In this document: positions 1 to 64,000 of the stretch, in pieces
How the letters are laid out: the number at the start of each line of letters is the position of its first letter
How positions within the stretch are numbered: position 1 is the first letter of the stretch
From: Salsipaludibacter albus
GTDB taxonomy: Bacteria; Actinomycetota; Nitriliruptoria; Nitriliruptorales; Nitriliruptoraceae
DNA length: 64,000 nucleotides
NCBI RefSeq assembly: GCF_019798055.1
Contig: NZ_JAHOPH010000003.1
Coordinates: forward strand, 1 to 64,000
Reading direction: 5' to 3'
Notes under the pieces: generated by a model
Seen by the model: only the letters and a program-made list of their open reading frames with translations
The model's database searches: none
What the model was told of the DNA's origin: nothing
Translations under genes and position numbers: made by a program

Positions 1-65
1 CCACACGCCCGACCCCGCACCACGACCGTCCCACGTCGTCCGTTCCCCATCACCTGGATCCCGCC

Positions 66-1022
66 GTGTCCCGCCCCGCCCGACCGATCGCGCGCATGCT
101 GGCGCTGGTCGTCCTCACGTGGCTCGTGGTCGTCGGCGCCGTCCTGACACCCCCTGCGGAGGCCCGCGTGACGGCCGGGGACGACCGCCACCCGGGTCCC
201 GGGATCGGCCTGCCGACGACGGCCCCGAGCCCGGCGCCGACCGCGGCCGCGACGGTCGAGTCGTCACCCGCGGCGTCGTCCTCCCCGTCGGCTGCTGCCG
301 CGCCGTCGACGCCCGCCACGCCCGCGCCCACGGTCGACCACTCGACCAGTCCCGCCCCCACGCCCCGGCCGCGGGTCGACCTGTCCTGCGAGGGCGAGGT
401 CGAGACGGTCGCGATCGACCCGGCCACCGGCTGGCAGGACGTGGTCGTGGACCCGGTGCGTCGTCTGCCCGAGGCGTGGGCGCCGGACGACCTGGTCGAG
501 GTCGAGGGCGTCGGCTACGACGGCAGCCCGGCCCCGCGGGTCCGCGAGCTGGTGGTCGACGACCTGGCGGCGATGCACGAGGCCGCGTCCCGGGCGGGTG
601 CCCGGTTCGTGGTCGTGTCGGCGTTCCGCTCCCAGGACCACCAGGCACGGGTGTGGGACCGGGCCGTCGCCAGCGAGGGAGGCGTCGACGCCGCCCGGGC
701 CGGGACCGCGCCACCCGGGCACTCCGAGCACCAGCTGGGCACCACCATCGACGTGGTCGACCCCGGCCTGCCGGAGCTGGACGCGGGACTGGCGGAGACG
801 CCGGCCGGTCACTGGCTGGCAGTGCACGCCGTGGAGTTCGGGTTCGTCGTCAGCTACCCCGACGGGGCCACGGCCCGCACCTGCTACAAGCCCGAGCCGT
901 GGCACCTGCGCTACGTCGGCCGTGAGCGCGCCGCCGCGATGGCCGCCTTCCCGCTCAGCCCCCGCGAGTTCCTGCTCGACCGCGCGACCCGGGCGCCCGC
1001 CTCCACCGACGAGCCCTCCTGA
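66..1022 (+). CDS. Secreted VanY-type D-alanyl-D-alanine carboxypeptidase
   Basis: Predicted zinc peptidase that trims the terminal D-Ala from peptidoglycan stem peptides outside the membrane. The 318-residue protein opens with a hydrophobic signal segment (LALVVLTWLVVVGAVL, ending at an A-E-A site), then a Pro/Ala/Thr/Ser-rich linker to about residue 105. The catalytic domain carries the VanY signatures SAFRSQ, PGHSEHQLGTTIDV (zinc His and Asp) and EPWHLRYVG (third zinc ligand). The GTG start at 66 is the first possible one; an ATG at 96 would also leave a signal peptide. It ends 6 bp from the convergent pgi stop. Family assignment is firm; exact substrate (D,D dipeptide or pentapeptide) is inferred. 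Confidence 0.88.
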   Translation: MSRPARPIARMLALVVLTWLVVVGAVLTPPAEARVTAGDDRHPGPGIGLPTTAPSPAPTAAATVESSPAASSSPSAAAAPSTPATPAPTVDHSTSPAPTPRPRVDLSCEGEVETVAIDPATGWQDVVVDPVRRLPEAWAPDDLVEVEGVGYDGSPAPRVRELVVDDLAAMHEAASRAGARFVVVSAFRSQDHQARVWDRAVASEGGVDAARAGTAPPGHSEHQLGTTIDVVDPGLPELDAGLAETPAGHWLAVHAVEFGFVVSYPDGATARTCYKPEPWHLRYVGRERAAAMAAFPLSPREFLLDRATRAPASTDEPS

Positions 1023-1028
1023 CCCGCC

Positions 1029-2699
1029 TCAGTCGGCCGAACTGCCCGTGGGCTCCCTCCCTCGCAGGTCGCGGTAGGTGGCCACCAGGCTGGCCGTCGA
1101 CGGGTCGACGCCGTCCTCGGGCGGGGTGCCCTCGACCAGCAGCGGGGTCAGGTCGTTGGCCATCTCCTTGCCCAGCTGGACCCCCCACTGGTCGAACGAG
1201 TCGATGCCCCACACCACGCCCTGGGTGAACACCTGGTGCTCGTACAGCGCGATCAGCTGGCCGAGGGTCGACGGGGTGAGCCGTGGCGCGAGGATCGTCG
1301 TGGAGGGACGATTGCCGGGCATGACCTTGTGCGGGACCAGCTCGGCCTCCACGCCCCGGTCGGCGAGCTCGTCGGCCGTGCGTCCGAACGCGAGCGCCGA
1401 CGACTGGGCGAACAGGTTCGCCATCAGCAGGTCGTGCATGTGGTCGACGTCGTCGGCGGGGACGGCGTCGGTGGTGTCGGGCTCGGCGAAGCCGATGAAG
1501 TCGGCGGGCACCAGCACCGTGCCCTGGTGCAGCAGCTGGTGGAACGCGTGCTGGCCGTTGGTGCCGGGCTCGCCCCAGTAGATCTCGCCCGTCGCGGTGG
1601 GGACGGGCGTGCCGTCCAGCTGGACCGACTTGCCGTTGGACTCCATGGTCAACTGCTGGAGGTAGGCGGGGAACCGGTGCAGGTACTGGCTGTAGGGGAG
1701 CACGGCGTGGCTCTGGGCCCCGAAGAGGTTGACGTACCACACCCCCAGCAGGCCCAGCAGGACCGGGACGTTGTCGGCCAGGGGCGTGGTCCGGAAATGC
1801 TCGTCGACGACGTGGAAGCCCTCCAGCAGCTCGTCGTAGGCCTGCGGGCCGATGGCGAGCATCAGTGACAGCCCGATCGCGCTGGTCATCGAGTAGCGAC
1901 CGCCGACCCAGTCCCAGAAGCCGAACATGTTGGACTCGTCGATGCCGAAGGCGCGCACCCCCTCGGCGTTTGTCGACAGGGCGACGAAGTGGTCCGCGAC
2001 CGCCTCGTCACCGACGTCGAGCCCGTCCAGCAGCCAGGCCCGGGCGCGGTGCGCGTTGGTCAGGGTCTCCAGCGTCGTGAACGTCTTGGAGGCGACGACG
2101 AACAGGGTCGTGGCCGGGTCGAGGTCGGCCAGCGCCTCCGCGACGTCGGTCGGGTCGACGTTGGAGACGAAGCGCACGTCCAGGTCCGGGTCGGCCGCGG
2201 TCGCCAGCGCGTCGGTGGCCATGGCCGGGCCGAGGTCGGAGCCGCCGATCCCGATGTTGACGACCGCACGGATCCGCTCGCCCGTGGCGCCGGTCCACGC
2301 GCCCGACCGGACCCGGTCGGCGAACGCGGCCATCCGGTCCCGGACCTCGTACACGTCGGCGACGACGTCCTGGCCGTCGACCTCCAGCTCGGCGTCGCGG
2401 GGCAGTCGCAGGGCGGTGTGGAGCACCGCCCGGTCCTCGGTGACGTTGATGTGCTCACCGTCGAACATCGCCTCGATGCGGGCCGGCAGGCCGGCCTCCT
2501 CGGCGACGTCGACCAGCAGGTCGAGGGTCTGGTCCGTGACCCGGTTCTTGGACAGGTCCACGTGCAGGTCGCCGACCCGGTGGACCAGGCGGCTGGCCCG
2601 GTCGGGGTCGTCGGCGAACAGGTCGCGCAGGTGCCGGTCGGCCACGGCCGCATGGTGGGCCTGCAGGGCCATCCACGCGTCGGTCGTCGTGATGTCCAT
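1029..2699 (-). CDS. pgi: Glucose-6-phosphate isomerase
   Basis: Interconverts glucose 6-phosphate and fructose 6-phosphate in glycolysis and gluconeogenesis, in the cytoplasm. The 556 residues match the usual length of the long bacterial form. Both family signatures are present: the first around [16 protein letters not shown] and the second as [14 protein letters not shown] near the C terminus; the [11 protein letters not shown] sugar-phosphate loop is also visible. The ATG at 2699 has a GGAG-containing ribosome site about 6 bases upstream. The gene stands alone, convergent with the carboxypeptidase and divergent from gltB. Confidence 0.96.
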
Positions 2700-2927
2700 C
2701 GGTCCCGCTCCGTCGTCTCGCCGTCGTCTGGGTCTGGCCCGAGACTAGGACCCCGGGTCGTCGGCCCGGCAGTGGTCGGCGGCCGGGCGCACCCTGGACG
2801 ACCGCGACGACGCGATTTCGGGGTCCAGCGGGTGCTTCGCTAGACTCGACAGCCACTCGGGCCAACGGCGTCCCATCTGCAGGTCCTCCGCACTCGCGGC
2901 ACCTGCCCCTCGACCGAAGGACGCCCC

Positions 2928-5900
2928 ATGACCAGTGCTGCTCGCAGCACCACGCCCAGCACCGGCCCGTCGCGCCACGCCGCGACGCCGGCCGCCCCGC
3001 CGGGTCGTCGTCCGCGGCCCCGCATGCCCGGTGACGGTCGTCCGGTCGCGGACGGTCTGTACGACCCACGCAACGAACACGACGCCTGCGGGGTCTCCTT
3101 CGTCGTCGACATGCACGGTCGCGCCACCCACGAGATGGTCCAGCGTGGCCTGTCGGCGCTGTGCTCGCTCGACCACCGCGGCGCCACCGGCGCCGAGGCC
3201 AACGTCGGCGACGGCGCCGGGATCCTCGTCCAGGTGCCCGACGACTTCCTGCGCGACGAGTTCGGGGGCAACCTCCCGCCGTTCGGGTCCTACGCCGTCG
3301 GCCTGGCGTTCCTGCCACGCGAGCACGTCCCCGACGCCATCAAGGCCGTCGACGAGATCATCGAGGAGGAGGGCCTGCGCACGGTCGCGTGGCGCGACGT
3401 CCCGGTGGACAACTCGGCCATCGGGTCGATGGCCCGCGACATCGAGCCGGCGTTCCGCCACCTGGTCGTGACCGGGCCCGGCCTGTCCGGGATGGACCTC
3501 GAGCGACGAGCGTTCGTGCTGCGCAAGCGCATCGAGCACGAGGTGTCCATCGACACCCCCGACGGTCCCCAGGGGGTCTACTTCCCGTCGCTGTCGACCC
3601 GCACGCTGGTCTACAAGGGCATGCTGACCTCCGAGCAGCTCGGGGACTTCTTCCTCGACCTGCAGGACCGCCGGCTGACCTCCGCGATGGCGCTGGTGCA
3701 CTCGCGCTTCTCCACCAACACCTTCCCGTCGTGGCCCCTGGCCCACCCCTACCGGATGCTGGCCCACAACGGCGAGATCAACACCGTGATGGGCAACCGC
3801 AACTGGATGCATGCCCGCGAGGGCTCGCTGGACTCGAGCCTGTTCGGCACGGGCGCGCTCGACCGGGCCTTCCCGATCATGACGCCGGACGCCTCCGACA
3901 CCGCCAGCTTCGACGAGGCGCTCGAACTGCTGCACCTGGGTGGCCGGTCGCTGCCCCACGCCGTGCTGATGATGATCCCGGAGGCGTGGGAGGCCCACCA
4001 GACGATGCCGACGTGGAAGCGTGACTTCTACGAGTACCACGCCGGCATGATGGAGCCGTGGGACGGTCCGGCCGCGATCGCGTTCACCGACGGCACCGTG
4101 ATCGGCGCGGTCCTGGACCGCAACGGCCTGCGCCCGTCGCGCTACTGGGTCACCGACGACGGCATGGTCGTGATGGCCTCCGAGGTGGGCGTGGTCGACG
4201 TGGACCCGGCCACGGTGGTGCGCAAGGGCCGGCTCCAGCCGGGCCGGATGTTCCTGGTCGACACCGCCCAGGGCCGCATCGTCGAGGACGAGGAGGTCAA
4301 GCGCGACCTGGCCGAGGCCGAGCCCTACGGGCAGTGGCTGTCCGACGGCCTGCTCCACCTCGAGGACCTGCCCGAGCGCACGCTGCTGACCCCCCAGCAC
4401 GCCTCGGTGGTCGGCTTCCAGCGCACCTTCGGCTACACGACCGAGGAGATCAAGGTCCTGCTGGCGCCGATGGCGCGCACCGGCGCCGAGCCGATCGGCT
4501 CGATGGGCACCGACACCCCGGTGGCGGTGCTGTCGGACCGCCCGCGACTGCTGTTCGACTACGTCAAGCAGTTGTTCGCCCAGGTCACCAACCCCCCGCT
4601 GGACGCCATCCGCGAGGAGCTGGTCACGTCCATGGCCGGGACCATCGGCCCGGAGAGCAACCTGCTGGCCGCGGGCCCCGAGCACTGTCGCCAGATCGTG
4701 CTGCCACGGCCGATCCTGACCAACCAGGAGCTCGCCAAGATCCTCTACATGAACGAGGACGGCGAGTACCCGGAGTTCGACTCGTTCGCCGTGGACGGGC
4801 TCTACCCGGTCGACGAGGGCGGCGACGGCATGGCCCGGGCCCTGGAGGACATCTTCGAGCGGGTGTCGGCCGCGATCGACGAGGGCGCCAAGATCATCGT
4901 GCTGTCGGACCGGTACTCCAACGCCGAGCTCGCCCCGATCCCGTCGCTGCTGCTGACCTCTGCGGTGCACCAGCACCTGATCCGGACCCAGCAGCGGACC
5001 AAGGTCGGGCTGGTCATCGAGACCGGCGAGGCCCGCGAAGTGCACCACATGGCGGCCCTGCTGGGCTACGGCGCTGCCGCGATCAACCCCTACCTCGCGT
5101 TCGAGACCTTCCACGTCCTGGTCGAGCAGGGCGTGCTGGCCGACCTCACCCCCGAGGAGGCCAACCACAACTACGTGAAGGGCTGCACCAAGGGCGTGCT
5201 CAAGATCATGTCCAAGATGGGGATCTCGACCGTGGCGTCCTACACCGGCGCGCAGATCTTCGAGGCGGTCGGTCTGTCGCGTGACCTCGTCGACGCCCAC
5301 TTCACCGGCACCACGACCCAGATCGAGGGCATCGGCCTGGACGAGATCGCGGCCGAGGTGGCGCAGCGCCACGCCTTCGCCCACCTGGAGCGCCCGACCG
5401 AGGTCGCCCATCGCGACCTGTGGGTCGGGGGCGAGTACCAGTGGCGCCGCGAGGGGGAGTACCACCTGTTCAACCCCCAGACCGTGTTCAAGCTCCAGCA
5501 CGCCACCCGGCAGGGTCGCTACGACGTCTTCAAGGAGTACACGTCGCTGGTCGACGACCAGTCCGAGCGGTTGGCGACCCTGCGAGGACTGCTGGACTTC
5601 AAGGAGGGCGAGCGCGAGCCGATCCCGATCGACGAGGTCGAGCCGGTCAGCGAGATCGTGAAGCGGTTCTCGACCGGCGCCATGAGCTACGGCTCGATCT
5701 CGGCCGAGGCGCACGAGACCCTGGCCATCGCCATGAACCGGCTGGGGGCCAAGTCCAACACCGGCGAGGGCGGCGAGGACAGCCGCCGGTTCACCCCCGA
5801 CGACAACGGTGACCTGCGTCGCTCGGCCATCAAGCAGGTGGCCTCGGGCCGGTTCGGCGTGACCAGCGAGTACCTGGTCAACGCCGACGACCTGCAGATC

Positions 5901-7595
5901 AAGATGGCCCAGGGCGCCAAGCCCGGCGAGGGTGGCCAGCTGCCGGGCAAGAAGGTCTGGCCGTGGATCGCGCAGACCCGCCACTCGACCCCGGGCGTGG
6001 GCCTGATCTCGCCACCGCCGCACCACGACATCTACTCGATCGAGGACATCAAGCAGCTGATCCACGACCTCAAGAACGCCAACCCGAACGCCCGCGTGCA
6101 CGTCAAGCTGGTCGCCCAGCGAGGCGTCGGCACGGTGGCCGCCGGGGTCTCCAAGGCCAAGTCCGACGTCGTGCTGATCTCGGGCCACGACGGCGGGACC
6201 GGCGCGTCGCCCCTGAACTCGATCAAGCACGCCGGTGGTCCGTGGGAGCTCGGCCTGGCCGAGACCCAGCAGACGCTGCTGCGCAACGGCCTGCGTGACC
6301 GCATCGTGGTCCAGGTCGACGGCCAGCTCAAGACCGGTCGGGACGTGATGATCGCCGCCCTGCTGGGCGCCGAGGAGTTCGGGTTCGCGACCGCGCCGCT
6401 GGTCGTGTCGGGCTGCATCATGATGCGCGTGTGCCACCTCGACACCTGCCCGGTGGGCGTGGCCACCCAGAACCCCGAGCTGCGCCAGCGCTTCAACGGC
6501 AAGGCCGAGTACGTCGTCAACTTCATGACCTACATCGCCGAGGAGGTCCGCGAGCTGATGGCCCGGCTGGGCTTCCGCACGCTCCAGGAGGCCATCGGCC
6601 ACGTCGAGTCGCTGGACGCCACGGCCGCGATCGACCACTGGAAGGCCGACGGGCTCGACCTCGCACCGATCCTGAGCGTGCCGACCTCCCCGTGGGAGCA
6701 GGACCGCTTCTGCAGCAAGGAGCAGGACCACGGGCTGGACCGCGCGCTGGACCAGGAGCTGGTCCGACGGGCCGCGCCGGCCATCGAGCACGGGGCCCGG
6801 GTGACGATGGAGCTGCCGATCGCCAACCGCAACCGCACGGTCGGCACCCTGCTCGGACACCACGTCACGACCGCCACGCGCGGGCTCGGCCTGCCCGACG
6901 ACACCATCGACGTGACCTTCACCGGCTCCGCCGGGCAGAGCTTCGGGGCGTTCCTGCCCAAGGGGATCACGCTGCGGCTGGAGGGCGACGCCAACGACTA
7001 CATCGGCAAGGGCCTGTCGGGTGGACGCCTGGTGATCCGGCCCGCACGCGAGCTGCACCCGGACTTCAAGGCCGAGGAGTCGATCATCGCCGGCAACGTG
7101 ATCGCCTACGGCGCGACCGGTGGCGAGATCTACCTCCGTGGCGAGGTCGGCGAGCGCTTCTGCGTGCGCAACTCCGGCGCCACCGTGGTCGCCGAGGGCG
7201 TCGGGGACCACGCCTGCGAGTACATGACCGGTGGCCGGGCGGTGATCCTGGGCCCGACCGGTCGCAACGTCGGGGCCGGCATGTCCGGTGGCATCGCCTA
7301 CGTCTACGACCCGCGGGGCGTGCTGTTCCGCGAGGTCAACCAGGAGATGGTCAACCTCGAGGCCCCGGAGCCCGAGGACCTCGCGTGGCTGCGCGAGGTC
7401 GTGGCCACCCATGCCGACGAGACCGGCTCGCCACTGGCCACCAGCCTGCTGGCTCGCTGGCACGCGGTGAAGCGTCACTTCCGCAAGGTCATGCCGACCG
7501 ACTACAAGCGTGTCCTGGAGGCGGCCCGCGAGGCCGAGGAGGAAGGTCGCGACGTCGAGGAGGCCATCATGGCCTCGGCGCGGGGTGGCAAGTGA
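2928..7595 (+). CDS. gltB: Glutamate synthase large subunit
   Basis: Transfers the amide of glutamine to 2-oxoglutarate, giving two glutamates; the main ammonium assimilation route together with glutamine synthetase. Domains in order: N-terminal glutamine amidotransferase whose catalytic cysteine is Cys54 in [10 protein letters not shown] (normally exposed by propeptide removal), central domain, FMN-binding synthase domain with [16 protein letters not shown] and [11 protein letters not shown], the 3Fe-4S cysteine set in [13 protein letters not shown], and the C-terminal beta-helix GXGXG domain. At 1555 residues it has the normal length. The ATG at 2928 gives a long basic propeptide; an in-frame ATG at 3024 would shorten it to a typical one. 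gltD follows 43 bp downstream. Confidence 0.97.
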
Positions 7596-7638
7596 CGGGC
7601 CGCGACGTGGTCGGGCTGCACGTGACGGGAGGCAACTG

Positions 7639-9093
7639 ATGGGTGACGTCCAGGGATTCCTCAAGCACCGGGAACGGGTGCTGCCACAGCGACGTCCGGT
7701 CCCCGACCGGGTCCAGGACTGGCAGGAGGTCTACGAACCCCTGCCGATCGTGGACCTGCAGGCCCAGGCCAGCCGCTGCATGGACTGCGGCATCCCGTTC
7801 TGCAACGACGGGTGCCCACTCGGCAACCTCATCCCGGACTGGAACGACCTGGTGTTCCGGGACCAGTGGCAGGCCGCGATCGAGCGGCTGCATGCCACCA
7901 ACAACTTCCCGGAGTTCACCGGGCGGCTCTGCCCCGCACCCTGCGAGGGTTCCTGCGTGCTGGGGATCAACCAGCCGCCGGTCACCATCAAGCAGGTCGA
8001 GGTCGAGATCATCGACCGCGCCTTCGAGGAGGGCTGGGTCGTTCCGCTGCCGCCCGAGACCCTGACCGGCAAGTCGGTCGCGGTGGTGGGGTCCGGACCC
8101 GCCGGGCTCGCAGCCGCCCAGCAGCTGACCCGGGCCGGCCACGCCGTCACGGTCTACGAGCGCGCCGACCGGATCGGTGGCCTGCTGCGCTACGGCATCC
8201 CCGAGTTCAAGATGGAGAAGCGCCACCTGGACCGCCGGCTCGAGCAGATGGAGGCCGAGGGCACCACGTTCGTCACCGGTGTCGAGGTCGGCGTCGACGT
8301 GCCCGCGGCCCAGCTGCAGGACGAGTTCGACGCGGTCGTGCTGGCCGGCGGCGCCACCAACTGGCGTGACCTGCCGATCCCGGGTCGCGACCTGGACGGG
8401 ATCCACCAGGCGATGGAGTTCCTCCCGTGGGGCAACCGCTACGCCGCGGGCGACCTGGACGAGGTCCCGATCAGCGCCGAGGGACGCGACGTCGTGATCA
8501 TCGGCGGTGGCGACACCGGGGCGGACTGCCTCGGCACCGCCCACCGCCAGGGGGCGCGTTCGGTCCACCAGTTCGAGATCATGCCGCGGCCGCCCGACGA
8601 GCGGCAGTCGTCGAACCCGTGGCCCACCTACCCGATGACCTACAAGGTCACGTCCGCCCACGAGGAGGGTGGCGAACGGGTCTACAGCGTCAACACCGAG
8701 GAGTTCCTGGGTGACGACGACGGACGGGTCCGCGTCCTGAAGGGCCACGAGGTCGAGTTCCTCGACGGGCGCTTCCAGCGGATCGAGGGCACCGACTTCG
8801 AGCTGGAGGCCGACCTGGTCCTGCTGGCCATGGGCTTCCTGGGCCCGGAGACGGACGGCATGCTCGACCAGCTGGGCGTCGAGCTGACCGAGCGCACCAA
8901 CGTCGTCCGCGACGACGACTGGGCCACCAGCGTCGACGACGTCTGGGTCTGCGGCGACATGGGTCGTGGCCAGTCGCTGATCGTGTGGGCGATCGCCGAG
9001 GGTCGTGCCTGCGCCGCCGCCGTCGACGAGTCCCTGATGGGCAACTCGGTCCTGCCCCGCCCCGTCACCCCCACCGACATGCCCCTGCGCTGA
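7639..9093 (+). CDS. gltD: Glutamate synthase small subunit
   Basis: NADPH-oxidising flavoprotein that feeds electrons to GltB. The 484-residue protein has the N-terminal cysteine clusters for two 4Fe-4S centres (CMDCGIPFCNDGCP and CPAPCEGSC), an FAD-binding Rossmann motif (VVGSGPAGLAAA) and a second dinucleotide fold for NADPH (IIGGGDTGADCLG). The ATG at 7639 is chosen because GGGAGG lies 6 bases upstream and the protein then begins at the conserved region. It lies 43 bp after gltB and is almost certainly cotranscribed. Confidence 0.97.
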   Translation: MGDVQGFLKHRERVLPQRRPVPDRVQDWQEVYEPLPIVDLQAQASRCMDCGIPFCNDGCPLGNLIPDWNDLVFRDQWQAAIERLHATNNFPEFTGRLCPAPCEGSCVLGINQPPVTIKQVEVEIIDRAFEEGWVVPLPPETLTGKSVAVVGSGPAGLAAAQQLTRAGHAVTVYERADRIGGLLRYGIPEFKMEKRHLDRRLEQMEAEGTTFVTGVEVGVDVPAAQLQDEFDAVVLAGGATNWRDLPIPGRDLDGIHQAMEFLPWGNRYAAGDLDEVPISAEGRDVVIIGGGDTGADCLGTAHRQGARSVHQFEIMPRPPDERQSSNPWPTYPMTYKVTSAHEEGGERVYSVNTEEFLGDDDGRVRVLKGHEVEFLDGRFQRIEGTDFELEADLVLLAMGFLGPETDGMLDQLGVELTERTNVVRDDDWATSVDDVWVCGDMGRGQSLIVWAIAEGRACAAAVDESLMGNSVLPRPVTPTDMPLR

Positions 9094-9098
9094 CCCAC

Positions 9099-9115
9099 CG
9101 CCGGCACCCCCGGCG
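9099..9115 (+). terminator. Weak hairpin after gltD
   Basis: A 6-bp stem (CGCCGG/CCGGCG) with a 5-base loop directly after the gltD stop. It is short and has no T tract, so it may or may not terminate transcription. Confidence 0.3.
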
Positions 9116-9222
9116 ACGGCTGCCTCCCACACGTCGGTTGGGGAGTGCGTGCCCGCTGGCGGGGGTGGATCCGACAACCGACGTGGGGCGGGTCAGCCGA
9201 TCCCGGTGATCAGGCGGGCTCG

Positions 9223-9825
9223 TCAGTCCAGCCGGGCGGTCATGAACCACACGTGCGGTCCGTCGTCGGGGAGGTCGACCTCGCCGGTGACGACGAAGCC
9301 GTGACGCTCGTACAGCCCGACGTTGTCGGCGGTGGCGGTCTCGAGGAAGGCGGCCAGGCCGTCTGCACGCGCTCGCTCCAGGCCGACGCGCAGCAGGCTG
9401 CTGCCGATGCCGCGCCGGTGGTGGGACGGGTCGACGGCCAACACCCCCAGGTACCAGTGCGGCTCGTCCGGGACGTGCGGGCCGAACAGGTCCTCGAGGA
9501 GGTCGAACCGCGCCCGGGTCACGGCGCCGCGCCGGCCGACGTGGCCCGCCCAGGCGTCGTCCTGCTCCTGGTCGGACAAGCCGAGGCCACCCGGCCGCTC
9601 CCACTGCGCCGCGCCCCGCTGGTCGACCTCGACCTCCACGACCCCGGCGCGCAGTCGCAGGTCGAGGAGCGTGCCGAAGAACGAGCGCGCCATCGCCTCG
9701 AAGGTGTCGGGGTCGGGGAAGAACCACCGGATCAGCGGGTCCACGCCGAACGCGTCCGCGGTCAGCGACCGCACCGCCACGCGATCGTCGTCCGTGGCCG
9801 GCCGCACGCGTGGAGCCTCGTCCAT
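9223..9825 (-). CDS. GNAT-family N-acetyltransferase
   Basis: Predicted acetyl-CoA-dependent acetyltransferase of about 200 residues; substrate unknown. The acetyl-CoA pyrophosphate loop is visible as HHRRGIGSSLLRVGLERA, followed by the typical TATADNVGLYERHGFVV strand-helix segment. An upstream in-frame ATG at 9885 exists, but the ATG at 9825 has AAGGA about 7 bases upstream and begins right before the domain, so it is preferred. Divergent from the M28 peptidase gene, with 210 bp between them. Confidence 0.85.
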   Translation of the reverse strand: MDEAPRVRPATDDDRVAVRSLTADAFGVDPLIRWFFPDPDTFEAMARSFFGTLLDLRLRAGVVEVEVDQRGAAQWERPGGLGLSDQEQDDAWAGHVGRRGAVTRARFDLLEDLFGPHVPDEPHWYLGVLAVDPSHHRRGIGSSLLRVGLERARADGLAAFLETATADNVGLYERHGFVVTGEVDLPDDGPHVWFMTARLD

Positions 9826-10035
9826 GCCGTGTCCTTCTCGGTGAACCTCGATCGGTGGACTCCGCGGGTCCTCGACCCGCTCCATCTCGGCACGAACCTA
9901 CCCACGACGCTCGTGCAGGCATGTGGCAGGGGCGCTCGTTCGCAAGAATCTGCTATCTCGGGTCACGACGCCCGTCTAGGGTTCGGGGCCCGGGGGGTCG
10001 ACTGGCGACCTCGCGTGGGGCGAAGGGGACCCTCC

Positions 10036-11571
10036 ATGAGTACGGAACTGAGACGACGAGGCGCGACGATCGTCGCGGTCGCACTGCTGGCGATGCTGAC
10101 GTCGGTGACGGCGGTGGCCGCACCGGCAGGCGCAGGCTGTGACGCGCGGACCAACAACACCTACCAGAAGCTGCTGGAGTGTGTCCGCGTCGACGGCGTG
10201 CGTGAGCACCAGGCCGCACTGCAGGCCATCGCCGATGCCAACAACGGCAACCGGTCCGAGGGGACGACCGGCTACACCGACAGCGTGGACTACGTGGTCG
10301 AGACCATGGACGCTGCCGGGTGGGACGCCGAGGCCGTGCCGTTCACCTACATCGGCGACCGCGTGGTGACCGACCAGCTCACTCCGGTCGAGGCCGTCTT
10401 CCAGACCGCCACCTTCACGGGCGGCGGAGAGGGCGACGTGACCGGACCCGTCACGGCCGTCGACCTGTCGATCGACGACCCGGCGGCCAGTTCGAGTGGC
10501 TGCACGGCCGACGACTTCGACGGCGTGGACCTCGACGGCCCGAACGACGTCGTGCTGCTCCAGCGGGGGGCCTGCAACTTCTCGTTCAAGGCGATCAACG
10601 CCGAGGCCGCGGGCGCCGAGGCCGTGATCATCGGCAACCAGGGCACCGACGGACGGGTCGGCCCGTACGCCAACGTGACGCTGGGCGGCGCCGACGTCGT
10701 CGACATCCCGGTCACGACGGCGTCCTTCGCGGCACTCCAGTCGCTGGCCGCCTCCGGTGCGACTGCCCACGTGGTGGTCGAACTGGACGTCGAGATCGAG
10801 TCGCTCAACGTGATCGCCGAGCTGGCCGGGGCCAACGACGACAACGTCGTGATGGCCGGGGCGCACCTCGACTCGGTGCCGGCTGGCCCGGGCATCAACG
10901 ACAACGGCAGTGGCTCGGCCGCGCTGCTCGAGGTCGGTGAGCAGCTGGCCAAGCTGCGACCGCAGAACACCGTGCGCTTCGCCTGGTGGGGGGCCGAGGA
11001 GATCGGCCTGGTCGGCTCGACCCAGTACGTCAACGGCCTGTCCGACGCCGAGCTCGACCGCATCGCGCTGTACCTGAACTTCGACATGGTGGGCTCGCCC
11101 AACTACGTGTTCCAGGTGTACGACGCCGACGAGTCCACCTTCACCGCGCCGGTCGTCGTGCCGCCGGGGTCCGAGGAGATCGAGGCGATCTTCGAGTCGT
11201 ACTACACCTACGCGGGTGAGCCCTACGACGACTCGGCCTTCAGTGGTCGCAGCGACTACCAGGCGTTCATCAACAACGGCATCCCGTCCAGTGGCCTGTT
11301 CACCGGCGCCGAGGTCATCAAGACCCCGGAGCAGGAGGCCATCTGGGGTGGCACGGCGGGCGACCAGTTCGACCCGTGCTACCACGCGGAGTGTGACACC
11401 TTCGACAACGTCAGCCTGCACGCCCTGGACGTCAACACCGACGCGATCGCCTTCGCGGTCATGACGTACGCCTACTCGACCGAGGACGTCAACGGTGTCC
11501 CCGGCAGCACCGTCCCGGGTGGCTTCACCATCCCGGAGCCGGCCGGACCCGAGGGCACGTTCGAGGACTGA
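10036..11571 (+). CDS. Secreted M28-family metallopeptidase with PA domain
   Basis: Predicted two-zinc aminopeptidase acting outside the cell. The 511-residue protein has a cleavable signal peptide (AVALLAMLTSVTAVAAPAGA), a protease-associated insert around residues 130-230 (LQRGACNFSFKAINAEAAGA), then the M28 catalytic domain. Metal and catalytic residues are recognisable: His/Asp in AGAHLDSVP, Asp in GINDNGSGSAALLE, the Glu pair in WGAEEIGL, Asp in LNFDMVG and His in CYHAECD. Start at 10036 gives the signal peptide and has AGGGG 8-12 bases upstream. Family is certain; whether it prefers free amino acids or peptides is unknown. Confidence 0.92.
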   Translation: MSTELRRRGATIVAVALLAMLTSVTAVAAPAGAGCDARTNNTYQKLLECVRVDGVREHQAALQAIADANNGNRSEGTTGYTDSVDYVVETMDAAGWDAEAVPFTYIGDRVVTDQLTPVEAVFQTATFTGGGEGDVTGPVTAVDLSIDDPAASSSGCTADDFDGVDLDGPNDVVLLQRGACNFSFKAINAEAAGAEAVIIGNQGTDGRVGPYANVTLGGADVVDIPVTTASFAALQSLAASGATAHVVVELDVEIESLNVIAELAGANDDNVVMAGAHLDSVPAGPGINDNGSGSAALLEVGEQLAKLRPQNTVRFAWWGAEEIGLVGSTQYVNGLSDAELDRIALYLNFDMVGSPNYVFQVYDADESTFTAPVVVPPGSEEIEAIFESYYTYAGEPYDDSAFSGRSDYQAFINNGIPSSGLFTGAEVIKTPEQEAIWGGTAGDQFDPCYHAECDTFDNVSLHALDVNTDAIAFAVMTYAYSTEDVNGVPGSTVPGGFTIPEPAGPEGTFED

Positions 11572-11586
11572 CCCGATCGGCACACC

Positions 11587-11618
11587 GGGCCGGGGATCCC
11601 ATCGGGGGTCCCCGGCCC
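11587..11618. terminator. Bidirectional hairpin between convergent genes
   Basis: Perfect 10-bp stem GGGCCGGGGA/TCCCCGGCCC with a 12-base loop, lying between the stop codons of the M28 peptidase (+) and the alpha/beta hydrolase (-). No T tract, as is usual for high-GC actinobacteria. Confidence 0.7.
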
Positions 11619-11632
11619 CGCCGTGTCGGCGT

Positions 11633-12481
11633 CTACTCCTCGGCGTGCTCGTCGCCGGTCGTCGGATGGCGGTGGAGGAGGTCGTCGATGGCGGTCACCA
11701 GGTCCCCGCCGTCCAGCAGGGCGCGGTCGTTGTGGTCGGCGCCGGGGACCACGACCAGGTCTGACGGACCGGCCGCGGCCCGCTCGACCCGTCGGGACTG
11801 TTCGACGGGGACGATCGTGTCGGCCTCACCGGCGACGACCAGCGTCGGGACGTCCAGGTCCGCGACGCGCTCGAGGTTGGGCCAGCGGTCGCGCAGGAAG
11901 GCCGCCGGCACGATCGGGTAGTGGACCCGGGCCACGTCGGCCAGCGAGGTGAAGGGGGAGCGCAGCACCAGTACGTCCGGCGGCCGTCGGGTCGCCAGTT
12001 CGACGGCGACGCCGGCCCCGAGGCTCTCGCCCAGGTAGGCCACGGTCGTCGAGGCGGCGTGTCGATCGACCCAGTCGCGGGCGGCGTCGGCGTCGCGTGC
12101 CAGCCCCGTGCTGCTCGGACTGCCCGGATTGCCCCCGTAGCCCCGGTAGTCGACGAGCAGCACGTCGTGGCCGCGTCGTGCCAGGGCCCGCGCCAGCGGC
12201 AGACGCCCGGTCCGGTTGCCGCCGTTGCCGTGGAAGACCACGACCGTGGCGGGCCGATCGGCGACGCCCGGACGACCCTCGAGGTGCCATGCGGCCAGGC
12301 GCAGGTCGTCGGAGGTCGCCAGGACGACCGGCGTGACGCCGGCCGGGGCCTCGGCCGGCACGACCTGGGAGGGGAAGTACACCAGTCGACGCTGGCCGAG
12401 CCATGCGCCGATCACGAGCAGGGCCACGAGTCCCGACAGCACCGCGAGGGCCACCACCTGTCGTTGCACGCTCCCGTCCAT
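11633..12481 (-). CDS. Membrane-anchored alpha/beta hydrolase
   Basis: Predicted serine hydrolase of the BEM46/YfhR type, about 282 residues. One N-terminal transmembrane segment (VVALAVLSGLVALLVIGAWL) is followed by a YFPS motif typical of the group, the oxyanion loop FHGNGGNRTGR, and the nucleophile elbow GESLGAG. The acid (GEADTIVP) and the C-terminal His (GADHND) complete the triad. The ATG at 12481 is preferred to a TTG at 12502; neither has a strong ribosome site. Substrate unknown. Confidence 0.85.
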   Translation of the reverse strand: MDGSVQRQVVALAVLSGLVALLVIGAWLGQRRLVYFPSQVVPAEAPAGVTPVVLATSDDLRLAAWHLEGRPGVADRPATVVVFHGNGGNRTGRLPLARALARRGHDVLLVDYRGYGGNPGSPSSTGLARDADAARDWVDRHAASTTVAYLGESLGAGVAVELATRRPPDVLVLRSPFTSLADVARVHYPIVPAAFLRDRWPNLERVADLDVPTLVVAGEADTIVPVEQSRRVERAAAGPSDLVVVPGADHNDRALLDGGDLVTAIDDLLHRHPTTGDEHAEE

Positions 12482-12840
12482 GGGTCCGGCGACGAGGGAC
12501 AAGAGGTGTGCGGGGCTCTCCGCGGTCGATGCGTGGTCGACGAGGGGGGGTTCGCCACCACGCGAGACCGAGATCGGAGATGCCCCGCACTGCTGTCAAG
12601 GTAGGTGGAAGGTGGCGGCCGAGGAAAGGGCTCGTTCCGCATGCCGTTCCGACGCCGCGGAGTGGTCGTCGCTTCAACGATTTCCACGCGCCACACGTCG
12701 GCGCCTCTCGATGGTCGCGGTGCCGTTCCGCAGCGTGGCACGGGACCGGGGTCCGGGGTGCCCGGGGACCGTGGTCGCCATTTGCCCGATCCACGGTGGA
12801 AGCAGTGCGATCCTCGTGCGAAGTGGGCCCGTCGTGCGCG
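12482..12840. other. Gap without a recognised gene
   Basis: About 360 bases upstream of the hydrolase and downstream of the methyltransferase operon. Short open frames exist on both strands but none has a recognisable domain, a good ribosome site or convincing codon bias. It presumably holds the promoter of the hydrolase. Confidence 0.5.
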
Positions 12841-13452
12841 TCAGGTCAGGCGGTGGACGCTGACGGCGTAGCCGCCACCCGTGTACGGGTCGCGGTCCCA
12901 CGTCGCGAAGCGGTCCTCGACGACCAGTCCCGCGGCGGTGCACCACGCGTCGTGGTCGGCCAGCGTCACCGGTGCCTCGTCCAGGGGGAGGTGGTCGGCG
13001 TCCAGGCCGAAGCCGACGACCAGGGCGCCACCCGGGACCAGGCAGGCCGCCAGGGTGGCGATCGCCCGGGACTCCGTGCCGGCGGCCAGCAGGGGCACCA
13101 CGTTGCCGGCGGCGACCACGACGTCGGCGCCCGGGGCCACGTCCCGCGGATCGAGCGTGGACAGGTCGGCCTCGAGCCAGGGGACCGCCGGTGCACGCTC
13201 GCGCGCGACGGCCAGCATCGAAGCGTCGAGGTCGACGCCGACCACGTCGTAGCCCCGCCGGGCCAGTTCGATGCCGACCCGACCGGTCCCGCACCCGGCA
13301 TCCAGGATCCGGCTGCCGGGAACGGCCAGGTCGGAGACGAAGTCCGCCTCGCCGTGGAGGTCGCGACCCTGTGCGGCCATGGCGTCGAACCGGGCCGCAT
13401 AGTCCCGGCCGGTGCCCTGGCCCGCGACGTCCTCCCAGCGACTCGGACTCAC
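12841..13452 (-). CDS. SAM-dependent methyltransferase, class I
   Basis: 203-residue Rossmann-fold methyltransferase. The AdoMet-binding glycine motif is LDAGCGTGRVGIELA, followed by the acidic strand end VVGVDLDASM and a motif-II-like segment ADVVVAAGNVVPLL. Substrate cannot be read from the sequence. The GTG start at 13452 overlaps the stop of the upstream gene by 4 bases (GTGA), so it is the third gene of a coupled operon with recQ. Confidence 0.88.
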   Translation of the reverse strand: MSPSRWEDVAGQGTGRDYAARFDAMAAQGRDLHGEADFVSDLAVPGSRILDAGCGTGRVGIELARRGYDVVGVDLDASMLAVARERAPAVPWLEADLSTLDPRDVAPGADVVVAAGNVVPLLAAGTESRAIATLAACLVPGGALVVGFGLDADHLPLDEAPVTLADHDAWCTAAGLVVEDRFATWDRDPYTGGGYAVSVHRLT

Positions 13453-13799
13453 GGCGTGCTCCCGTCCGGACCGTTCGCCAGATCGCGGAGGCCGGCGGCC
13501 CGCAGTGCCGCCCGGACCCGGGGCTGCGATGCGCGGTCGTCGGTCGGGGGGAAGTCACAGGCCGCCACCGTCTCGGCCAGGGCAGCACCGACGACGGCGG
13601 GCTCGACCGTCGACGACGCGGCCCGGAACAGCTCCACGCGGTGGGCCGGCTCGTCCGGATCGAGCAGCCAGAACACCCGGCCGTCGTCGGACCAGGCGAC
13701 CACCGGGTCACGATCGACGTCCCAGCGAGTCTCGGCGACCTCGCGCAGTCCGGGTGCGGGCACGCGACGGTCCCGGTCGGTCGGGTCGGGGACGCTCAC
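13449..13799 (-). CDS. Small conserved-looking hypothetical protein in the recQ operon
   Basis: 116 residues starting with GTG at 13799; no family recognised. The protein is soluble, with a WDVDRDPVVAWSDDGRVFWL stretch suggesting a small beta-rich N-terminal part and a helical second half. It is real rather than a chance frame because it sits between two clear genes with a 4-base GTGA overlap on each side: its start overlaps the recQ stop and its stop overlaps the methyltransferase start. Function unknown. Confidence 0.75.
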   Translation of the reverse strand: MSVPDPTDRDRRVPAPGLREVAETRWDVDRDPVVAWSDDGRVFWLLDPDEPAHRVELFRAASSTVEPAVVGAALAETVAACDFPPTDDRASQPRVRAALRAAGLRDLANGPDGSTP

Positions 13800-16138
13800 G
13801 GCCCGGCCGACAGGACGAGCGGGAGGACGTCGCGCTCGCCGGCCTCGGTCAGGCGGTGCGCCGCCGCCACCAGGGTCCAGCCCGAGTCGGTGATCGCGTC
13901 GACCAGCACCACCGGGCCGTCGGGGACGTCGGCGGCGGCAGCGGGGTCCAGCGCCAGTCCGCGCAACGCGTTGGCGGCCTTGTGTGGCGAGTTCGCCATG
14001 GTGCGCTGGGGCGGGGCGTCCGTGTCGACGAGCGCGGCGACGACCGGGAGACGTCCGAGCTCGCCCATCCGGCGGGCGACCTCGGCCGCAAGCTCGCCGT
14101 GGCGTCCGGAGGGGACCGGGACGAAGGCCACCGGCCGACGTGACCACGACCACCGGGCCAGGACCCGGGTGAGCCCCTCGACGACCTCGTCCAGCGCGGT
14201 CGCGTCCAGGTCGCCGGCCTCCGACGACGCCAGCAGGCGGTCGACGACGTCGTCCCAGCCGGAGCCGTCACCACCGGCCAGCGCGCGGCCCTGCAGTGCG
14301 CCACGGCCGGCGTCGATCCGACCCTTCACCTCGTCGAGCCCGGACGGCCACATCCGTCGCTGGCCGACGACGACGTCCCGGGTGCGGAGGTGCTCGCGTG
14401 CCTCGGCGACGACCTGCTCGTCGATCTCGACGTCGGGCTCCCAGCCGGTGCAGCCCTGGCAGCGGCCGCACGGCTGTGCGTCCGGGTCGTCAAGCACCTC
14501 GCCCAGCGCCTGCATCAGGCAGCGTCCCCCGTCGCGCCCGTCGCGCCCGTCGCTCCCGTCGCTCCCGTCGCTCCCGCCGCCCCCCTCCACGAACGAGCGC
14601 ATGATCGCGTGCTCGCGCCGGCGGAGGTCGGCCAGCCGCTGGTAGTGGCCGACGTCCAGCTGCCAGTCCACGCCGGTCCGCTGCCAGGCCGATCCGACCT
14701 TCTCCACGGCGCCGTCGACGTCGAGCACCTTCAGCAGCAGCTGGAGCCGCGACCGGCGCACGTTGACGGCGCGCTCGAGCTTCGGGACCGACAGGGACCC
14801 CCCGTCGAGCGCGTCGAGCAGTGCCTGGACCTCGGACTCGCGCGGCAGCCCCGCGACGTCGAAATGCTGCCAGATCGCCTCGTCCTTGCCGGTCGGGAGC
14901 AGCACGACCTCGGCGGTCTCGATGGCGCGACCGGCGCGGCCGACCTGCTGGTACCACGACACCGGTGACGACGGGGCGCCGAGGTGGACCACGAACGCCA
15001 GGTCGGGCTTGTCGTAGCCCATCCCCAGTGCCGAGGTCGACACCACCACGTCGACGTCGTTGGCCAGCAACCGGTCCTCGATCGTGCGGCGGCCGTCGGG
15101 GTCGACGTTGGAGTTGTAGGCGACGGCCTCGAGCCCACGTCCGGCCAGGAACGCCGCCACCCGCTCGCTGTCGGCGACGGTCAGGGTGTAGACGATCCCT
15201 GCCCGACCGTGGACGGGTCGGTGCCGTCGGACGAAGGCGTCGAGCCAGGCCAGTCGCTGCTCGCCCCGGTCGAGCCGGACGACCGCCAGCTGCAGCGAGT
15301 CCCGCCCCAGCCTGCCCCGCAGGGTGACCACGTCCGTGTCGTCGAGATCGCGGTCGCCCGAAGCGCCCCCGTCGCCGGGGTCTGCCCCTGGGTCGGATTG
15401 GGGGTCGAGCTGGCGCGCGACGTCGGTGGTGACGCGGGCGTTGGCCGTGGCCGTGCAGGCCAGCACCGGCGTGCCGTCGGCCAGGTCGCCGAGCAGGTCG
15501 GCGATGCGGCGGTAGTCGGGCCGGAAGTCGTGACCCCAGTCCGAGATGCAGTGCGCCTCGTCCACGACCAGCAGTCCGAGCCGGGCGGCCAGCGCGGGCA
15601 GGCGGTCCCGGAACGACGCCGCGTTCAGCCGCTCCGGCGAGATCAGCAGGACGTCGATCGCGTCGTCGTCGAGCCGCGCGAGGATGTCCTGCCAGTCGTC
15701 GAGGTTGGTCGAGTTGATGGTCTCGGCGGCCAGTCCCAGCCGCCGGGCAGCGGCGACCTGGTCACGCATGAGTGCCAGCAGTGGCGACACGACCAGGGTC
15801 GGTCCGCCCCCCTGGGCGCGCCGCAGGGCGGTCGCGATCCAGTAGACGGCGGACTTCCCCCAGCCGGTCCGTTGCACGAGCAGCACCCGCGCCCGGTCCC
15901 GGACCAGCGCCTCGATGGCCTCGCCCTGGTCGTCACGCAGGCGTGCGTCGGGTCCGGCCAGTCGTTCGAGCAGGTCCTGGGCCCCGGCACGGACGTCGAC
16001 CGGGTCGGCGTCGATGTTTGCGGTCGGGCTCGCGGGCACGGCTGCCTCGATGGCGGAGGTGGGGATGGAGGTGGCGGGCGCACGTCGGGTCGGACGTCGG
16101 GTCGGACGTCGGGTCGGACGTCGCCGGACCACCTCCAT
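13796..16138 (-). CDS. recQ: RecQ-family ATP-dependent DNA helicase with C-terminal phosphoribosyltransferase-like domain
   Basis: 3'-5' superfamily-2 DNA helicase for repair and recombination. The approx. 780-residue protein carries motif I (RTGWGKSAVYW), the DEAH-type motif II (VVDEAHCISDWGHDFR), motif III (ACTATANARV), motif VI (YQQVGRAGR) and a zinc-binding cysteine set (CLMQALGEV...CGRCQGC). After about residue 620 comes a second domain with the phosphoribosyltransferase signature VVLVDAITDSGWT, known in some actinobacterial RecQ proteins. The start is uncertain: the ATG at 16138 adds a basic RRPT-repeat leader encoded by a 12-bp tandem repeat, and a later start is possible. Confidence 0.9.
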   Translation of the reverse strand: MEVVRRRPTRRPTRRPTRRAPATSIPTSAIEAAVPASPTANIDADPVDVRAGAQDLLERLAGPDARLRDDQGEAIEALVRDRARVLLVQRTGWGKSAVYWIATALRRAQGGGPTLVVSPLLALMRDQVAAARRLGLAAETINSTNLDDWQDILARLDDDAIDVLLISPERLNAASFRDRLPALAARLGLLVVDEAHCISDWGHDFRPDYRRIADLLGDLADGTPVLACTATANARVTTDVARQLDPQSDPGADPGDGGASGDRDLDDTDVVTLRGRLGRDSLQLAVVRLDRGEQRLAWLDAFVRRHRPVHGRAGIVYTLTVADSERVAAFLAGRGLEAVAYNSNVDPDGRRTIEDRLLANDVDVVVSTSALGMGYDKPDLAFVVHLGAPSSPVSWYQQVGRAGRAIETAEVVLLPTGKDEAIWQHFDVAGLPRESEVQALLDALDGGSLSVPKLERAVNVRRSRLQLLLKVLDVDGAVEKVGSAWQRTGVDWQLDVGHYQRLADLRRREHAIMRSFVEGGGGSDGSDGSDGRDGRDGGRCLMQALGEVLDDPDAQPCGRCQGCTGWEPDVEIDEQVVAEAREHLRTRDVVVGQRRMWPSGLDEVKGRIDAGRGALQGRALAGGDGSGWDDVVDRLLASSEAGDLDATALDEVVEGLTRVLARWSWSRRPVAFVPVPSGRHGELAAEVARRMGELGRLPVVAALVDTDAPPQRTMANSPHKAANALRGLALDPAAAADVPDGPVVLVDAITDSGWTLVAAAHRLTEAGERDVLPLVLSAGP
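16084..16125. repeat. Short tandem repeat, 12-bp unit
   Basis: Three to four copies of a GGGTCGGACGTC unit lie at the 5' edge of recQ. If the start at 16138 is right, they encode the basic R-R-P-T repeats at the protein N terminus. Such a repeat could expand or contract without shifting the frame. Confidence 0.6.
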
Positions 16139-16333
16139 GGTGCCGTGCCGCTGGGACCGACGGGACGGCGATCGGCCGGACCGTGGACCGTGTCGTGGAC
16201 CGGCACGCCCTCCGTGGCCGCATGGCCGGTCCGCGGGCGTGACCAGTGTGGACGGCGTTGCTAGAGTCCCCCACTGCGTTGCTTCGACGATCCCAGACCC
16301 CGTTCGCGCCGCCACGCCGCCCCGAGAGTTTCC

Positions 16334-18481
16334 ATGCGTCTTCGTTCCTCCGTCCCCCTGCTCGTCGTGCTGACCGTCATGGCCTTCGCCGCACCCGTCG
16401 TCGTGGCGCCCGGCCTGGATGCCGGCCCGCCACCCGCGGCACTGCGACGCGTCACCGTCGACCTCGGTCCACCGAGCGACCCGCCGGCCGACCCGCCGAC
16501 CGACCCGCCGGCCGACCCGCCGACCGACCCGGGCGAATCCCCGTCGGACGAACCCCCGACGCACCAGCCATCCTCGGACGACGAGGCCAGTCACGAGCAC
16601 GGTCGACCGCCGATGGCGGACCGTGACGCACGGCGCGTGTCGACCCCGGTGGACGCCGACGACGCCACGGTCGTGGGTGCCGAGTGGGCCTCGGACGCGC
16701 TGGTCGACGTGCGGGTCCGCCGCGACGGGCGCTGGTCGAAGTGGATGCCGGTCGTCAAGGAGGACGAGCACCGCCCGGACCCGTCGTCGGAGGAGGCGGA
16801 ATCGGCCAACCCCGATGCCTCGTCGCCGGTCTTCGTGGCCGGCGCCCAGCGCGTGCAGTTCCGCAGTGACCGCCTCGACCGGCTCGAGGTCCTGCTCGTC
16901 GAGCAGTCCGCGGACGAGGGAGTCGGCTGGACGCCGGACGTCGGTGGACCCGGTGAAGCGGAGGCGACCCCCTTCGTGCGCACCCGTGCGGAGTGGGGCG
17001 CCGACGAGTCGCTGCGTGACGGACGGACCGACACCTCGTCGACCGGGGCCGTGCGGTTCAGCGTGGTGCACCACACCGGCTCGGGCGGATGGAACGCCGG
17101 CGAGATCGCCAACGGCTGTGCCCGCGCCGACGACTGGATCCGGAGCATCTACGTCTACCACACCCAGGCGAACGGCTGGTGGGACATCGGCTACAACTTC
17201 GTCGTCGACCCGTGCGGGAAGATCTGGGAGGGTCGCCACGGTGGCATCGACCGACCGATCGACGGGTCCCACGCCGGCGGGTTCAACGACGGCTCGGTCG
17301 GCGTGCTGGCGCTCGGCAACTTCGCAGGCTCCGACCCCGACCCGGTGACCGGCGCGATGGTGGACGGGATCGAGGAGGTCATCGGCTGGAAGCTGTCGCT
17401 GGGGGTCGTCGACGCGGGCGGCTCGACCCCGGAGGTGTCCGGCGGCGGCTCGGCGCGATGGCCGACCGGCACGGCCGTGACGCTGCCGGTGCTCTCGGCC
17501 CACCAGGTCCAGAACACCACGACCTGTCCGGGTGACCCGGTCATGGCGCGCCTGTTCGACGGTCGGTACGCGTCGGCGCGGCCGAAGACGTCCTACGTCG
17601 ACGCGGTGCGGGACGACTCGACCGTTCCCCCGGACGGGATGGTCCCCGCCACGACGAACGTCGGGGGCGAGTACGTGCCGCTGCCGGGCGACTTCGACGG
17701 TGACGGCGACGACGACGTGCTGTGGTACGGACCCGGGTCGGCGTCGGATGCCACGTGGACCTCGCGCGGCGACGGCACCTTCGTCGGTGGGGGCCTGGAC
17801 GTGGTCGGGACCTACCGACCCTTCGTCGGCGACTTCGACGGCGACGGGCACGACGACGTGTTCTGGTACGGCCCGGGCAGCGACCGCGACTACGTCTGGT
17901 ACGGCCGCGACAGCGGCTTCCGGTCGGAACGCACGAACGTGGTCGGGTCCTCCTACCGACCAGGCGTCGGGGACTTCGACGCCGACGGTCGCGACGACGT
18001 CCTGTGGTACGCCCCGGGCCCTGGCACCGACAGCGTGTGGCTCGGGCGCGACGACGGCTTCGCCAGCCGGCGGACCAGGCAGGTCAACGGCACCTACGTC
18101 CCGCTCGTCGGGAACTTCGACGCCCGCACCGGTGACGACGTGCTGTGGTACGGCGCCGGATCGCGCGGCGACCACCGCTGGTCCTCCAACGGCGACGGCA
18201 CCTTCCGGACCTCCGGCGAGACCGTGTCCGGCACCTACCTGCCGATGGTCGGCGACTTCGACGACAACGGTCGCGACGACGTGATCTGGTACAGCCCGAC
18301 CGGCCCGGAATGGACCTGGTACGGGCGCAGCGACGGGACCGGCATCGTCTCCCGGAGGACCCACATCGCCGACCTCGGCACCTGGCCGATCACGGGCAAC
18401 TTCGACGTGCGCGGGGGGACCGAGGCGGTCTTCTACGAGCCCGGTCGCCGGCTCGAGACCATCTGGCGGCAGCCCGACTGA
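16334..18481 (+). CDS. Secreted PGRP/amidase-2 protein with six FG-GAP-like repeats
   Basis: 715-residue exported protein: signal peptide (LLVVLTVMAFAAPVVVA), a Pro/Asp-rich linker with repeated DPPxDP units, then an N-acetylmuramoyl-L-alanine amidase domain of the peptidoglycan-recognition type at about residues 215-410. Zinc ligands are visible as VVHHTGSG, a later His in SAHQ, and Cys in TTTCPGD; the YNFVVDPCGKIWEGR core is typical. From about residue 450 there are six repeats of 46-47 residues, each built on GDFDGDGxDDVxWYxPG, the calcium-binding-like consensus of FG-GAP/VCBS propeller blades. Predicted to cleave peptidoglycan at the surface; the repeats probably bind a polymer or wall component. 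Divergent from recQ. Confidence 0.9.
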   Translation: MRLRSSVPLLVVLTVMAFAAPVVVAPGLDAGPPPAALRRVTVDLGPPSDPPADPPTDPPADPPTDPGESPSDEPPTHQPSSDDEASHEHGRPPMADRDARRVSTPVDADDATVVGAEWASDALVDVRVRRDGRWSKWMPVVKEDEHRPDPSSEEAESANPDASSPVFVAGAQRVQFRSDRLDRLEVLLVEQSADEGVGWTPDVGGPGEAEATPFVRTRAEWGADESLRDGRTDTSSTGAVRFSVVHHTGSGGWNAGEIANGCARADDWIRSIYVYHTQANGWWDIGYNFVVDPCGKIWEGRHGGIDRPIDGSHAGGFNDGSVGVLALGNFAGSDPDPVTGAMVDGIEEVIGWKLSLGVVDAGGSTPEVSGGGSARWPTGTAVTLPVLSAHQVQNTTTCPGDPVMARLFDGRYASARPKTSYVDAVRDDSTVPPDGMVPATTNVGGEYVPLPGDFDGDGDDDVLWYGPGSASDATWTSRGDGTFVGGGLDVVGTYRPFVGDFDGDGHDDVFWYGPGSDRDYVWYGRDSGFRSERTNVVGSSYRPGVGDFDADGRDDVLWYAPGPGTDSVWLGRDDGFASRRTRQVNGTYVPLVGNFDARTGDDVLWYGAGSRGDHRWSSNGDGTFRTSGETVSGTYLPMVGDFDDNGRDDVIWYSPTGPEWTWYGRSDGTGIVSRRTHIADLGTWPITGNFDVRGGTEAVFYEPGRRLETIWRQPD

Positions 18482-18502
18482 TCGCCGTTCGGCCCAGCCC
18501 GG

Positions 18503-18874
18503 TCAGCCCAGCGAGATCGCCCGGCCCGTGGCCAGTGCCTCCACGATCGTGGCCGCGCCCACGATCGACGCGCCTTCGATGACGTCGTCACCGGTGATGC
18601 CACGCACCGTGGTGCAGGCCGAGCACAGCCAGATCTCGCCGCCGTTGTCCACCAAGGTCGTCACCAGGTCGGCCAGGGCCGGGGTTCCCTCGGCCTGGAC
18701 GTCGGCGTGCGCGGCCGTGCCGTTGTGGACCCCGTCGATCGTGCAGACCACGATCGCGCGATGACCGGAGACCGACGCCGTGGCGGCGGCGATGAAGGGC
18801 ACGGTGGCGCGTTCCGGCTCGTCGACGTGGTGGGTGCACACGAACAGCAGGGGCTCGGTGTCGGCGGTGGTCAT
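18503..18874 (-). CDS. DsrE-family protein
   Basis: 123-residue protein of the DsrE/DsrF-like fold, with FVCTHHVDEPERATVPFIAA at the N terminus, a central VVCTIDGVHNG strand and the LCSACTTVRGI segment that carries the cysteines such proteins use for sulfur handling. Role is inferred to be sulfur relay or redox sensing; the partner is unknown. ATG at 18874 is preceded by a weak AGGA. Convergent with the PGRP gene (21 bp apart). Confidence 0.8.
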   Translation of the reverse strand: MTTADTEPLLFVCTHHVDEPERATVPFIAAATASVSGHRAIVVCTIDGVHNGTAAHADVQAEGTPALADLVTTLVDNGGEIWLCSACTTVRGITGDDVIEGASIVGAATIVEALATGRAISLG

Positions 18875-19049
18875 CACGTGGTCCTGGTGTCGGGGCGGCC
18901 CGCGGACGGTCGCGGCGGGACCTGCGACGATAGGTCCCACCGGGGTGGTGCGCCTCGGCACGACGTCGCCCGGCGTGGCGACGGCGCATGGTCGGAACGC
19001 GCCGGTGCTGCGGGTAGGCTCCCACGGGGTTGAGCAGGCGGGAGTCCCA

Positions 19050-19580
19050 ATGGAACTGTCGACGGAACTGGTCGTCGCCGTCGTGGCGGTCGTCCTGGCT
19101 GCCGTGGCCATCGGGGTCGCCTGGTGGTCGGCTCGCCGTGTGCGCCGGGTCGACCGCTACGTCGCGGCCGCCGAGGGCGACGGCGCCGGGCTGGTCTCCA
19201 CCGTCCAGCAGCACGCCGACCAGCTCCGCGAGCTGCGCACCGACCTGCTGGTGGTGCACGACAACACCACCCTGCTGCGTCGCATGGCCAAGGACTCGCT
19301 GAGTCGGATCGGGCTCGTGCGCTACGACGCCTTCGCCGACCTCGCCGGCGCGATGTCGTTCTCGCTCGCCCAGCTCGACGAGCGTGGGGACGGCGTGGTC
19401 CTGTCCGCGATCGCGGGTCGTTCCGACAGCCGCTTCTACGCCAAGCCGATCGAGGGTGGTCGCTGCGAGTACGAGCTGACCCCCGAGGAGCGCATCGCGA
19501 TCGAGCGTGCGATCGCCGGCGAACGCGCCGAGGCGATCGTCGAGGTCGAGCGCACCCGTCGCGGCTCCAAGGCCTCCTGA
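19050..19580 (+). CDS. DUF4446 family membrane-anchored protein
   Basis: 176 residues: one N-terminal transmembrane helix (VVAVVAVVLAAVAIGVAWW), a helical region, then the conserved LVRYDAFADLAGAMSFSLA segment that defines the DUF4446 family. Cytoplasmic domain of unknown function. A GGGAG ribosome site precedes the ATG at 19050. It lies 49 bp upstream of pheA, an arrangement suggesting cotranscription. Confidence 0.88.
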   Translation: MELSTELVVAVVAVVLAAVAIGVAWWSARRVRRVDRYVAAAEGDGAGLVSTVQQHADQLRELRTDLLVVHDNTTLLRRMAKDSLSRIGLVRYDAFADLAGAMSFSLAQLDERGDGVVLSAIAGRSDSRFYAKPIEGGRCEYELTPEERIAIERAIAGERAEAIVEVERTRRGSKAS

Positions 19581-19629
19581 CCTCCCGCGACGTCGTCCCT
19601 CCTGTCGTCGACACCTGGATCCAGTCGCC

Positions 19630-20568
19630 GTGACCCTCGCCTACCTCGGCCCCGCCGGGACCTTCACCGAGACCGCCGCACGACTGGTCACCGGGGGAGC
19701 GGACCTGTTGGCGTGCCCGGACATCTCGCAGGTGCTGCGTGCCGTGGAGTCGGGCGAGGCCGAGCGCGGTGTCGTCCCGATCGAGAACACCCTCGAGGGG
19801 TCGGTGCGGGCGACCGTGGACGCGCTGGCCTTCGACACCGAGCTGCTGATCGAGGCCGAGCTCGAGCTGCCGATCGCGCTGGTGCTGGCCGCGCCGGCCG
19901 ACGTCGCGCTCGACGACGTGACCGCCGTCCTGTCGCACCCGGTCGCCCTGGCGTCGTCGCAGCGCTGGCTGGGGGTCAACCTCCCCGGGGCCGTGCGACT
20001 CCCGGCCGCTTCGACCGCACGGGCCGCCCAGCAGGTCGCGGCGGGTGACGTCGCCGGTGACGTCGGTGGCGGGGCGGTCGCCGCCATCCTCAACCCGCTG
20101 GCCGTCGAGCGCTACGGGCTCGAGCTGCTGGCCCGCAACATCTCCGACTCGACCTCCAACACCACGCGCTTCGTCGTGGTCGGCCACCGGGTCCCCGCGC
20201 CGACCGGCTGGGACAAGACCTCGATGGTGGTGTTCATCGACGAGAACCGCCCGGGTGCCCTGCTCGGGCTGCTCGAGATCTTCGCCGAGCGGGACCTGAA
20301 CCTGACCCGCCTGGAGTCCCGTCCGACCAAGGCCGAGCTGGGCGACTACTGCTTCTTCCTCGACGTCGAGGGCCACCTCGCCGACGAGCGGGTCGGGGAC
20401 GCCCTGGCCGCCGTGCGACGCACCCAGCGCGAGATCAAGCTGCTCGGGTCCTACCGCCGCTCGGGCGCACGCCGGACCGACGAGGCCGAGCGCATCGCCC
20501 GGGACGATCGCGCGTACCGGGACGCCGCCGACTGGCTGGGCGGTTGGCGGGACCAGATCACCGACTGA
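19630..20568 (+). CDS. pheA: Prephenate dehydratase
   Basis: Converts prephenate to phenylpyruvate in phenylalanine synthesis. The 312-residue single-function enzyme opens with AYLGPAGTFTETAA, has the catalytic-site motif NTTRFVVVG and a C-terminal ACT domain with the phenylalanine-binding LESRPTK motif, so feedback inhibition by Phe is expected. No chorismate mutase domain is present. GTG start at 19630 places the protein exactly at the family's conserved N terminus, though no clear ribosome site is seen. Confidence 0.95.
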   Translation: MTLAYLGPAGTFTETAARLVTGGADLLACPDISQVLRAVESGEAERGVVPIENTLEGSVRATVDALAFDTELLIEAELELPIALVLAAPADVALDDVTAVLSHPVALASSQRWLGVNLPGAVRLPAASTARAAQQVAAGDVAGDVGGGAVAAILNPLAVERYGLELLARNISDSTSNTTRFVVVGHRVPAPTGWDKTSMVVFIDENRPGALLGLLEIFAERDLNLTRLESRPTKAELGDYCFFLDVEGHLADERVGDALAAVRRTQREIKLLGSYRRSGARRTDEAERIARDDRAYRDAADWLGGWRDQITD

Positions 20569-20605
20569 GAGCGCGACCACGTCGGCACCGCCACCGGCCT
20601 TCGGC

Positions 20606-21457
20606 CTACAGGCCCTCCTCGAGGGGGTCGCGAGCCGGCCGCGCATGGTCGGGATCGTGGTCGTCGGCCATGACCTGGTCGCGGCGCCGCCGGTCCGCCT
20701 CGTCCTCGATCGCCTCGCTGCGCATCGCGTCACCGGTCGGCCCCGAGGGGCGCTCGTCGAGGTCGACGATCCGGTCCTGCGGCCCGTACACCAGCAGGGT
20801 GTCGCCGGCCCGGACCCGCAGCCGGCCGGTCGGGGCCCCCAGGTAGGTCTTGTCACGCTGCACGCCCAGCACCAGGATCCCCTCGTCGTTGGGACGCAGC
20901 TCGGCCAGGGTCTTGTCGGCCAGCCAGTCGTTGGGGCGCACGAGCAGTTCGGAGATGCTGTAGCCCCCGTGGATCTCGAGCAGGGCCTCGTAGTCGCGGA
21001 CCTCCAGGTCGGTGTAGCGCCGCAGGCTCCGCCGGATCGCGCGGGACAGCGCCCGGTCGATGGGCGGGAACCGCAGCAGCAGCAGGACGGCCCCGATGCC
21101 GGCGATCATCAGGAGGTAGGTGGCCCACAGGGGCAGGCCGGGCGCGCCGGCGCGACTGGCGGCGACCGATCGGGAGGTCGTGGCGGCGAGGGTGCCGATG
21201 ACGGTCACGATCCCGGCCGAGCCAACCAGCATCAGCGTCATCACGATCCGGCGTCGCACCGGGTGGTTGACCACCGACTCCGACTCGGAGGTGGTGAAGC
21301 CGGCGCCGGTCAGGGCGGACCGGGCCTGGAACCGCGCGGACTGGCGCGACATGCCGGTCAGGGTCAGGGCGATGGTCGCGATGCGGTTGACGATCATCGA
21401 CAGCAGGACGACCAGCACGATCGGGACGACCTGGGTGAAGATCGTCAACGGCGTCAC
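20606..21457 (-). CDS. Membrane protein with C-terminal TrkA-C (RCK) domain
   Basis: 283 residues. The N-terminal half has about three transmembrane helices (IVLVVLLSMIVNRIA, then around GSAGIVTVIGTLAA and LLMIAGIGAVLLLLRF). The C-terminal half is a TrkA-C domain: ISELLVRPNDWLADKTLAEL and GRLRVRAGDTLLVYGP are the usual ligand-binding-domain strands. Probably a regulated ion-transport or stress-sensor protein. The GTG at 21457 is preceded by GAGGGGG. Divergent from serS. Confidence 0.8.
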   Translation of the reverse strand: MTPLTIFTQVVPIVLVVLLSMIVNRIATIALTLTGMSRQSARFQARSALTGAGFTTSESESVVNHPVRRRIVMTLMLVGSAGIVTVIGTLAATTSRSVAASRAGAPGLPLWATYLLMIAGIGAVLLLLRFPPIDRALSRAIRRSLRRYTDLEVRDYEALLEIHGGYSISELLVRPNDWLADKTLAELRPNDEGILVLGVQRDKTYLGAPTGRLRVRAGDTLLVYGPQDRIVDLDERPSGPTGDAMRSEAIEDEADRRRRDQVMADDHDPDHARPARDPLEEGL

Positions 21458-21704
21458 CGTGGCCCCCTCTCGTGTCTCGAACCGGGTGTGGTCCCGGGCG
21501 TGCGTGCGGACGACGTCGTGCCGGCTGGCATGGAGCCGATCGCCGCCCCGGCGGCGCCCCAGCGGCGCTCCGTGCACGGTAGCCCCACGACGTTGGCGGC
21601 CGACCCCGCCGGCCCCGCCGTCCCACGGGCGGGTTGGTGGCCCGGGATAGCCTGTGGTCCGGCCGGACCGCACCCGTTCGTCCCCGACCCGTGAAGGCCC
21701 CGCG

Positions 21705-22958
21705 ATGATCGACCCCCACCTCCTGCGCGACGACCTCGACACCGTGATCGCGGCGTTGTCGCGGCGTGGGATGGAGGCGGACCAGGTACGCGACCTGGCC
21801 GAGCTGGAGGCCCGTCGGCGGGCCCTGGTCGGTGCGGTGGACGACGCCCGCGCCGAGCAGAAGGAGGCCTCGTCCGCGATCGGGCGGGCCGATCCGGACG
21901 AGCGTCCCGCCATGATCGAACGGGCGACGACCCTCAAGGCCAGCGTCACCGAGGCCGAGCAGCGCCTGGCCGAGGCCGAGCAGGCCTGGCACGACGCCAT
22001 CGTGCGGGTCCCCAACCTCCCCGACACGGCCGCGCCGGACGGGCAGGAGGGTGACGGCCTGGTCCTGCGCACCGTCGGTGAGCGCCCGACCTTCGACTTC
22101 GACCACCGTGACCATGTCGAGTTGCTGGAACGGGTCGACGCGCTGGACGTCGAGCGTGGCGCCAAGGTCTCGGGTGCCCGGTTCACCTACCTCAAGGGCG
22201 AGGGCGTCCGGCTGGCGCTGGCGCTGGTGCAGTACGCCCTGTCGGTGGCCGCCAGGCACGGTCACCGGGCGGTGCTGCCCCCGATCCTGGTCCGGCGCGA
22301 GGCGATGTACGGCACGGGGTTCCTGCCCACCGACGAGCAGCAGATCTTCCGGACCGACGACCGGGACGACCTCTACCTGACCGGGACGTCGGAGGTGGCC
22401 CTGGCCGGGCTGCACATGGACGAGATCCTCGACGAGCTCCCGGTCCGCTACGCCGGCTACTCGCCGTGCTTCCGCCGCGAGGCCGGGACCTACGGCAAGG
22501 ACACCCGCGGGATGTTCCGGGTCCACCAGTTCGACAAGGTCGAGCTGTTCTCGTTCGTGGCGGCCGACGACGCCCCGGCCGAGCACGAGCGACTGCTCGC
22601 CATCGAGGAGGAGCTGTTCACGGGCCTCGAGCTGCACTACCAGGTGGTGGACATCCCGGTCGGTGACCTCGGCGCGTCCGCGGCCCGCAAGTTCGACATC
22701 GAGGCGTGGATGCCGGGCCAGGACGCGTTCCGCGAGGTGACGTCGACGTCCAACACGACCGACTACCAGGCACGCCGGCTCAACACCCGCGTGCGGGGCG
22801 AGGACGGCACCGAGCTGGTCCACACGCTCAACGGCACCGCCGTCGCCGTGCCACGCGCGATCATCGCCCTGGTCGAGACCCACCAGCGCGAGGACGGCTC
22901 GGTCCGGGTCCCCGACGCCCTGGTGCCGTTCCTCGGCACCGATGTGCTGTTCGACTGA
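21705..22958 (+). CDS. serS: Seryl-tRNA synthetase
   Basis: Charges tRNA-Ser with serine. 417 residues, the normal length. The N-terminal coiled-coil arm that grips the long variable arm of tRNA-Ser spans about residues 30-100; class II motif 2 is seen around FRREAGTYGKDTRGMFRVHQ and motif 3 around LNGTAVAVPRAIIALVE. ATG at 21705 has GAAGG upstream. A longer in-frame GTG start at 21654 would add an unneeded leader. Two tRNA-Ser genes lie in this window. Confidence 0.97.
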   Translation: MIDPHLLRDDLDTVIAALSRRGMEADQVRDLAELEARRRALVGAVDDARAEQKEASSAIGRADPDERPAMIERATTLKASVTEAEQRLAEAEQAWHDAIVRVPNLPDTAAPDGQEGDGLVLRTVGERPTFDFDHRDHVELLERVDALDVERGAKVSGARFTYLKGEGVRLALALVQYALSVAARHGHRAVLPPILVRREAMYGTGFLPTDEQQIFRTDDRDDLYLTGTSEVALAGLHMDEILDELPVRYAGYSPCFRREAGTYGKDTRGMFRVHQFDKVELFSFVAADDAPAEHERLLAIEEELFTGLELHYQVVDIPVGDLGASAARKFDIEAWMPGQDAFREVTSTSNTTDYQARRLNTRVRGEDGTELVHTLNGTAVAVPRAIIALVETHQREDGSVRVPDALVPFLGTDVLFD

Positions 22959-22964
22959 CCCCGG

Positions 22965-24047
22965 TCAGCGTGATCGTGACGTCGTCCGCGACGGCTCGTC
23001 CGGGGTCGGCGTGGAGGACTCCACGCCCTCGGGCTCCTCGCCCAGGTCGGGCGGACGACGCAGGCCGTCGAGGGCGATCGGCCCGGTGATGGCGACCGGC
23101 AGCAGGTCGCCGACCAGCCGGTAGCCCAGGGCCACCACGGCGGCGGGTCCGGCGTCGGCGCCCATCGCCACCAGCGTGCCGGTGATCCCGGCCTCGACCA
23201 GGCCGATGCCCCCGGGGGTGAGCGGGATGGCGCTGGCCAGGTTGGCCACGCCGTAGGCCACGATGATCGCCAGCAGTGGCAGGTCCAGTCCGGCGGCCTG
23301 GGCGATGGCGGCGAGCACGCCGATGTCGAACGACCAGTTGGCGGCCGACCACGCGACGGCCGGCAGCAGCCGGGTCGGGTGGGCGAGCAGGTCGTGCTGG
23401 CGGTCCAGCGACGTCCGCCACTGGAGCCGCGTGTCCTCGTCGCGACGCGTCCAACCGGCGATCCGGTCGATGGTGGCGTGGCGGCGTCGTGGCGCGGCCA
23501 GGAACCAGCCACCGAGCACGAGTGCGACCACCAGCACCACGGTCAGGACCCCGGCGACCACCGCGATCTCGCGGTGGGTGCCGGTCGACAGGGCGGAGAT
23601 CGTCGCGCCCGCGCTGATGATCACGCCCAACGTGCCCATGGACAGGGCTCCGAACAGGACGACCGTCGCGGTGCCGGTCACGGCGTCCGAGCGGCGGGCC
23701 AGGCGGTGTGCGGCGAACACCCCACCGGCCGCGCCACCTCCGGGCAGCACCTGCGAGAGGCTGAACGCGCCAAGCGCGACGGTCATGGCCTCGCGAGCGG
23801 GCAACTCGTCGTGGACCACCCGGAAGATCGCGGCGTAGACCCGGGTGAGGCAGGCCAGGGCGAGTGCCTCGAGGACGGCCGCGACGGCCAGCCACCCCCA
23901 CGACAACTCACGCAGGGCCGTGAGCAACTGGTCCACGCCGACCCACCAGACCATCGCCGCAGCCACCGCTGCCGTCAGGAGCACGCCGAGTGCGAGCCAG
24001 TGGCCCAGGGGGCGACTGGTCTCGACGGTTGCCGGTGTGGTCGTCAC
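22965..24047 (-). CDS. Lysylphosphatidylglycerol synthase/UPF0104-type integral membrane protein
   Basis: About 360 residues with eight or more hydrophobic segments, matching the transmembrane (flippase-like) part of the LPG synthase family without the soluble aminoacyl-transfer domain. Conserved features: LGAFSLSQVLPGGGAAGG in the middle and LTPGGIGLVEAGI near the end. The substrate is probably a lipid or isoprenoid. GTG at 24047 is preferred over GTG at 24053 because AGGGTGG then sits at proper spacing. Convergent with serS (6 bp). Confidence 0.85.
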   Translation of the reverse strand: MTTTPATVETSRPLGHWLALGVLLTAAVAAAMVWWVGVDQLLTALRELSWGWLAVAAVLEALALACLTRVYAAIFRVVHDELPAREAMTVALGAFSLSQVLPGGGAAGGVFAAHRLARRSDAVTGTATVVLFGALSMGTLGVIISAGATISALSTGTHREIAVVAGVLTVVLVVALVLGGWFLAAPRRRHATIDRIAGWTRRDEDTRLQWRTSLDRQHDLLAHPTRLLPAVAWSAANWSFDIGVLAAIAQAAGLDLPLLAIIVAYGVANLASAIPLTPGGIGLVEAGITGTLVAMGADAGPAAVVALGYRLVGDLLPVAITGPIALDGLRRPPDLGEEPEGVESSTPTPDEPSRTTSRSR

Positions 24048-24215
24048 GCCCACCCACCCTGCGCTGGACTCCGGGGGTTCGTGTGCACGAACCTAGGTGG
24101 CCGTCGCGGACCACCGCCTGGGGGTTGTCCCTGAAACCCGTCTCGGGGCCGTTGTCCCGTTCAGGGTGCCGAGAGGGTTCGTCGACGTCCATCACGTGTG
24201 AAGGGTCGGCGCCGG

Positions 24216-24665
24216 TCAGGCGTCGCGGCAGTCCGCGCAGCGACCACGGAAGATGACCTGGGCCTCGTCGATCTCGGCACCGGGCACGGTCGCCTCGAGG
24301 CAGGGCTTGTCGCCGACGACGCAGGGGACGTCCACGACCGCCCCGCACGCCACGCACACGAAGTGGTGGTGCCACGACGAGGCGCGTTCGTAGAGGGCAC
24401 GGCCGGGGCCGGTGTCCGCCGGCAGTGCCAGCCCGACCTCGACCAGGTCGGCCAGGACGTTGTAGACGGACTGGCGAGGCAGCGGGTGGTCGAGGTCCGC
24501 GAGCCCGGCGGCGAGGTCGTCGACCGCGTGGTGGCCCTCCCAGGCGTCGAGCAGGGCCAGCAGGCTGCGTCGGGGAGCGGTCGCACGCAGGCCGGATCCA
24601 CGCAGCCGCGCACCGGCGGCGTCGCGCTCGGCCTCGCTGAGGCGCTCGGGGCACGGGGCTGCCAC
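24216..24665 (-). CDS. Fur-family metalloregulator
   Basis: 149-residue winged-helix repressor. The DNA-binding half contains PRQSVYNVLADLVEVGL; the metal part has HHHFVCVACG with the first CxxC and RGRCADC with the second, the structural zinc site of Fur proteins. Zinc (Zur) or iron cannot be decided from sequence alone. GTG at 24665 has GAGGAG 5 bases upstream. A 19-bp inverted repeat at 24733-24751 lies 68 bases upstream of the start and suggests autoregulation and possible control of the divergent membrane gene. Confidence 0.88.
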   Translation of the reverse strand: MAAPCPERLSEAERDAAGARLRGSGLRATAPRRSLLALLDAWEGHHAVDDLAAGLADLDHPLPRQSVYNVLADLVEVGLALPADTGPGRALYERASSWHHHFVCVACGAVVDVPCVVGDKPCLEATVPGAEIDEAQVIFRGRCADCRDA

Positions 24666-24732
24666 GTCTGCTCCTCGCGTTTCTCGTCGGGGTGCTCGGG
24701 TCGGGTACGTCGCGGTGGGGAGTGTAGATCCT

Positions 24733-24751
24733 GTTTGGACAGGGTCAAAAC
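24733..24751. promoter_or_regulatory. Fur-type operator between fur and a divergent membrane gene
   Basis: GTTTGGACAGGGTCAAAAC: two 8-bp arms (GTTTGGAC and GTCAAAAC) that match as an inverted repeat at 7 of 8 positions around a 3-bp centre. Size, symmetry and position are those of a Fur-family box. Confidence 0.65.
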
Positions 24752-24866
24752 TCACGGGGGTGGACGATAGGATGGGTGCGTCCACGTCGGTCGACGGTCG
24801 GCACGCGGCACCGTGCCGGCAGGTGGGAGCGACCGCACCGGTGTTCCACCGACGAGGAGACCCACA

Positions 24867-25283
24867 ATGAACGTCGTGATCCGTGGCCTGATGGCCTCCG
24901 GACTGTTCGTGTACGGCGCCATCCACATGGTCCAGGGGGTGCGGCCACCCGAGGGTGCACCTGTCTGGCTGCGCTTGGCCTTCATCGGCACCGCGGTGCT
25001 GGCGATCGTGCTCGGTGCGGGACTGATCGCCGGGCAGCCGGGCCGGACGGACCGCCTCAAGGACCTGGCCGCCGTGCTGGCCGTGGCGTCGGCGGTGGCA
25101 CTGGGACTGTCGTTCACCACTGGGTTCCTCGGTGTCACCGAGACCGACCTGCGGGTGTCGACCCTGGTCGTCGTGGTCGCCGAGTTCGTCGTGGTCGCGT
25201 GCTGGGTGATCGCGAAGATGGTGGGCCACGACTACGACGAGGTGCAGGAGCAGGTGCCGGACGTCGGCCGCGGTCGTGCCTGA
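24867..25283 (+). CDS. Small integral membrane protein next to fur
   Basis: 138 residues with four predicted transmembrane helices (GLFVYGAIHMVQGV, LAFIGTAVLAIVLGAGLIAG, AAVLAVASAVALGLSF, LVVVVAEFVVVACWVIA) and a short acidic tail. No family recognised. ATG at 24867 has a GAGGAG site 7-8 bases upstream. It is divergent from the Fur-family gene across a shared operator, so it may be metal-regulated; a transport role would be speculation. Confidence 0.75.
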   Translation: MNVVIRGLMASGLFVYGAIHMVQGVRPPEGAPVWLRLAFIGTAVLAIVLGAGLIAGQPGRTDRLKDLAAVLAVASAVALGLSFTTGFLGVTETDLRVSTLVVVVAEFVVVACWVIAKMVGHDYDEVQEQVPDVGRGRA

Positions 25284-25321
25284 ACGGACGCGACCGCGGC
25301 GCCGTTACCCTTCCGCACCCC

Positions 25322-25413
25322 GGAGGGTTGGCCGAGCGGACGAAGGCAGCGGTCTTGAAAACCGCCGTGCGGGTTTCCCCGCACCGTGGGTTCGAATCCC
25401 ACACCCTCCGCCA
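25322..25413 (+). tRNA. tRNA-Ser (anticodon TGA)
   Basis: Complete class II tRNA with encoded CCA. Acceptor stem GGAGGGT pairs with ACCCTCC, the anticodon loop reads CTTGAAA (anticodon TGA), a long variable arm follows and the T loop is GGTTCGAATCC. Its 3' half is duplicated at 28,666-28,729, so this copy was rebuilt by an integrating element. Confidence 0.95.
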
Positions 25414-25422
25414 TTTCCCCTG
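25357..25422 (+). repeat. attL-like tRNA-Ser 3' repeat
   Basis: From the anticodon arm through CCA to CCCCTG this stretch is repeated, with about three differences in the arms, at 28,666-28,729. The pair bounds a 3.3-kb segment and is typical of site-specific integration into a tRNA 3' end. Confidence 0.85.
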
Positions 25423-25491
25423 ATCAAAGCCGGTTTGACGACCCGATCCGGGCGTCGAACCGGCTGCTGCAGGACCCCCGAAATCGCGCCG

Positions 25492-25510
25492 CAGGCCGCA
25501 CACAGGCCGC
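25492..25510 (+). repeat. Possible integrase arm site, left copy
   Basis: CAGGCCGCACACAGGCCGC, itself a tandem of two CAGGCCGC units, recurs with one mismatch at 28,504-28,522 in the same orientation. The two copies lie just inside the two ends of the tRNA-Ser island. Confidence 0.5.
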
Positions 25511-25704
25511 ACGAGCATCCGCCGTCGCACCCCCGATGCTCCATTCTCGACGGGAACAAGCGTGCCGGCGAAGCTCAGGGATTTGTTGTCTGAGCACTCG
25601 GACTCCTTCGCGCTGCCAGTGAAGGGCATCGGGTTCGCTGGTGCCATCCTCGGTTTGTCGGGTCTTGACCAGCCGAGATCGATCGTGCCCGAGGAGGTCG
25701 GGTA

Positions 25705-25742
25705 CGATGCATGAATCGTGATGCGCGATGCGTGATGCATCG
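25705..25742. promoter_or_regulatory. Operator of the RHH/Doc operon
   Basis: A 38-bp block bounded by CGATGCAT and its inverted copy ATGCATCG, with further TGATGC/CGATGC units inside. It ends 21 bp before the antitoxin start, right ahead of the AAGGAGG ribosome site. This is the expected place for binding by a ribbon-helix-helix antitoxin. Confidence 0.65.
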
Positions 25743-25762
25743 AAGAGGCAAGGAGGCCCGGG

Positions 25763-25972
25763 ATGTCCAAGGGATTCACAGTTCGACTCGAAGAGGACGA
25801 TGCAGCCGAGCTTGAGGCGGTGGCCAAGGCGGATGGAGTTTCGGTGGCCGAGGAGATCCGGGCTGCGATCGCCAGCCGGATCGAGGAACGGCGTGGCGAC
25901 GCCGAGTTCCAGGCAAGGTTGCGTCGGTCGATCGAGGACAACCAGCGCATCCTTGAGCGGCTGGCTCGCTGA
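25763..25972 (+). CDS. Ribbon-helix-helix antitoxin of a Doc-type pair
   Basis: 69-residue DNA-binding protein. The first strand and helices (KGFTVRLEEDDAAELEAVAK, then SVAEEIRAAIASRIEE) are those of CopG/MetJ-like repressors; the charged C-terminal tail would wrap the toxin. A strong AAGGAGG precedes the ATG at 25763. The stop is followed without a gap by the toxin GTG, so the two are coupled, and the upstream 38-bp palindromic block is a likely autoregulatory operator. Confidence 0.85.
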   Translation: MSKGFTVRLEEDDAAELEAVAKADGVSVAEEIRAAIASRIEERRGDAEFQARLRRSIEDNQRILERLAR

Positions 25973-26377
25973 GTGGCCTGGAACTACCTCGACCTGGCGG
26001 ACTTCCTGCTGATTGCCGAGGCCGTGCTGGACATCCCGGCTGAGGATCTCGCGTCCGCGGCGCGGTTGGATCTTGCCGACTCGGCCCTGCACGCGCCCGC
26101 GGCCGCGTTCGCCGGAACCGAGTTCTACCCGGACCTGGCTGCCAAGACGGCGGTCCTGGCCTCGCGGATCATCCGCAACCATCCCTTGCCCGATGGCAAC
26201 AAGCGGGTCGGGTACCTGTGTGCGTTGGAGTTCGTGGCACGCAACGGCGGCACGTGGACCCGCCCGGTTGCCGACGAGCCCGACGGCGACGAAACGGTTG
26301 CGGTCATCGAGTCTGTGGCCGCCGGGACCATTGATGAGGACGACCTCCGAGACTGGGTGGGCGACCGGCTGGGCTGA
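25973..26377 (+). CDS. doc: Fic/Doc-family toxin (death-on-curing type)
   Basis: 134 residues with the Fic-fold catalytic loop HPLPDGNKRVG, a Doc-type version of HxFxDGN(K/R). Doc proteins phosphorylate elongation factor Tu and stop translation; that is known for the family, not shown here. The GTG at 25973 abuts the antitoxin stop. An intact reading frame and conserved loop suggest the pair is functional. It is the only complete toxin-antitoxin system in the tRNA-Ser island. Confidence 0.88.
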   Translation: MAWNYLDLADFLLIAEAVLDIPAEDLASAARLDLADSALHAPAAAFAGTEFYPDLAAKTAVLASRIIRNHPLPDGNKRVGYLCALEFVARNGGTWTRPVADEPDGDETVAVIESVAAGTIDEDDLRDWVGDRLG

Positions 26378-26511
26378 TCTGGACTGACCTCCCGGTCGGG
26401 TGTAGGCCGGTTGCGTCACGCCCCGGAGACACCATGACCACCACTGCTCGGAGCTGGTTTCACGACTCTGTTCCGGTCCATCAACGCGGCCAGGCCGACT
26501 GGTGGAGCGTC

Positions 26512-27070
26512 TCACTCTCGTGGGCGTGGCAGGACGGAGGCGGCGGTCTGGACGGCCGGGTGGTCGAGCTTCAGTGCGGTGACGTCGACGGTGTCGAGTG
26601 GCCAAGTCATCTCGGGGGACCACAGGACCTGGTTGCGCCAGGCGGGGCGCCACCACGACCACCAGCGCAGGCCGTCCCAGTCACCGGTCGACCACACCTG
26701 CAGGGCGACCTCGCGGGAGCGTTCGCGGTCGCGGCCGACGACGTCGGTGGGGCGGACGTTGAGCCGCGCCAGCACGTGGCTGTCGTCGAGGTCCAGCACG
26801 CGCAGGTCACGTGTTGTCTCGCACGTCGCCAGGGCGCGCTGGCCGTTTGGCAGCCACGGCGTCGTGAACATGGCTTCGGTCCAGGTGGCGAGGTCGCCGA
26901 ACACCTCACCGACGGCTCCCTGCGGTGTCTCGGACACGTACAGGGCCGCGTAGTGCCGCGGCTTGTCGGCTCGCCCGGCGCCCTGCCGCGACCGATCGCC
27001 GTACAGCGGGTACCCGGGACTGCCTTCGGGCGCCCTGTTGGTCCCAGCCGATGACGCGGTACAGCAGCAT
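26512..27070 (-). pseudogene. RES-domain toxin, frameshifted
   Basis: RES toxins (for example MbcT) degrade NAD+. The start region reads MLLYRVIGWDQQGA in one frame and continues in the next frame with YPLYGDRSRQGAGRADKPRH and HYAALYVSETPQGAVGEVF, then the conserved RDLRVLDLDD and WSWWRPAW segments to the stop at 26512. The frames join if one base of the GGG run near 27028-27030 is removed; the gene length of 559 (3n+1) agrees. The ATG overlaps the antitoxin stop by one base (TGATG). Either a decayed toxin or a sequencing error; two more lesions next door favour decay. Confidence 0.75.
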
Positions 27071-27442
27071 CAGGCGTAGGAGCCGCTCAGGGTGGCGTCG
27101 ATCGCCTCGACGACGCGTGCCGGGCCCTGCTCGCGCAGGACGCTGCGGGGTGTGGCACCGCCCAGCTACGAGTTCAGGGACCTCAGCCACGTCAGGGCCG
27201 TGTCGCGCTCGTAGAGCTGCAGCAGTCGCGAGAAGATGTAGTCGATGTCGATAACGGCCCGAGTCGATGCCGGCGACGGGAGTTCAGTGCCCTTCACCCA
27301 GCGCGAGGGCTGTGACCGTGCGACGTCCAGCCACCGGGCGGCCTCGGTCGGGCCCACCCAGGAGGCTGACGACGTTGGCGGCCTTGACCTGGATCGGACG
27401 TACCTGGCTCCGGGTGTCGGCGTCACCCTGGGTGTCGCTCAC
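27070..27442 (-). pseudogene. Xre/MbcA/ParS-type antitoxin, frameshifted and with an internal stop
   Basis: Partner of the RES toxin. The GTG at 27442 begins MSDTQGDADTRSQVRPIQVK and runs to VVSLLG; the frame then shifts by one base at CTGGGTGGG to continue as VGPTEAARWLDVARSQPSRW, the helix-turn-helix part. After TALTWLRSLNS a TAG at 27166-27168 interrupts the toxin-binding domain, which continues in frame as LGGATPRSVLREQGPARVVE to a TGA overlapping the toxin ATG. The interrupted codon is probably an old Tyr codon. Two lesions in one short gene make expression of a full antitoxin unlikely. Confidence 0.75.
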
Positions 27443-27508
27443 ATCGGACTTGGCGTTGACACCGCTGGACGACCGAGACCGAGTGGTCCAGCGGCGTCAC
27501 TTCGCGCA

Positions 27509-28063
27509 TCACACATCGGCGCAGATGGCATAGAGCGGGAACGTGCGAACCCCTCCGCTCCAGTCCCCCCAGAACTCCAGCCGCCACCCAGAGCCATCCT
27601 CGACCGGACGGCTCTCGATCAGGTCGAACCCGAATTCCTCGCTGATGTTGTCGTCGTGCCACCAGACACGGTTGATGTACCAGCCGCCGCCGAGTGCGTT
27701 CTTGCCGGTCGGACACGACACCGTTGCGCCGCGGTTGAAGCCCCCACCGCCCCACTGCACGTCCAGCCTGACGATTTCGTACCCAGAGACCCCGTCTTGG
27801 CCGTCCATGCCGTCGACGCCGTCCTGTCCGTCCACCCCGTCCTGGCCGTCAACGCCGTCCTGCCCGTCGACGCCGGGCTGTCCCTGTACGCCCGCGATCG
27901 TCAACAGCTGCTCGTCAGTGGCGCAGGCAGCGTCCAAGGCAAGGCGGAGCTTGCCGTTGTCCTTGACGCAGAATTCGGCCGACGTGGTCGTCGTTTGCGC
28001 GACTGCGACCGTGCCGAGACCTGCGAGCAGGCCGATCACGAGTCCGATAACGAGATTCTTCAT
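27509..28063 (-). CDS. Secreted collagen-like repeat protein
   Basis: 184 residues: signal peptide (NLVIGLVIGLLAGLGTVAVA), a short N-terminal region, about eleven uninterrupted Gly-X-Y triplets (mostly GVD and GQD, about residues 61-93), and a C-terminal globular domain of about 90 residues with Trp-rich strands and the cysteine-containing CPTGKNALGGGWY motif. Such proteins form bacterial triple helices with the tail as trimerisation or binding domain; role unknown. The ATG at 28063 has AGGGG upstream. It lies within the tRNA-Ser island. Confidence 0.8.
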   Translation of the reverse strand: MKNLVIGLVIGLLAGLGTVAVAQTTTTSAEFCVKDNGKLRLALDAACATDEQLLTIAGVQGQPGVDGQDGVDGQDGVDGQDGVDGMDGQDGVSGYEIVRLDVQWGGGGFNRGATVSCPTGKNALGGGWYINRVWWHDDNISEEFGFDLIESRPVEDGSGWRLEFWGDWSGGVRTFPLYAICADV

Positions 28064-28503
28064 GTCGATGCCCCTGGGCCCCTACGGTGAATGTCGTCGG
28101 CTTCATGCTCCGATGCGAACGTGACGCTACGACGCCGCGACCACACCGAACATCCGGGTCTCCGCCAATTCCATTCCGGCTCCCCGCATGCCAGGCCGGT
28201 GGCCAGCCCCAGATTGACCGGGAGGCGGCAGAGGAAACCCACGGCTTTCCATCCCCACGCACGCGAGCGCGGCCGACAGTCGCTGACGTGCCCTAGCCAC
28301 TTGCTGGACGCCGGACGAAGCCTCAGAGATCCGGCCGCTACCGACGATCTTCAAGCACGCAGTGAGCCATACGAGATCCCCCGGATATCAAATGGCACCC
28401 AACTCGTCCGCCGGCCGATCCCCCTGCGCCCATGGGCGAGGGAACGCGGTGGAGTCCAGCGGCCATCTGGTCTACGCTTCGCGCCATCAATCCGAGGCCG
28501 CGT
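28064..28503. other. Non-coding part of the tRNA-Ser island
   Basis: Upstream of the collagen-like gene and before the right arm site. Several open frames overlap here but none shows a domain, a good start or clear codon bias. Presumably promoter plus decayed DNA. Confidence 0.5.
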
Positions 28504-28522
28504 CAGGCCGCGCACAGGCCGC
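28504..28522 (+). repeat. Possible integrase arm site, right copy
   Basis: CAGGCCGCGCACAGGCCGC, 18 of 19 bases identical to the copy at 25,492-25,510 and in the same orientation, about 145 bp inside the right end of the island. Confidence 0.5.
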
Positions 28523-28665
28523 GGCAGGTCGCAGACTGGGTCCAGAGCGGCCAACCCACGGAGAACTCTCACCAGGACAATTCTGAAGTATTCCCGGGCT
28601 GGCGTGGCACTGGGCGACAAACGGCGTCACAGGACGTACCGGCCGAAATCGGGTTGATCGAACTC

Positions 28666-28729
28666 GAAACCGCCGTGCGGGTTTCCCGCTCCGTGGGTTC
28701 GAATCCCACACCCTCCGCCATTTCCCCTG
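28666..28729 (+). repeat. attR-like partial tRNA-Ser
   Basis: Second copy of the tRNA-Ser 3' half, including GGTTCGAATCC and the CCA end, without a 5' half. It is probably the original chromosomal 3' end displaced by the insertion and is not a functional tRNA. Confidence 0.85.
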
Positions 28730-28785
28730 CCCAGGCCCGGTTCGACCGCCCGGTCGACCCACTGTGCTCGAGGCCTGCGAGCGCT

Positions 28786-29595
28786 TCAGGCGTCGCCGAC
28801 GCGCTCGACCTGGACGAGGCCCCGATCGACTCGACGAGCGATGGCCGTCGTGATGCGATCGGTGAGTGATGGCGACAGGCGATGGAGGTACCACAGCGCT
28901 CGCGCCTGGGCGGGAACGGCGATGATCGCCCGGTTGCGCTCGACCGCCTTCAGTGCGGCGTGGGCGAAGCGGTCGACGTCGACGGGTTCCTGGCCGAGCA
29001 GTGACAGGTACTCACGAGCGGTGATGGGCCGGGTCGGGGTCGGGGGAAGCTGCTCATCGGGCAGCCGATCGAGGATCGGTGTCTCGACCGCGCCGGGGCA
29101 CAGCACGCTGACCCGCACGCCATGGAGGGCGGCTTCCGGCCGAAGACCCAGCGCCAGACCCACGACGGCATGCTTGGTGGCTGCGTAGGCCGTGACGAAC
29201 GGTGGGGCCACGAGGCCGGCACCCGATGCGGTCGCGACGACGTGGCCCGAGCCGCGCTCGACCATGCCCGGGTAGACGGCCAGCACCGTGTTCACGACCC
29301 CGTTGAGGTTCACGTCGATCACGTGGTCCCAATGGGCTCGACCGAGCTCGTGCGTCGGGCCGCCCATGGAGACGCCGGCGTTGGCGAACACCAGGTCGGG
29401 AACCCCGACCTCGGCCACCAGGGCACGACAGCCGGCGAGGTCCCGCACGTCCAGGCGGCGGTCCACGTCGCCTGCCACGTCGGTGGTCACCACCTCTGCC
29501 CCACCGGCCCGGAGCCGTCGAGCCAGGGCGGCACCGATGCCTGATCCTGCTCCCGTGACGATCGCCGTCCGACCTGCATGCGACGTCGTGCTCAC
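28786..29595 (-). CDS. Short-chain dehydrogenase/reductase
   Basis: 269-residue classical SDR. The cofactor loop TGAGSGIG, the NAG motif (FANAGVS), the catalytic Ser region (VVATASGAG) and the active-site YAATK are all present. Asp at the end of strand 2 (VVTTDVAG) suggests NAD(H). Substrate unknown. The GTG at 29595 has a G-rich ribosome site; further upstream starts only add a low-complexity leader. First gene beyond the tRNA-Ser island. Confidence 0.9.
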   Translation of the reverse strand: MSTTSHAGRTAIVTGAGSGIGAALARRLRAGGAEVVTTDVAGDVDRRLDVRDLAGCRALVAEVGVPDLVFANAGVSMGGPTHELGRAHWDHVIDVNLNGVVNTVLAVYPGMVERGSGHVVATASGAGLVAPPFVTAYAATKHAVVGLALGLRPEAALHGVRVSVLCPGAVETPILDRLPDEQLPPTPTRPITAREYLSLLGQEPVDVDRFAHAALKAVERNRAIIAVPAQARALWYLHRLSPSLTDRITTAIARRVDRGLVQVERVGDA

Positions 29596-29674
29596 GTGGC
29601 CGCCCCCCGTCGTCCGCCCGGGGTCCACCTTGCCACATCCACGACCGGAGCGGGCCGAATCCGGCCCGACACGT

Positions 29675-29706
29675 GGGAGGGGACGAGCCGAGGCTCGTCC
29701 CCTCCC
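29675..29706 (-). terminator. Strong hairpin after a secreted-protein gene
   Basis: A 14-bp perfect stem (GGGAGGGGACGAGC and its complement) with a 4-base loop, 27 bases downstream of the stop at 29734 on the minus strand. A second small hairpin (29651-29668) follows. Confidence 0.75.
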
Positions 29707-29733
29707 TGGGGTCATCGCTTCTCTCGGGTCGGC

Positions 29734-30231
29734 TCAGGCCGCCTTCAGGCTGGCGATGCACTGGCCCTGGTTGCGGAACCCGAAGGCGGCGAAGTCCTCC
29801 CGGCAGTCCTCGACCGTCAGCACCACGACGTCGACCCGCGTCCAGTCGAACCGCTCGTCGGACTCCGCACCGAAGACCGTGCGGATCTCGACGTACTCGT
29901 CCGCGGTCAGCGTGCGTGTGACCGTCTCGTTGCTGACACACACGAAGTCGTAGAGTCCGTCCTCGATGTCGGGGTTGAAGTTGTCCGTCGGAGAGTCCGG
30001 TGCGTCACCGTCGCTGCGGTACTCGAAGCACGAGGCGAAGTCGCGGGTGCTGACGAACTCGACGTCGACCTCACCGACACGCGTGTCGAGCACGTTGAAG
30101 TGCGCCCAACCCTCCTGCCGGTTGATGTCGTTGGTACTGGGCGTGACGTCATTGACGTCCGCGGCCGCCATGGCGACCGTGCTGAATGCCATCGCCACCG
30201 CCATGGCCATCACCGTGAGTGTTTTGCGCAT
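29734..30231 (-). CDS. Secreted hypothetical protein
   Basis: 165 residues with a signal peptide (TLTVMAMAVAMAFSTVAMAA). The mature part is acidic and contains four cysteines (CFEY, FVCVSN, EDCRED, GQCIAS) that could form two disulfides. No family recognised. AAGGA precedes the ATG at 30231. A strong terminator follows. Confidence 0.75.
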   Translation of the reverse strand: MRKTLTVMAMAVAMAFSTVAMAAADVNDVTPSTNDINRQEGWAHFNVLDTRVGEVDVEFVSTRDFASCFEYRSDGDAPDSPTDNFNPDIEDGLYDFVCVSNETVTRTLTADEYVEIRTVFGAESDERFDWTRVDVVVLTVEDCREDFAAFGFRNQGQCIASLKAA

Positions 30232-30406
30232 GCTCGAGTCCTTCGTCCGTTCATGTTCCCCAAAAACTGGCTGCTCCAGGGTGTCTGGCGTGCCCCCGCC
30301 AGACAGTGCCAGTGAAGGGGACCCAGCCCGTCGTCGCAACCCCCCGGGGCCGCCGTCGCGTCATCCGGTGTCTCGGACCCGATGGGCCAGAGACCTCGCC
30401 CGGACG

Positions 30407-31051
30407 TCACACGACGAATCTTGACGCGAAGGTCATGACCGCTTCCTCGACGCGGTCGTCCTCGCGGTCCTGCGAGGGGTGGTCGCCCTCCCGCGTCCCG
30501 CACAGCGTCTGCTCGGTGACCGGCCCACCGACGGTCAGCCAGACGAGCTGTTCGGCACACACCTGGGGATCGTCGACCACCATGCGTCCGGCGTCGACCA
30601 GCGTCGCCAGCGCCCGAGCGAGCGCCGCGATGTTGGCCTCCCAGCTCGACTCCCAGTAGCCGCGGGCCACGTCCGGGAACCGGTCGGACTGGGCTGCGAC
30701 GAGCGTGCGCATCCGCGCGACCGTGGGTGAGAGCACGGCCGCCCGGAGCACGGTGCAGAACTCGACCAGGCCCCGGCGGAGGTCGGGAGCCGACACGAGG
30801 GTGTCGAGGTGGGGCTGCATCGCGTTGCGTCCCCGGGCGGTCCAGTCGGACACGACGGCGACGTACAACGCGTCCTTGGACGGATGCTCGCGGTAGAGCG
30901 AGGACTTCGACACCCCGGCACGGGACGCGATCAGGCGCATGGTCGTTTCGGTGAAGCCATGCTCGAGGAAGGCGTCGCGGGCCGTGTCCAACAGTGCCTG
31001 GCCCTGCTGGCCGGGCGGTCGCCCCGGGCGACCAGCACCCTCGTTCGCCAT
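30407..31051 (-). CDS. TetR-family regulator
   Basis: 214 residues with an N-terminal TetR helix-turn-helix ([20 protein letters not shown], then [16 protein letters not shown]). The ligand domain is not assignable. The ATG at 31051 is chosen because GGAGG lies 8 bases upstream; an in-frame GTG at 31081 is the alternative. It is divergent from a membrane-protein gene, with an AGTACT-N4-AGTACT operator between them overlapping its likely -10 (TATAGT), so it probably represses itself and the neighbour. Confidence 0.88.
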
Positions 31052-31085
31052 GCCAGCCACCTCCGTGGACGTGTCCTCCACATAA

Positions 31086-31101
31086 AGTACTTGACAGTAC
31101 T
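31086..31101. promoter_or_regulatory. TetR operator AGTACT-TGAC-AGTACT
   Basis: Two self-complementary AGTACT arms spaced by TGAC, giving a 16-bp near-palindrome between the divergent tetR and membrane genes. TTGACA on the plus strand and TATAGT on the minus strand overlap it. Confidence 0.65.
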
Positions 31102-31157
31102 ATACCCACGTGGCACCGTTGCACGAGTGAGTTCCCGGACGAGGTCGAAGGAGCAGC

Positions 31158-31535
31158 GTGGTGTCACCCCTCGCCATCGCCGTCGCGACCATCGTCGGTG
31201 TCGTGATCAGCGGCACCTACTACGCGGTCGTGACGCTTCCGGAGCCCGCCGACGGCGTTCGCCAGCCACCGACCGCGGCCGTGCAGGGGGCGGTGGAGCT
31301 CGGGCGATCGGCCGCCACGGCCCTGCTCGTGGCGTGGCTGGCGGGCGAGGCCGGGCGGGCGTCGCTGGTCGACGGGGCCGTGCTCGGCGCGGCCCTGTGG
31401 GTGCTGCCGGTCGTCCTGCTCGTCGGCTCGGTGGTCCACGAGGGCACCCCGGTCCGTGCCGCGGTCGTCCATGCCGGGGACTGGCTGCTCAAGCTCGTGG
31501 CCGTCGGCGCGGTGGTGGCGAGCCTCGCACGATGA
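31158..31535 (+). CDS. Small four-helix membrane protein, DUF1761-like
   Basis: 125 residues with four hydrophobic helices; the end ([19 protein letters not shown]) resembles the last helix of DUF1761 proteins. Function unknown. GAAGGAG precedes the GTG at 31158. Likely controlled by the divergent TetR repressor; the DUF1905 gene follows directly. Confidence 0.65.
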
Positions 31536-31570
31536 CCGACCCGGTTCCCTTGACGACGACGGAGACGACC

Positions 31571-31864
31571 ATGACCGACGCGACCCACCCGGGACCGATC
31601 GACATCACGTTCACCGCACGGCTGGGGCGCATCCGGCCCACGGACACGTGGATCTGTGTGCAGCTGCCCGATTCCGCGGAGGTCTTCGGCACCCGAGGCC
31701 GGGTGAAGGTCGCCGGCACCGTCGACGGCCACGCCTTCCGCGGCTCCTTCATGGCGCTCGGCGACGGCACCCACAAGCTGCCGATCACGGCCGCCGTCCG
31801 ACGGGCGATCGGCAAGCAGGAGGGCGACGACGTCCTGGTGTCGCTCGACCGCCGCCTGGGCTGA
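31571..31864 (+). CDS. DUF1905 family protein
   Basis: 97 residues of the DUF1905 fold: [10 protein letters not shown] at the start, a [17 protein letters not shown] centre and the [19 protein letters not shown] end are typical. Small beta-barrel proteins of unknown function. The ATG at 31571 has GGAG at good spacing; an in-frame ATG at 31532 overlaps the previous stop (ATGA) and would also be reasonable. Cotranscribed with the upstream membrane gene. Confidence 0.85.
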
Positions 31865-32001
31865 CCCCCCAGGCGTCGGCGTGTTCGCCGTCGTGGTCGT
31901 CGACGGCGGGTATCACCGGTGCCCGGATCGGCCTCTCGTCGTCGCCAGGGACCGCACACCCGATGATGCGGTCGACACACACGATCTCGAACGGACCGAC
32001 C

Positions 32002-32334
32002 ATGCCCAAGACCACCAAGACACGTCGTGACGTGCGCGTCGCCACGCTCTCGCCGTTGCTGCGCAAGGCCGACGATGCGCAGCGCGCGGCATTCCTCGGA
32101 CTGCTCGTCGACTCCTACGGCCTGCGGGCCGTCGTCGAGGCTGTCGACGGCGACGACGCCGATGCCGGCTCCGTGCCGCCGCCTCGCATCCCGGACCTGT
32201 TCAGGGCGCCGCTGAAGTTCCAGGACATGTACGGCAACGAGTACGAGAACTGGTACGACTACATCCAGGCCGCGACGGACGGGGAGTTCGGTCGCATCTC
32301 GGGCATCGGCCCCGGCCCCTGGGCCACCGACTGA
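32002..32334 (+). CDS. Hypothetical protein
   Basis: 110 residues, no family recognised. The N-terminal half is helical (RVATLSPLLRKADDAQRAAF, LLVDSYGLRAVVEAVDG); the C-terminal half is aromatic (FQDMYGNEYENWYDYIQAA). Codon third positions are strongly GC, as in neighbouring genes, which supports it being expressed. Confidence 0.6.
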   Translation: MPKTTKTRRDVRVATLSPLLRKADDAQRAAFLGLLVDSYGLRAVVEAVDGDDADAGSVPPPRIPDLFRAPLKFQDMYGNEYENWYDYIQAATDGEFGRISGIGPGPWATD

Positions 32335-32399
32335 GCACCCACCGACCACCGTCCAGCGGCCGCCGGCGACCGTTCGGTGGCCGCCCAGCGGGCGAGGTG

Positions 32400-32687
32400 T
32401 CAGCCCTGGGCGCCGTCGCGTTGGGCCGCGGCGAGCTCGGTGACCCGGGCGAGGTTGACGGCCCACCCGACGCCGAAGGTGCGATCGGTGAACAGCCGGG
32501 GGTCGTCGGGCGCCCACCACGAGGCCTTGAGGCGCGACAGGGTCGGCGGGCGCAGGTCGTAGGGGACGATCCCGCCCAGTTCGCCGTGCCAGTCCCGCTC
32601 CTCGGCGGGCTTGCCCAGTTCGGTGGCGACCGCGGCCACCAGCAGCCCGAGGCCGATCCAACTGGCGAGTCGACGCAGTCCCTTCAT
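32400..32687 (-). CDS. DUF5808 domain membrane-anchored protein
   Basis: 95 residues: one N-terminal transmembrane helix (LASWIGLGLLVAAVATEL) and the DUF5808 signature DDPRLFTDRTFGVGWAVNLA. Function unknown. GGAGGTG precedes the ATG at 32687. Confidence 0.78.
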   Translation of the reverse strand: MKGLRRLASWIGLGLLVAAVATELGKPAEERDWHGELGGIVPYDLRPPTLSRLKASWWAPDDPRLFTDRTFGVGWAVNLARVTELAAAQRDGAQG

Positions 32688-32788
32688 GGCGCACCTCCGA
32701 GTCGTGTCGTCGTGATGCAACCACGCCACCGTGCACTGGGCAACGACCGACTCCCCGGCGATCGGACCGTGCCCGACCCACCGCACGG

Positions 32789-32825
32789 ACGAGGGCCCGC
32801 CCCCTGCACCGGGGCGGGCCCTCGT
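32789..32825 (-). terminator. Strong hairpin after a secreted-protein gene
   Basis: Perfect 14-15 bp stem (CGAGGGCCCGCCCC with its complement) and a 7-base loop, 17 bases downstream of the stop at 32842 on the minus strand. Confidence 0.8.
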
Positions 32826-32841
32826 TCGACGCTGCGCGACC

Positions 32842-33603
32842 TCAGCAGGTGGAGGCGCCGGTCTCGACGTTGGTCGAGCAGTCGTAGAAGCGGACCTGGG
32901 CCAGGCGCAGTCCGTTGTTGTCGTACTCCCAGTACTCGCCCTCGAGCAGTTCGTCGAAGATCGGGACGCGGATGTAGATCGTCTCGTCGGCGATCCCGTC
33001 ACCGTCCAGGTCGACCTCGACCTCGAACACGATGGTCAGCATCTCGGCAGTCACGTTGGTGAACGACGACTTGCCCTTGGTGCGGGTCAGGATGTCCGTG
33101 CCGACCTGCTCGATCGAGCAGTAGGCCTCGCCGTCGGTCCGGTTGTTGATGCTGCGGACCGTGCGGTTGTCCAGCAGGTCACCGAACTGGCTGTCGAGCA
33201 GCTCGGCGCAGGTGGTGATGGTGGCGGACCCACCGGGCTTGCCCAGCGGCCGGATGAACACCGAGTAGCTGGACTGGACGTCGGCGTCGCCGACCTCGCC
33301 GACCACGTAGGCGTCCAGGCCGGGTGCCGGCAGCGAGAACGATGCCTCGCCGTCCGTGCCGTTGGCGTCGAGGACACCGAAGTCGCCCTCGGACAGCATG
33401 ATCTTGCTGCGGCCCTCGAGCGGGACGAAGATCCGGTGGCCGTTGCCGCCGGTCATGTTGGGGTTCTTGTCGGATGTGCCGATGATGTTGAGCTGGTAGT
33501 CGTGGGCTCCCTGCGGTGCGCCGTTGCCGGCGACGGCGATGCCCGGGACGAGCAGGCCGAGGGAGAGGATGGCGACGAGCAGTGCAGTACGCGTTCTGCG
33601 CAT
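32842..33603 (-). CDS. Secreted hypothetical protein
   Basis: 253 residues with a signal peptide (TALLVAILSLGLLVPGIAVA). The mature protein is beta-rich and contains a DLDGDGIADE calcium-loop-like segment around residues 200-210 and C-terminal cysteines (YDCS and the final Cys). No family recognised. ATG at 33603 with GAGGA upstream; strong terminator downstream. Confidence 0.75.
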   Translation of the reverse strand: MRRTRTALLVAILSLGLLVPGIAVAGNGAPQGAHDYQLNIIGTSDKNPNMTGGNGHRIFVPLEGRSKIMLSEGDFGVLDANGTDGEASFSLPAPGLDAYVVGEVGDADVQSSYSVFIRPLGKPGGSATITTCAELLDSQFGDLLDNRTVRSINNRTDGEAYCSIEQVGTDILTRTKGKSSFTNVTAEMLTIVFEVEVDLDGDGIADETIYIRVPIFDELLEGEYWEYDNNGLRLAQVRFYDCSTNVETGASTC

Positions 33604-33871
33604 GGTTGAGTGTCCTCGAAGGTCGGGGGGAGTGGTGGCGAAGACCTCGCCGCTCCCACGGACCGGCCCCAACGTCTCGACGGTCCGGGGAGAGGGGTGA
33701 CGGTTCGTCACCCCGTTGGCACGCATGCCGTCTGGGTGCCGGCACGGTCGTGCTGCCACGAACCCTAGGCCGTTGCCCGGGAGGCTCCCTGCGACCGGAG
33801 TCCCGTTCCCGTCGGGACCCCCCTCCCATGCCCCCGGTCGCCCCGGGACGGGAGGCCGGGGCCTCCCGAGC

Positions 33872-34240
33872 TCAGGTCGACGGAGGTGCGGCGGGGGGCT
33901 GTGCAGGCGGTTCGGCCGGGGGCGGTGGCGGCTCGACCGGCTCCGTGCGTGCGACCACGGTGTCGTCCGTGGTGGACGGGGTCGGCTGCTCGTCGCCCCA
34001 GGTGTCCCGCGCGGCCCGGGAGGCCTGGTCGATCGCCGTGCCGAGGTGGGCCAGGGCGCCCTTGGCCGCGTCGAGTGCGGCCACCCGCGCCTCCCGGCTG
34101 CCCTCCCACGCGGCCGACAGGGCCGAGCCGACGTCGTCCAGGGCGGACTCGGCGTCCTCGCGCCACCGGCGTCCGGTCTGCTGGCCGTCGGGGTCGTCCG
34201 GTCCGCCCGGCCCGGTCCCGGGGGTCGCCTGGTCACTCAT
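33872..34240 (-). CDS. Hypothetical protein with proline-rich tail
   Basis: 122 residues: a helical Ala-rich central part (ESALDDVGSALSAAWEGSRE) and a C-terminal Pro/Ala-rich tail; no transmembrane segment. GAGGAGA precedes the ATG at 34240. Lies downstream of the lipoprotein gene on the same strand, 99 bp away. No function assigned. Confidence 0.6.
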   Translation of the reverse strand: MSDQATPGTGPGGPDDPDGQQTGRRWREDAESALDDVGSALSAAWEGSREARVAALDAAKGALAHLGTAIDQASRAARDTWGDEQPTPSTTDDTVVARTEPVEPPPPPAEPPAQPPAAPPST

Positions 34241-34339
34241 GCGGTGTCTCCTCGTCGACGTCACGATCAGGGTGCCACGTGTCGTCGGTCGGGTCGACGT
34301 CGAAGGGGGTGTCCGGTCGGTGAGCAACGGTGCGCGCGA

Positions 34340-35362
34340 TCAGGGCAGGGTCAGTTCCATGGCGGCCTCGGTCGGCCCGCCGTCCAGCCACCAGTCGCCC
34401 GGGGTGATCCGCAGGGTGACCGTGCCGCTGGTGTCCTCGGGGACCAGGAAGCGCAGCCACAGGTCCGGTGTGTCCAGCCCGGAGTCGTTGCCCGGCAGCG
34501 AGGCGAGCACGGCGTCGTCGGCCGGCACCGCGGTCCCGTCGGGCAGGGCCAGTGCGAAGTCGGTGGCGTTGATGCCCCAGTTGCCGGACTTGCGGCTGGT
34601 CGCCGTGAGGTCGAGGGTCAGGGCCCGGTCGCCCGCCGGGACCTCGTCGAACTCGGCGGGCAGGTCCCAGCGCAGCTGCCCACCCGTGACGGTGATGTCG
34701 AGCAGGTCCAGCGACATCGTGCCGGCCAGGTCCACCTCCTCCGGCGGCAGGGCCACCAGGGTCCCGGCGTCGGGCTGCAACGGCACCTCGGCCCGGGCCT
34801 GGTCGGGTGATCCCACCACCAGCACGGCAGTGGCCGGGTCGAAGCCGGGCTCGACCTCGAACACCAGCACCCCGTCGGTGGACAGGCCGCCGCCGACCGT
34901 CGGCCACTCGGTGTCCGTACTGGCAGGCGCCGTCGTGTCGCCCAGCACCACCTCGAGGTCGGGGCGGAACGTCCCCTCGTCCTCGGCGAGGTTGTCGAAC
35001 GTGCCGGCCAGGAGCAGGTCGTGGCCCACCACCTCGTCGTCTGCGTCCCGTCGTGCCTCGACGGTCGCCTCGCCCAGCACAACCCGGAACCCGGAGTGCC
35101 AGAACTCCTGGTCGACCGTGAAGGCGAGGCCGTCCAGGGGATCCACCGACGGTGTCGGCGAGGGCGTCGCCGACGGTGGGGCGGAGGGCGTGGGACCGGG
35201 GGCGGCCGTGCCGGCCGGGGACGGCGTGGTGGACGACACGTCGACCGGGTCGTCGCCGCCACCGCAGGCAACCAGGACGACGGCGGCCAGGACCACGACG
35301 GTCGCGAGCCGATGTCGACCCGGCACCACCCGGCGAAGGTCTCGGCGTGTGCGTGCCCCCAT
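34340..35362 (-). CDS. Putative lipoprotein
   Basis: 340 residues. A signal sequence ends in the lipobox LVACGGG, so Cys is lipidated and the protein is anchored outside the membrane. A Thr/Pro/Ser-rich linker (about residues 40-72) precedes a beta-rich domain with repeated strands that looks like two similar halves. No known family. ATG at 35362 is chosen because it opens the signal peptide. Confidence 0.78.
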   Translation of the reverse strand: MGARTRRDLRRVVPGRHRLATVVVLAAVVLVACGGGDDPVDVSSTTPSPAGTAAPGPTPSAPPSATPSPTPSVDPLDGLAFTVDQEFWHSGFRVVLGEATVEARRDADDEVVGHDLLLAGTFDNLAEDEGTFRPDLEVVLGDTTAPASTDTEWPTVGGGLSTDGVLVFEVEPGFDPATAVLVVGSPDQARAEVPLQPDAGTLVALPPEEVDLAGTMSLDLLDITVTGGQLRWDLPAEFDEVPAGDRALTLDLTATSRKSGNWGINATDFALALPDGTAVPADDAVLASLPGNDSGLDTPDLWLRFLVPEDTSGTVTLRITPGDWWLDGGPTEAAMELTLP

Positions 35363-35645
35363 GGCGCGTCCGTTCCCCCGTGCCCGCCTCGGCGCCGGCG
35401 GGCGGCCCACGACCCACCCTACTCAGGTCCCGGGGTGTCCCGGGCCGGGAGGGACGTGGCCCGTCCCGCGGTCCTGAACGGGAGGCCATGACGTGGTCGG
35501 GTGATACCCGACGACGCACGGCGACCGCGCCGAACGGGTCGCCCGAGCCCTTGCAGACCGGACCGGCACGGGCGAGACTGGCACCGACGACGGCGGCTCG
35601 TGGCGCTCCGCTCCGCTCCTGGCACGTCGCCGAAAGGGGCGGGAC

Positions 35646-36578
35646 ATGGACGACCGGTCAGGCGTGCTCGCGGGGATCGGTGGCACTCCCATGGTCCGGC
35701 TCGCCCACCTGGGCAGCCCCGACATGGCCGAGGTCTGGGTCAAGCTCGAGGCGGCCAATCCCACGGGCTCGTACAAGGACCGCATGGCGCTGGCGATGAT
35801 CGAGGGCGCCGAGCGGCGTGGTGTGCTCCAGCCCGGACAGGCCGTGGTGGAGTACACGGGCGGGTCGACCGGCAGCTCGTTGGCCCTGGTCTGCGCCGTG
35901 ACGGGTCATCCGCTGCGGATCGTGACCTCGGACGCGTTCGCGGCCGCGAAGCTGGACACGATGCGGGCCTTCGGAGCGCAGGTGGAGGTCATCCCCAGTC
36001 CGGAGGGGATCCATCCGGAGCTGATCGCCTCGATGATCCGTCGCGCGACCGAGATCGCCGACCAGGAGGGCGCGTACCCCACCAACCAGTTCCACAACAC
36101 GGACATGGTCGACGGCTACCGGGAGATGGGCGAGGAGATCGCGCGGGACCTGGACGGCCCCGTCGACGCCTTCTGCAGCTACGTCGGGACCGCGGGCTGC
36201 TTCCTGGGCGTGACCCGGGCGCTGGTCGAGCGCCATCCCCGGATGCTGCGGGTGGCGATCGAGCCGACCGAGTCGGCCGTCCTGTCCGGTGGCGAGCCGG
36301 GGACGCACCGCATCGAGGGTGGCGGGGCCGGCTTCGTGCCACCGCTGCTGTCGGCAGGCGACATCGACCGGGTCGAGACGGTCAGCACCACCGAGGCGAT
36401 CGACATGGCACGACGGGCTGCCAACACCGAGGGGCTGTTCTCGGGTCCGTCCACCGGCGCCAACCTGCTGGTCGCGCTGCGCCTGGCCACCGAGCTGGGG
36501 CCCGGCCGGCGCGTGGTCACGGTCCAGTGCGACTCGGGGCTGAAGTACCTGGCCGGGGGGATCCACGGCCAGTCGTGA
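35646..36578 (+). CDS. PLP-dependent cysteine synthase family protein
   Basis: 310 residues of fold-type II PLP enzymes. The PLP lysine is Lys44 in NPTGSYKDRMA, the substrate loop is TGGSTGSS, and the phosphate-binding site is GTAGCFLG. Could be cysteine synthase, cystathionine beta-synthase-like, or a related beta-replacement enzyme; the S-Y-K variant (not S-V-K-D-R) and absent sulfur genes leave this open. Confidence 0.85.
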   Translation: MDDRSGVLAGIGGTPMVRLAHLGSPDMAEVWVKLEAANPTGSYKDRMALAMIEGAERRGVLQPGQAVVEYTGGSTGSSLALVCAVTGHPLRIVTSDAFAAAKLDTMRAFGAQVEVIPSPEGIHPELIASMIRRATEIADQEGAYPTNQFHNTDMVDGYREMGEEIARDLDGPVDAFCSYVGTAGCFLGVTRALVERHPRMLRVAIEPTESAVLSGGEPGTHRIEGGGAGFVPPLLSAGDIDRVETVSTTEAIDMARRAANTEGLFSGPSTGANLLVALRLATELGPGRRVVTVQCDSGLKYLAGGIHGQS

Positions 36579-36615
36579 ACACGGCCGCAGGCGGGGCACG
36601 GACGCAGCGTGAGCC

Positions 36616-37026
36616 TCAGGCGCCGGCCGGGGTGAGCAGCACCAGGGGGATCTCGCGGTCGGTCTTGGCGGCGTAGTCGTCGTAGTCCGGCCAGACGGCC
36701 ACGACCTCCGACCACAGCCGGGCACGGTCCTCCTCGCCGGCCGTACCGGCGGTCGCCGTGAACACCTCGTCCGCGATCTGGACCTCGACGCGGGGGTCCT
36801 CCTGCAGGTTCACGTACCAGTCCGGGTGCTCGGGGGCCCCGCCCTTGGAGGCGACCACGACGAAGTCGTCGCCGTCGCGGACGTAGATCAGCGGGGTCGT
36901 GTGGGGTGTGCCCGAGGAGCGGCCGGTGGTCGTCAACAGCAGCGTGTACACGCCGTCGCGCCACTCGTGGCCTTCCTCGCCACCGGTCTCGCGGTACCGC
37001 TCGACGTGCTCCTGGCCGTACAGCAT
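36616..37026 (-). CDS. DDN-type (F420-dependent) nitroreductase family protein
   Basis: 136-residue split beta-barrel protein of the deazaflavin-dependent nitroreductase family: LLLTTTGRSSGTPHTTPLIY and the FVVVASKGGAPEHPDWYVNL segment are diagnostic. Members use F420H2; the natural substrate is unknown. Its presence fits an F420-making actinobacterium. Confidence 0.88.
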   Translation of the reverse strand: MLYGQEHVERYRETGGEEGHEWRDGVYTLLLTTTGRSSGTPHTTPLIYVRDGDDFVVVASKGGAPEHPDWYVNLQEDPRVEVQIADEVFTATAGTAGEEDRARLWSEVVAVWPDYDDYAAKTDREIPLVLLTPAGA

Positions 37027-37234
37027 GGTCGTTGCCTTCGCGTGGGGGGGTGGTCGTCACAGATTGTCTGGGGCAGTGTTTGGAATGCAGAAGTCCGCCG
37101 GAACCTTCCGGCTCGCCCCGCCCGATCGTTCAGGGGACCGTTCGACCGGGGCGGGCCGTGGGCATGACCATACGGTCGTTGAGTGCGCAACGACATGCGC
37201 GTCCATTCTGTCCCCGACGACCAGGTCCTCCACC

Positions 37235-37843
37235 ATGGCCGACATCGGCATCGTCTACTTCTCCATGTACGGCTCGACCCTCGAGCTCGCCCGCGAGATC
37301 GCCGCAGGCGTCCGCGAGGCTGGGGGCACGGCCCACCTCCGGCGCCTGCCGCACGACCTGCCCGACGACGTCGCCGAGTCCGAGGGCGTGGCCGAGGCGC
37401 AGGACGACCAGGACGACATCCCCTACGCCGAGGTCGAGGAGCTGACCGACTTCGACGGGGTCCTGTTCGGCAGCGGCACCCGCTTCGGCTCGGCCACCGC
37501 CCAGCTCCAGAAGTTCTTCGACCAGTGCGGTCCGCTGTGGGCCGAGGGCGAGCTGATCGGTACCCCGGCCGGGTTCTTCACCGGCGCGGCGACCCTGCAC
37601 GGTGGGCACGAGTCGACGATCCTGTCGATGTCGACCTTCGCCTACCACCAGGGCATGCCGATCGTGCCGATGGGCTACTCGCACGAGGCGACCAACACCA
37701 CCGACACCGGCGGCGGCCCCTACGGCCCGTCGCAGCTGTCACCGCAGGACGGCTCGAAGGACGGGCTGTCCGACGACGAGATCGCCATCGCCCGTGCCTA
37801 CGGCGCGCGCTTCCACGACGTGGCGACGCGACTGGCGGACTGA
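37235..37843 (+). CDS. WrbA-like NAD(P)H:quinone oxidoreductase
   Basis: 202-residue flavodoxin-fold protein. The FMN phosphate loop is YFSMYGSTLELA, followed by FGSGTRFGSATAQLQKFFDQ and the FFTGAATLHGGHESTILSM region characteristic of WrbA. Two-electron quinone reduction protects against redox cycling. The last 46 bases overlap the end of the convergent permease gene. Confidence 0.88.
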   Translation: MADIGIVYFSMYGSTLELAREIAAGVREAGGTAHLRRLPHDLPDDVAESEGVAEAQDDQDDIPYAEVEELTDFDGVLFGSGTRFGSATAQLQKFFDQCGPLWAEGELIGTPAGFFTGAATLHGGHESTILSMSTFAYHQGMPIVPMGYSHEATNTTDTGGGPYGPSQLSPQDGSKDGLSDDEIAIARAYGARFHDVATRLAD

Positions 37844-39348
37844 CGACCGGCGGCATGACGACCGGCCGGCGCCACGACCGTGCGCACCAGTCGGCGGCCG
37901 AGCAGCCAGCCGATCGCGCCACAGGCGACGATGCCTGCCACGGTCGCCGTGGCCAGCACCCCTGGGCTCGTGGCCCACGCCGCGGCGACGGACCAGCCCG
38001 TGGGCACGACGAGCAGGGCCGCGTCCCAGGCCGGTGGCACGAACCCCGCTGCCAGCGGGAGGTACAGCGGCAGCGTGATCGCCTTCAGGAGCGCGATGCC
38101 CTGGACGCGATCGCGGGCGACTGCCGCCAGCACCGTCATCGGGACCAGGGCGCACGTCCCCGCGACCAGCGCCGTCGACAGCGTGCCGACGATGCCCAGC
38201 GGATGCTGTCCTCCGGACAGCGGGAGCCCGATGGCGACCGCGGCGGTCGCCAGCGTCACGACGATCCCCGAGCGCACCGCCAGCAGCGTGACCAGCGACG
38301 CCCGCGTCGTGGCGACGGCCGGCAGCACCCTGGCGTCGCGGTCCTCGCAGAACGCCAGGCCGGCCACGGCGCCCAGCATGACCGGCGTGTGCACGACCAC
38401 CACGAAGGTCCGCGCGAGGTCCATCCAGGGGGTGACGTCCAGCCCGTGACGTGTGGCCAGCCACGTCGCGCCCGGTCCTCCCAGCCACCGCACCGCCAGG
38501 GCGAGCAGCGGCAGCCCGGCCAGCATCGCCAGCACCATCCCGTCGGCCAGGACCGTCTGGCGATCCACCCGCAGCGTCGAGGCGACGGCCCGTCGACGCC
38601 AGGTCGTGCCACGGACGCCCGTGGTTGTCGTGGCCCGACGTGTCCGCGCCTCGGACCGCCGCGGCGCCGCGCCCGCAGACGGGTCACCGACCGCGTCGGC
38701 CTGCCGACGGGCCAGGGCACCCAGCACCACGACCCAGGCAAGGATCCAGGCGACGGCCGTCCACGACCAGCGGCCGAGCAGCAGGTCCAGTCCCCCGGTG
38801 AACGGTGACAGGGCGAGCACCGGCGCGTCCCACAGGCCGACGCCTCGTACCAGGGCCGGCACCAGCAGCGGGACGGCGAGCAGGGGCAGGCGTGCCATCC
38901 ACGTCGTCAATGACGCCTGCCGCCCCAGCGCCACCAGCCCGAGCAGGGAGGCGAGCACGCTGACGAGGACGACAGCGACCAGCACCGGTCCGCCCCTCGA
39001 CGGGCCGGGCACCGACAGGACCACGACGGCGGCCAGCGCCGACCCGACCGCCACGACGGCGACACGGACGGCCACGGCCGTGGCGGGCGACAGCCGGGTC
39101 AGGGCGAGCGCGGACGGGATGCCGTTGCCACGCTCGACCACGGTCATCGCCGGCACCACGAACACCCCGATCGCCGCGACGTCGAGGAACAGGATCCAGC
39201 CCACCAGCGTCGGACGAACCGTGGTGGGAACGGCCAGCAACACCACGGCCCACGCCGCGGTCACGGCCGCGGTCGCCGCGACGACCCCGTGGCGTCGCTG
39301 GAGGGCCAGCTCGGTCCGCACCAGGGCAGCCGCCCGCGTGGAGGTCAC
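37798..39348 (-). CDS. ABC-2 type exporter permease, apparently two fused subunits
   Basis: 516 residues with about twelve transmembrane helices in two blocks separated by an Arg/Thr-rich linker at roughly residues 225-255. The first block (LVRTELALQRRHGVVAA, then TVRPTLVGWILFLDVAAIG) recalls mycobacterial Rv2687c and the second its partner Rv2686c, the two permeases of a fluoroquinolone exporter. The GTG at 39348 overlaps the ATPase stop (GTGA). Predicted to form the membrane part of a drug or lipid exporter with the upstream ATPase, under the TetR gene. Confidence 0.8.
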   Translation of the reverse strand: MTSTRAAALVRTELALQRRHGVVAATAAVTAAWAVVLLAVPTTVRPTLVGWILFLDVAAIGVFVVPAMTVVERGNGIPSALALTRLSPATAVAVRVAVVAVGSALAAVVVLSVPGPSRGGPVLVAVVLVSVLASLLGLVALGRQASLTTWMARLPLLAVPLLVPALVRGVGLWDAPVLALSPFTGGLDLLLGRWSWTAVAWILAWVVVLGALARRQADAVGDPSAGAAPRRSEARTRRATTTTGVRGTTWRRRAVASTLRVDRQTVLADGMVLAMLAGLPLLALAVRWLGGPGATWLATRHGLDVTPWMDLARTFVVVVHTPVMLGAVAGLAFCEDRDARVLPAVATTRASLVTLLAVRSGIVVTLATAAVAIGLPLSGGQHPLGIVGTLSTALVAGTCALVPMTVLAAVARDRVQGIALLKAITLPLYLPLAAGFVPPAWDAALLVVPTGWSVAAAWATSPGVLATATVAGIVACGAIGWLLGRRLVRTVVAPAGRHAAGRQSASRVATSWKRAP

Positions 39349-40202
39349 AGCGCCCGTCCCGTGAGGTCGACGAACACCCGGTCGAGGGTGGCCTCGTTGG
39401 TGGAGACGGACTCGACGGTGCCGGAGGCCAGCACCTCGGCCAGGCCGGGTCCGGGGTCGGGCAGTCGGTAGGTCGTCGTGGCCAGCCTGCCGTCGACCCG
39501 GTGCTCGACCTCCAGGGTCGCCTCGCCGTGCGCCCGTCGCAGGGTCCGCGGACGGTCGCAGGCCACGATGCGTCCGTCGACGACGAACGCGACCCGGTCG
39601 CACAGGGCGTCGGCCGTGGCCATGTCGTGGGTGGTGAGGACGACCGTGGCGCCCTCGTCCCGGGCGTCGCGGACCAGGTCCCGGACGGCGGCGACGTTGA
39701 CCGGGTCGAGCCCACCGGTCGGCTCGTCGAGGAACAGCAGGTCGGGTCGGTGCAGCATGGCGCGCGCGAGGTTCAGCCGGGTGCGCATCCCACGCGACCA
39801 GGTCCCCACGGGCAGGTCCGCCACGTCGGCCAGGCCGACCCGGGCGAACAGTTCGTCGAGGTCCCGTGCGGGCCGGTCGTGCAGGGCGGCGAAGTGGACC
39901 AGGTCCTCGCGCCCGGTCAGTCGGGGCCAGCCGACCGGGAGCTCGAACGACACCCCGATCCGGTCGTACAGCGCCGGGCCCCAGTCCCCGAGCGGCCGTC
40001 CGAGCACCTCGACCCGTCCCGTCCAGCCGTGGACCAGCCCGGTGAGGATCTGCTGGGTGGTGGTCTTGCCGGCGCCGCTGGGACCCAGGAGCCCGAACAC
40101 CTCGCCCTCGGCCACGGTGAAGTCCATCCCGTCGACGGCGTTGCGCGCGCGTCCCGGCCACCGGTGGGCGAGGTCGTCGACGACGATCGTCAGGCCGTCC
40201 AC
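39345..40202 (-). CDS. ABC exporter ATPase
   Basis: 285 residues: Walker A GPSGAGKTT, signature-region GTWSRGMRTRLNLARA (SRGM in place of LSGG), Walker B LLFLDEPTGGLDP and the switch His in TTHD. Closest in type to drug-export ATPases of the Rv2688c kind. The GTG at 40202 lies inside the end of tetR (13-base overlap), and its stop overlaps the permease start, so the three genes form one coupled operon. Confidence 0.9.
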   Translation of the reverse strand: MDGLTIVVDDLAHRWPGRARNAVDGMDFTVAEGEVFGLLGPSGAGKTTTQQILTGLVHGWTGRVEVLGRPLGDWGPALYDRIGVSFELPVGWPRLTGREDLVHFAALHDRPARDLDELFARVGLADVADLPVGTWSRGMRTRLNLARAMLHRPDLLFLDEPTGGLDPVNVAAVRDLVRDARDEGATVVLTTHDMATADALCDRVAFVVDGRIVACDRPRTLRRAHGEATLEVEHRVDGRLATTTYRLPDPGPGLAEVLASGTVESVSTNEATLDRVFVDLTGRAL

Positions 40203-40768
40203 GCCACGACCTCCAGGCTGGCGAACGCCGCGGTCACCACGTCGGCCAGCGACTCCCGACCGTCCTGGCGCTGCCAGGTGTCGAGCGCGGCCCGCAGCAC
40301 GCCCACGGCGACCACGGCCCACACCCGCCGTCGGGCGTCGTCGTCGCCCATCCCCGCGTCGGCGTACAGGCCGGCCAGCGCCTCCTCCATGGCCGTCGTG
40401 CCGTGGGTCGCGGCGGCACGAAGGGCGGGCTCGGCGTGGATGAGGCGGGTGCGGGCCAGGACCAGTTCCCGGTCCCGGTCGTAGACCACGTCCAGCTCCT
40501 CGACGACCCCGTCGCGCACCGCCCCCAGGGGGCCGCGGTCGCCCAGGTGGCGGGCGATGGCCGCCAGCAGTGGCGGGTCGTAGTCGTCCCACAGGACCAG
40601 CGCCTCCTTGGTCCCGAACCAGCGGTAGACCGACACCGGCGACACCCCGGCCGTGGTGGCCACCCGCTCGACGGGCACGGCGTCGAAGCCGTGGGTGGTG
40701 AACAGCTCGACCGCCTGCTGCTGCACGACCTTCATGTCCGCCAGCCGGCGCCGCGTCCGCACGTCCAT
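40190..40768 (-). CDS. TetR-family regulator of the ABC exporter
   Basis: 192 residues with a TetR DNA-binding domain (ELFTTHGFDAVPVERVATTA, then SPVSVYRWFGTKEALV). First gene of the exporter operon; the ABC ATPase start overlaps its last codons. Two direct AGTCACT repeats upstream (40818-40842) are likely its operator, so exporter and regulator are probably induced together by a drug or lipid ligand. Confidence 0.9.
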   Translation of the reverse strand: MDVRTRRRLADMKVVQQQAVELFTTHGFDAVPVERVATTAGVSPVSVYRWFGTKEALVLWDDYDPPLLAAIARHLGDRGPLGAVRDGVVEELDVVYDRDRELVLARTRLIHAEPALRAAATHGTTAMEEALAGLYADAGMGDDDARRRVWAVVAVGVLRAALDTWQRQDGRESLADVVTAAFASLEVVAWTA

Positions 40769-40817
40769 TCTTCGTCCTCGCGTCGAGTTCCTCCTTCGGG
40801 AGTGTCTCCTGTGAGAT

Positions 40818-40842
40818 AGTCACTGTCAAGAAGAAAGTCACT
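40818..40842. promoter_or_regulatory. Operator with two AGTCACT repeats
   Basis: AGTCACT occurs at 40818-40824 and 40836-40842, 18 bp apart, around a minus-strand TTGACA. It lies 50-75 bases upstream of tetR. Confidence 0.55.
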
Positions 40843-40961
40843 TTCATTATTGGGAGGTGGGTCTGCGTGCCGGCGGCCCGTTGACGGTCCGAAGCGGCGA
40901 CTCGTAGGCTCGATCGCCGGTGGGGGAGTCCCGCCGTCGTCCACCTCCAAGGACCCCAACC

Positions 40962-41729
40962 GTGTCCGACCTCGCCGCCTTCGCCGCAGGCCTCGCCGCC
41001 GGCTCCATCCGGGTCGTCGACCTGACGTCACCGCTGTCGTCCGAGACCCCGATCCTCCAGCTGCCCGAGGAGTTCGGCCAGACCGAGCGCTTCCAGTTGC
41101 ACGAGATCAGCCGCTACGACGATCGCGGTCCGGCCTGGTACTGGAACAACTTCACCACCGGCGAGCACACCGGGACCCACTTCGACGCCCCCGTCCACTG
41201 GGTCACGGGCACCGACGAGGACGTGGCGTCGGTCCCGCCCGAGCGACTGGTCGGCCCGGCGGCGGTCATCGACTGCGTCGACCGGGTGGCCGACGATCCC
41301 GACTTCCTGCTGGAGGTCGACGACATCCGGGCCTGGGAGTCCGACCACGGTGCGCTGCCGGAGGGTGGCTGGCTGCTGGTGCGCAGTGGCTGGCACGCCC
41401 ATGCCGGGTCCCAGGAGGAGTTCCTCAACGCCGACGAGGACGGCTCGCACACGCCGGGCCTGTCGCCCGAGTGCGCCCGGTGGCTGGCCGAGGAGTCGCC
41501 CGTCATCGGGCTGGGGGTGGAGACGGTCGGCACCGATGCCGGCGCCGCACCCACGTTCGACCCGATGTTCCCGTGCCACTCGCTCATGCACGGGGCCGGC
41601 AAGTACGGGCTGACCCAGCTGCGCAACCTCGACCAGCTGCCGCCGGTCGGGGCCGTGCTGGTCGCCTCGCCGCTCAAGATCGTCGGCGGGTCCGGCAGCC
41701 CCGTCCGGGTGCTCGCCTTCGTCGAATGA
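40962..41729 (+). CDS. Cyclase (kynurenine formamidase-like) family metal hydrolase
   Basis: 255 residues. The metal-binding signature HTGTHFDAPVHW is that of the cyclase/kynurenine formamidase family (HxGTHxDxPxH), and a C-terminal SLMHGAGKYGL segment completes the site. Substrate unknown. The GTG at 40962 has AAGGA upstream. Its stop overlaps the ATG of the ThDP enzyme (ATGA), so both act together. Confidence 0.85.
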   Translation: MSDLAAFAAGLAAGSIRVVDLTSPLSSETPILQLPEEFGQTERFQLHEISRYDDRGPAWYWNNFTTGEHTGTHFDAPVHWVTGTDEDVASVPPERLVGPAAVIDCVDRVADDPDFLLEVDDIRAWESDHGALPEGGWLLVRSGWHAHAGSQEEFLNADEDGSHTPGLSPECARWLAEESPVIGLGVETVGTDAGAAPTFDPMFPCHSLMHGAGKYGLTQLRNLDQLPPVGAVLVASPLKIVGGSGSPVRVLAFVE

Positions 41730-43378
41730 CGGCTCCGGGGGTGCGGGTCGTCGACGTCGTCGCGACGACGCTGGCCGACCGCGGGGTCGTCCGGGCGTTC
41801 GGCGTGGTCGGCTCGGGCAATTTCCACGTCACCAATGCCCTGCGGACCGCGGGCGTGGAGTTCGTCGCCACCCGCCACGAGTGCGGCGCGACCACGATGG
41901 CCGACGCGCACGCCCGGATCAGCCGCACCGTCACCGTGGTGACCCTCCACCAGGGCTGTGGGCTGACCAACGCCATGACCGGGCTGGCCGAGGCTGCGAA
42001 GTCCCGCACGCCGCTGGTGGTCCTGGCCGCCGAGGCCACCAACCCGCACTCGAACTTCTTCGTCGACCAGGACGCGCTCGCGACGTCGGTCGGTGCCGTG
42101 GCGATGCGGCTGGACGACCCGGCGGACGCGGCCACGACCGCGGCAGCCGCGTTCGACACGGCCCGGGACGAGCGACGCACGGTCGTCCTCAACCTCCCCC
42201 TGCCCGTCCAGGACCTGCCGGTGCCGACCGACGGGGGCGAGGCACCCGCGCGGGTGGCCCCGACCCCGCCGGAGCCGACGTCCGACCACGTCGCGGCGCT
42301 GGTCGACGAACTGGCCCGGGCCACGCGACCGGTGTTCGTGGCGGGCCGGGGCGCCCGGGACGCCGGGCCGCAGGTGGCGGCGCTGGCAGCCGACGCCGGT
42401 GCGCTGCTGGCCACCTCGGCGGTCGCCAACGGGCTGTTCCACGACGACCCGTGGGCGCTGGGCATCTCCGGGGGGTTCTCGTCGCCGACCGCGGCGGAAC
42501 TGATCCGGGACGCCGACCTGGTGGTCGGCTGGGGCTGCACCCTCAACATGTGGACGATGCGGCACGGACGACTGCTCGGACCGGGCGCCCGGGTGGTGCA
42601 GGTCGACCTCGAGGTCGACGCACTCGGCTCCCAGCGCAGCATCGACCTGGGCGTGGTGGGTGACGTCGGCGCGGTGGCCACGGCGGTCCGGCAGGCGCTG
42701 GAGGGACGACCGCGGGCCGACGCCGGGTACCGCGACGACCAGACCCGGGCCCGGCTGGACGCCGGCGTGAGGTGGCGCGACCACGACCTCGTCGACACCT
42801 CCACGACGGACCGGATCGACCCGCACGTGCTGACCATCGCGCTGGACGACCTGTTGCCGGCCGAGCGTGTCGTGGGGGTCGACTCGGGCAACTTCATGGG
42901 CCACCCCAGTGTCGACCTGTCGGTGCCCGACGAGGACGGGTTCTGCTTCACCCAGGCCTTCCAGTCGATCGGGCTCGGCCTGGCGACCACCATCGGCGCG
43001 GCACTCGCCCGGCCCGACCGGCTGGCCGTCGCCGCACTGGGTGACGGCGGGGGCCTGATGGGTGTCGCCGAGCTCGAGACGGTGGTGCGGCTGGGCCTGG
43101 ACATGGTGGTGGTGGTCTACAACGACGATGCCTACGGTGCGGAGGTCCACCACTTCGGCCCGGACGGCCACGACCTCGCCACGGTCGAGTTCCCCGACAC
43201 CGACGTCGCGGCGATCGGTCGGGGGTTCGGCTTCGAGGCGGTGACGGTGCGGTCGGTCGAGCACCTGGACGCCGTGGCCGAGTGGGTCGCCGGGCCGCGC
43301 GACCGACCACTGCTCGTGGACGCCAAGGTGGTCGCCGAGCCGTCCTGGTGGCTGGAGGAGGCGTTCCGCGGGCACTGA
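41726..43378 (+). CDS. Thiamine diphosphate-dependent enzyme (acetolactate synthase-like)
   Basis: 550 residues in three domains: pyrimidine-binding N domain with RHECGATTMADAHAR (catalytic Glu position), middle domain, and C-terminal ThDP domain with the diphosphate motif GDGGGLMG and closing YNDDAYG. It differs from true acetolactate synthase in local motifs, so the substrate is open; a role with the coupled cyclase on a 2-keto acid or a cyclic dione is an inference. Confidence 0.85.
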   Translation: MTAPGVRVVDVVATTLADRGVVRAFGVVGSGNFHVTNALRTAGVEFVATRHECGATTMADAHARISRTVTVVTLHQGCGLTNAMTGLAEAAKSRTPLVVLAAEATNPHSNFFVDQDALATSVGAVAMRLDDPADAATTAAAAFDTARDERRTVVLNLPLPVQDLPVPTDGGEAPARVAPTPPEPTSDHVAALVDELARATRPVFVAGRGARDAGPQVAALAADAGALLATSAVANGLFHDDPWALGISGGFSSPTAAELIRDADLVVGWGCTLNMWTMRHGRLLGPGARVVQVDLEVDALGSQRSIDLGVVGDVGAVATAVRQALEGRPRADAGYRDDQTRARLDAGVRWRDHDLVDTSTTDRIDPHVLTIALDDLLPAERVVGVDSGNFMGHPSVDLSVPDEDGFCFTQAFQSIGLGLATTIGAALARPDRLAVAALGDGGGLMGVAELETVVRLGLDMVVVVYNDDAYGAEVHHFGPDGHDLATVEFPDTDVAAIGRGFGFEAVTVRSVEHLDAVAEWVAGPRDRPLLVDAKVVAEPSWWLEEAFRGH

Positions 43379-43420
43379 GCAACCCTGCCCCCGAGCCCGG
43401 CCGCGTGCCGAGGAGGATGC

Positions 43421-44806
43421 GTGTCAGACGGCGAGGACCAGCCGCCCCTGGTCGAGCACCCGGCCAGGCCCCGGCCGGACGGCGAGATCCGACCGCGGGT
43501 CCCGCGGGCGCTGGTGTGGCGGGTCGGCTACGGCCGGACCGACGTCGTCCAGGACCTGATCGCCGGGACCCTGCTGGCGGTGCTGCTGATCCCGCAGGCG
43601 TTCGCCTACGCCCAGCTCGCCAACCTCCCCGCGAGCACCGGCATCGCGGCCGCCCTGGTCGCGCCGGTCGTCTACGCGCTGTTCGGCGGCAGCCGGTTCC
43701 TCGCGGTCGGCCCCGTCGCCCTGGTGTCGCTGCTGGTCGGTGAGGCGGTCGGGTCCGACGACGCGGCCACGATCGCCCTGGTGCTGGCCGCCATGATCGG
43801 TGTCGTGCTCGTCCTGCTGGGCGTGCTCCGCCTCGGGTTCGTGTTCCGGGTGTTCACCCGCCCGGTGCTGGCCGGGTTCGTGTTCGCGGCGGCGGTCGTG
43901 ATCGCGACCAGCCAGGTCGGCCACGTGCTGGGCGTCCCGGTGGAGCGTGGGGTGCCGCCGGTGGGCCAGTGGGCCGACGTCGCCGGGTCGATCGACGACT
44001 TCCGGCCGGCCTCGACGATCCTGGGCCTGGGGGTGCTTGTGCTCCTGCTCGCCCTGCCCGGCCCCCTGCGTCGGCTGCTGCACGTCCAGGACGGGGACCG
44101 GGGCTGGCGCCCCAACCTCGTCCGGGCCCTGCCACTGCTCGTGCTGCTGGCCTCCGCCGGCCTGGTCGTGCTGCTGGACCTGCAGGAGCAGGGGGTCCAG
44201 ACCCTGGGACCGGTCTCGCTGCCCAACATGGTCCCGGCACTGCCCGCGTTCGCCGAGGTGGACTGGGCCGCACTGGTCCTGCCCGCCGTCACCATCTCGC
44301 TGGTGGCGGCGGTCACGACCCTGGCCATCGCCGAGACGCTCGCGGCCCGGGACGGCAGCGAGGTCAGCACCAGCCGCGAGCTGTTCGCCCTGGGCCTGTC
44401 GAGCATGACGCTGTCGTTCACCGGCGGCTACCCGGCCGGCGGCAGCCTCAGCCGGTCGGCCGTCGTGGCCGACAGCGGGGGCCGCAGCCCGCTGGCCGCG
44501 GTCGTCGGTGCGGCCGCGCTGGCAGCGTCGGCGGTGGCACTCGGGCCCGTGCTGTCGGCCATCCCGCGGACGGCCCTGTCGGCGCTGATCATCGCCGCCG
44601 CCGTGTCGATGATCGACCGCGAGGCCGTCACCGATGCCTGGCAGCACGACCGCGCGGTCCTGGTCGTCATGGTGGTCCCGTTCGTGGTCGTGCTGGTCGC
44701 CGGCGTGCAGTTGGGACTGCTGGCCGCGCTGGTCGCCGGGCTGGCCCACCTCGCCTGGGACCAGTGGGGCCCCACCGAGGTCGCCCGCCCCGACGAGGCG
44801 TCGTGA
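43421..44806 (+). CDS. SulP-family anion transporter without STAS domain
   Basis: 461 residues with 10-12 transmembrane helices. SulP signatures are visible near the start (DLIAGTLLAVLLIPQAFAYA) and in the middle (SMTLSFTGGYPAGGSLSRS). Most family members end in a cytoplasmic STAS regulatory domain; here the protein stops 25 residues after the last helix. Transports an anion such as sulfate, bicarbonate or a carboxylate. AGGAGG precedes the GTG at 43421; the next gene overlaps by 4 bases. Confidence 0.88.
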   Translation: MSDGEDQPPLVEHPARPRPDGEIRPRVPRALVWRVGYGRTDVVQDLIAGTLLAVLLIPQAFAYAQLANLPASTGIAAALVAPVVYALFGGSRFLAVGPVALVSLLVGEAVGSDDAATIALVLAAMIGVVLVLLGVLRLGFVFRVFTRPVLAGFVFAAAVVIATSQVGHVLGVPVERGVPPVGQWADVAGSIDDFRPASTILGLGVLVLLLALPGPLRRLLHVQDGDRGWRPNLVRALPLLVLLASAGLVVLLDLQEQGVQTLGPVSLPNMVPALPAFAEVDWAALVLPAVTISLVAAVTTLAIAETLAARDGSEVSTSRELFALGLSSMTLSFTGGYPAGGSLSRSAVVADSGGRSPLAAVVGAAALAASAVALGPVLSAIPRTALSALIIAAAVSMIDREAVTDAWQHDRAVLVVMVVPFVVVLVAGVQLGLLAALVAGLAHLAWDQWGPTEVARPDEAS

Positions 44807-45312
44807 CCGTCACGGTCGCCCCGGTCGCGCCGGACGACGACGACACCATCGCGATCGTGGCCACGGGCATGCGCGCGACGCTGGTCGAGGTGCTCGGCGC
44901 CGAGCGGGGCGCGGCGATGTACGACATGGACTGGCTGCGTGACCGGGTCCGGGCCCACCTCGACCCGGCGCGGCTCGACGGCCGGGTGTTCGTCGCCCGG
45001 GACCCCAGCGGCGAGGTGGTCGGCCACGCGATGGTCCGGGTCGACCACGACGACCGGGACGAGGTGGGACTGTTCTCGACGACCTGGGTCGTGCCCGCGT
45101 GGCGTCGCCGGGGCGTGGCCGACCTGCTCGTCGACCACGGTGAGGCCTGGATGCGCGACCGGGGTCGGGACGTGGCGGTGACCTTCACGCACCCGGACAA
45201 CGATGCCCTGGTGACGCTGTTCGGCCGCCGCGGGTACGTCCTCACCCCGGTGGACGACGACTTCGTCCGTCTCCGGCGACGACTGGCCGAACCGGGGGAG
45301 GCCGACCACTAG
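44803..45312 (+). CDS. GNAT-family N-acetyltransferase
   Basis: 169 residues. The acetyl-CoA loop is VVPAWRRRGVADLLVDHGEA and a TFTHPDNDALVTLFGRRGYV segment matches the end of the fold. The GTG at 44803 overlaps the SulP stop (GTGA). Substrate unknown. Confidence 0.85.
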   Translation: MTVTVAPVAPDDDDTIAIVATGMRATLVEVLGAERGAAMYDMDWLRDRVRAHLDPARLDGRVFVARDPSGEVVGHAMVRVDHDDRDEVGLFSTTWVVPAWRRRGVADLLVDHGEAWMRDRGRDVAVTFTHPDNDALVTLFGRRGYVLTPVDDDFVRLRRRLAEPGEADH

Positions 45313-45343
45313 GTTCGAAGGAGACCCCGGCATCGGACCGCTC

Positions 45344-47851
45344 GTGACCGACCCCACACCCCCGCCGCCCCCCGCGGACGTCGACGAGCCCGACGAGGGT
45401 GGTGATCGCGCCGACGGTGGTGACGACCTCGTCGCGCGGGCCCGCGAACTCGTGGCCCGGCTCACCCTGGAGGAGAAGGCGAGCCTGTGCCAGGGCAGCG
45501 GCCCGTGGCACACCCGCGGGATCGACCGGGTCGACCTCCCCGCCACCCAGGTCAACGACGGTCCGCACGGCGTCCGCGTGCCGTCGGAGGGCGACGCGAT
45601 CGGGCTGGTGAACTCGCGACCGGCGACCTGCTTCCCGACCGCGTCGACCATGGCAACGACGTGGGACCCGGACCTGCTCGCCCAGGTCGGCCGTGCGATC
45701 GGCGACGAGGCCCGCGCGCTGGGCACCGACGTGGTGCTGGGCCCCGGCGCGAACATCAAGCGGTCCCCGTTGTGTGGGCGCAACTTCGAGTACTTCTCGG
45801 AGGACCCGTTCCTGTCGGGGCACCTGGCCGCCGGGCTGGTCGCGGGGATCCAGTCGATTGGGGTCGGCACGTCGCTCAAGCACTTCGTGGCCAACAACCA
45901 GGAACACCGGCGCATGACCATCGATGCCGTCGTCGACGAGCGCACCCTGCGCGAGATCTACCTCGCCGGCTTCGAACACGTCGTCCGCACGCAACAGCCG
46001 TGGACGATCATGTGTGCCTACAACCGGATCAACGGCACGTACGCGTCGGACCACCACGAACTGCTCACGTCGGTGCTGCGCGACGAGTGGGGCTTCGACG
46101 GCCTGGTCATGACCGACTGGGGTGCGATGAACGACCGGGTCGCGGCGGTCGAGGCCGGCTGCGACCTCGAGATGCCCGGACCGGTCGAGGGCGCCGCGGA
46201 CGTGCTGGTGGCGGCGGTCAGCAACGGCCGCCTGGACGAGGCCGCACTCGACGTCGTCGCGACCCGGGTGGTCGCGCTGGCGCTGAGGGCCCAGCCGGCA
46301 CGTGACCCCAACGCGGCGGCGGACCTGATGATCAACCACCAGCTGGCACGGCGGGTGGCGGCCCGGTCCTGTGTCCTGCTGCGCAACGACGACGACGCCC
46401 TGCCGGTGCGCGACGGCGAACGGGTCGCGCTGCTGGGGCTGCTCGCGGAGAAGCCCCGGTTCCAGGGCACGGGGTCGTCCCGGATCAACCCGACCCGGGT
46501 GGAGGACCTGCGCACCGAGCTGACCGCCGAGCTCGGGGACGACCGGGTGGTGTTCGCCCGCGGGTACGAGTCGCCCGAGGAGCTGGACGAGGAGCTGCTG
46601 GCCAACGCGGTCGCCGCCGCGAGCGAGTGCGACGTCGCGATCGTGGTGGTGGGCCTGCCGGACGCCTACGAGAACGAGGGCGACGACCGTGCCCACCTGC
46701 GGCTGCCGCGGACCCACGACGAGCTGGTGGCGGCGGTGGCGGCCGCGCACGACCGGGTCGTGGTGGTCGTGGTCAACGGGGCACCCGTCGAGATGCCGTG
46801 GGCCCGCGACGTCGAGGCGATCCTCGACGCCTACCTGGGTGGGCAGGCGGCCGGTGGGGGCATCGCCGACGTGCTGACCGGGACCGTCTCGCCGGGTGGG
46901 CGGCTGGCCGAGACCTTCCCGCGACGGCTCGAGGACGTCCCGTCGACCTCCCAGTTCCCCGGTGGCCCATCGATCGTGGAGTACCGCGAGGGCGTCTACG
47001 TCGGCTACCGCTTCCACGACACCGTGGATGCCGACGTGCTGTTCCCGTTCGGCCACGGCCTGGGCTACGAGCCGGTCGACTGGGGCGAGGCGACGCTGGA
47101 CGTCGACACCGTGTCCGACGCCGACCTGTCCGACGGCGCGACGGTGACGGTGACCGTGCCGGTCACCAACCAGGGCGAGGGTCCGACCTCCGAGGTCGTG
47201 CAGGTCTACGTGCGCGACCTCGAGGCGGCCGTGCACCGGCCCGACCGCGAGCTGAAGGGGTTCGCCCGGGTCGACCTGGACCCGGGCCAGACGGCCGAGG
47301 TGGCGATCGAGCTGGACCGGCGCGCGTTCGCGTGGTGGGACGTCGAGGAGCATCGCTGGGTCGTCGAGACCGGCGAGGTCGAGGTGCTGGTGGCCGCGTC
47401 GTCCCGGGACGTCCGCTCGACCCTGTCGCTGCACGTCGAGGGGGACCGGCTGACCCGTCGCGACGTGCCGCGGGTGTATGCCGACCCGCCGGCGTGGCTG
47501 GCGGTCGACCGGGTGTCGTTCGAGACCGTGCTGGGCCGCACGGTGCCCCCCAACGACGGGTTCGGCAAGCCGTTCACCCGCAACACGCCGCTGGGGGCAC
47601 TGCGCAAGGTGGTCCAGGGCAGGTTGCTGCTGGCCGGGCTGGAACGGGGCCTGCGGCGCCAGTACGGCGACACCCCGGAGGTCGCGCCGCTGGTCCGGGC
47701 GATGCTGGTCGAGGCACCGGTGCGGTCGCTGACCCAGAGCGGGCTGTCGCTGGAACAGGTCGACACGCTGCTCGACCTGCTCAACGGCCAGTGGGGGCTG
47801 GGGGCCCGGCGGGCCTACGACCAGGTCACCGCGGCCCTGCGCAACCGCTGA
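45344..47851 (+). CDS. Glycoside hydrolase family 3 (beta-glucosidase type)
   Basis: 835 residues without a signal peptide, so intracellular. Domains: the (alpha/beta)8 barrel with nucleophile Asp258 in VMTDWGAMNDR and the substrate-site KHFVANNQEHRR motif; the alpha/beta sandwich; and a C-terminal fibronectin-III-like domain (residues about 580-700). Likely cleaves beta-glucosides or related oligosaccharides from imported sugars. The best GAAGGAG lies 23 bases before the GTG at 45344, unusually far, so the start is not certain. Confidence 0.9.
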   Translation: MTDPTPPPPPADVDEPDEGGDRADGGDDLVARARELVARLTLEEKASLCQGSGPWHTRGIDRVDLPATQVNDGPHGVRVPSEGDAIGLVNSRPATCFPTASTMATTWDPDLLAQVGRAIGDEARALGTDVVLGPGANIKRSPLCGRNFEYFSEDPFLSGHLAAGLVAGIQSIGVGTSLKHFVANNQEHRRMTIDAVVDERTLREIYLAGFEHVVRTQQPWTIMCAYNRINGTYASDHHELLTSVLRDEWGFDGLVMTDWGAMNDRVAAVEAGCDLEMPGPVEGAADVLVAAVSNGRLDEAALDVVATRVVALALRAQPARDPNAAADLMINHQLARRVAARSCVLLRNDDDALPVRDGERVALLGLLAEKPRFQGTGSSRINPTRVEDLRTELTAELGDDRVVFARGYESPEELDEELLANAVAAASECDVAIVVVGLPDAYENEGDDRAHLRLPRTHDELVAAVAAAHDRVVVVVVNGAPVEMPWARDVEAILDAYLGGQAAGGGIADVLTGTVSPGGRLAETFPRRLEDVPSTSQFPGGPSIVEYREGVYVGYRFHDTVDADVLFPFGHGLGYEPVDWGEATLDVDTVSDADLSDGATVTVTVPVTNQGEGPTSEVVQVYVRDLEAAVHRPDRELKGFARVDLDPGQTAEVAIELDRRAFAWWDVEEHRWVVETGEVEVLVAASSRDVRSTLSLHVEGDRLTRRDVPRVYADPPAWLAVDRVSFETVLGRTVPPNDGFGKPFTRNTPLGALRKVVQGRLLLAGLERGLRRQYGDTPEVAPLVRAMLVEAPVRSLTQSGLSLEQVDTLLDLLNGQWGLGARRAYDQVTAALRNR

Positions 47852-47937
47852 CCGCGTGGGGTGGTCGACCTGCGGGGTCCGTGACCTCGCCGGGTGACCT
47901 ACCGTCGTCGGTCGCTTCCGAGGACCGAGAGGACGAC

Positions 47938-48918
47938 ATGCACACGCGACGGCTCTACCAGGGTGGCCCCGAGGTGTCCGAGATCGGGTTCGGGGCCTGG
48001 GCGATCGGCGGGAGCTGGGGCGAGGTCGACGACGACGAGTCGATGGCGGCACTGCACGCCGCGGTCGACGCCGGCGTGACCTTCGTCGACACCGCCGACG
48101 TGTACGGCGACGGGCACAGCGAGCAGCTGGTTGGCCGGCTGCTCCGTGAGCGCGACGAGGACCTGGTCGTCGCGACGAAGGCCGGTCGCCGGGCCGAGGT
48201 CGACCCGGCCAACTGGACCGCGGACACCTTCGCCGCCTGGCTGGACCGCTCGCGTCGCAACCTCGACGTCGAGACGATCGACCTGGTCCAGCTGCACTGC
48301 CTGGGCGAGGAGGTCTACCGCACGCCGGAGGTCTGGGCGGCGTTGGACGGCCTGCGGTCGCGTGGCGTGGTGCGGGCGTGGGGGGTGAGCGTCGAGACGG
48401 TCGACGAGGCCATGGCGGCGCTGGACGCGCCCGGTGTGCGGACCGTGCAGATCATCTTCAACCTGTTCCGGACCAAGCCGGCCGAGGAGTTCCTGGACGC
48501 GGCCCGCCGGGCCGGTGTCGGGGTGATCGTGCGGGTGCCGCTGGCCTCGGGGCTGCTGACGGGCAAGTTCGACGCCGACAGCAGCTTCGCGTCCGACGAC
48601 CACCGCAACTTCAATCGTGACGGCCAGGCGTTCGACGTCGGCGAGACGTTCGCGGGCGTGGACTTCGACACGGGGCTCGCGGCCGTGCAGCGGTTGGAGG
48701 AGCTGGTGCCCGAGACGATGTCGATGGCCCAGTTCGCGCTGCGGTGGATCCTCGACCACGACGCCGTGTCGACGGTCATCCCGGGGGCGCGGACGCCACG
48801 CCAAGCGGCCGACAACGCGGCCGCGTCCGACTTCGCGCCGCTGGGGTCCGACATCCACCGCGCCGCCCGCGAGGTCTACGACGACCTGGTGCGACCGCAG
48901 GTCCACGACCGCTGGTAG
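47938..48918 (+). CDS. Aldo/keto reductase
   Basis: 326-residue TIM-barrel oxidoreductase. Catalytic Asp and Tyr lie in FVDTADVYGDGHSE; the Lys is in VVATKAG and the His position in VQLHCL. The NADPH tail site is VIPGARTPRQAADN. Substrate unknown. Lies 86 bp after the GH3 gene; a bidirectional hairpin follows. Confidence 0.92.
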   Translation: MHTRRLYQGGPEVSEIGFGAWAIGGSWGEVDDDESMAALHAAVDAGVTFVDTADVYGDGHSEQLVGRLLRERDEDLVVATKAGRRAEVDPANWTADTFAAWLDRSRRNLDVETIDLVQLHCLGEEVYRTPEVWAALDGLRSRGVVRAWGVSVETVDEAMAALDAPGVRTVQIIFNLFRTKPAEEFLDAARRAGVGVIVRVPLASGLLTGKFDADSSFASDDHRNFNRDGQAFDVGETFAGVDFDTGLAAVQRLEELVPETMSMAQFALRWILDHDAVSTVIPGARTPRQAADNAAASDFAPLGSDIHRAAREVYDDLVRPQVHDRW

Positions 48919-48947
48919 GTCGGGGCCGCGGCTCCCGGCCCGACGAC

Positions 48948-48978
48948 ACGACGGGCGGCCACATCGGCCGCCCGTCGT
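48948..48978. terminator. Bidirectional hairpin
   Basis: Perfect 13-bp stem ACGACGGGCGGCC/GGCCGCCCGTCGT with loop ACATC between the convergent aldo/keto reductase and GlsB-family genes. Confidence 0.8.
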
Positions 48979-48995
48979 TGTCGTCGTGGTTCGGG

Positions 48996-49277
48996 CTAGC
49001 GCGTGCTGCTGGTCGAGCGGCCCTGCGTGTTGAGGTAGATCACGATCACGATGGCGGCGACCGCCACCTGGACGAGCAGCTCGATCCAGTCGATGCCGTC
49101 GGTCTCTGTTCCACCCAGGAAGCCGTAGATCAGTCCGCCGACGAGGGCGCCGACCGCGCCGAGCAGGATCGTCATGCCGATCGAGACGTCCTGCTTGCCC
49201 GGGATGACCAGCCGGGCCAGGGGCCCGATGATGATCCCCGCGAGGAGCGCGAAGATGATGGTCCAGACGATTTCCAT
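48996..49277 (-). CDS. GlsB/YeaQ/YmgE-family membrane protein
   Basis: 93 residues with three transmembrane helices and the family's Gly-rich centre (GMTILLGAVGALVGGLIYG). Often called transglycosylase-associated, but the function is a stress-related membrane role of unknown mechanism. GGAG precedes the ATG at 49277. Confidence 0.88.
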   Translation of the reverse strand: MEIVWTIIFALLAGIIIGPLARLVIPGKQDVSIGMTILLGAVGALVGGLIYGFLGGTETDGIDWIELLVQVAVAAIVIVIYLNTQGRSTSSTR

Positions 49278-49549
49278 GGTGACTCCATGCGTCGATCCCA
49301 CGCTGGCAGTCAGCCGTGCGGGGCAGTGTTGTGGGGACGGCGTCGTTGCCGTCGGCGGCAACCCTACTCGCGGCGGGTCGGCCGATCGTGGAGGTGGACC
49401 CCCACCGCCTGTCGTGTCGTTCGGGACGGGTTCGGGGTCGGCGGTGGGGTGGTCCGACGGGAGGGCTCGGTTCGCACATCGACTCCGGCCTCCGATAGGC
49501 TTCGTTGGCCGCGGGCGCTCGCGCGCTGCGCTGGCCGATCGGCAACCCT

Positions 49550-49642
49550 GGAGGCATCGCCTAGTCAGGTCTATGGCGCGGGATTGCTAATCCCGTTGGG
49601 TCGTTTCGGCCCTCGAGGGTTCAAATCCCTCTGCCTCCGCCA
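49550..49642 (+). tRNA. tRNA-Ser (anticodon GCT)
   Basis: Acceptor GGAGGCA pairs with TGCCTCC; anticodon loop TTGCTAA gives GCT; long variable arm; T loop GGTTCAAATCC; CCA encoded. It lies 26 bp upstream of tRNA-Arg. Confidence 0.95.
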
Positions 49643-49668
49643 ACAGTTCAATACGCTTTGCACGACAC

Positions 49669-49743
49669 GCGCTGGTAGCTCAGTCCGGATAGAGCACCTG
49701 ACTACGGATCAGGCGGCCGGGGGTTCGAATCCCTCCCAGCGCG
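49669..49743 (+). tRNA. tRNA-Arg (anticodon ACG)
   Basis: Acceptor GCGCTGG/CCAGCGC, anticodon loop CTACGGA (ACG), T loop GGTTCGAATCC. CCA is not encoded. The integrase gene downstream reads toward it, so its 3' end is the probable attachment site. Confidence 0.95.
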
Positions 49744-49747
49744 CACC

Positions 49748-49777
49748 GCGAATCCGGCCCTGCGGGGCCGGATTCGC
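49748..49777 (+). terminator. Terminator after tRNA-Arg
   Basis: Perfect 13-bp stem GCGAATCCGGCCC/GGGCCGGATTCGC with a TGCG loop, followed by CGTTTCC. Confidence 0.8.
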
Positions 49778-49815
49778 CGTTTCCGGGGTTCGGGCCCGTT
49801 GCCGCCGAAGGCGCC

Positions 49816-49888
49816 GGGTACACGTCGGGTACACAACTGCGGGCTCTCGGGCCACTGCCGGGTACACGAATCCGGCCGGTGGGTACAC
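49816..49888 (+). repeat. Four GGGTACAC repeats, probable integrase arm sites
   Basis: GGGTACAC occurs at 49816, 49827, 49860 and 49881, all in the same orientation; copies 2 and 4 extend to GGGTACACAAC. They sit between the tRNA-Arg attachment site and the integrase stop, where tyrosine integrases bind their arm-type sites. Confidence 0.7.
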
Positions 49889-49933
49889 AACCTGCGGCGC
49901 GTCGATCGGGGCGTGGGGTCGGATCATCGATCA

Positions 49934-51205
49934 TCAGGATCCTCCGTCTCGGGGGGTGGAGTCTGTGTCTTCCGGGGGCGCAGATGCCGGGGGCTCACGG
50001 TGGGCCCGGATGGCCCGTGCGACGTCCTCTGCTGCCTCGGCCTGCATGCCGGGGAGGACGTGGCTGTAGACGTCGAGCGTGAACGCGGTCGAGTGGTGAC
50101 CAAGTCGTTCGGAGACGATCTTGGGGTTCACGCCCGCCTGCAGCCACAAGGTCGCCGTGGTGTGCCGGAGGTCATGGAGGCGAATGACCGGCAGGTCTGC
50201 TGCCTCCGCGAGTTGTTGGAAGCTCCTCGAGAACGAGTCCGGGTGGACCGGCGAGCCGTTCTCGCGCGTGAACACGAGCCCGTGTTCCTCCCAGGCAGGG
50301 CCCCAGTCGCGTCGGTCCTTGTTCTGGGCGTTCTGCCAGTTCTCGAGGACGCGGACGGTGTCGTGGTCCAGGTCGATGCTTCGCCGGCTCTTGGCCGTCT
50401 TCGGCTCGGAGACCTGCGGTGTGCCGTCGATGCTCACGTAGGTCTGCCGCACTGCGAGTGTCGACGTGGTGACGTCGACGTCTGTCCACCGGAGCCCGAG
50501 CACCTCGCCACGGCGCATTCCCGACATGGCGGCCAGGTGCCAGGCGGCGTACAGGCGATCGGAGCGTGCGTGGTCCAGGAATCCCGCCAGCTGGCGGGTC
50601 GACCACGTCTGCATGAGTCGGCGTTGCCGCTCGAGGTCGCGGCGTGGCGGGTCCGCGAGGTCGGCCGGGTTTCGCTCGAGGAGGCCCCAGCGGACCGCGT
50701 CCGCCAGCGCCTTGCGGACAATGGTGTGGATGTAGCGAACCGTCCTCGGAGAGAGACCGCCGCGACCATCCAGGCGCCCTGAGCGGAGGAGCTGGCTGTA
50801 CAGGCGGTTCAGGTGGCTCGCCCGCAGCTCCTGGAGGTTGGACTGACCGAGCGCCGGGACGACGTGGCGTTCGATCTCGCCCGCGTAGCTCGACCAGCTG
50901 GACTGGCGGAGATTGGGCGGGCCGACGGCAGGTAGCCATTCAGTGAGGAGGTACGCCTCGACCGTTAGGTCGTGACGGTCGACGAAGCTGTCTCGGTCGA
51001 CCTTGTGCAGGAGGTCGCGCAGCGCCCGCTCGGCCTCCTGGCGTGACTCGAAGCCGCTTCGCAGCTTCTGGTTCCGACCCCTGCCGGAGGCGGTGCCGAC
51101 ATCGACGCGGAATGCCCACGACGAAGAATCCGAACCGCAGGAACACACGGGACCGACCACCTTTGACCGGCACCCTCGGCACCTACGGAAGACGGACCCT
51201 TTCAC
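49934..51205 (-). CDS. int: Tyrosine recombinase (phage/ICE-type integrase)
   Basis: 423 residues. An N-terminal cysteine-rich strand (CRGCRSKVVGPVCSCG) is followed by an arm-binding domain, a SAM-like core-binding domain and the catalytic domain with Arg in SGMRRGEVLGLRW, HDLRHTTATLWLQ, LGHHS and the nucleophile Tyr in TLDVYSHVLP. Integrates DNA at an att site, here most likely the tRNA-Arg 3' end it reads toward. The GTG at 51205 overlaps the excisionase stop (GTGA). Confidence 0.95.
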   Translation of the reverse strand: MKGSVFRRCRGCRSKVVGPVCSCGSDSSSWAFRVDVGTASGRGRNQKLRSGFESRQEAERALRDLLHKVDRDSFVDRHDLTVEAYLLTEWLPAVGPPNLRQSSWSSYAGEIERHVVPALGQSNLQELRASHLNRLYSQLLRSGRLDGRGGLSPRTVRYIHTIVRKALADAVRWGLLERNPADLADPPRRDLERQRRLMQTWSTRQLAGFLDHARSDRLYAAWHLAAMSGMRRGEVLGLRWTDVDVTTSTLAVRQTYVSIDGTPQVSEPKTAKSRRSIDLDHDTVRVLENWQNAQNKDRRDWGPAWEEHGLVFTRENGSPVHPDSFSRSFQQLAEAADLPVIRLHDLRHTTATLWLQAGVNPKIVSERLGHHSTAFTLDVYSHVLPGMQAEAAEDVARAIRAHREPPASAPPEDTDSTPRDGGS

Positions 51206-51417
51206 GACGCGGGATCGGCGTGCTGGATGGTGTCGACCTCCGCGTCGACGCCGAGCATCCGCAGGAGCTTGGGCGTCGGCACCAACAGTCGGCGACCCAG
51301 CCGAAGGGTCGGCAACTCACCGGTCTGGGCGGCCTTGTAGGCGCTGCGCAGGCTGATACCCAGCAGCTCGGAGGCCTCCTCCACGGACAGGGTCGGGGGC
51401 AACTGGGTGAGCGTCAT
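51202..51417 (-). CDS. xis: Excisionase / MerR-like helix-turn-helix protein
   Basis: 71 residues with the excisionase-type winged helix: TLSVEEASELLGISLRSAYK and LPTLRLGRRLLVPTPKLLRM. Directs integrase toward excision and may regulate its own operon. Coupled to int by a 4-base overlap, with a promoter-like site about 170 bases upstream. Confidence 0.88.
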   Translation of the reverse strand: MTLTQLPPTLSVEEASELLGISLRSAYKAAQTGELPTLRLGRRLLVPTPKLLRMLGVDAEVDTIQHADPAS

Positions 51418-51584
51418 CGGGTTCTCCTGTCAGTTCTCACTCGGTCGTGTTGCGGGTTGGTACGGCGTCAGCAGCCGTCCAGGCCGGCTTGGCGCCTTAT
51501 GCGATCGGCGAAACGAACCTGACCGACCAACTCCAGCCAAGATCTCACGAGTCGGATCTCCACATCGGCACCACTGGTCCATAC

Positions 51585-51621
51585 GTATATACCAGTATGC
51601 GCAGGATGTCAAGAGTATGCA
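51585..51621 (-). promoter_or_regulatory. Promoter of the xis-int operon with flanking repeats
   Basis: On the minus strand TTGACA (51613-51608) is spaced 17 bp from TATACG (51590-51585). Direct repeats (AGTATGC on the plus strand at 51595-51601 and 51615-51621), exactly 20 bp apart, bracket the -35 and are candidate operator half-sites. Confidence 0.6.
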
Positions 51622-52006
51622 CCGGTGAGACTCGCTAGTCGGTGGGCGTGGCGCCAGGTGCATGCCAGAGCCACGAGGCGCGCAGTTGCGACGTACGTGG
51701 CGAACTTGACATTTAGCGAGCCCAGAGGTCCGCCCCCTGACCGCGATCGGGCTGGGGGGCTAGGGGGGCCAGCAACGTGCTGTGCGACCCACACCTATCT
51801 GAAGGCCGACAGTTCCTCACGCCCCGTGCTCCTAGTCCACCGGAAGTCCGCCCACAGAGGTTCTAGGGCGGCTCCGATAGAGGAGGTGGACCCGGGAAGC
51901 GACCAGTAGTCTTCTTCATTGGGCAGGGCATGGGGCTTGCGATCGAGCCCGAGGCCACGATCGGGCCTTCCTGTCTCTCGCATGTCGCAACAGTCAAGGC
52001 AGGTTC
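51622..52006. other. Gap between the xis promoter and the helicase gene
   Basis: About 385 bases. Small open frames are present but without domains or good starts. Presumably the promoter region of the helicase-DUF2290 operon; no clear -35/-10 pair was found. Confidence 0.4.
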
Positions 52007-54160
52007 ATGACCCTAAACGTGGTCCAAGGGTCGACGGAGAAGCCCGTCGCGGCCGAACTGCTGGTGGAGGCCTTGGCCGACTCGGATGTAGTCGGGCAGC
52101 TTTTTACTGGCTATCCGATCATCGGGTCAGCCGCCGGCAAGACGACGATAGATGCAACGTTGGTGTCGCCTGACATGGGGGTGGTGGTCTTTGACCTCGT
52201 GGAGGGGCCTGATCTTACGGGGACCGCTGAGCGACAGGATGACGCTGCTAACAAGCTGGTGTCTCGACTAATCACCAATCCCGGGTTGGTCGACCGCCGA
52301 AGCCTCAAGATTCCCGTATCCACACTGTCCTTTGCGCCGGCTACTCAGGGCCGTGATGTCGCAGGCGATTATCCGGTGGCCCAGAAGGACACGGTCCTTG
52401 GGATCCTCGAAGGAATGCGGGGCGAGAGACTCAATGACGAGTTGTATCGGACTGCTCTGTCAGCCATCCAAAGCATCTCCACGATCCGGAGCGCGCGACA
52501 GCGGCGGCAAGTGCGGGACGAATCCTCTCGTGGCGCGATTCTGAAACGCCTTGAGGACTCGATCGCCACTCTGGACAATCAACAGAGTGCTGCCGTGATT
52601 GAGAGCGTGGACGACGTCCAGAGGATTCGTGGCCTTGCCGGATCGGGGAAGACGATCGTGCTGGCCTTGAAGGCTGCGTACTTGCACGCTCAGCATCCAG
52701 ATTGGCGGATTGCCGTAACCTTCAATACACGATCACTTAAGAACTACTTCAAGAGACTCATTACGAACTTCTCGCTTGAGCAAGTCAATGAGGAGCCCGA
52801 TTGGGAGAATCTCCGCATCCTGAACGCCTGGGGGGCGGCTGGTGGTCCTGAGCGTGAGGGGATCTATCATGAGTACTGCTCACGGCATGCTGTTCGATAT
52901 CTGGACTTCGGGTCTGCCAAGCAGCTCTACGGGTTCAATGATGCCTTCTCGGGCGCAGTCGCAGACGCGCGGTCCCGGGTCACCAATCCAAAGAAACTCT
53001 ATGACGCCATCCTCGTGGATGAGGCCCAAGATCTCCCGCCAGCGTTCTTGCGAATATGCTATGACATTCTGGGTCCAGAGAAGCGACTCGTGTATGCATA
53101 TGATGAACTCCAGGATTTGCATGGTAAAGGGCTTCCGCCAGCGGAACAGATCTTTGGCGCCGATGACGCCGGGCGCCCTCGGGTCAGCTTTTCGACCGGA
53201 ACGAGAGAGCTCGAGCGTCGAGATATCATCCTCGAAAAGTGCTATCGAAATTCTCGACCTGTCCTCATAAGCGCCCATGCGGTCGGCTTTGGGATTTACC
53301 GGGAGCCGGCGGACAGTGAACCGACTGGCTTGGTCCAGATCTTTGACGAGCCGGACCTATGGCGTGACATCGGCTATCACGTTGAGTCCGGGCCCCTAGC
53401 TCCTGGAGAACGAGTCGTACTTGCAAGAACTCCGGAAACTAGCCCCCGGTTTCTGGAGGCTCATTCCGATCCGGCTGACTTGGTATCGATAATGAGCTTC
53501 CCATCTCGTGATGCCCAAGATGAATGGGTGGCAGAATCGATTAGGCGCAATATTGAGCAAGAGGAGCTTCGTCACGATGACATCATGGTCATCAACACCG
53601 ATCCATTGACAACGCGAGAGAACTTGGGCCCCTTACGGAAGCGTCTGCTTCAACTCGGAATCGATTCGCATTTGGCCGGTGTTGACGCTGACCCTGATGT
53701 TTTCTTCAGTCAAGGTGATTCTTCAGTTACGTTTACAGGAATTCATCGGGCAAAGGGGAATGAGTGCGGCATGGTCTATGTCGTGAATGCCGAAGAGACT
53801 CATTCAGCGCGTAGAAATTTGGCCCGTATACGGAATCGACTGTTTACCGCTATAACTAGGAGTAAGGCATGGGTGCGGGTCTGTGGCGTGGGTCCACAGA
53901 TGGAAGTTCTTGGTGCTGAGTTTCTTGCGGTCCGTGAGCACGAGTTTGTTTTGGACTTTGTGTATCCGACGGATGAGATGCAGAAGCAGCTCCGGATTGT
54001 TCACCGTGACATGTCGCCGGATGAAGAGCGAAAGTTGGCTGAGAAGGAGCGGTCATTGTCAGAGTTACTGCAGGCATTGAGGTCCGGTAATTTGTATGTT
54101 GAGGATCTTGATCCTGGCTTGAGGGATGAGATAGTTCGGCTCTTGTCCCATGAAGAGTGA
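52007..54160 (+). CDS. SF1 DNA/RNA helicase with N-terminal nuclease-like domain, putative defence protein
   Basis: 717 residues, lower GC and more mixed codon use than the chromosome. Walker A GLAGSGKT (about residues 209-216), Walker B ILVDEAQD (335-342), YRNSRP, IHRAKGNECGMVYVV (about 577) and RNRLFTAITRSKAW (about 609) are the helicase motifs of the UvrD/Rep and DUF2075 type. The first 70 residues contain IDATLVSPDMGVVVFDLVEG, laid out like a NERD nuclease core but lacking the E-x-K lysine. The DUF2290 gene overlaps its end by 11 bases, so both form a two-gene unit. Not a named system that I know. Confidence 0.85.
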   Translation: MTLNVVQGSTEKPVAAELLVEALADSDVVGQLFTGYPIIGSAAGKTTIDATLVSPDMGVVVFDLVEGPDLTGTAERQDDAANKLVSRLITNPGLVDRRSLKIPVSTLSFAPATQGRDVAGDYPVAQKDTVLGILEGMRGERLNDELYRTALSAIQSISTIRSARQRRQVRDESSRGAILKRLEDSIATLDNQQSAAVIESVDDVQRIRGLAGSGKTIVLALKAAYLHAQHPDWRIAVTFNTRSLKNYFKRLITNFSLEQVNEEPDWENLRILNAWGAAGGPEREGIYHEYCSRHAVRYLDFGSAKQLYGFNDAFSGAVADARSRVTNPKKLYDAILVDEAQDLPPAFLRICYDILGPEKRLVYAYDELQDLHGKGLPPAEQIFGADDAGRPRVSFSTGTRELERRDIILEKCYRNSRPVLISAHAVGFGIYREPADSEPTGLVQIFDEPDLWRDIGYHVESGPLAPGERVVLARTPETSPRFLEAHSDPADLVSIMSFPSRDAQDEWVAESIRRNIEQEELRHDDIMVINTDPLTTRENLGPLRKRLLQLGIDSHLAGVDADPDVFFSQGDSSVTFTGIHRAKGNECGMVYVVNAEETHSARRNLARIRNRLFTAITRSKAWVRVCGVGPQMEVLGAEFLAVREHEFVLDFVYPTDEMQKQLRIVHRDMSPDEERKLAEKERSLSELLQALRSGNLYVEDLDPGLRDEIVRLLSHEE

Positions 54161-54833
54161 GCAAGACAAGCTCTCGGCGGTTGGCCTTCTCGCAAAGATC
54201 AATGGTATCGTGATATGGATGGTCGAAAAGGGGCTGGCCGACGATCAACGGTTTTCATATATAGTCGATGAGGGCACATCAGAACTTGTTACGTACCCGT
54301 CGGAACTCGACTATTCATACGTTCTCAGAGAGAGACCATATGATGAGACATATAACGCATTGAAACGGTCGAGAGCATACAGCCTTTCACTCCTGGATGG
54401 CGGGCTCGTGCAGATGTCGTACAGGGTTGAGGGCGAAGCGTGTGTGTGGCATCGCTTGGCGTACCTACCTAGCCCCTCATTGGAGCCATATCAGAACGAT
54501 CCGGAGCGATATGAGCGTGATGTCATGTTTGCTGAGGTCATGGATACAAGGATCGTTACCACTCCGTTGCGTTTCGACTTTGACCCCGCTTCAGCCGATA
54601 GCGCTGAGCACCCGTCCTCCCACCTGACTTTGGGCCAGTACACAAACTGTCGTATTCCTGTTTCTGCACCTGTAGCCCCAGACAGTTTCGTGGACCTGAT
54701 TCTCAGGAGCTTCTACAACACCGCCGCCCGACGCCTATCTGAGTCGATGCCACGCGATGGCCCTAGGTTCCCAAACTGTCTGCATCCCGATCATGAACCC
54801 CAAATTCACCTTCGAGTCCCTTCGCGGAACTAG
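54150..54833 (+). CDS. DUF2290 family protein paired with the helicase
   Basis: 227 residues. The segment HLTLGQYTNCRIPVS, followed by the LILRSFYNTAARRL end, is the DUF2290 signature as I remember it. No catalytic motif is obvious. It starts with ATG 11 bases before the helicase stop, indicating coupled translation. AT-rich codons like those of the helicase indicate recent joint transfer. It may act as sensor, adaptor or effector for the helicase. Confidence 0.72.
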   Translation: MKSEQDKLSAVGLLAKINGIVIWMVEKGLADDQRFSYIVDEGTSELVTYPSELDYSYVLRERPYDETYNALKRSRAYSLSLLDGGLVQMSYRVEGEACVWHRLAYLPSPSLEPYQNDPERYERDVMFAEVMDTRIVTTPLRFDFDPASADSAEHPSSHLTLGQYTNCRIPVSAPVAPDSFVDLILRSFYNTAARRLSESMPRDGPRFPNCLHPDHEPQIHLRVPSRN

Positions 54834-54907
54834 CGGTGCGCAGCAACCGGGACTCGGGCATATGACCGCTTGGCCCCGGTGGCGTGGTCGAGGTGAGTGG
54901 TTGACCG

Positions 54908-55681
54908 TCAACTTGCCGGAAGTGCATAGGAGAGGATGTAGCGGTCGGCAGCCTTGATGGTGTCGCACAGCTCCAGGACTTTGCCGTCAGCACTGATGGC
55001 GTGGCGCACGACCCGCACCACGGGTACTCCGGCCGCCAGTTCAAGCGCGCGTGCTTCGTCAGGGTGGGGCATGCGAGCTGACACGTCCTCAGTGAACTGT
55101 TCGAGGCGGTGGCCGAGATCCTCGAGTCGTGCATAGATTCCACCAGGGCCCGTGTTCTCTTCGGCGATCGCGGTGCCTGCTGCGATCTCAAGGGGAAGAT
55201 ACGAGGTTGCGATCTCGATCGGTTCCCCGGCATCGAGGTATCGCCGTCGTCGTACGAGGACCTCTTCACGCGCGTCAAGTCCCAAGGCGGTGGCAACCCA
55301 CTCGGGCGCCTGCTCGGCTCCGACATAATCCACCTCCACTGTCGCCGCTCGTCCTTCGGCCTCCATCTCGGCCAAGAAGGCTGCTCGCCCCTCCTCGCGG
55401 TGGCGGCGGGCGAAGCGGTCATGGGCCAGACGATGGATCGGAGCCCGCGCGCGCACGAACGCCCCCTTGCCGTGGTGAACCTCGATGAGTCCCTCGGTGC
55501 GGAGTTCGGCCAGGGCTTGCCGCACGGTTCCGCGGGCGGCGCCGTAACGTTCCATGAGTGATCGCTCGCTGGGAACCTTGCTCCCTGGTTGCAGATCGCC
55601 GTCATCGATGTCAGATCTCAGTTGGTCTGCGATCTGGCGGTACGCCGGGCGGTCGCTCCGGCGGTCAAGCGCGTCAGTCAC
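54908..55681 (-). CDS. GntR-family regulator with UTRA domain
   Basis: 257 residues: N-terminal winged helix (PAYRQIADQLRSDIDDGDLQ, VPSERSLMERYGAARGTVRQ) and a C-terminal UTRA ligand domain. Of the HutC type, like KorSA of pSAM2-class integrative elements. The start is uncertain (GTG at 55681 or 55708). A GTCTGGAC site, 7 of 8 to the HutC half-palindrome GTMTAKAC, lies between it and the divergent NUDIX gene, suggesting that it represses both. Confidence 0.88.
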   Translation of the reverse strand: MTDALDRRSDRPAYRQIADQLRSDIDDGDLQPGSKVPSERSLMERYGAARGTVRQALAELRTEGLIEVHHGKGAFVRARAPIHRLAHDRFARRHREEGRAAFLAEMEAEGRAATVEVDYVGAEQAPEWVATALGLDAREEVLVRRRRYLDAGEPIEIATSYLPLEIAAGTAIAEENTGPGGIYARLEDLGHRLEQFTEDVSARMPHPDEARALELAAGVPVVRVVRHAISADGKVLELCDTIKAADRYILSYALPAS

Positions 55682-55697
55682 CTGAAGTCCTACACTC

Positions 55698-55705
55698 GTC
55701 TGGAC
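55698..55705. promoter_or_regulatory. Candidate GntR (HutC-type) operator
   Basis: GTCTGGAC matches the family consensus GTMTAKAC at 7 of 8 positions and sits between the divergent regulator and NUDIX genes. Confidence 0.5.
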
Positions 55706-55734
55706 CACTCGACCGTACCGTTCGGAGCTCGTCA

Positions 55735-56166
55735 GTGATCGAGCCTGCACCGAGGCACTCCGTCAGCGTGGCCGCGGCCGTGGTCAATGACCGCGAGCAA
55801 GTGTTGGCTATCCAGCGTCGCGACAATGGTCACTGGGAACCGCCGGGTGGGGTTCTGGAGCTCAGCGAGTCGATCGAGGACGGGTTGCGGCGCGAAGTCC
55901 GGGAGGAGACTGGTGTCGAAGTCGACGTTGTGCGCCTCACGGGCGTCTACAAGAACATGAGGCGGGGGATTGTCGCCCTCGTGTTTCGGTGTCGTCCAGC
56001 TGCTGGACGTGCGACGCCCACCGAGGAGTCCGCGGCTTCGGCCTGGCTGGACGCCGAGGACATCGAGGCATCCATGGACGAGGCGTATGCAGTTCGTCTA
56101 CTAGACGCGCTGGGTGACAGTCCGGAAGTTGCGGTGCGATCTCATGATGGCATGAACCTCTTGTAG
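55735..56166 (+). CDS. NUDIX hydrolase, Pif-like
   Basis: 143 residues. The NUDIX box is complete: GGVLELSESIEDGLRREVRE continues into EETGV. In actinomycete integrative elements such a gene next to a GntR regulator corresponds to pif, which limits redundant transfer; that role is by analogy. GTG at 55735, divergent from the GntR gene. Confidence 0.88.
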   Translation: MIEPAPRHSVSVAAAVVNDREQVLAIQRRDNGHWEPPGGVLELSESIEDGLRREVREETGVEVDVVRLTGVYKNMRRGIVALVFRCRPAAGRATPTEESAASAWLDAEDIEASMDEAYAVRLLDALGDSPEVAVRSHDGMNLL

Positions 56167-56211
56167 AGGGCTAGGTTTGACGCTCCGCGCGGGATGCCGA
56201 TTCTAGGCCGT

Positions 56212-56291
56212 GTGGTCCGCTGGCCCGCGGGGTAAGCGGGCCCATCCCGGCCGCGGTCAGCGTCGGGTTGGTCCAGGACGGCGGCGATCGC
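56212..56291 (+). repeat. Diverged direct repeat, left copy
   Basis: About 80 bp matching 61465-61545 at roughly 80% identity, same orientation. It shares GCCGCGGTCAGCGTCGGGTT exactly. The two copies flank the NACHT gene. Weaker likeness continues for about 80 bp on the right of each. Confidence 0.65.
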
Positions 56292-56539
56292 GGGATCCCG
56301 GGATCCTGCCAGCCCTACTCCGTTCTCAGCCTCCAGGATCGATCGTGCGCCGGTTGTAGCCTTTCGTCATTCCGGCAGGGGTCGGATGATTGAAGAGCCG
56401 GAATAGGCGCCTTGGTGCCGGGAGAGATGGCGTCGCGTGTTGTCATCCGCCAAGTCTGCGGCGTAGGTGTTGTCGACGGCTCAGGCGAATCGGGCCCGCA
56501 TGTAGCGGTTGACGTGCAGGCCGATGAGTCTCGGGGTTC

Positions 56540-56683
56540 TCAAGCACGCAGGCGAGAGGGGCGGTGCCGGACGATTTGTCCGAAGTTCTCGGGCCGTGAG
56601 GGGGTTGCTCGTCGGGGTCCTGTCCGTGGGGCGTACATGATGATCGCCATGCCGGCCAGGCACACGGTCGCGCCGATGAGATC
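56540..56683 (-). pseudogene. C-terminal fragment of a UPF0060 (YnfA) membrane protein
   Basis: The minus strand reads DLIGATVCLAGMAIIMYAPR, the last helix of YnfA-type proteins, then runs into unrelated residues to a stop at 56540. No N-terminal three helices are found upstream; the break lies at about 56683. A remnant of a larger deleted region. Confidence 0.65.
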
Positions 56684-56794
56684 CTGCTCTACTCCGGCAA
56701 GCCCGACTGGTCCAAGCTCGCCACCATCACCCCGACACCCACGTGAACTCCGAAGCGCCGCAAAGTCGGTTTGGGGTGCGTCACAGCCGGTCGC

Positions 56795-56920
56795 GGACGG
56801 CCTTCACGTGGTCACGGTGGTCAACGCCGTGATCCACGACGGCCACCGTGTTACCGTCGATGACACGGCAGTCGCAGTGCTCGATAAGACCGAGGAAGCC
56901 AGCGCCTCCATGTGGTAGCC
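56795..56920 (+). pseudogene. Gene fragment of unknown origin
   Basis: An open stretch reading VADGLHVVTVVNAVIHDGHR and onward to a TAG at 56918-56920. Codon third positions are GC-rich as in a real gene, but there is no start and no family is recognised. Likely the 3' end of a deleted gene. Confidence 0.4.
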
Positions 56921-56987
56921 GGGGCCTGGTGCCCAGGAGTTGAGTAGGGGTATCGACTCGTCTTGCGGGACAATTGTTGGCTATCGT

Positions 56988-59900
56988 TCAGAGAGTCGCA
57001 GGCAGACCTAGCTCATGGCGGCGAGCGAGGGTCTCGAGACCGCTGCGTTTTGACGCAATCAGGGTAGAGCAAAGGGCCTGAGCGAGCTCGTTATCCAGCG
57101 AATTGAAGTCATCGCGACCGTCCAAGACTGTACGGATGAAGTTGACGTTGGTGCGTTCTCCCAGTCCAGATATCGCAGGCAGTACGCGTGATACGACGAG
57201 CCGTGACGGCGCAAAGGGCTCTTCGCGCATTCGGTTGACAAGGGCAGAAACTCTGCCATAGTCGACATCGGAAGGATCAACGTGAAGACGAAGCCAGTCC
57301 ACAAATACTTCCGAAACTAGCGTGTCGGATATGTCGAGAAGGAGCGCGGCCTCCTCTTCGGAGGCATTCATCGCGATGTATCGAGCCAGTCCTTCAGAGA
57401 AGTGCGTTCGCACGAAGCGATCAGGAAACGTGTCGACCCCATGATCGAGCCATGAGTGTTCGAGGGAGGGATCCAAATCGAGGCTCGAAAAAAGAGAGCC
57501 GAGTTCGTCCCAGCAACTGTCCTGGCGCAGAATAGACTCTAGGAAGAAGCGAAAAATAAGTGGCGATCCGAGAATCTGCCGCCTAAGCGATGCCACGGCC
57601 TCGGCACACCCAACAGCCCTTGCCGACAATCTAAAGCCGTTGTCCGTCCAGAGTGCGAGACTATCGACTATCCAACCCCTTACGGCCGCATCCTGCACTG
57701 CAGGAAGTTCCTCAGCGATGGTCGTCGCGACCTCGGACCGATCGCCCCCCCGCCGGAAAGACAAGTCAAGTACTTGTAGATAGGGAAACCCCTGGGAACC
57801 CAGGAAGGCTGAAGTCCAACTAGCGGGAGCCGGGGCCTGCAAATCAGATATCTTGAAGCCAGCCGTCGTCCAGCGCTCTTCCGTTGCCAGCAGCCCGTCC
57901 ACTGTCACGCGAGGAAGGTCGTTGACCGCAGCCCGCACGACATCCCATCCATGATGACCGCCAGCAGCGATGAGGATCGCAAGAGGCCACGGGAAGGATG
58001 AAGACACAAAGTCGCGCTGAACTTCTCCCAATGCTTCGAGAACATCTACCATCGCCCGCAAGTCTAGATCTGAGTCCGTTCTCAACAGGCGCACGAGTGG
58101 TCTCAGAGAGGCCCACCCAGGCTGCTCAAGTGAAAGCAGCCACTCCAAGTCACCGGCGATAACTCCGTCGCTGTCTCTGAGGGATGTAAAACTGACTCTA
58201 GCAACAGAACCCGAGGGACTAGAGCGCAAGTCACCATCATCTTCCCTTCGCAGTAAAGCCGAGACAGATCTGCGCCCCTTTCCTAGGTGAATCGTGCGCG
58301 CATCCAAAACATGTTCGAGATCATGGCCACCTAGCAAGAAAGAAGTGTCAATTGGTATCGGTCCTGACATCTCCAGCGAATCTCGAATTAGATCGAGGGA
58401 CGTGCCAGCCAGAACAGGCGAATGGATGTGGGCAGCCACAATCCCCGACTGCGTCAGCTCCTCGAGCATTTCTGGCTCTTCGAGCCGTTCTCGGACTCGA
58501 TCGGAACGATCGGCCAGGTCGAGCGCAAAGGACAGAAGGGGAATGTCCGGGTTGGATGCGGCCAGCTTCTCAAGGACAAAGTGTTCAAACACCTCTAGCG
58601 CAGCGTGGTCATCCAGCATAGTAGCGGCGTGGATCCAGCCGTGGCCACGCTTTCCAACAGCCTTAAGGACTTCACGTGCGAGGGACTTCCGAAACTTCGG
58701 GGCACTTACCGAACCGTCCTCAAGTAGATCTCGAGCCAAGTCCGCACCCGCGCAGTACCACCCGAGCAAGAAGTCTTCCGTAGGCTCGTTCAAGAATTGG
58801 CATGTCTGAACGACAACTCGGCCCAAGTAGCCACGCCTGGCAAAGATGCCTCCGGCAAAGAAGAGAAGCACATTGCGCCAGCTTGTCAGCGCACCCATGT
58901 ACTCGAAACGAGCCTCAACCTCGTCGTCAGGGGCGTCGAGCAACGCCTGAGCTGCCATGAACTCTTGAAGTGAGCGGATCTCGAAACCTACTTGAAACTC
59001 CTCTAGCTCTACTAGGAAGACCAGCCGCTGAGCAGCGGCTTCCATAATTTGCTCGGAAATTTGTTCCAGTTCATCCCCTGAGTAGCCTTGGCTAGTGAGT
59101 TGTCTGCGAACGATGGTTCGCAATTCATTCCGCGAGAGTCGGGCGTCCGTTCCACCGCTTGACTCAGCCTCGATCTGCAGTCGGAGACCAACGTGCCTGT
59201 GAATAGCCTCGATGTCGATCCTGTGGCTTCGCAGGATCGCACTGGTATCGATGCCGCGTTCGAGCTCTCTGTTGTACATGACAGTGAAGTATGAGTCGAA
59301 GAGTTCAAATCTCTCGCGTGGCGGCGCTCCGATACGCTCCAGCAACGTAGTCATAATTGTGACTTGCAGAGGCGTGGTCATGAGCCGTTGAGTAGAAGGT
59401 TCTTCGGCGGCAGTGTTCAACCTTCTAACTGTGGTGCGCTGCTTCTCGGTGTCGCCACGGAACCGAGCGGTGACCAGCTTCTTTGCGTATGAAAGCGCGG
59501 ACCTCGCGTCCAGGTTTTGAAGCGTCAGATGTATATATCCATCTTCGAACTCCGCCGAGTATCCCTGCGGTCTTGTGGTAACTACTAATTGCAAGTTCGT
59601 ATCGGGAGATGCGACATCCACTGATAGTTCCGTGATTGCCTGGACAACGTCAGACCGATTCGACGAAGCGGGCACTTCGTCAAGCCCGTCCAACAAGATT
59701 GCGACGGGTGTCTTGCGAAGCCACTCTCGAAGTTGTGCGACAGAAAGATCTAGATCGGCAATCTCGGAGAGGCGCTTGCATAGGTACCGGATCAGCGATT
59801 GAGAGTTGCTAGTATCAAGCCACTTTGCGAATGACGGTAGATCAACGTGGAACGGAAACCGCGAGACCGGAGGTAGGGTCAAGGCTTCACTGGCGAGGCC

Positions 59901-60863
59901 TTCTTCGACGTCCCGAAGGATCTTGATGGTTTCCTCTGATAGCCTGTCCTTCGGTACTCGACCAAGAATGGCGGCCCGCTGAGCTTGGGCATAGAACTGG
60001 ATGATGGTGGACTTGCCTTGACCTGGCCCCCCAAGCAAGACGAATCGTGATTCGAGTCGACTCTTCGCCTGCGATCTCGAATCTTCGGACTCCATACTGA
60101 TGGGTTGTTGCCCTCCTGACAAGAGAGCATTCATGACTGTCTGAGACGGTTCTCCCCGTCCGCGCCCCCTTGTCTGAGTACCTGCTTGAACATCGATGTC
60201 CGTGAAGACGTTTCCAATCAGGATCCGACGATCGGTGGAGACGGTAGTTTGTTCCAAGCGGGCGTATTGGTCCCTCAGGAACTCCTTTTGCATGGCCAGC
60301 TCAATGCCTTGACGAACAGTTTCTTCGAAATCTTTAACTTGTTCACACAAGACGGCTATTATGTCAGAAGGCGTTATGAACTCCGAGTAGGTTTTGCGGA
60401 CGGTGTCATGAATATCTAGTAATCTGCAGAGTTCAGAGTAGTCCCATACTCGGTAGTCGATCAGGGAGGAGTTCTGCTGGTACTCCTTGAGTTTTCGGCT
60501 AGCTGAATCCTTTCCGCCCGTTCTCAGAACTCCACTTAGCGATACATTTGTGGCAAATATATAATAGGCGGGAATCCTTTTTGCGTCTGATAGAGATTTG
60601 AGCTCACTGGACAATTGGCTGAGCGCCCAAGGGGAATCATTTTGTTTCAGTACCTGGCGATACTTGACTTGAATTATGCCTGGCTTGTCCCACGCAGCGT
60701 CATCCGATCGATATTTCGGTACCTCTCGAAACGTCCCGTCGCGCTGCCCGTCTCGTCCGTCCCCGAATACCACGGTCGTTGGGCCAAGTTCCGCTTTGGC
60801 CAAGGCGCCAACCATGTGTTCGAAGTACCTGGGCCCGAGGCGTTGGAAGTCATAATCGCTCAT
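56988..60863 (-). CDS. STAND NTPase: Mrr-like nuclease - NACHT - repeat sensor
   Basis: 1291 residues, low GC. The N terminus is a restriction-endonuclease-like domain (residues 1 to about 150): FEHMVGAL, FGDGRDGQRD (Asp38) and IIQVKYR (Gln65-x-Lys67). The NACHT ATPase follows: Walker A GGPGQGKST (about 277-285), Walker B AILLDGLDEVP (about 386-396), sensor VVTTRPQGYS, and the EFMAAQALL end. The last 600 residues are helical, resembling HEAT-like repeats and probably the sensor. This order matches bacterial NLR-like defence proteins (Avs/bNACHT). ATG at 60863 is preferred (AGGA 8 bases before) over 60872. Expected to kill infected cells by DNA cleavage after sensing a phage protein. Confidence 0.88.
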   Translation of the reverse strand: MSDYDFQRLGPRYFEHMVGALAKAELGPTTVVFGDGRDGQRDGTFREVPKYRSDDAAWDKPGIIQVKYRQVLKQNDSPWALSQLSSELKSLSDAKRIPAYYIFATNVSLSGVLRTGGKDSASRKLKEYQQNSSLIDYRVWDYSELCRLLDIHDTVRKTYSEFITPSDIIAVLCEQVKDFEETVRQGIELAMQKEFLRDQYARLEQTTVSTDRRILIGNVFTDIDVQAGTQTRGRGRGEPSQTVMNALLSGGQQPISMESEDSRSQAKSRLESRFVLLGGPGQGKSTIIQFYAQAQRAAILGRVPKDRLSEETIKILRDVEEGLASEALTLPPVSRFPFHVDLPSFAKWLDTSNSQSLIRYLCKRLSEIADLDLSVAQLREWLRKTPVAILLDGLDEVPASSNRSDVVQAITELSVDVASPDTNLQLVVTTRPQGYSAEFEDGYIHLTLQNLDARSALSYAKKLVTARFRGDTEKQRTTVRRLNTAAEEPSTQRLMTTPLQVTIMTTLLERIGAPPRERFELFDSYFTVMYNRELERGIDTSAILRSHRIDIEAIHRHVGLRLQIEAESSGGTDARLSRNELRTIVRRQLTSQGYSGDELEQISEQIMEAAAQRLVFLVELEEFQVGFEIRSLQEFMAAQALLDAPDDEVEARFEYMGALTSWRNVLLFFAGGIFARRGYLGRVVVQTCQFLNEPTEDFLLGWYCAGADLARDLLEDGSVSAPKFRKSLAREVLKAVGKRGHGWIHAATMLDDHAALEVFEHFVLEKLAASNPDIPLLSFALDLADRSDRVRERLEEPEMLEELTQSGIVAAHIHSPVLAGTSLDLIRDSLEMSGPIPIDTSFLLGGHDLEHVLDARTIHLGKGRRSVSALLRREDDGDLRSSPSGSVARVSFTSLRDSDGVIAGDLEWLLSLEQPGWASLRPLVRLLRTDSDLDLRAMVDVLEALGEVQRDFVSSSFPWPLAILIAAGGHHGWDVVRAAVNDLPRVTVDGLLATEERWTTAGFKISDLQAPAPASWTSAFLGSQGFPYLQVLDLSFRRGGDRSEVATTIAEELPAVQDAAVRGWIVDSLALWTDNGFRLSARAVGCAEAVASLRRQILGSPLIFRFFLESILRQDSCWDELGSLFSSLDLDPSLEHSWLDHGVDTFPDRFVRTHFSEGLARYIAMNASEEEAALLLDISDTLVSEVFVDWLRLHVDPSDVDYGRVSALVNRMREEPFAPSRLVVSRVLPAISGLGERTNVNFIRTVLDGRDDFNSLDNELAQALCSTLIASKRSGLETLARRHELGLPATL

Positions 60864-61033
60864 ACAGTCCATCCTGCAAACAAGGTGTCCCTCTTGGTGG
60901 AGCGGTCGCGAAGTGCTGATGGGTCTCGACAGTCTTGCGATCAGTCGTGAGATTTCTTGTAGGAGGCTAGCGCTGGATGACTACGGATGGTGGCTGAGGG
61001 AGGTCTGCTTGAGTCCTGCAAATGTGCTAGACG
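60864..61033. other. Upstream region of the NACHT gene
   Basis: 170 bases between the NACHT start and the oxidoreductase remnant; nothing recognisable apart from its presumed promoter. Confidence 0.4.
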
Positions 61034-61225
61034 GAGCCGGCCACCAAGATCCTGATCGACCGCGACACCGACACCATCGTTGGTGCGCACATGTTCGGGC
61101 CTGAGTACGGCGAACTCATCAACTTCTGCGCCCTGGCCATCAAACTCGGCCTCACCACCCGCCAGCTCAAATCCATGACCGCCAGCTACCCAAGTGTGGG
61201 CTCCGACCTCGGATCCATGCTCTGA
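61034..61225 (+). pseudogene. C-terminal remnant of a pyridine nucleotide-disulfide oxidoreductase
   Basis: 64 codons ending in TGA: KILIDRDTDTIVGAHMFGPE continues into ELINFCALAIKLGLTTRQLK and YPSVGSDLGSML, the dimerisation-domain end of mercuric/glutathione reductase-like enzymes. A TAG lies directly upstream in frame and no FAD domain is present. It is a truncated relic, perhaps of a metal-resistance gene. Confidence 0.8.
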
Positions 61226-61464
61226 CACCACAACCTGTCCACCCACTCGCCGCCACGGCACAAGCCGCGGGATGTCTGCGCACTGACCGTCAGGACCTGG
61301 CCCGCCGCCCGACCGGCCGCGCACAGCGATTGTCCTGCTCTCAACAAGGGAGTACGGGTATCTACGGGATCTCCGAGGTTCCGGAGCACCTGAACGGAGC
61401 GGCGCGACATCGCACGCCTGGATATTGCACGCCTCGCAAGGTCCGGATCCTCATTCAAGTCGGC
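61226..61464. other. Gap with no recognised gene
   Basis: About 240 bases without clear coding signal; short minus-strand frames have no known domain. Confidence 0.4.
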
Positions 61465-61545
61465 GTGGTCCGTTGGCCCGCGGGGTTGGCGGGCCGGGGT
61501 TGTGCCGCGGTCAGCGTCGGGTTGGACCAGGGCGGCGGCGATCGC
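61465..61545 (+). repeat. Diverged direct repeat, right copy
   Basis: Right partner of 56212-56291 (see there). Lies 240 bp after the oxidoreductase remnant. Confidence 0.65.
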
Positions 61546-61975
61546 ACTGTTGGTGGAGCCTCCCATCCCTTCCTTCGTACCCAGCCTTCGGTCGATTGTC
61601 CGTCGGTTTGTAACTCGTGGTCATCTTTCGTGTGCAACGTGGAGGCTGGTCAACGTGGGGTGGCGTCGTGCGAGTGCGGGGTCGGTGCTCAAGGTGCGGC
61701 GATGGCGTGCTGGCGTCGTGGGTCGCAGGTCTGTGGGGAGAGTTGAAGAAGAGGTTGAGTTCGTACAACCTGCGTCGGTTCGACGGTTTGGTCGCGCGCC
61801 GCGTCGCCGTCGAGGATGCCGTCGTCAGTGTCGCGACCTGAGCGCGTCCGGACCTGACCCGCCGAGCGCGACACCATTGATGGGGCAGGACCGGGGCAGG
61901 GGTCGGCGACCTGCTGGCGGCCAGCACCGGAGAGGGCTTCTCCCGACCGGTGCTCGCATGGTCGGTCGCATTAGG
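61546..61975. other. Gap with a doubtful small ORF
   Basis: A 74-residue open frame (61617-61841, +) with a GELKKRLSSYNLRRFDGLVA segment has no recognised domain and no good ribosome site. Otherwise nothing seen. Confidence 0.35.
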
Positions 61976-62508
61976 GTGAACCTGCATGACGTCAGGCCTC
62001 AGGCCATTCTGGTGAGGAGTTCGTCGACTGTGGCCCGAATGCTGGCCATCGTCCTCGATGTGCGAGTCGAGATGAACCCGCTCCACCAAGACCCGGTCCG
62101 TCCGCAGATCGGCCAGCGCGGGTACGTCGTCAACCCGCTTCGCGCTACTCCCTCTGTGAGGCTCGACCCGGACGTTCCGATGTCTGTCCACGAACTGGAA
62201 CCGGACGTGCGCTACCGCAGCTGCGGCTTCGAGTACTTGACGGACGGCGATGGCCTGCCTGCGAGAGTCGAGGTCTCTTGGCTCTGATCGAACCCCGAGC
62301 TCGCTTCCGTCACCGAGCACAACAACGCACCGCGCCCCTAGGGAGTGCGATCAGCCGGGCACACGGTGGGCACATCATCGCGGTCAGTCTCGGAGGCTTC
62401 GCGTCCGGCCCGAACCTCATCCCGCAGGCGGCCAACGTGAACGTGTCCACCTACGCCCGGGTCGAGCACGGATGGCGGCGAGTCGGGGCCGGGGCGATTC
62501 GATCGTGA
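61976..62508 (+). pseudogene. DNA/RNA non-specific endonuclease toxin, split by a -1 frameshift
   Basis: Frame 1 begins at a GTG (61976; or ATG 61958) and carries PMSVHELEPDVRYRSCGFEY and LTDGDGLPARVEVSW before a TGA at 62285. The neighbouring frame continues directly with RARFRHRAQQRTAPLGSAIS, the catalytic HGGHIIAVSLGG, and NLIPQAANVN to a stop at 62508. Joined, they make one domain of the type found at the C terminus of polymorphic and colicin-like toxins (D/GGH...NLVPQ...N). The -1 shift falls between about 62270 and 62287. Decay, programmed shifting or sequencing error are possible. Confidence 0.7.
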
Positions 62509-62521
62509 AGACGGACAGCAT

Positions 62522-63016
62522 CTACCGGTCGCTCAGCTCCATGACGCGCAGGAACATCCAGAGGGCTCGTCCAACGTTCAGGGCCACGAAAACGACCGCC
62601 CACATGGCGACCCACCCGAGCCACCCCCACCCGAAGGACGTGTCGACCACCCAGCTCAGCGCCACCAGACCAGTGCCGAGAAGGGCACGGCCGATCGACA
62701 TGACCCATGTCTTCGTTAACTTCGTCATGGAGCGCTCGTCGCGCAGGTGTGGGCTGCGGCTCCGAACAAGGCGAGCGATGCTCAGGGCGGCCATTAGAAA
62801 GCCGGTGACTGTGGCCAGCCACGTGGCCGACTGCACCATCAGAGTCCTGCGTGAAGCCTCATCGACGACGGCCCACAGGCCGAAGATCCAACTCAGGACG
62901 AGCCCCGTGCCAACCGCAACCGTGGCGATGACGAAGTCCCTGCCAGGGCGATCAAGGATTTGCACTCTGACTTGGCGGTTGCCCCAGCGTCCGAGGGCTA
63001 CCGCCAAGAGAACCAT
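62522..63016 (-). CDS. Four-helix membrane protein of an accessory gene pair
   Basis: 164 residues with four transmembrane helices (FVIATVAVGTGLVLSWIFGL, WLATVTGFLMAALSIA, LLGTGLVALSWVV, WLGWVAMWAVVFVALNVG). ATG at 63016 is preceded by GGAG. It starts 34 bases after the stop of the upstream acidic-protein gene, so both are probably cotranscribed. A membrane effector role in defence is an inference from the arrangement. Confidence 0.65.
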   Translation of the reverse strand: MVLLAVALGRWGNRQVRVQILDRPGRDFVIATVAVGTGLVLSWIFGLWAVVDEASRRTLMVQSATWLATVTGFLMAALSIARLVRSRSPHLRDERSMTKLTKTWVMSIGRALLGTGLVALSWVVDTSFGWGWLGWVAMWAVVFVALNVGRALWMFLRVMELSDR

Positions 63017-63050
63017 TTGGCTCCGTCGAGTGGTCTCTGGCGCTTCCGAC

Positions 63051-63950
63051 CTACTCGTCGTCGCTAGCGAGGATTCGGGCGAGGCGACCATGCTCTGCAT
63101 CATAAGCCCCTTCGATCGCGGAAACAGCATGTGTCCGGAGAACGCTCCGGCTCTCTCCAACGTCCACCTGGATCCGGTGGATCACCAGTTGCTCTAGGAG
63201 GTCGATCGGTTCGGCGCCATCCTCGTAGTCCATTCGCAATTTGGCGCGCTTCACCGTTCCTCGACGCTCGAGAGCGCTGATGAACCGTTGAATCCAGCCC
63301 TCCTCCTTCACCGCCTCGGTCTGGTCGTCGTCGTCATCCCACCAGATCGACATGGAGATCTTCTTCGGGTCGCCCGTCGACCGCCTCGCATGATCCACCA
63401 TTGAGGCGACTCCCGTCGCGTCGTCGTCGTCATCGTCGATCACGGGAAGGAGATCATCCACAGTGATCGAAAGAGACTTCAACTCGTTCCCCTCCTGCAG
63501 CTGCGCAACTACGTCCGGCTCGATCACGGGGTGCAGGGACACCCGGTACGTCTCGGCCGCGAACGACAGATAGCGGCCCAATCCGGCTGAACTGGGACCA
63601 TCAGTGTTGCGGAGCACTGCGACAAGGGGCGCGTCGAACAGCACCAAGTTCGTGCCCTCGCCCAAGCTGCGACCCTCACCGATGGCGTCTTCGAGGCGAG
63701 TTATGTTCCCGTCGTCATCGATGAGCTTGGGGAAGCCGGTGTCTCTGATGCGGTGAACGCGAATCCAACGGCGTCCGTTGATCATGTCAGCGTCTGCGAT
63801 CATCTGAGGTCGAGTGCCGTGCTGACGATCGCCCATCGGTAACCCAACGATCCGATCATGAATGGCCTTGACCTCGGCGGCGGTGCAATAGGGCCGAGTC
63901 TCGGATTCCACGCGGTGAAGGGTGTAGAAGTCGACAGTTGCTTTGGGCAT
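63051..63950 (-). CDS. Acidic 299-residue protein, possibly DUF6731-like
   Basis: Complete gene; ATG at 63950. The N terminus PKATVDFYTLHRVES, a run of Asp residues (LPVIDDDDDD) and WWDDDDD, and an end reading VVSAIEGAY-like (HAVSAIEGAYDAEHGRLARI) recall short phage-linked proteins I know as DUF6731, but this is from memory and weak. Cytosolic. It precedes the four-helix membrane protein, as sensor-plus-membrane-effector pairs do. Confidence 0.6.
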   Translation of the reverse strand: MPKATVDFYTLHRVESETRPYCTAAEVKAIHDRIVGLPMGDRQHGTRPQMIADADMINGRRWIRVHRIRDTGFPKLIDDDGNITRLEDAIGEGRSLGEGTNLVLFDAPLVAVLRNTDGPSSAGLGRYLSFAAETYRVSLHPVIEPDVVAQLQEGNELKSLSITVDDLLPVIDDDDDDATGVASMVDHARRSTGDPKKISMSIWWDDDDDQTEAVKEEGWIQRFISALERRGTVKRAKLRMDYEDGAEPIDLLEQLVIHRIQVDVGESRSVLRTHAVSAIEGAYDAEHGRLARILASDDE

Positions 63951-64000
63951 CTGGGGGGACCTATCTGTCAGGGCACGCGCACATCCATCGGGGGACGATC

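Follow-up and report, generated by a model that had tools for sequence, protein, structure and literature searches.

Among the described systems closest to the locus reported here is the Rv2686c–Rv2687c–Rv2688c operon of Mycobacterium tuberculosis, to which fluoroquinolone export is attributed in excerpts of PMC8829022 and PMC6300501. According to the excerpt of PMC6300501, Rv2686c and Rv2687c contain six segments each and Rv2688c is the nucleotide-binding domain, whereas the excerpt of PMC8829022 names Rv2686c as the ATPase; the two sources disagree on this point. The split-type permease pair is described as a heteromeric complex in the excerpt of PMC8829022, and a table in a third review gives the M. 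tuberculosis pump as TM1/TM2 plus two ATPases. The excerpt of PMC8829022 further states that the only efflux study of the M. tuberculosis pump was performed without an inactive-mutant control and that deletion of the M. smegmatis homologue left drug sensitivity unchanged; the drug role of the family is therefore not settled.

A second group of exporters has a single permease chain. The PDB entries 8k1m–8k1p, a mycobacterial efflux pump, contain Rv1218c as the ATPase. Their one permease chain (509–530 residues in the model) is separate from the ATPase, and we take it to be Rv1217c; TnrB3 and NarB are presumably 12-helix proteins of the same kind. The polyether ionophore exporters TnrB2/TnrB3 and NarAB are described as consisting of an ATPase and one permease subunit, and the Rv1217c–Rv1218c operon is said to have a TetR-like regulator (Rv1219c). 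In full transporters of the ABCA and Pdr5/Cdr1 types, two unlike ABC-2 membrane halves are also found in a single chain, but this chain includes the ATPases, which are separate in the locus described below.

Gene organization of the locus

The window, i.e., the whole stretch of 64,000 nucleotides of DNA from Salsipaludibacter albus (Nitriliruptoraceae) analyzed in this study (contig NZ_JAHOPH010000003.1), belongs to a high-GC draft genome of 4.2 Mb in 79 contigs. On its minus strand, a TetR regulator gene, an ABC ATPase gene, and a permease gene follow one another in this order (Table 1). The TetR gene overlaps the ATPase start by 13 bases, and the permease start overlaps the ATPase stop by four (GTGA). 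Without their stop codons (39345–39347 and 37798–37800), the ATPase frame spans 39348–40202 and the permease frame spans 37801–39348 (516 codons, GTG start). The presence of one fused permease gene in the window was confirmed, and the predicted composition of this single 516-residue gene, two six-helix halves, was borne out by the ORF, the hydropathy, and an AlphaFold model.

Table 1. Features of the exporter locus in the window
Feature	Position	Strand	Basis
TetR-family regulator, MftR-like C-terminal domain	40190..40768	-	Pfam PF00440 (2.8e-12) and PF17754 (6.9e-14); coordinates
ABC ATPase (NBD), 285 aa, GTG start, Walker A GPSGAGKT, signature WSRGM	39345..40202	-	PF00005 (2e-26)
SRGM of the ABC signature, ATPase residues 136–139	39786..39797	-	Alignment of 18 family ATPases
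Fused permease, 516 aa, GTG start within the ATPase stop	37798..39348	-	ORF coordinates; AlphaFold pLDDT 90.8, pTM 0.88
Permease N half, residues 1–215 (cut used for profiles), six predicted membrane helices, assigned to the Rv2687c type (first permease gene)	38704..39348	-	PF24686; profile match; published peptides
Permease linker, ~residues 216–251 (217–252 by domain bounds), arginine-rich, low model confidence, sequence not conserved	38596..38703	-	
Permease C half, residues 252–516, six predicted membrane helices, assigned to the Rv2686c type (second permease gene), then a ~25-residue low-confidence tail	37801..38595	-	Profile match

The locus shares with Rv2686c–Rv2687c–Rv2688c and its mycobacterial relatives the ATPase family, the gene order, the four-base overlap of the ATPase and first permease genes, and one permease corresponding to each half. 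It differs in having one gene with a linker of ~36 residues in place of two permease genes, SRGM in place of SKGM in the ATPase, and an in-line TetR gene; no TetR gene was found alongside the four mycobacterial-type loci L070–L073. Three separate genes are not present here because the permeases are fused, and the locus is thus, as judged from its sequence, a fused variant and not a standard member of the Rv2686c–Rv2687c–Rv2688c type.

At its 3′ end, the permease gene shares 46 bases (37798–37843) tail to tail with a convergent plus-strand gene that is flavodoxin-like (WrbA-like, by eye). In the alignment, the C-terminal tail of the permease (~20 residues) is mostly missing from the seven full-length relatives of the same class, and a long C-terminal tail is likewise found in the Acidimicrobiia relative L075.

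Identity of the two permease halves

The only Pfam match of the permease was PF24686 (fluoroquinolone export permease; FLQE3_permease) at residues 5–195 of the N half. In the protein scan, this match scored 58 bits (E value of 1.5e-15), just below the cut-off of 60; in the genome scan, it scored 61.6 bits, above the cut-off. To compare the halves by profiles, eight fused proteins (the window protein and seven relatives of its class) were cut in two and set against ten first and nine second split permeases. The N half matched the split first permease with an E value of 1.7e-37, and the C half matched the split second permease with 3.9e-48. The cross pairs gave only 1.8e-6 and 6.4e-6, the two halves matched each other with 3.9e-5, and the split first and second permeases matched each other with 1.1e-9. 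Since each half is nearest to its own split counterpart, the profiles identify the halves as old, unlike paralogues joined in operon order. Two different six-helix permeases, as indicated by the profiles and the model, are each matched by their own half of the window protein.

The two types were named using five nine-residue M. tuberculosis peptides printed in PMC4582945; M. tuberculosis itself is not among the loci. Counting best matches of 7 or more of the 9 residues, the two Rv2687c peptides were found in 34/71 and 33/71 first permeases and in none of the 71 second permeases, and the three Rv2686c peptides were found in 48/71, 41/71, and 51/71 second permeases and in none of the 71 first permeases. 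On the window halves, the same peptides matched 4–5 of 9 residues in either half and did not discriminate between them; the naming therefore runs through the split relatives, by which the N half would be of the Rv2687c type and the C half of the Rv2686c type. By the same printed peptides, PF24686 matches the Rv2687c-type, first permease gene. The peptides fit Rv2686c and Rv2687c as permeases, in agreement with the excerpt of PMC6300501 and in contradiction to that of PMC8829022. As originally predicted, the two halves stand in for two separate permeases of the Rv2686c/Rv2687c type; the profiles and, via the split relatives, the peptides also show that the operon order is kept. A match of both halves to the same subunit was not seen: the N half went to the first and the C half to the second split permease.

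Signature motif of the ATPase

The SRGM motif, in place of the usual LSGG, had been regarded as an oddity of this ATPase. In the alignment of 18 family ATPases, SKGM was found in 17, and SRGM was found in the window alone. The contrast with LSGG thus characterizes the family and not the window gene, and SRGM was rejected as an unusual signature, being one conservative K-to-R change from the family motif. The window ATPase is 39–62% identical to the 17 other family members and 50–51% identical to four mycobacterial-type ATPases. It belongs to the same subfamily with the S-K/R-G-M signature, and its gene lies upstream of and overlaps the first permease. Among solved structures, the best sequence matches of the ATPase were ABCA lipid transporters, followed by NosF.

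Predicted structure of the permease

The AlphaFold model of the permease, built on an alignment of 49 sequences, had a mean pLDDT of 90.8 and a pTM of 0.88. In the model, each half consists of six membrane helices and a leading helix (residues 2–19 and 249–268), and the hydropathy is consistent with this number; confidence was low in the linker (~220–250) and the last ~25 residues. The permease is thus modeled as 6 + 6 helices in one ABC-2 pseudo-dimer. The linker was 21–69 residues long in 21 fused proteins, with basic residues outnumbering acidic ones in each, and its sequence was not conserved. These features fit a cytoplasmic strap that would lead from the inside C terminus of the N half to the inside N terminus of the C half.

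In a Foldseek search of the PDB, the top solved matches were chains of the mycobacterial efflux pump, led by 8k1o_A (E value of 1.1e-3, TM 0.59); no PDB match reached an E value of 0.001. A second fold comparison aligned 437 residues of 8k1o_A, spanning model residues 1–493, with a Z score of 19.8, 4.3 Å, and 14% identity. Pdr5, ABCG1, and NosY halves were within one Z unit of this pump and are regarded as tied with it; fold matches of the ABCA and Pdr5/Cdr1 types had Z scores of 17–20 over 435–482 residues. In sequence searches of the PDB (phmmer and profile, up to an E value of 10), the permease chain of the mycobacterial pump was not found, and the only matches, at E values of 0.66–1.7, were all unrelated proteins. 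According to the model, the ABC-2 permease of the locus is a single 12-helix chain, and its ATPase is separate, as in Rv1217c–Rv1218c; the window permease probably works like the solved one-chain pump. The Rv1217c-type pump and the window permease most likely represent separate families and separate fusions.

The fixed pairing of two unlike halves had also been considered unusual. This did not hold up: the two permease genes of the split relatives, which mostly overlap, already encode different proteins, and the solved 8k1m–8k1p structures provide an example of an ABC-2 permease in one chain beside a separate ATPase. The original prediction was right about the unlike halves and their partners and wrong about the oddity of SRGM and of the pairing. 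The exporter family and, from another pump, the one-chain layout are already known, and the locus is not a new kind of system. It remains of interest that the fusion seems to have recurred and that, in a little-studied family to which a tuberculosis drug exporter belongs, the pairing of the permeases can be read directly from the fused form. Since both partners are part of one polypeptide in this form, structural and transport work would be easier with the purified fused protein.

Distribution of fused and split permeases

Among 66 genomes of the class, 14 have the permease; in nine it is fused, including G052, where the N half is truncated, and in five it is split. The class contains seven further full-length one-frame homologues, which are 34–49% identical to the window permease. 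Genome contigs were also scanned with the C-terminal part of the ATPase, and of the 194 relatives obtained, the 80 most similar to the window ATPase were kept as named loci: 16 fused, 61 split, one odd, and two partial. Because the 80 were chosen by this similarity, 16/80 is not a frequency. Three of the 80 (L076 and L077, both fused, and L094) are copies of class genomes. Among the 16 fused loci, the N half of L140 lies partly in another frame, and L137 is broken off at a contig end.

Within the class genomes and these best 80 relatives, the fused form was seen in Nitriliruptoria, an Acidimicrobiia genome, Nocardiopsidaceae, Micromonosporaceae, and Pseudonocardiaceae. Split forms, with the ATPase gene followed by two permease genes, were found among the best 80 in the actinobacterial families Mycobacteriaceae, other Pseudonocardiaceae, and Propionibacteriaceae and, outside actinobacteria, in Pseudomonadota, Myxococcota, Calditrichota, and an Acidobacteria genome, where the second permease is in two frames. 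In an even sample of 396 phylum genomes, PF24686 was detected at the cut-off in 13 and at an E value of 0.001 in 46. In plasmid records, searches with the window permease (at 1e-3) and with a Nocardiopsidaceae relative (at 1e-5) found nothing. A fused Rv2686c/Rv2687c permease was not found among the listed titles and abstract beginnings of open-licence papers, which is weak evidence of absence. In the truncated copy of G052 (L066, oriented 4656–6276), the ATPase match ends at about residue 235 and the permease match starts in another frame at about residue 164, which represents a deletion across the ATPase–permease joint or a misassembly.

Origin of the fusion

The main tree was built from the ATPase and both permease domains of 47 of the 99 classified loci, after removal of copies, of loci that were truncated or odd, and of most split loci from mycobacteria. 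The fused/split label required three changes on this tree and on its bootstrap trees. Nine fused rows including the window form clade A (support 100/99), and ten fused rows form clade B (97/91), whose sister is the split L063. L064 is a lone fused row beside the split L062, L058, and L059 (95/85). In a second tree of 44 loci, from which L068, L069, and L081 were removed as long branches, the label again needed three changes, and the same number was obtained with the ATPase alone and with the second permease alone. When high-support branches alone were considered, three changes were forced in the 47-row tree and two in the 44-row and single-gene trees. Grouping every fused row into one clade was rejected on the 44-locus tree (p-AU 4e-73), and the union of clades A and B without L063 was rejected more weakly (p 0.017); the groups for these tests were chosen after the tree was seen. 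The suggested survey of the fusion in Actinomycetota thus yielded several fused groups, three label changes, and rejection of one all-fused clade.

The tree alone does not decide between gains and losses, and the placement of L068, a split locus adjoining clade A on a very long branch of the 47-row tree, is not trusted. With L068, three gains are the cheapest solution; without it, three gains, two gains plus one loss, and one gain plus two losses are equally costly. In the split L062 and L058, the permease genes still overlap by four bases, as they do in most mycobacterial loci, and the second permease starts at an identical alignment position in L063, L062, and the mycobacterial genes. These shared features favor gains, since later resplitting would have to recreate them. 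The split copies of G023 and G028, which belong to the same family as the window genome, sit in another part of the tree and are therefore not recent splits of the window gene.

Overlaps were counted in 75 of the 80 named loci (without L091, L097, L110, L123, and L141), taking as the start codon the one nearest to the previous stop, which favors overlap. The first permease can start in a four-base overlap with the ATPase stop in 72 of these 75, and the second permease can start in an overlap with the first in 47/59 split loci. The split subunits are probably already coupled in translation. As the overlap places the two permeases in different frames, fusion would require both an indel and removal of the stop codon. 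The fusion probably occurred more than once in actinobacteria. On balance, we lean toward a scenario with at least two and probably three independent fusions (clade A, clade B, and one Nitriliruptoria genome), a similar one-chain pump having arisen in the unrelated Rv1217c family. The four-base coupling would have paved the way, and joining the subunits would have been favored because the mixed dimer alone would be functional. Provided that the fusions are independent, the family offers a natural test of why two unlike subunits become locked into one chain in bacterial exporters.

Proposed function and alternative explanations

Here, we propose that the window encodes a three-gene operon (TetR repressor, ABC-2 ATPase, and permease) that is a fused version of the Rv2686c–Rv2687c–Rv2688c-type exporter, whose 12-helix chain works with two ATPases to export a small amphipathic compound; we consider this very likely. 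The direct basis consists of the gene layout, the half-to-subunit match, the predicted fold, and the relatives, and from these we infer the stoichiometry, export direction, type of substrate, and repression as follows. One permease chain would assemble with two copies of the ATPase, and its Rv2687c-type N half and Rv2686c-type C half would form a pseudo-dimeric pore via the short cytoplasmic linker. The pore would be switched by ATP binding and hydrolysis and would expel from the cell a small amphipathic compound, which is probably a drug or a toxin of natural origin. Binding of such a compound to the TetR protein would release the operon.

Several other explanations of the fused gene were considered. 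The halves are distantly related to each other (3.9e-5, compared with 1.1e-9 for the split first and second permeases), as ABC-2 subunits are, and this might be expected if one six-helix permease had been doubled and its halves had drifted within the gene. The profile comparison rules out such an internal duplication, to which we assign a negligible probability, because each half is far nearer to its own split counterpart and the divergence predates the fusion. Joining of two genes by a sequencing or assembly slip is suggested by the high-GC draft assembly in 79 contigs and by the four-base overlap of the frames in most split relatives, which a single indel could join. Against an artefact or a chance open frame, one frame runs through both halves in 16/80 named loci and in 9/14 permease-bearing class genomes (one with a truncated N half). 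In addition, the gap between the domain matches is 40–184 bases in 25 fused loci compared with 0–63 in split loci, except for the odd L123, indicating that the fused genes carry an added linker. The many fused relatives led us to reject this explanation as extremely improbable. It is also quite unlikely that the fused gene is a one-chain permease of the Rv1217c/TnrB3 kind instead of the Rv2686c–Rv2687c kind. That kind provides the top-ranked fold match and, by the description of the operon with Rv1219c, the same layout of TetR regulator, ATPase, and permease, but it gave no sequence match up to an E value of 10 with single sequences or profiles and only 14% identity on structural alignment, whereas the split permeases matched at 1e-37 and 1e-48.

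The preferred reading, a fused drug or toxin exporter, is less secure with respect to the substrate. A physiological lipid or metabolite exporter is possible but less likely. The ABCA lipid transporters and NosF are the best solved sequence matches of the ATPase; however, these matches show kinship of the ATPase only, and the operon has a TetR regulator. TetR regulators are common in drug-responsive operons. In favor of a physiological substrate, the excerpt of PMC8829022 indicates that overexpression is the basis on which the family has been assigned a drug role.

Regulatory genes near fused and split loci

A TetR gene was found within 450 bases of the ATPase in 20/25 fused loci (17 in line and three divergent) and in 9/71 split loci (seven in line, with E values of 3e-8 or worse, and two divergent). 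For two split loci, too little upstream sequence was present for this count, and the profile, made from window-like TetR proteins, may miss other regulators. An inverted-repeat scan of 40760–40930 with arms of at least 7 bases found no operator. By eye, the region upstream of the TetR gene contains the motif GTGAGATAGTCAC (40811–40823) and two copies of AGTCACT (40818–40824 and 40836–40842), a possible operator. In the mycobacterial-type split locus L070, a divergent gene (5303–6181, plus strand) for a regulator that is MarR/GbsR-like by eye takes the place where most fused loci have the TetR gene, which suggests a swapped regulator.

Follow-up and report, generated by a model that had tools for sequence, protein, structure and literature searches.

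In animal NLRs, the sensor restrains the NACHT module until a trigger binds, and the NACHT then oligomerises. The bacterial proteins closest in architecture to the one considered here are bNACHT25 and bNACHT32 (clade 6), in which a PD-(D/E)XK nuclease is combined with a NACHT; they degrade DNA upon MS2 infection and the nuclease Asp is needed for this (PMC12169576). The succession of nuclease, NACHT and sensor is thus by itself a known design. In this work we have analysed a 64,000-nucleotide stretch of the Salsipaludibacter albus genome (the window), which encodes a protein of this kind, P0001; what is of interest here is the widespread, uncharacterised sensor family to which its C-terminus leads. 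Like bNACHT25 and bNACHT32, P0001 carries an N-terminal PD-(D/E)XK nuclease, a central NACHT and a helical C-terminal sensor in a single protein. The C-terminus of bNACHT25/32 is an NCH1 domain, whereas Pfam finds none in P0001, the proteins being compared by description and not by sequence alignment. No NCH domain was found in Pfam scans of P0001 or its relatives, with NCH2 and NNH5 models present in the library and NCH1 lacking a positive control. The Walker A motif, a D-G-x-D-E Walker B and an N-terminal effector domain are traits of bacterial NACHT proteins, and the C-terminus, about 550 aa long, helical and fast-diverging, has the right place and length for the sensing region of a bNACHT protein. 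Avs3 and Avs4 of the AVAST systems (PDB 8dgc, 8dgf) also resemble P0001 in their order of nuclease, NTPase and repeats and match it weakly in Foldseek.

The gene lies at positions 56988..60863, exactly as the preliminary description had it, on the minus strand, which had been left unstated. It reads from the ATG at 60863 to a stop at 56988 (1291 codons plus the stop) and is intact; its open run spans 1330 codons, and none longer than 396 arose when the region was shuffled 200 times. We prefer this start to the one at 60872 because an AGGA (60872-60875) stands 8 nt upstream of it and because the relatives begin with M-x-DYDL. The gene has a GC content of 0.55, against about 0.72 across the first 48 kb of the window, and it is single-copy in its genome. 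Six other NACHT-like matches, in large open frames of 1269-1872 codons, occur elsewhere in the genome (contigs C16, in two places, C11, C32, C10 and C78), and none of them resembles P0001 by sequence.

A PD-(D/E)xK nuclease domain of the Mrr_cat type is predicted for residues 1-160 (60384..60863, minus strand, as are all parts of the gene). Across 25 aligned sequences D38 of the DGxR motif (60750..60752), R41 and K67 never vary and Q65 hardly does; D38 and the Q65-V-K67 motif (60663..60671) are the predicted catalytic residues. The Mrr_cat model is matched by 10 of the 25 family members, with P0001 itself falling below the cut-off (E=0.021), and REase-type PADLOC models match residues 1-170. 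The predicted structure of the domain (pLDDT 83) shows the element order alpha-beta-beta-beta-alpha-beta of the PD-(D/E)xK fold, while a nuclease profile matched no chain among the PDB sequences. The NACHT module follows at residues 180-745 (58629..60326), with nucleotide-binding, winged-helix and helical parts. Its Walker A motif GGPGQGKS (residues 278-285, with K284; 60009..60032), the Walker B/NACHT motif DGLDEV (residues 392-397; 59673..59690) and R431 of TTRPQG (residues 429-434; 59562..59579) are invariant among the relatives. Pfam NACHT matches at E=2e-5, just under its curated cut-off. Superposed with VIA-align, the NACHT model fits NOD2 (Z 19.8, rmsd 9.4, 417 residues), NLRP3 (Z 19.0, rmsd 10.4, 409 residues) and NLRC4 (Z 18.5, rmsd 5.7, 433 residues), the high rmsd being what a model with hinged domains might give. 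The likeness to these animal NLRs (Z 18-20 over roughly 410-440 residues) extends to the nucleotide-binding, winged-helix and helical parts of the NACHT; they carry CARD or PYD where P0001 has its nuclease, their C-terminal sensor differs, and no LRR was found in P0001. The Mrr-like nuclease proposed in the preliminary description is thus borne out by its conserved residues, its predicted fold order and the Mrr_cat matches of its relatives, and the NACHT by its invariant Walker A and DGLDEV motifs, the Pfam match and the NLR superpositions. Lys67 and GQGKS, which had been singled out as key sites for mutation, were both apt choices.

More questions are raised by the C-terminal helical sensor region (residues 746-1291; 56991..58628), which matches nothing in the family libraries. 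In a BLAST comparison with the first relatives this half of the protein looked like an orphan. That reading was rejected: a profile made from the C-termini of nine other long-form proteins, with P0001 left out, scored the P0001 sequence at 22.2 bits, while no reversed or shuffled decoy exceeded 7.4. Removal of the Bradyrhizobium sequence from the profile lowered the score to 13.1 bits, and that of the best decoy to 1.8. When the sensor was compared by hhalign with A4, an alignment of the sensor regions of long-form relatives, the match (93%, E=3e-7) covered a conserved core at residues 913-1073 (57645..58127), where P0001 has W, PW and EERW...D...GFP and the signature AExRW...D...GFP is aligned; the C-termini of one short-form and one more distant relative, used as controls, gave 0.1% each. 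Judged from these alignments, the C-terminus of P0001 belongs, though highly diverged, to a sensor family of about 560 aa, found in long-form relatives from at least six phyla (Chloroflexota, Thermodesulfobacteriota, Pseudomonadota, Acidobacteriota, Myxococcota and Actinomycetota), with members from Bacillota matching it more weakly. In pairwise alignments P0001 and the long-form relatives are mostly 31-45% identical in the nuclease and NACHT but only 19-29% in the sensor, and we therefore regard the sensor as fast-evolving; in several of these pairs the sensor score is near the shuffled level.

Earlier, the C-terminus had been described as a long helical repeat region of no recognised family. 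It is indeed predicted to be almost wholly helical, although only residues 640-820 or so are modelled confidently. The sensor regions of the family members found no match in Pfam scans, NCBIfam, PADLOC or PDB sequences, but they do have distant kin in each other, as the long-form sensor family. The structure-based comparison of the sensor that the preliminary description had suggested yielded, with a poor model (pLDDT 56), nothing beyond unspecific matches of the ARM/HEAT-like kind, none above Z 9.3. No characterised sensor resembles that of P0001 by sequence, and a new trigger is possible.

How widely is this protein distributed? The family surfaced only through plasmids, a phylum search and a profile scan. 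A tblastn search of plasmids returned 61 records; in the best of them the match is confined to residues 1-738, with 29-35% identity, and their hosts include Streptomyces, Rhodococcus, Variovorax, Priestia and Klebsiella; the profile scan of genomes reached relatives up to 40% identical, so that residues 1-738 have counterparts of 29-40% identity in many phyla. Five other genomes of the 395 in the phylum sample hold a relative. Single-protein scans of genome contigs and viral contigs with P0001 found nothing, and searches of its close relatives and of its class found no relative. A phylum search with the sensor alignment A4 also found nothing, but this cannot show absence, because the gene in the window itself was missed too; for use against viral sequences the alignment varies too much. 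The short-form relatives, in most of which the NACHT is followed by about 170-250 aa, form one clade (support 100/99), whereas long-form relatives, P0001 among them, have about 500-650 aa there and form a grade in the tree. The uncharacterised long-form relatives (L030, L031, L032, L034, L038, L012, L116 and others) share the full-length architecture of P0001, with 31-40% identity over residues 1-738 and a homologous sensor core, although the sensors as a whole have diverged as described above.

Not all members of the family carry the same effector. In the tree P0001 has as its sister, with support of 99/96 and each on a long branch, L051 from the myxococcotal Deltaproteobacteria bacterium UWPOB_DELTA5 (7809-13450 of its locus). 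In L051 the nuclease is absent, and a PtuA-like ATPase (PADLOC E=5e-47) is joined in one protein to the NACHT and long-form sensor; a PtuB-like gene (E=7e-19) lies directly downstream. By its sequence, L051 appears to be a Septu-like system that a NACHT switch controls. In L053, an NNH5 domain forms the N-terminus on a NACHT of the P0001 family. The relative in Nonomuraea gerenzanensis (L013, 5989-9666) has lost the nuclease motif and reads SRSTRAAF and VQVAF where others have DGxRD/E and QxK; nuclease action is therefore not universal in the family, and this member is perhaps a decoy or has a different effector action. These three cases would fit a trigger unit made of the NACHT and sensor, to which replaceable effectors are attached. 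We tentatively propose, with rather less than even confidence, that the widespread, unnamed sensor family with the core W...PW...AExRW...D...GFP senses a phage feature that known Avs and bNACHT proteins do not use, and that it travels with the NACHT as a portable trigger driving different killers, the Mrr nuclease here and Septu PtuA/PtuB in L051.

The surroundings of the gene are those of an integrated mobile element. A tyrosine integrase (49934..51205, minus strand; Pfam Phage_integrase E=3e-22) adjoins a tRNA-Arg (acg) at the island edge (49669..49744, plus strand) and is followed by a Helicase and DUF2290 pair (52007-54833; PADLOC E=3e-281 and 5e-70); one system of this kind blocks phage T7 (PMC9122126). 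Farther along the element are a ParA-like gene, read from its sequence, and conjugation genes that include a T4SS coupling protein (E=7e-38); beyond these, on the same contig at about 75-82 kb, come a type IIG R-M protein (11329-16275 of locus L115; PADLOC 1806 bits) and then an RmrA-type gene (L115, 16519-17631). A second att copy of the tRNA-Arg end, which would mark where the element stops, did not turn up in the 34 kb that follow. The contig also holds four copies of a GC-rich repeat, each roughly 165 bp long, all in one orientation and 75-83% identical (56192-56355 and 61440-61606 in the window; 64187-64348 and 64975-65129 on the contig, C23), with the arms GGCCCGC...GCGGGCC and TGGTCC...GGACCA. 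The first two copies bracket the nuclease-NACHT gene; within this genome the repeat is confined to this contig, and two further genomes from the class have a single partial copy each. It has no Rfam match as a known RNA, its folding is near the shuffled level, and it may mark a recombination or cassette boundary. Between two of its copies the minus strand encodes, at 62522-63950, an unassigned frame of 212 aa that is overlapped by a DUF6731 protein (63051-63950).

In our view P0001 is most likely an NLR-like immune receptor of the STAND/NACHT type, encoded by a single gene that this element carries among its defence cargo; the sensor of P0001, once triggered, would let the NACHT oligomerise and the nuclease cut DNA, so that infection is stopped. 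Because the genes next to its relatives include no conserved partner, we take it to act on its own. At rest, the helical sensor would keep the NACHT inactive and nucleotide-bound; on meeting a product of a phage or another invader, the NACHT would exchange its nucleotide and oligomerise. The N-terminal Mrr-type nuclease domains, brought together in this way, would then cut DNA, and the cell would be killed or arrested, halting the infection (abortive infection). We infer these steps, from sensing to abortive infection, from the logic of animal NLRs and from bNACHT25 and bNACHT32 (PMC12169576). A defence role is supported by the context: the integrase at the tRNA, the Helicase and DUF2290 pair and the type IIG R-M protein on the same island, and Wadjet beside a relative, the long-form Arthrobacter protein L037, after which come JetA, JetB and JetC. 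The reading also draws on the intact gene with its conserved nuclease and NACHT residues, the superposition on animal NLRs, a sensor that diverges fast yet keeps a homologous core, and the effector swaps in L051 and L053. The mobile-island setting and the match to bacterial NLR-like immune proteins asserted in the preliminary description both agree with these findings. Points against the immune-receptor reading are the Pfam NACHT and Mrr_cat scores just below their curated cut-offs, the poor structural model of the sensor, the rarity of the family and the motif loss in L013.

Could the trigger, instead of a phage, be a competing plasmid or conjugative element, with P0001 protecting the mobile element that carries it, and the host, from rivals? 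Its gene does sit in an element with conjugation genes, its relatives are common on plasmids, one of them adjoins Wadjet, which is an anti-plasmid system, and tblastn found no relative in the phage collection. However, mobile elements carry defence genes of all kinds and the tested proteins of closest architecture answer to phages (PMC12169576), and we hold this explanation to be unlikely. It is less likely still that P0001 is a diverged Avs-type protein, similar to Avs3 or Avs4, whose C-terminal repeats recognise terminase or portal. The order of nuclease, NTPase and helical C-terminus is shared, and Foldseek with residues 1-760 lists Avs4 (E=2e-6) and Avs3 (1e-5), but the NACHT modules of animal NLRs score better in the same search, no Avs-named PADLOC model matches even at E<=1 (with no Avs protein as a positive control), and neither the N-terminal nor the C-terminal half, used as a profile, retrieved the Avs3 and Avs4 chains from PDB sequences. 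A clear assignment to a known Avs type, which the preliminary description had named as the result that would overturn its reading, was thus not found. Direct recognition and cutting of modified DNA by an Mrr-type nuclease and NTPase, as in type IV restriction and without a protein trigger, is very improbable. The Mrr_cat-like nuclease is indeed joined to a P-loop NTPase, but this is a NACHT with NLR-type winged-helix and helical parts and not a McrB-type AAA+ GTPase, which Pfam did not find in P0001, nor did it find a DNA-modification reader domain, the sensor region being undefined in that scan, and the C-terminus is predicted to be helical.

Taken as an NLR-like immune receptor, P0001 adds a sequence-defined subfamily, present in at least six phyla, to the nuclease-NACHT immune proteins. 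Its sensor belongs to no named family and has a clear core motif, which offers targets for mutation. The Septu ATPase fusion in L051 suggests that NACHT-sensor units may be graftable onto other defence effectors and, if this is true, it would make the coupling of sensor and effector directly testable.
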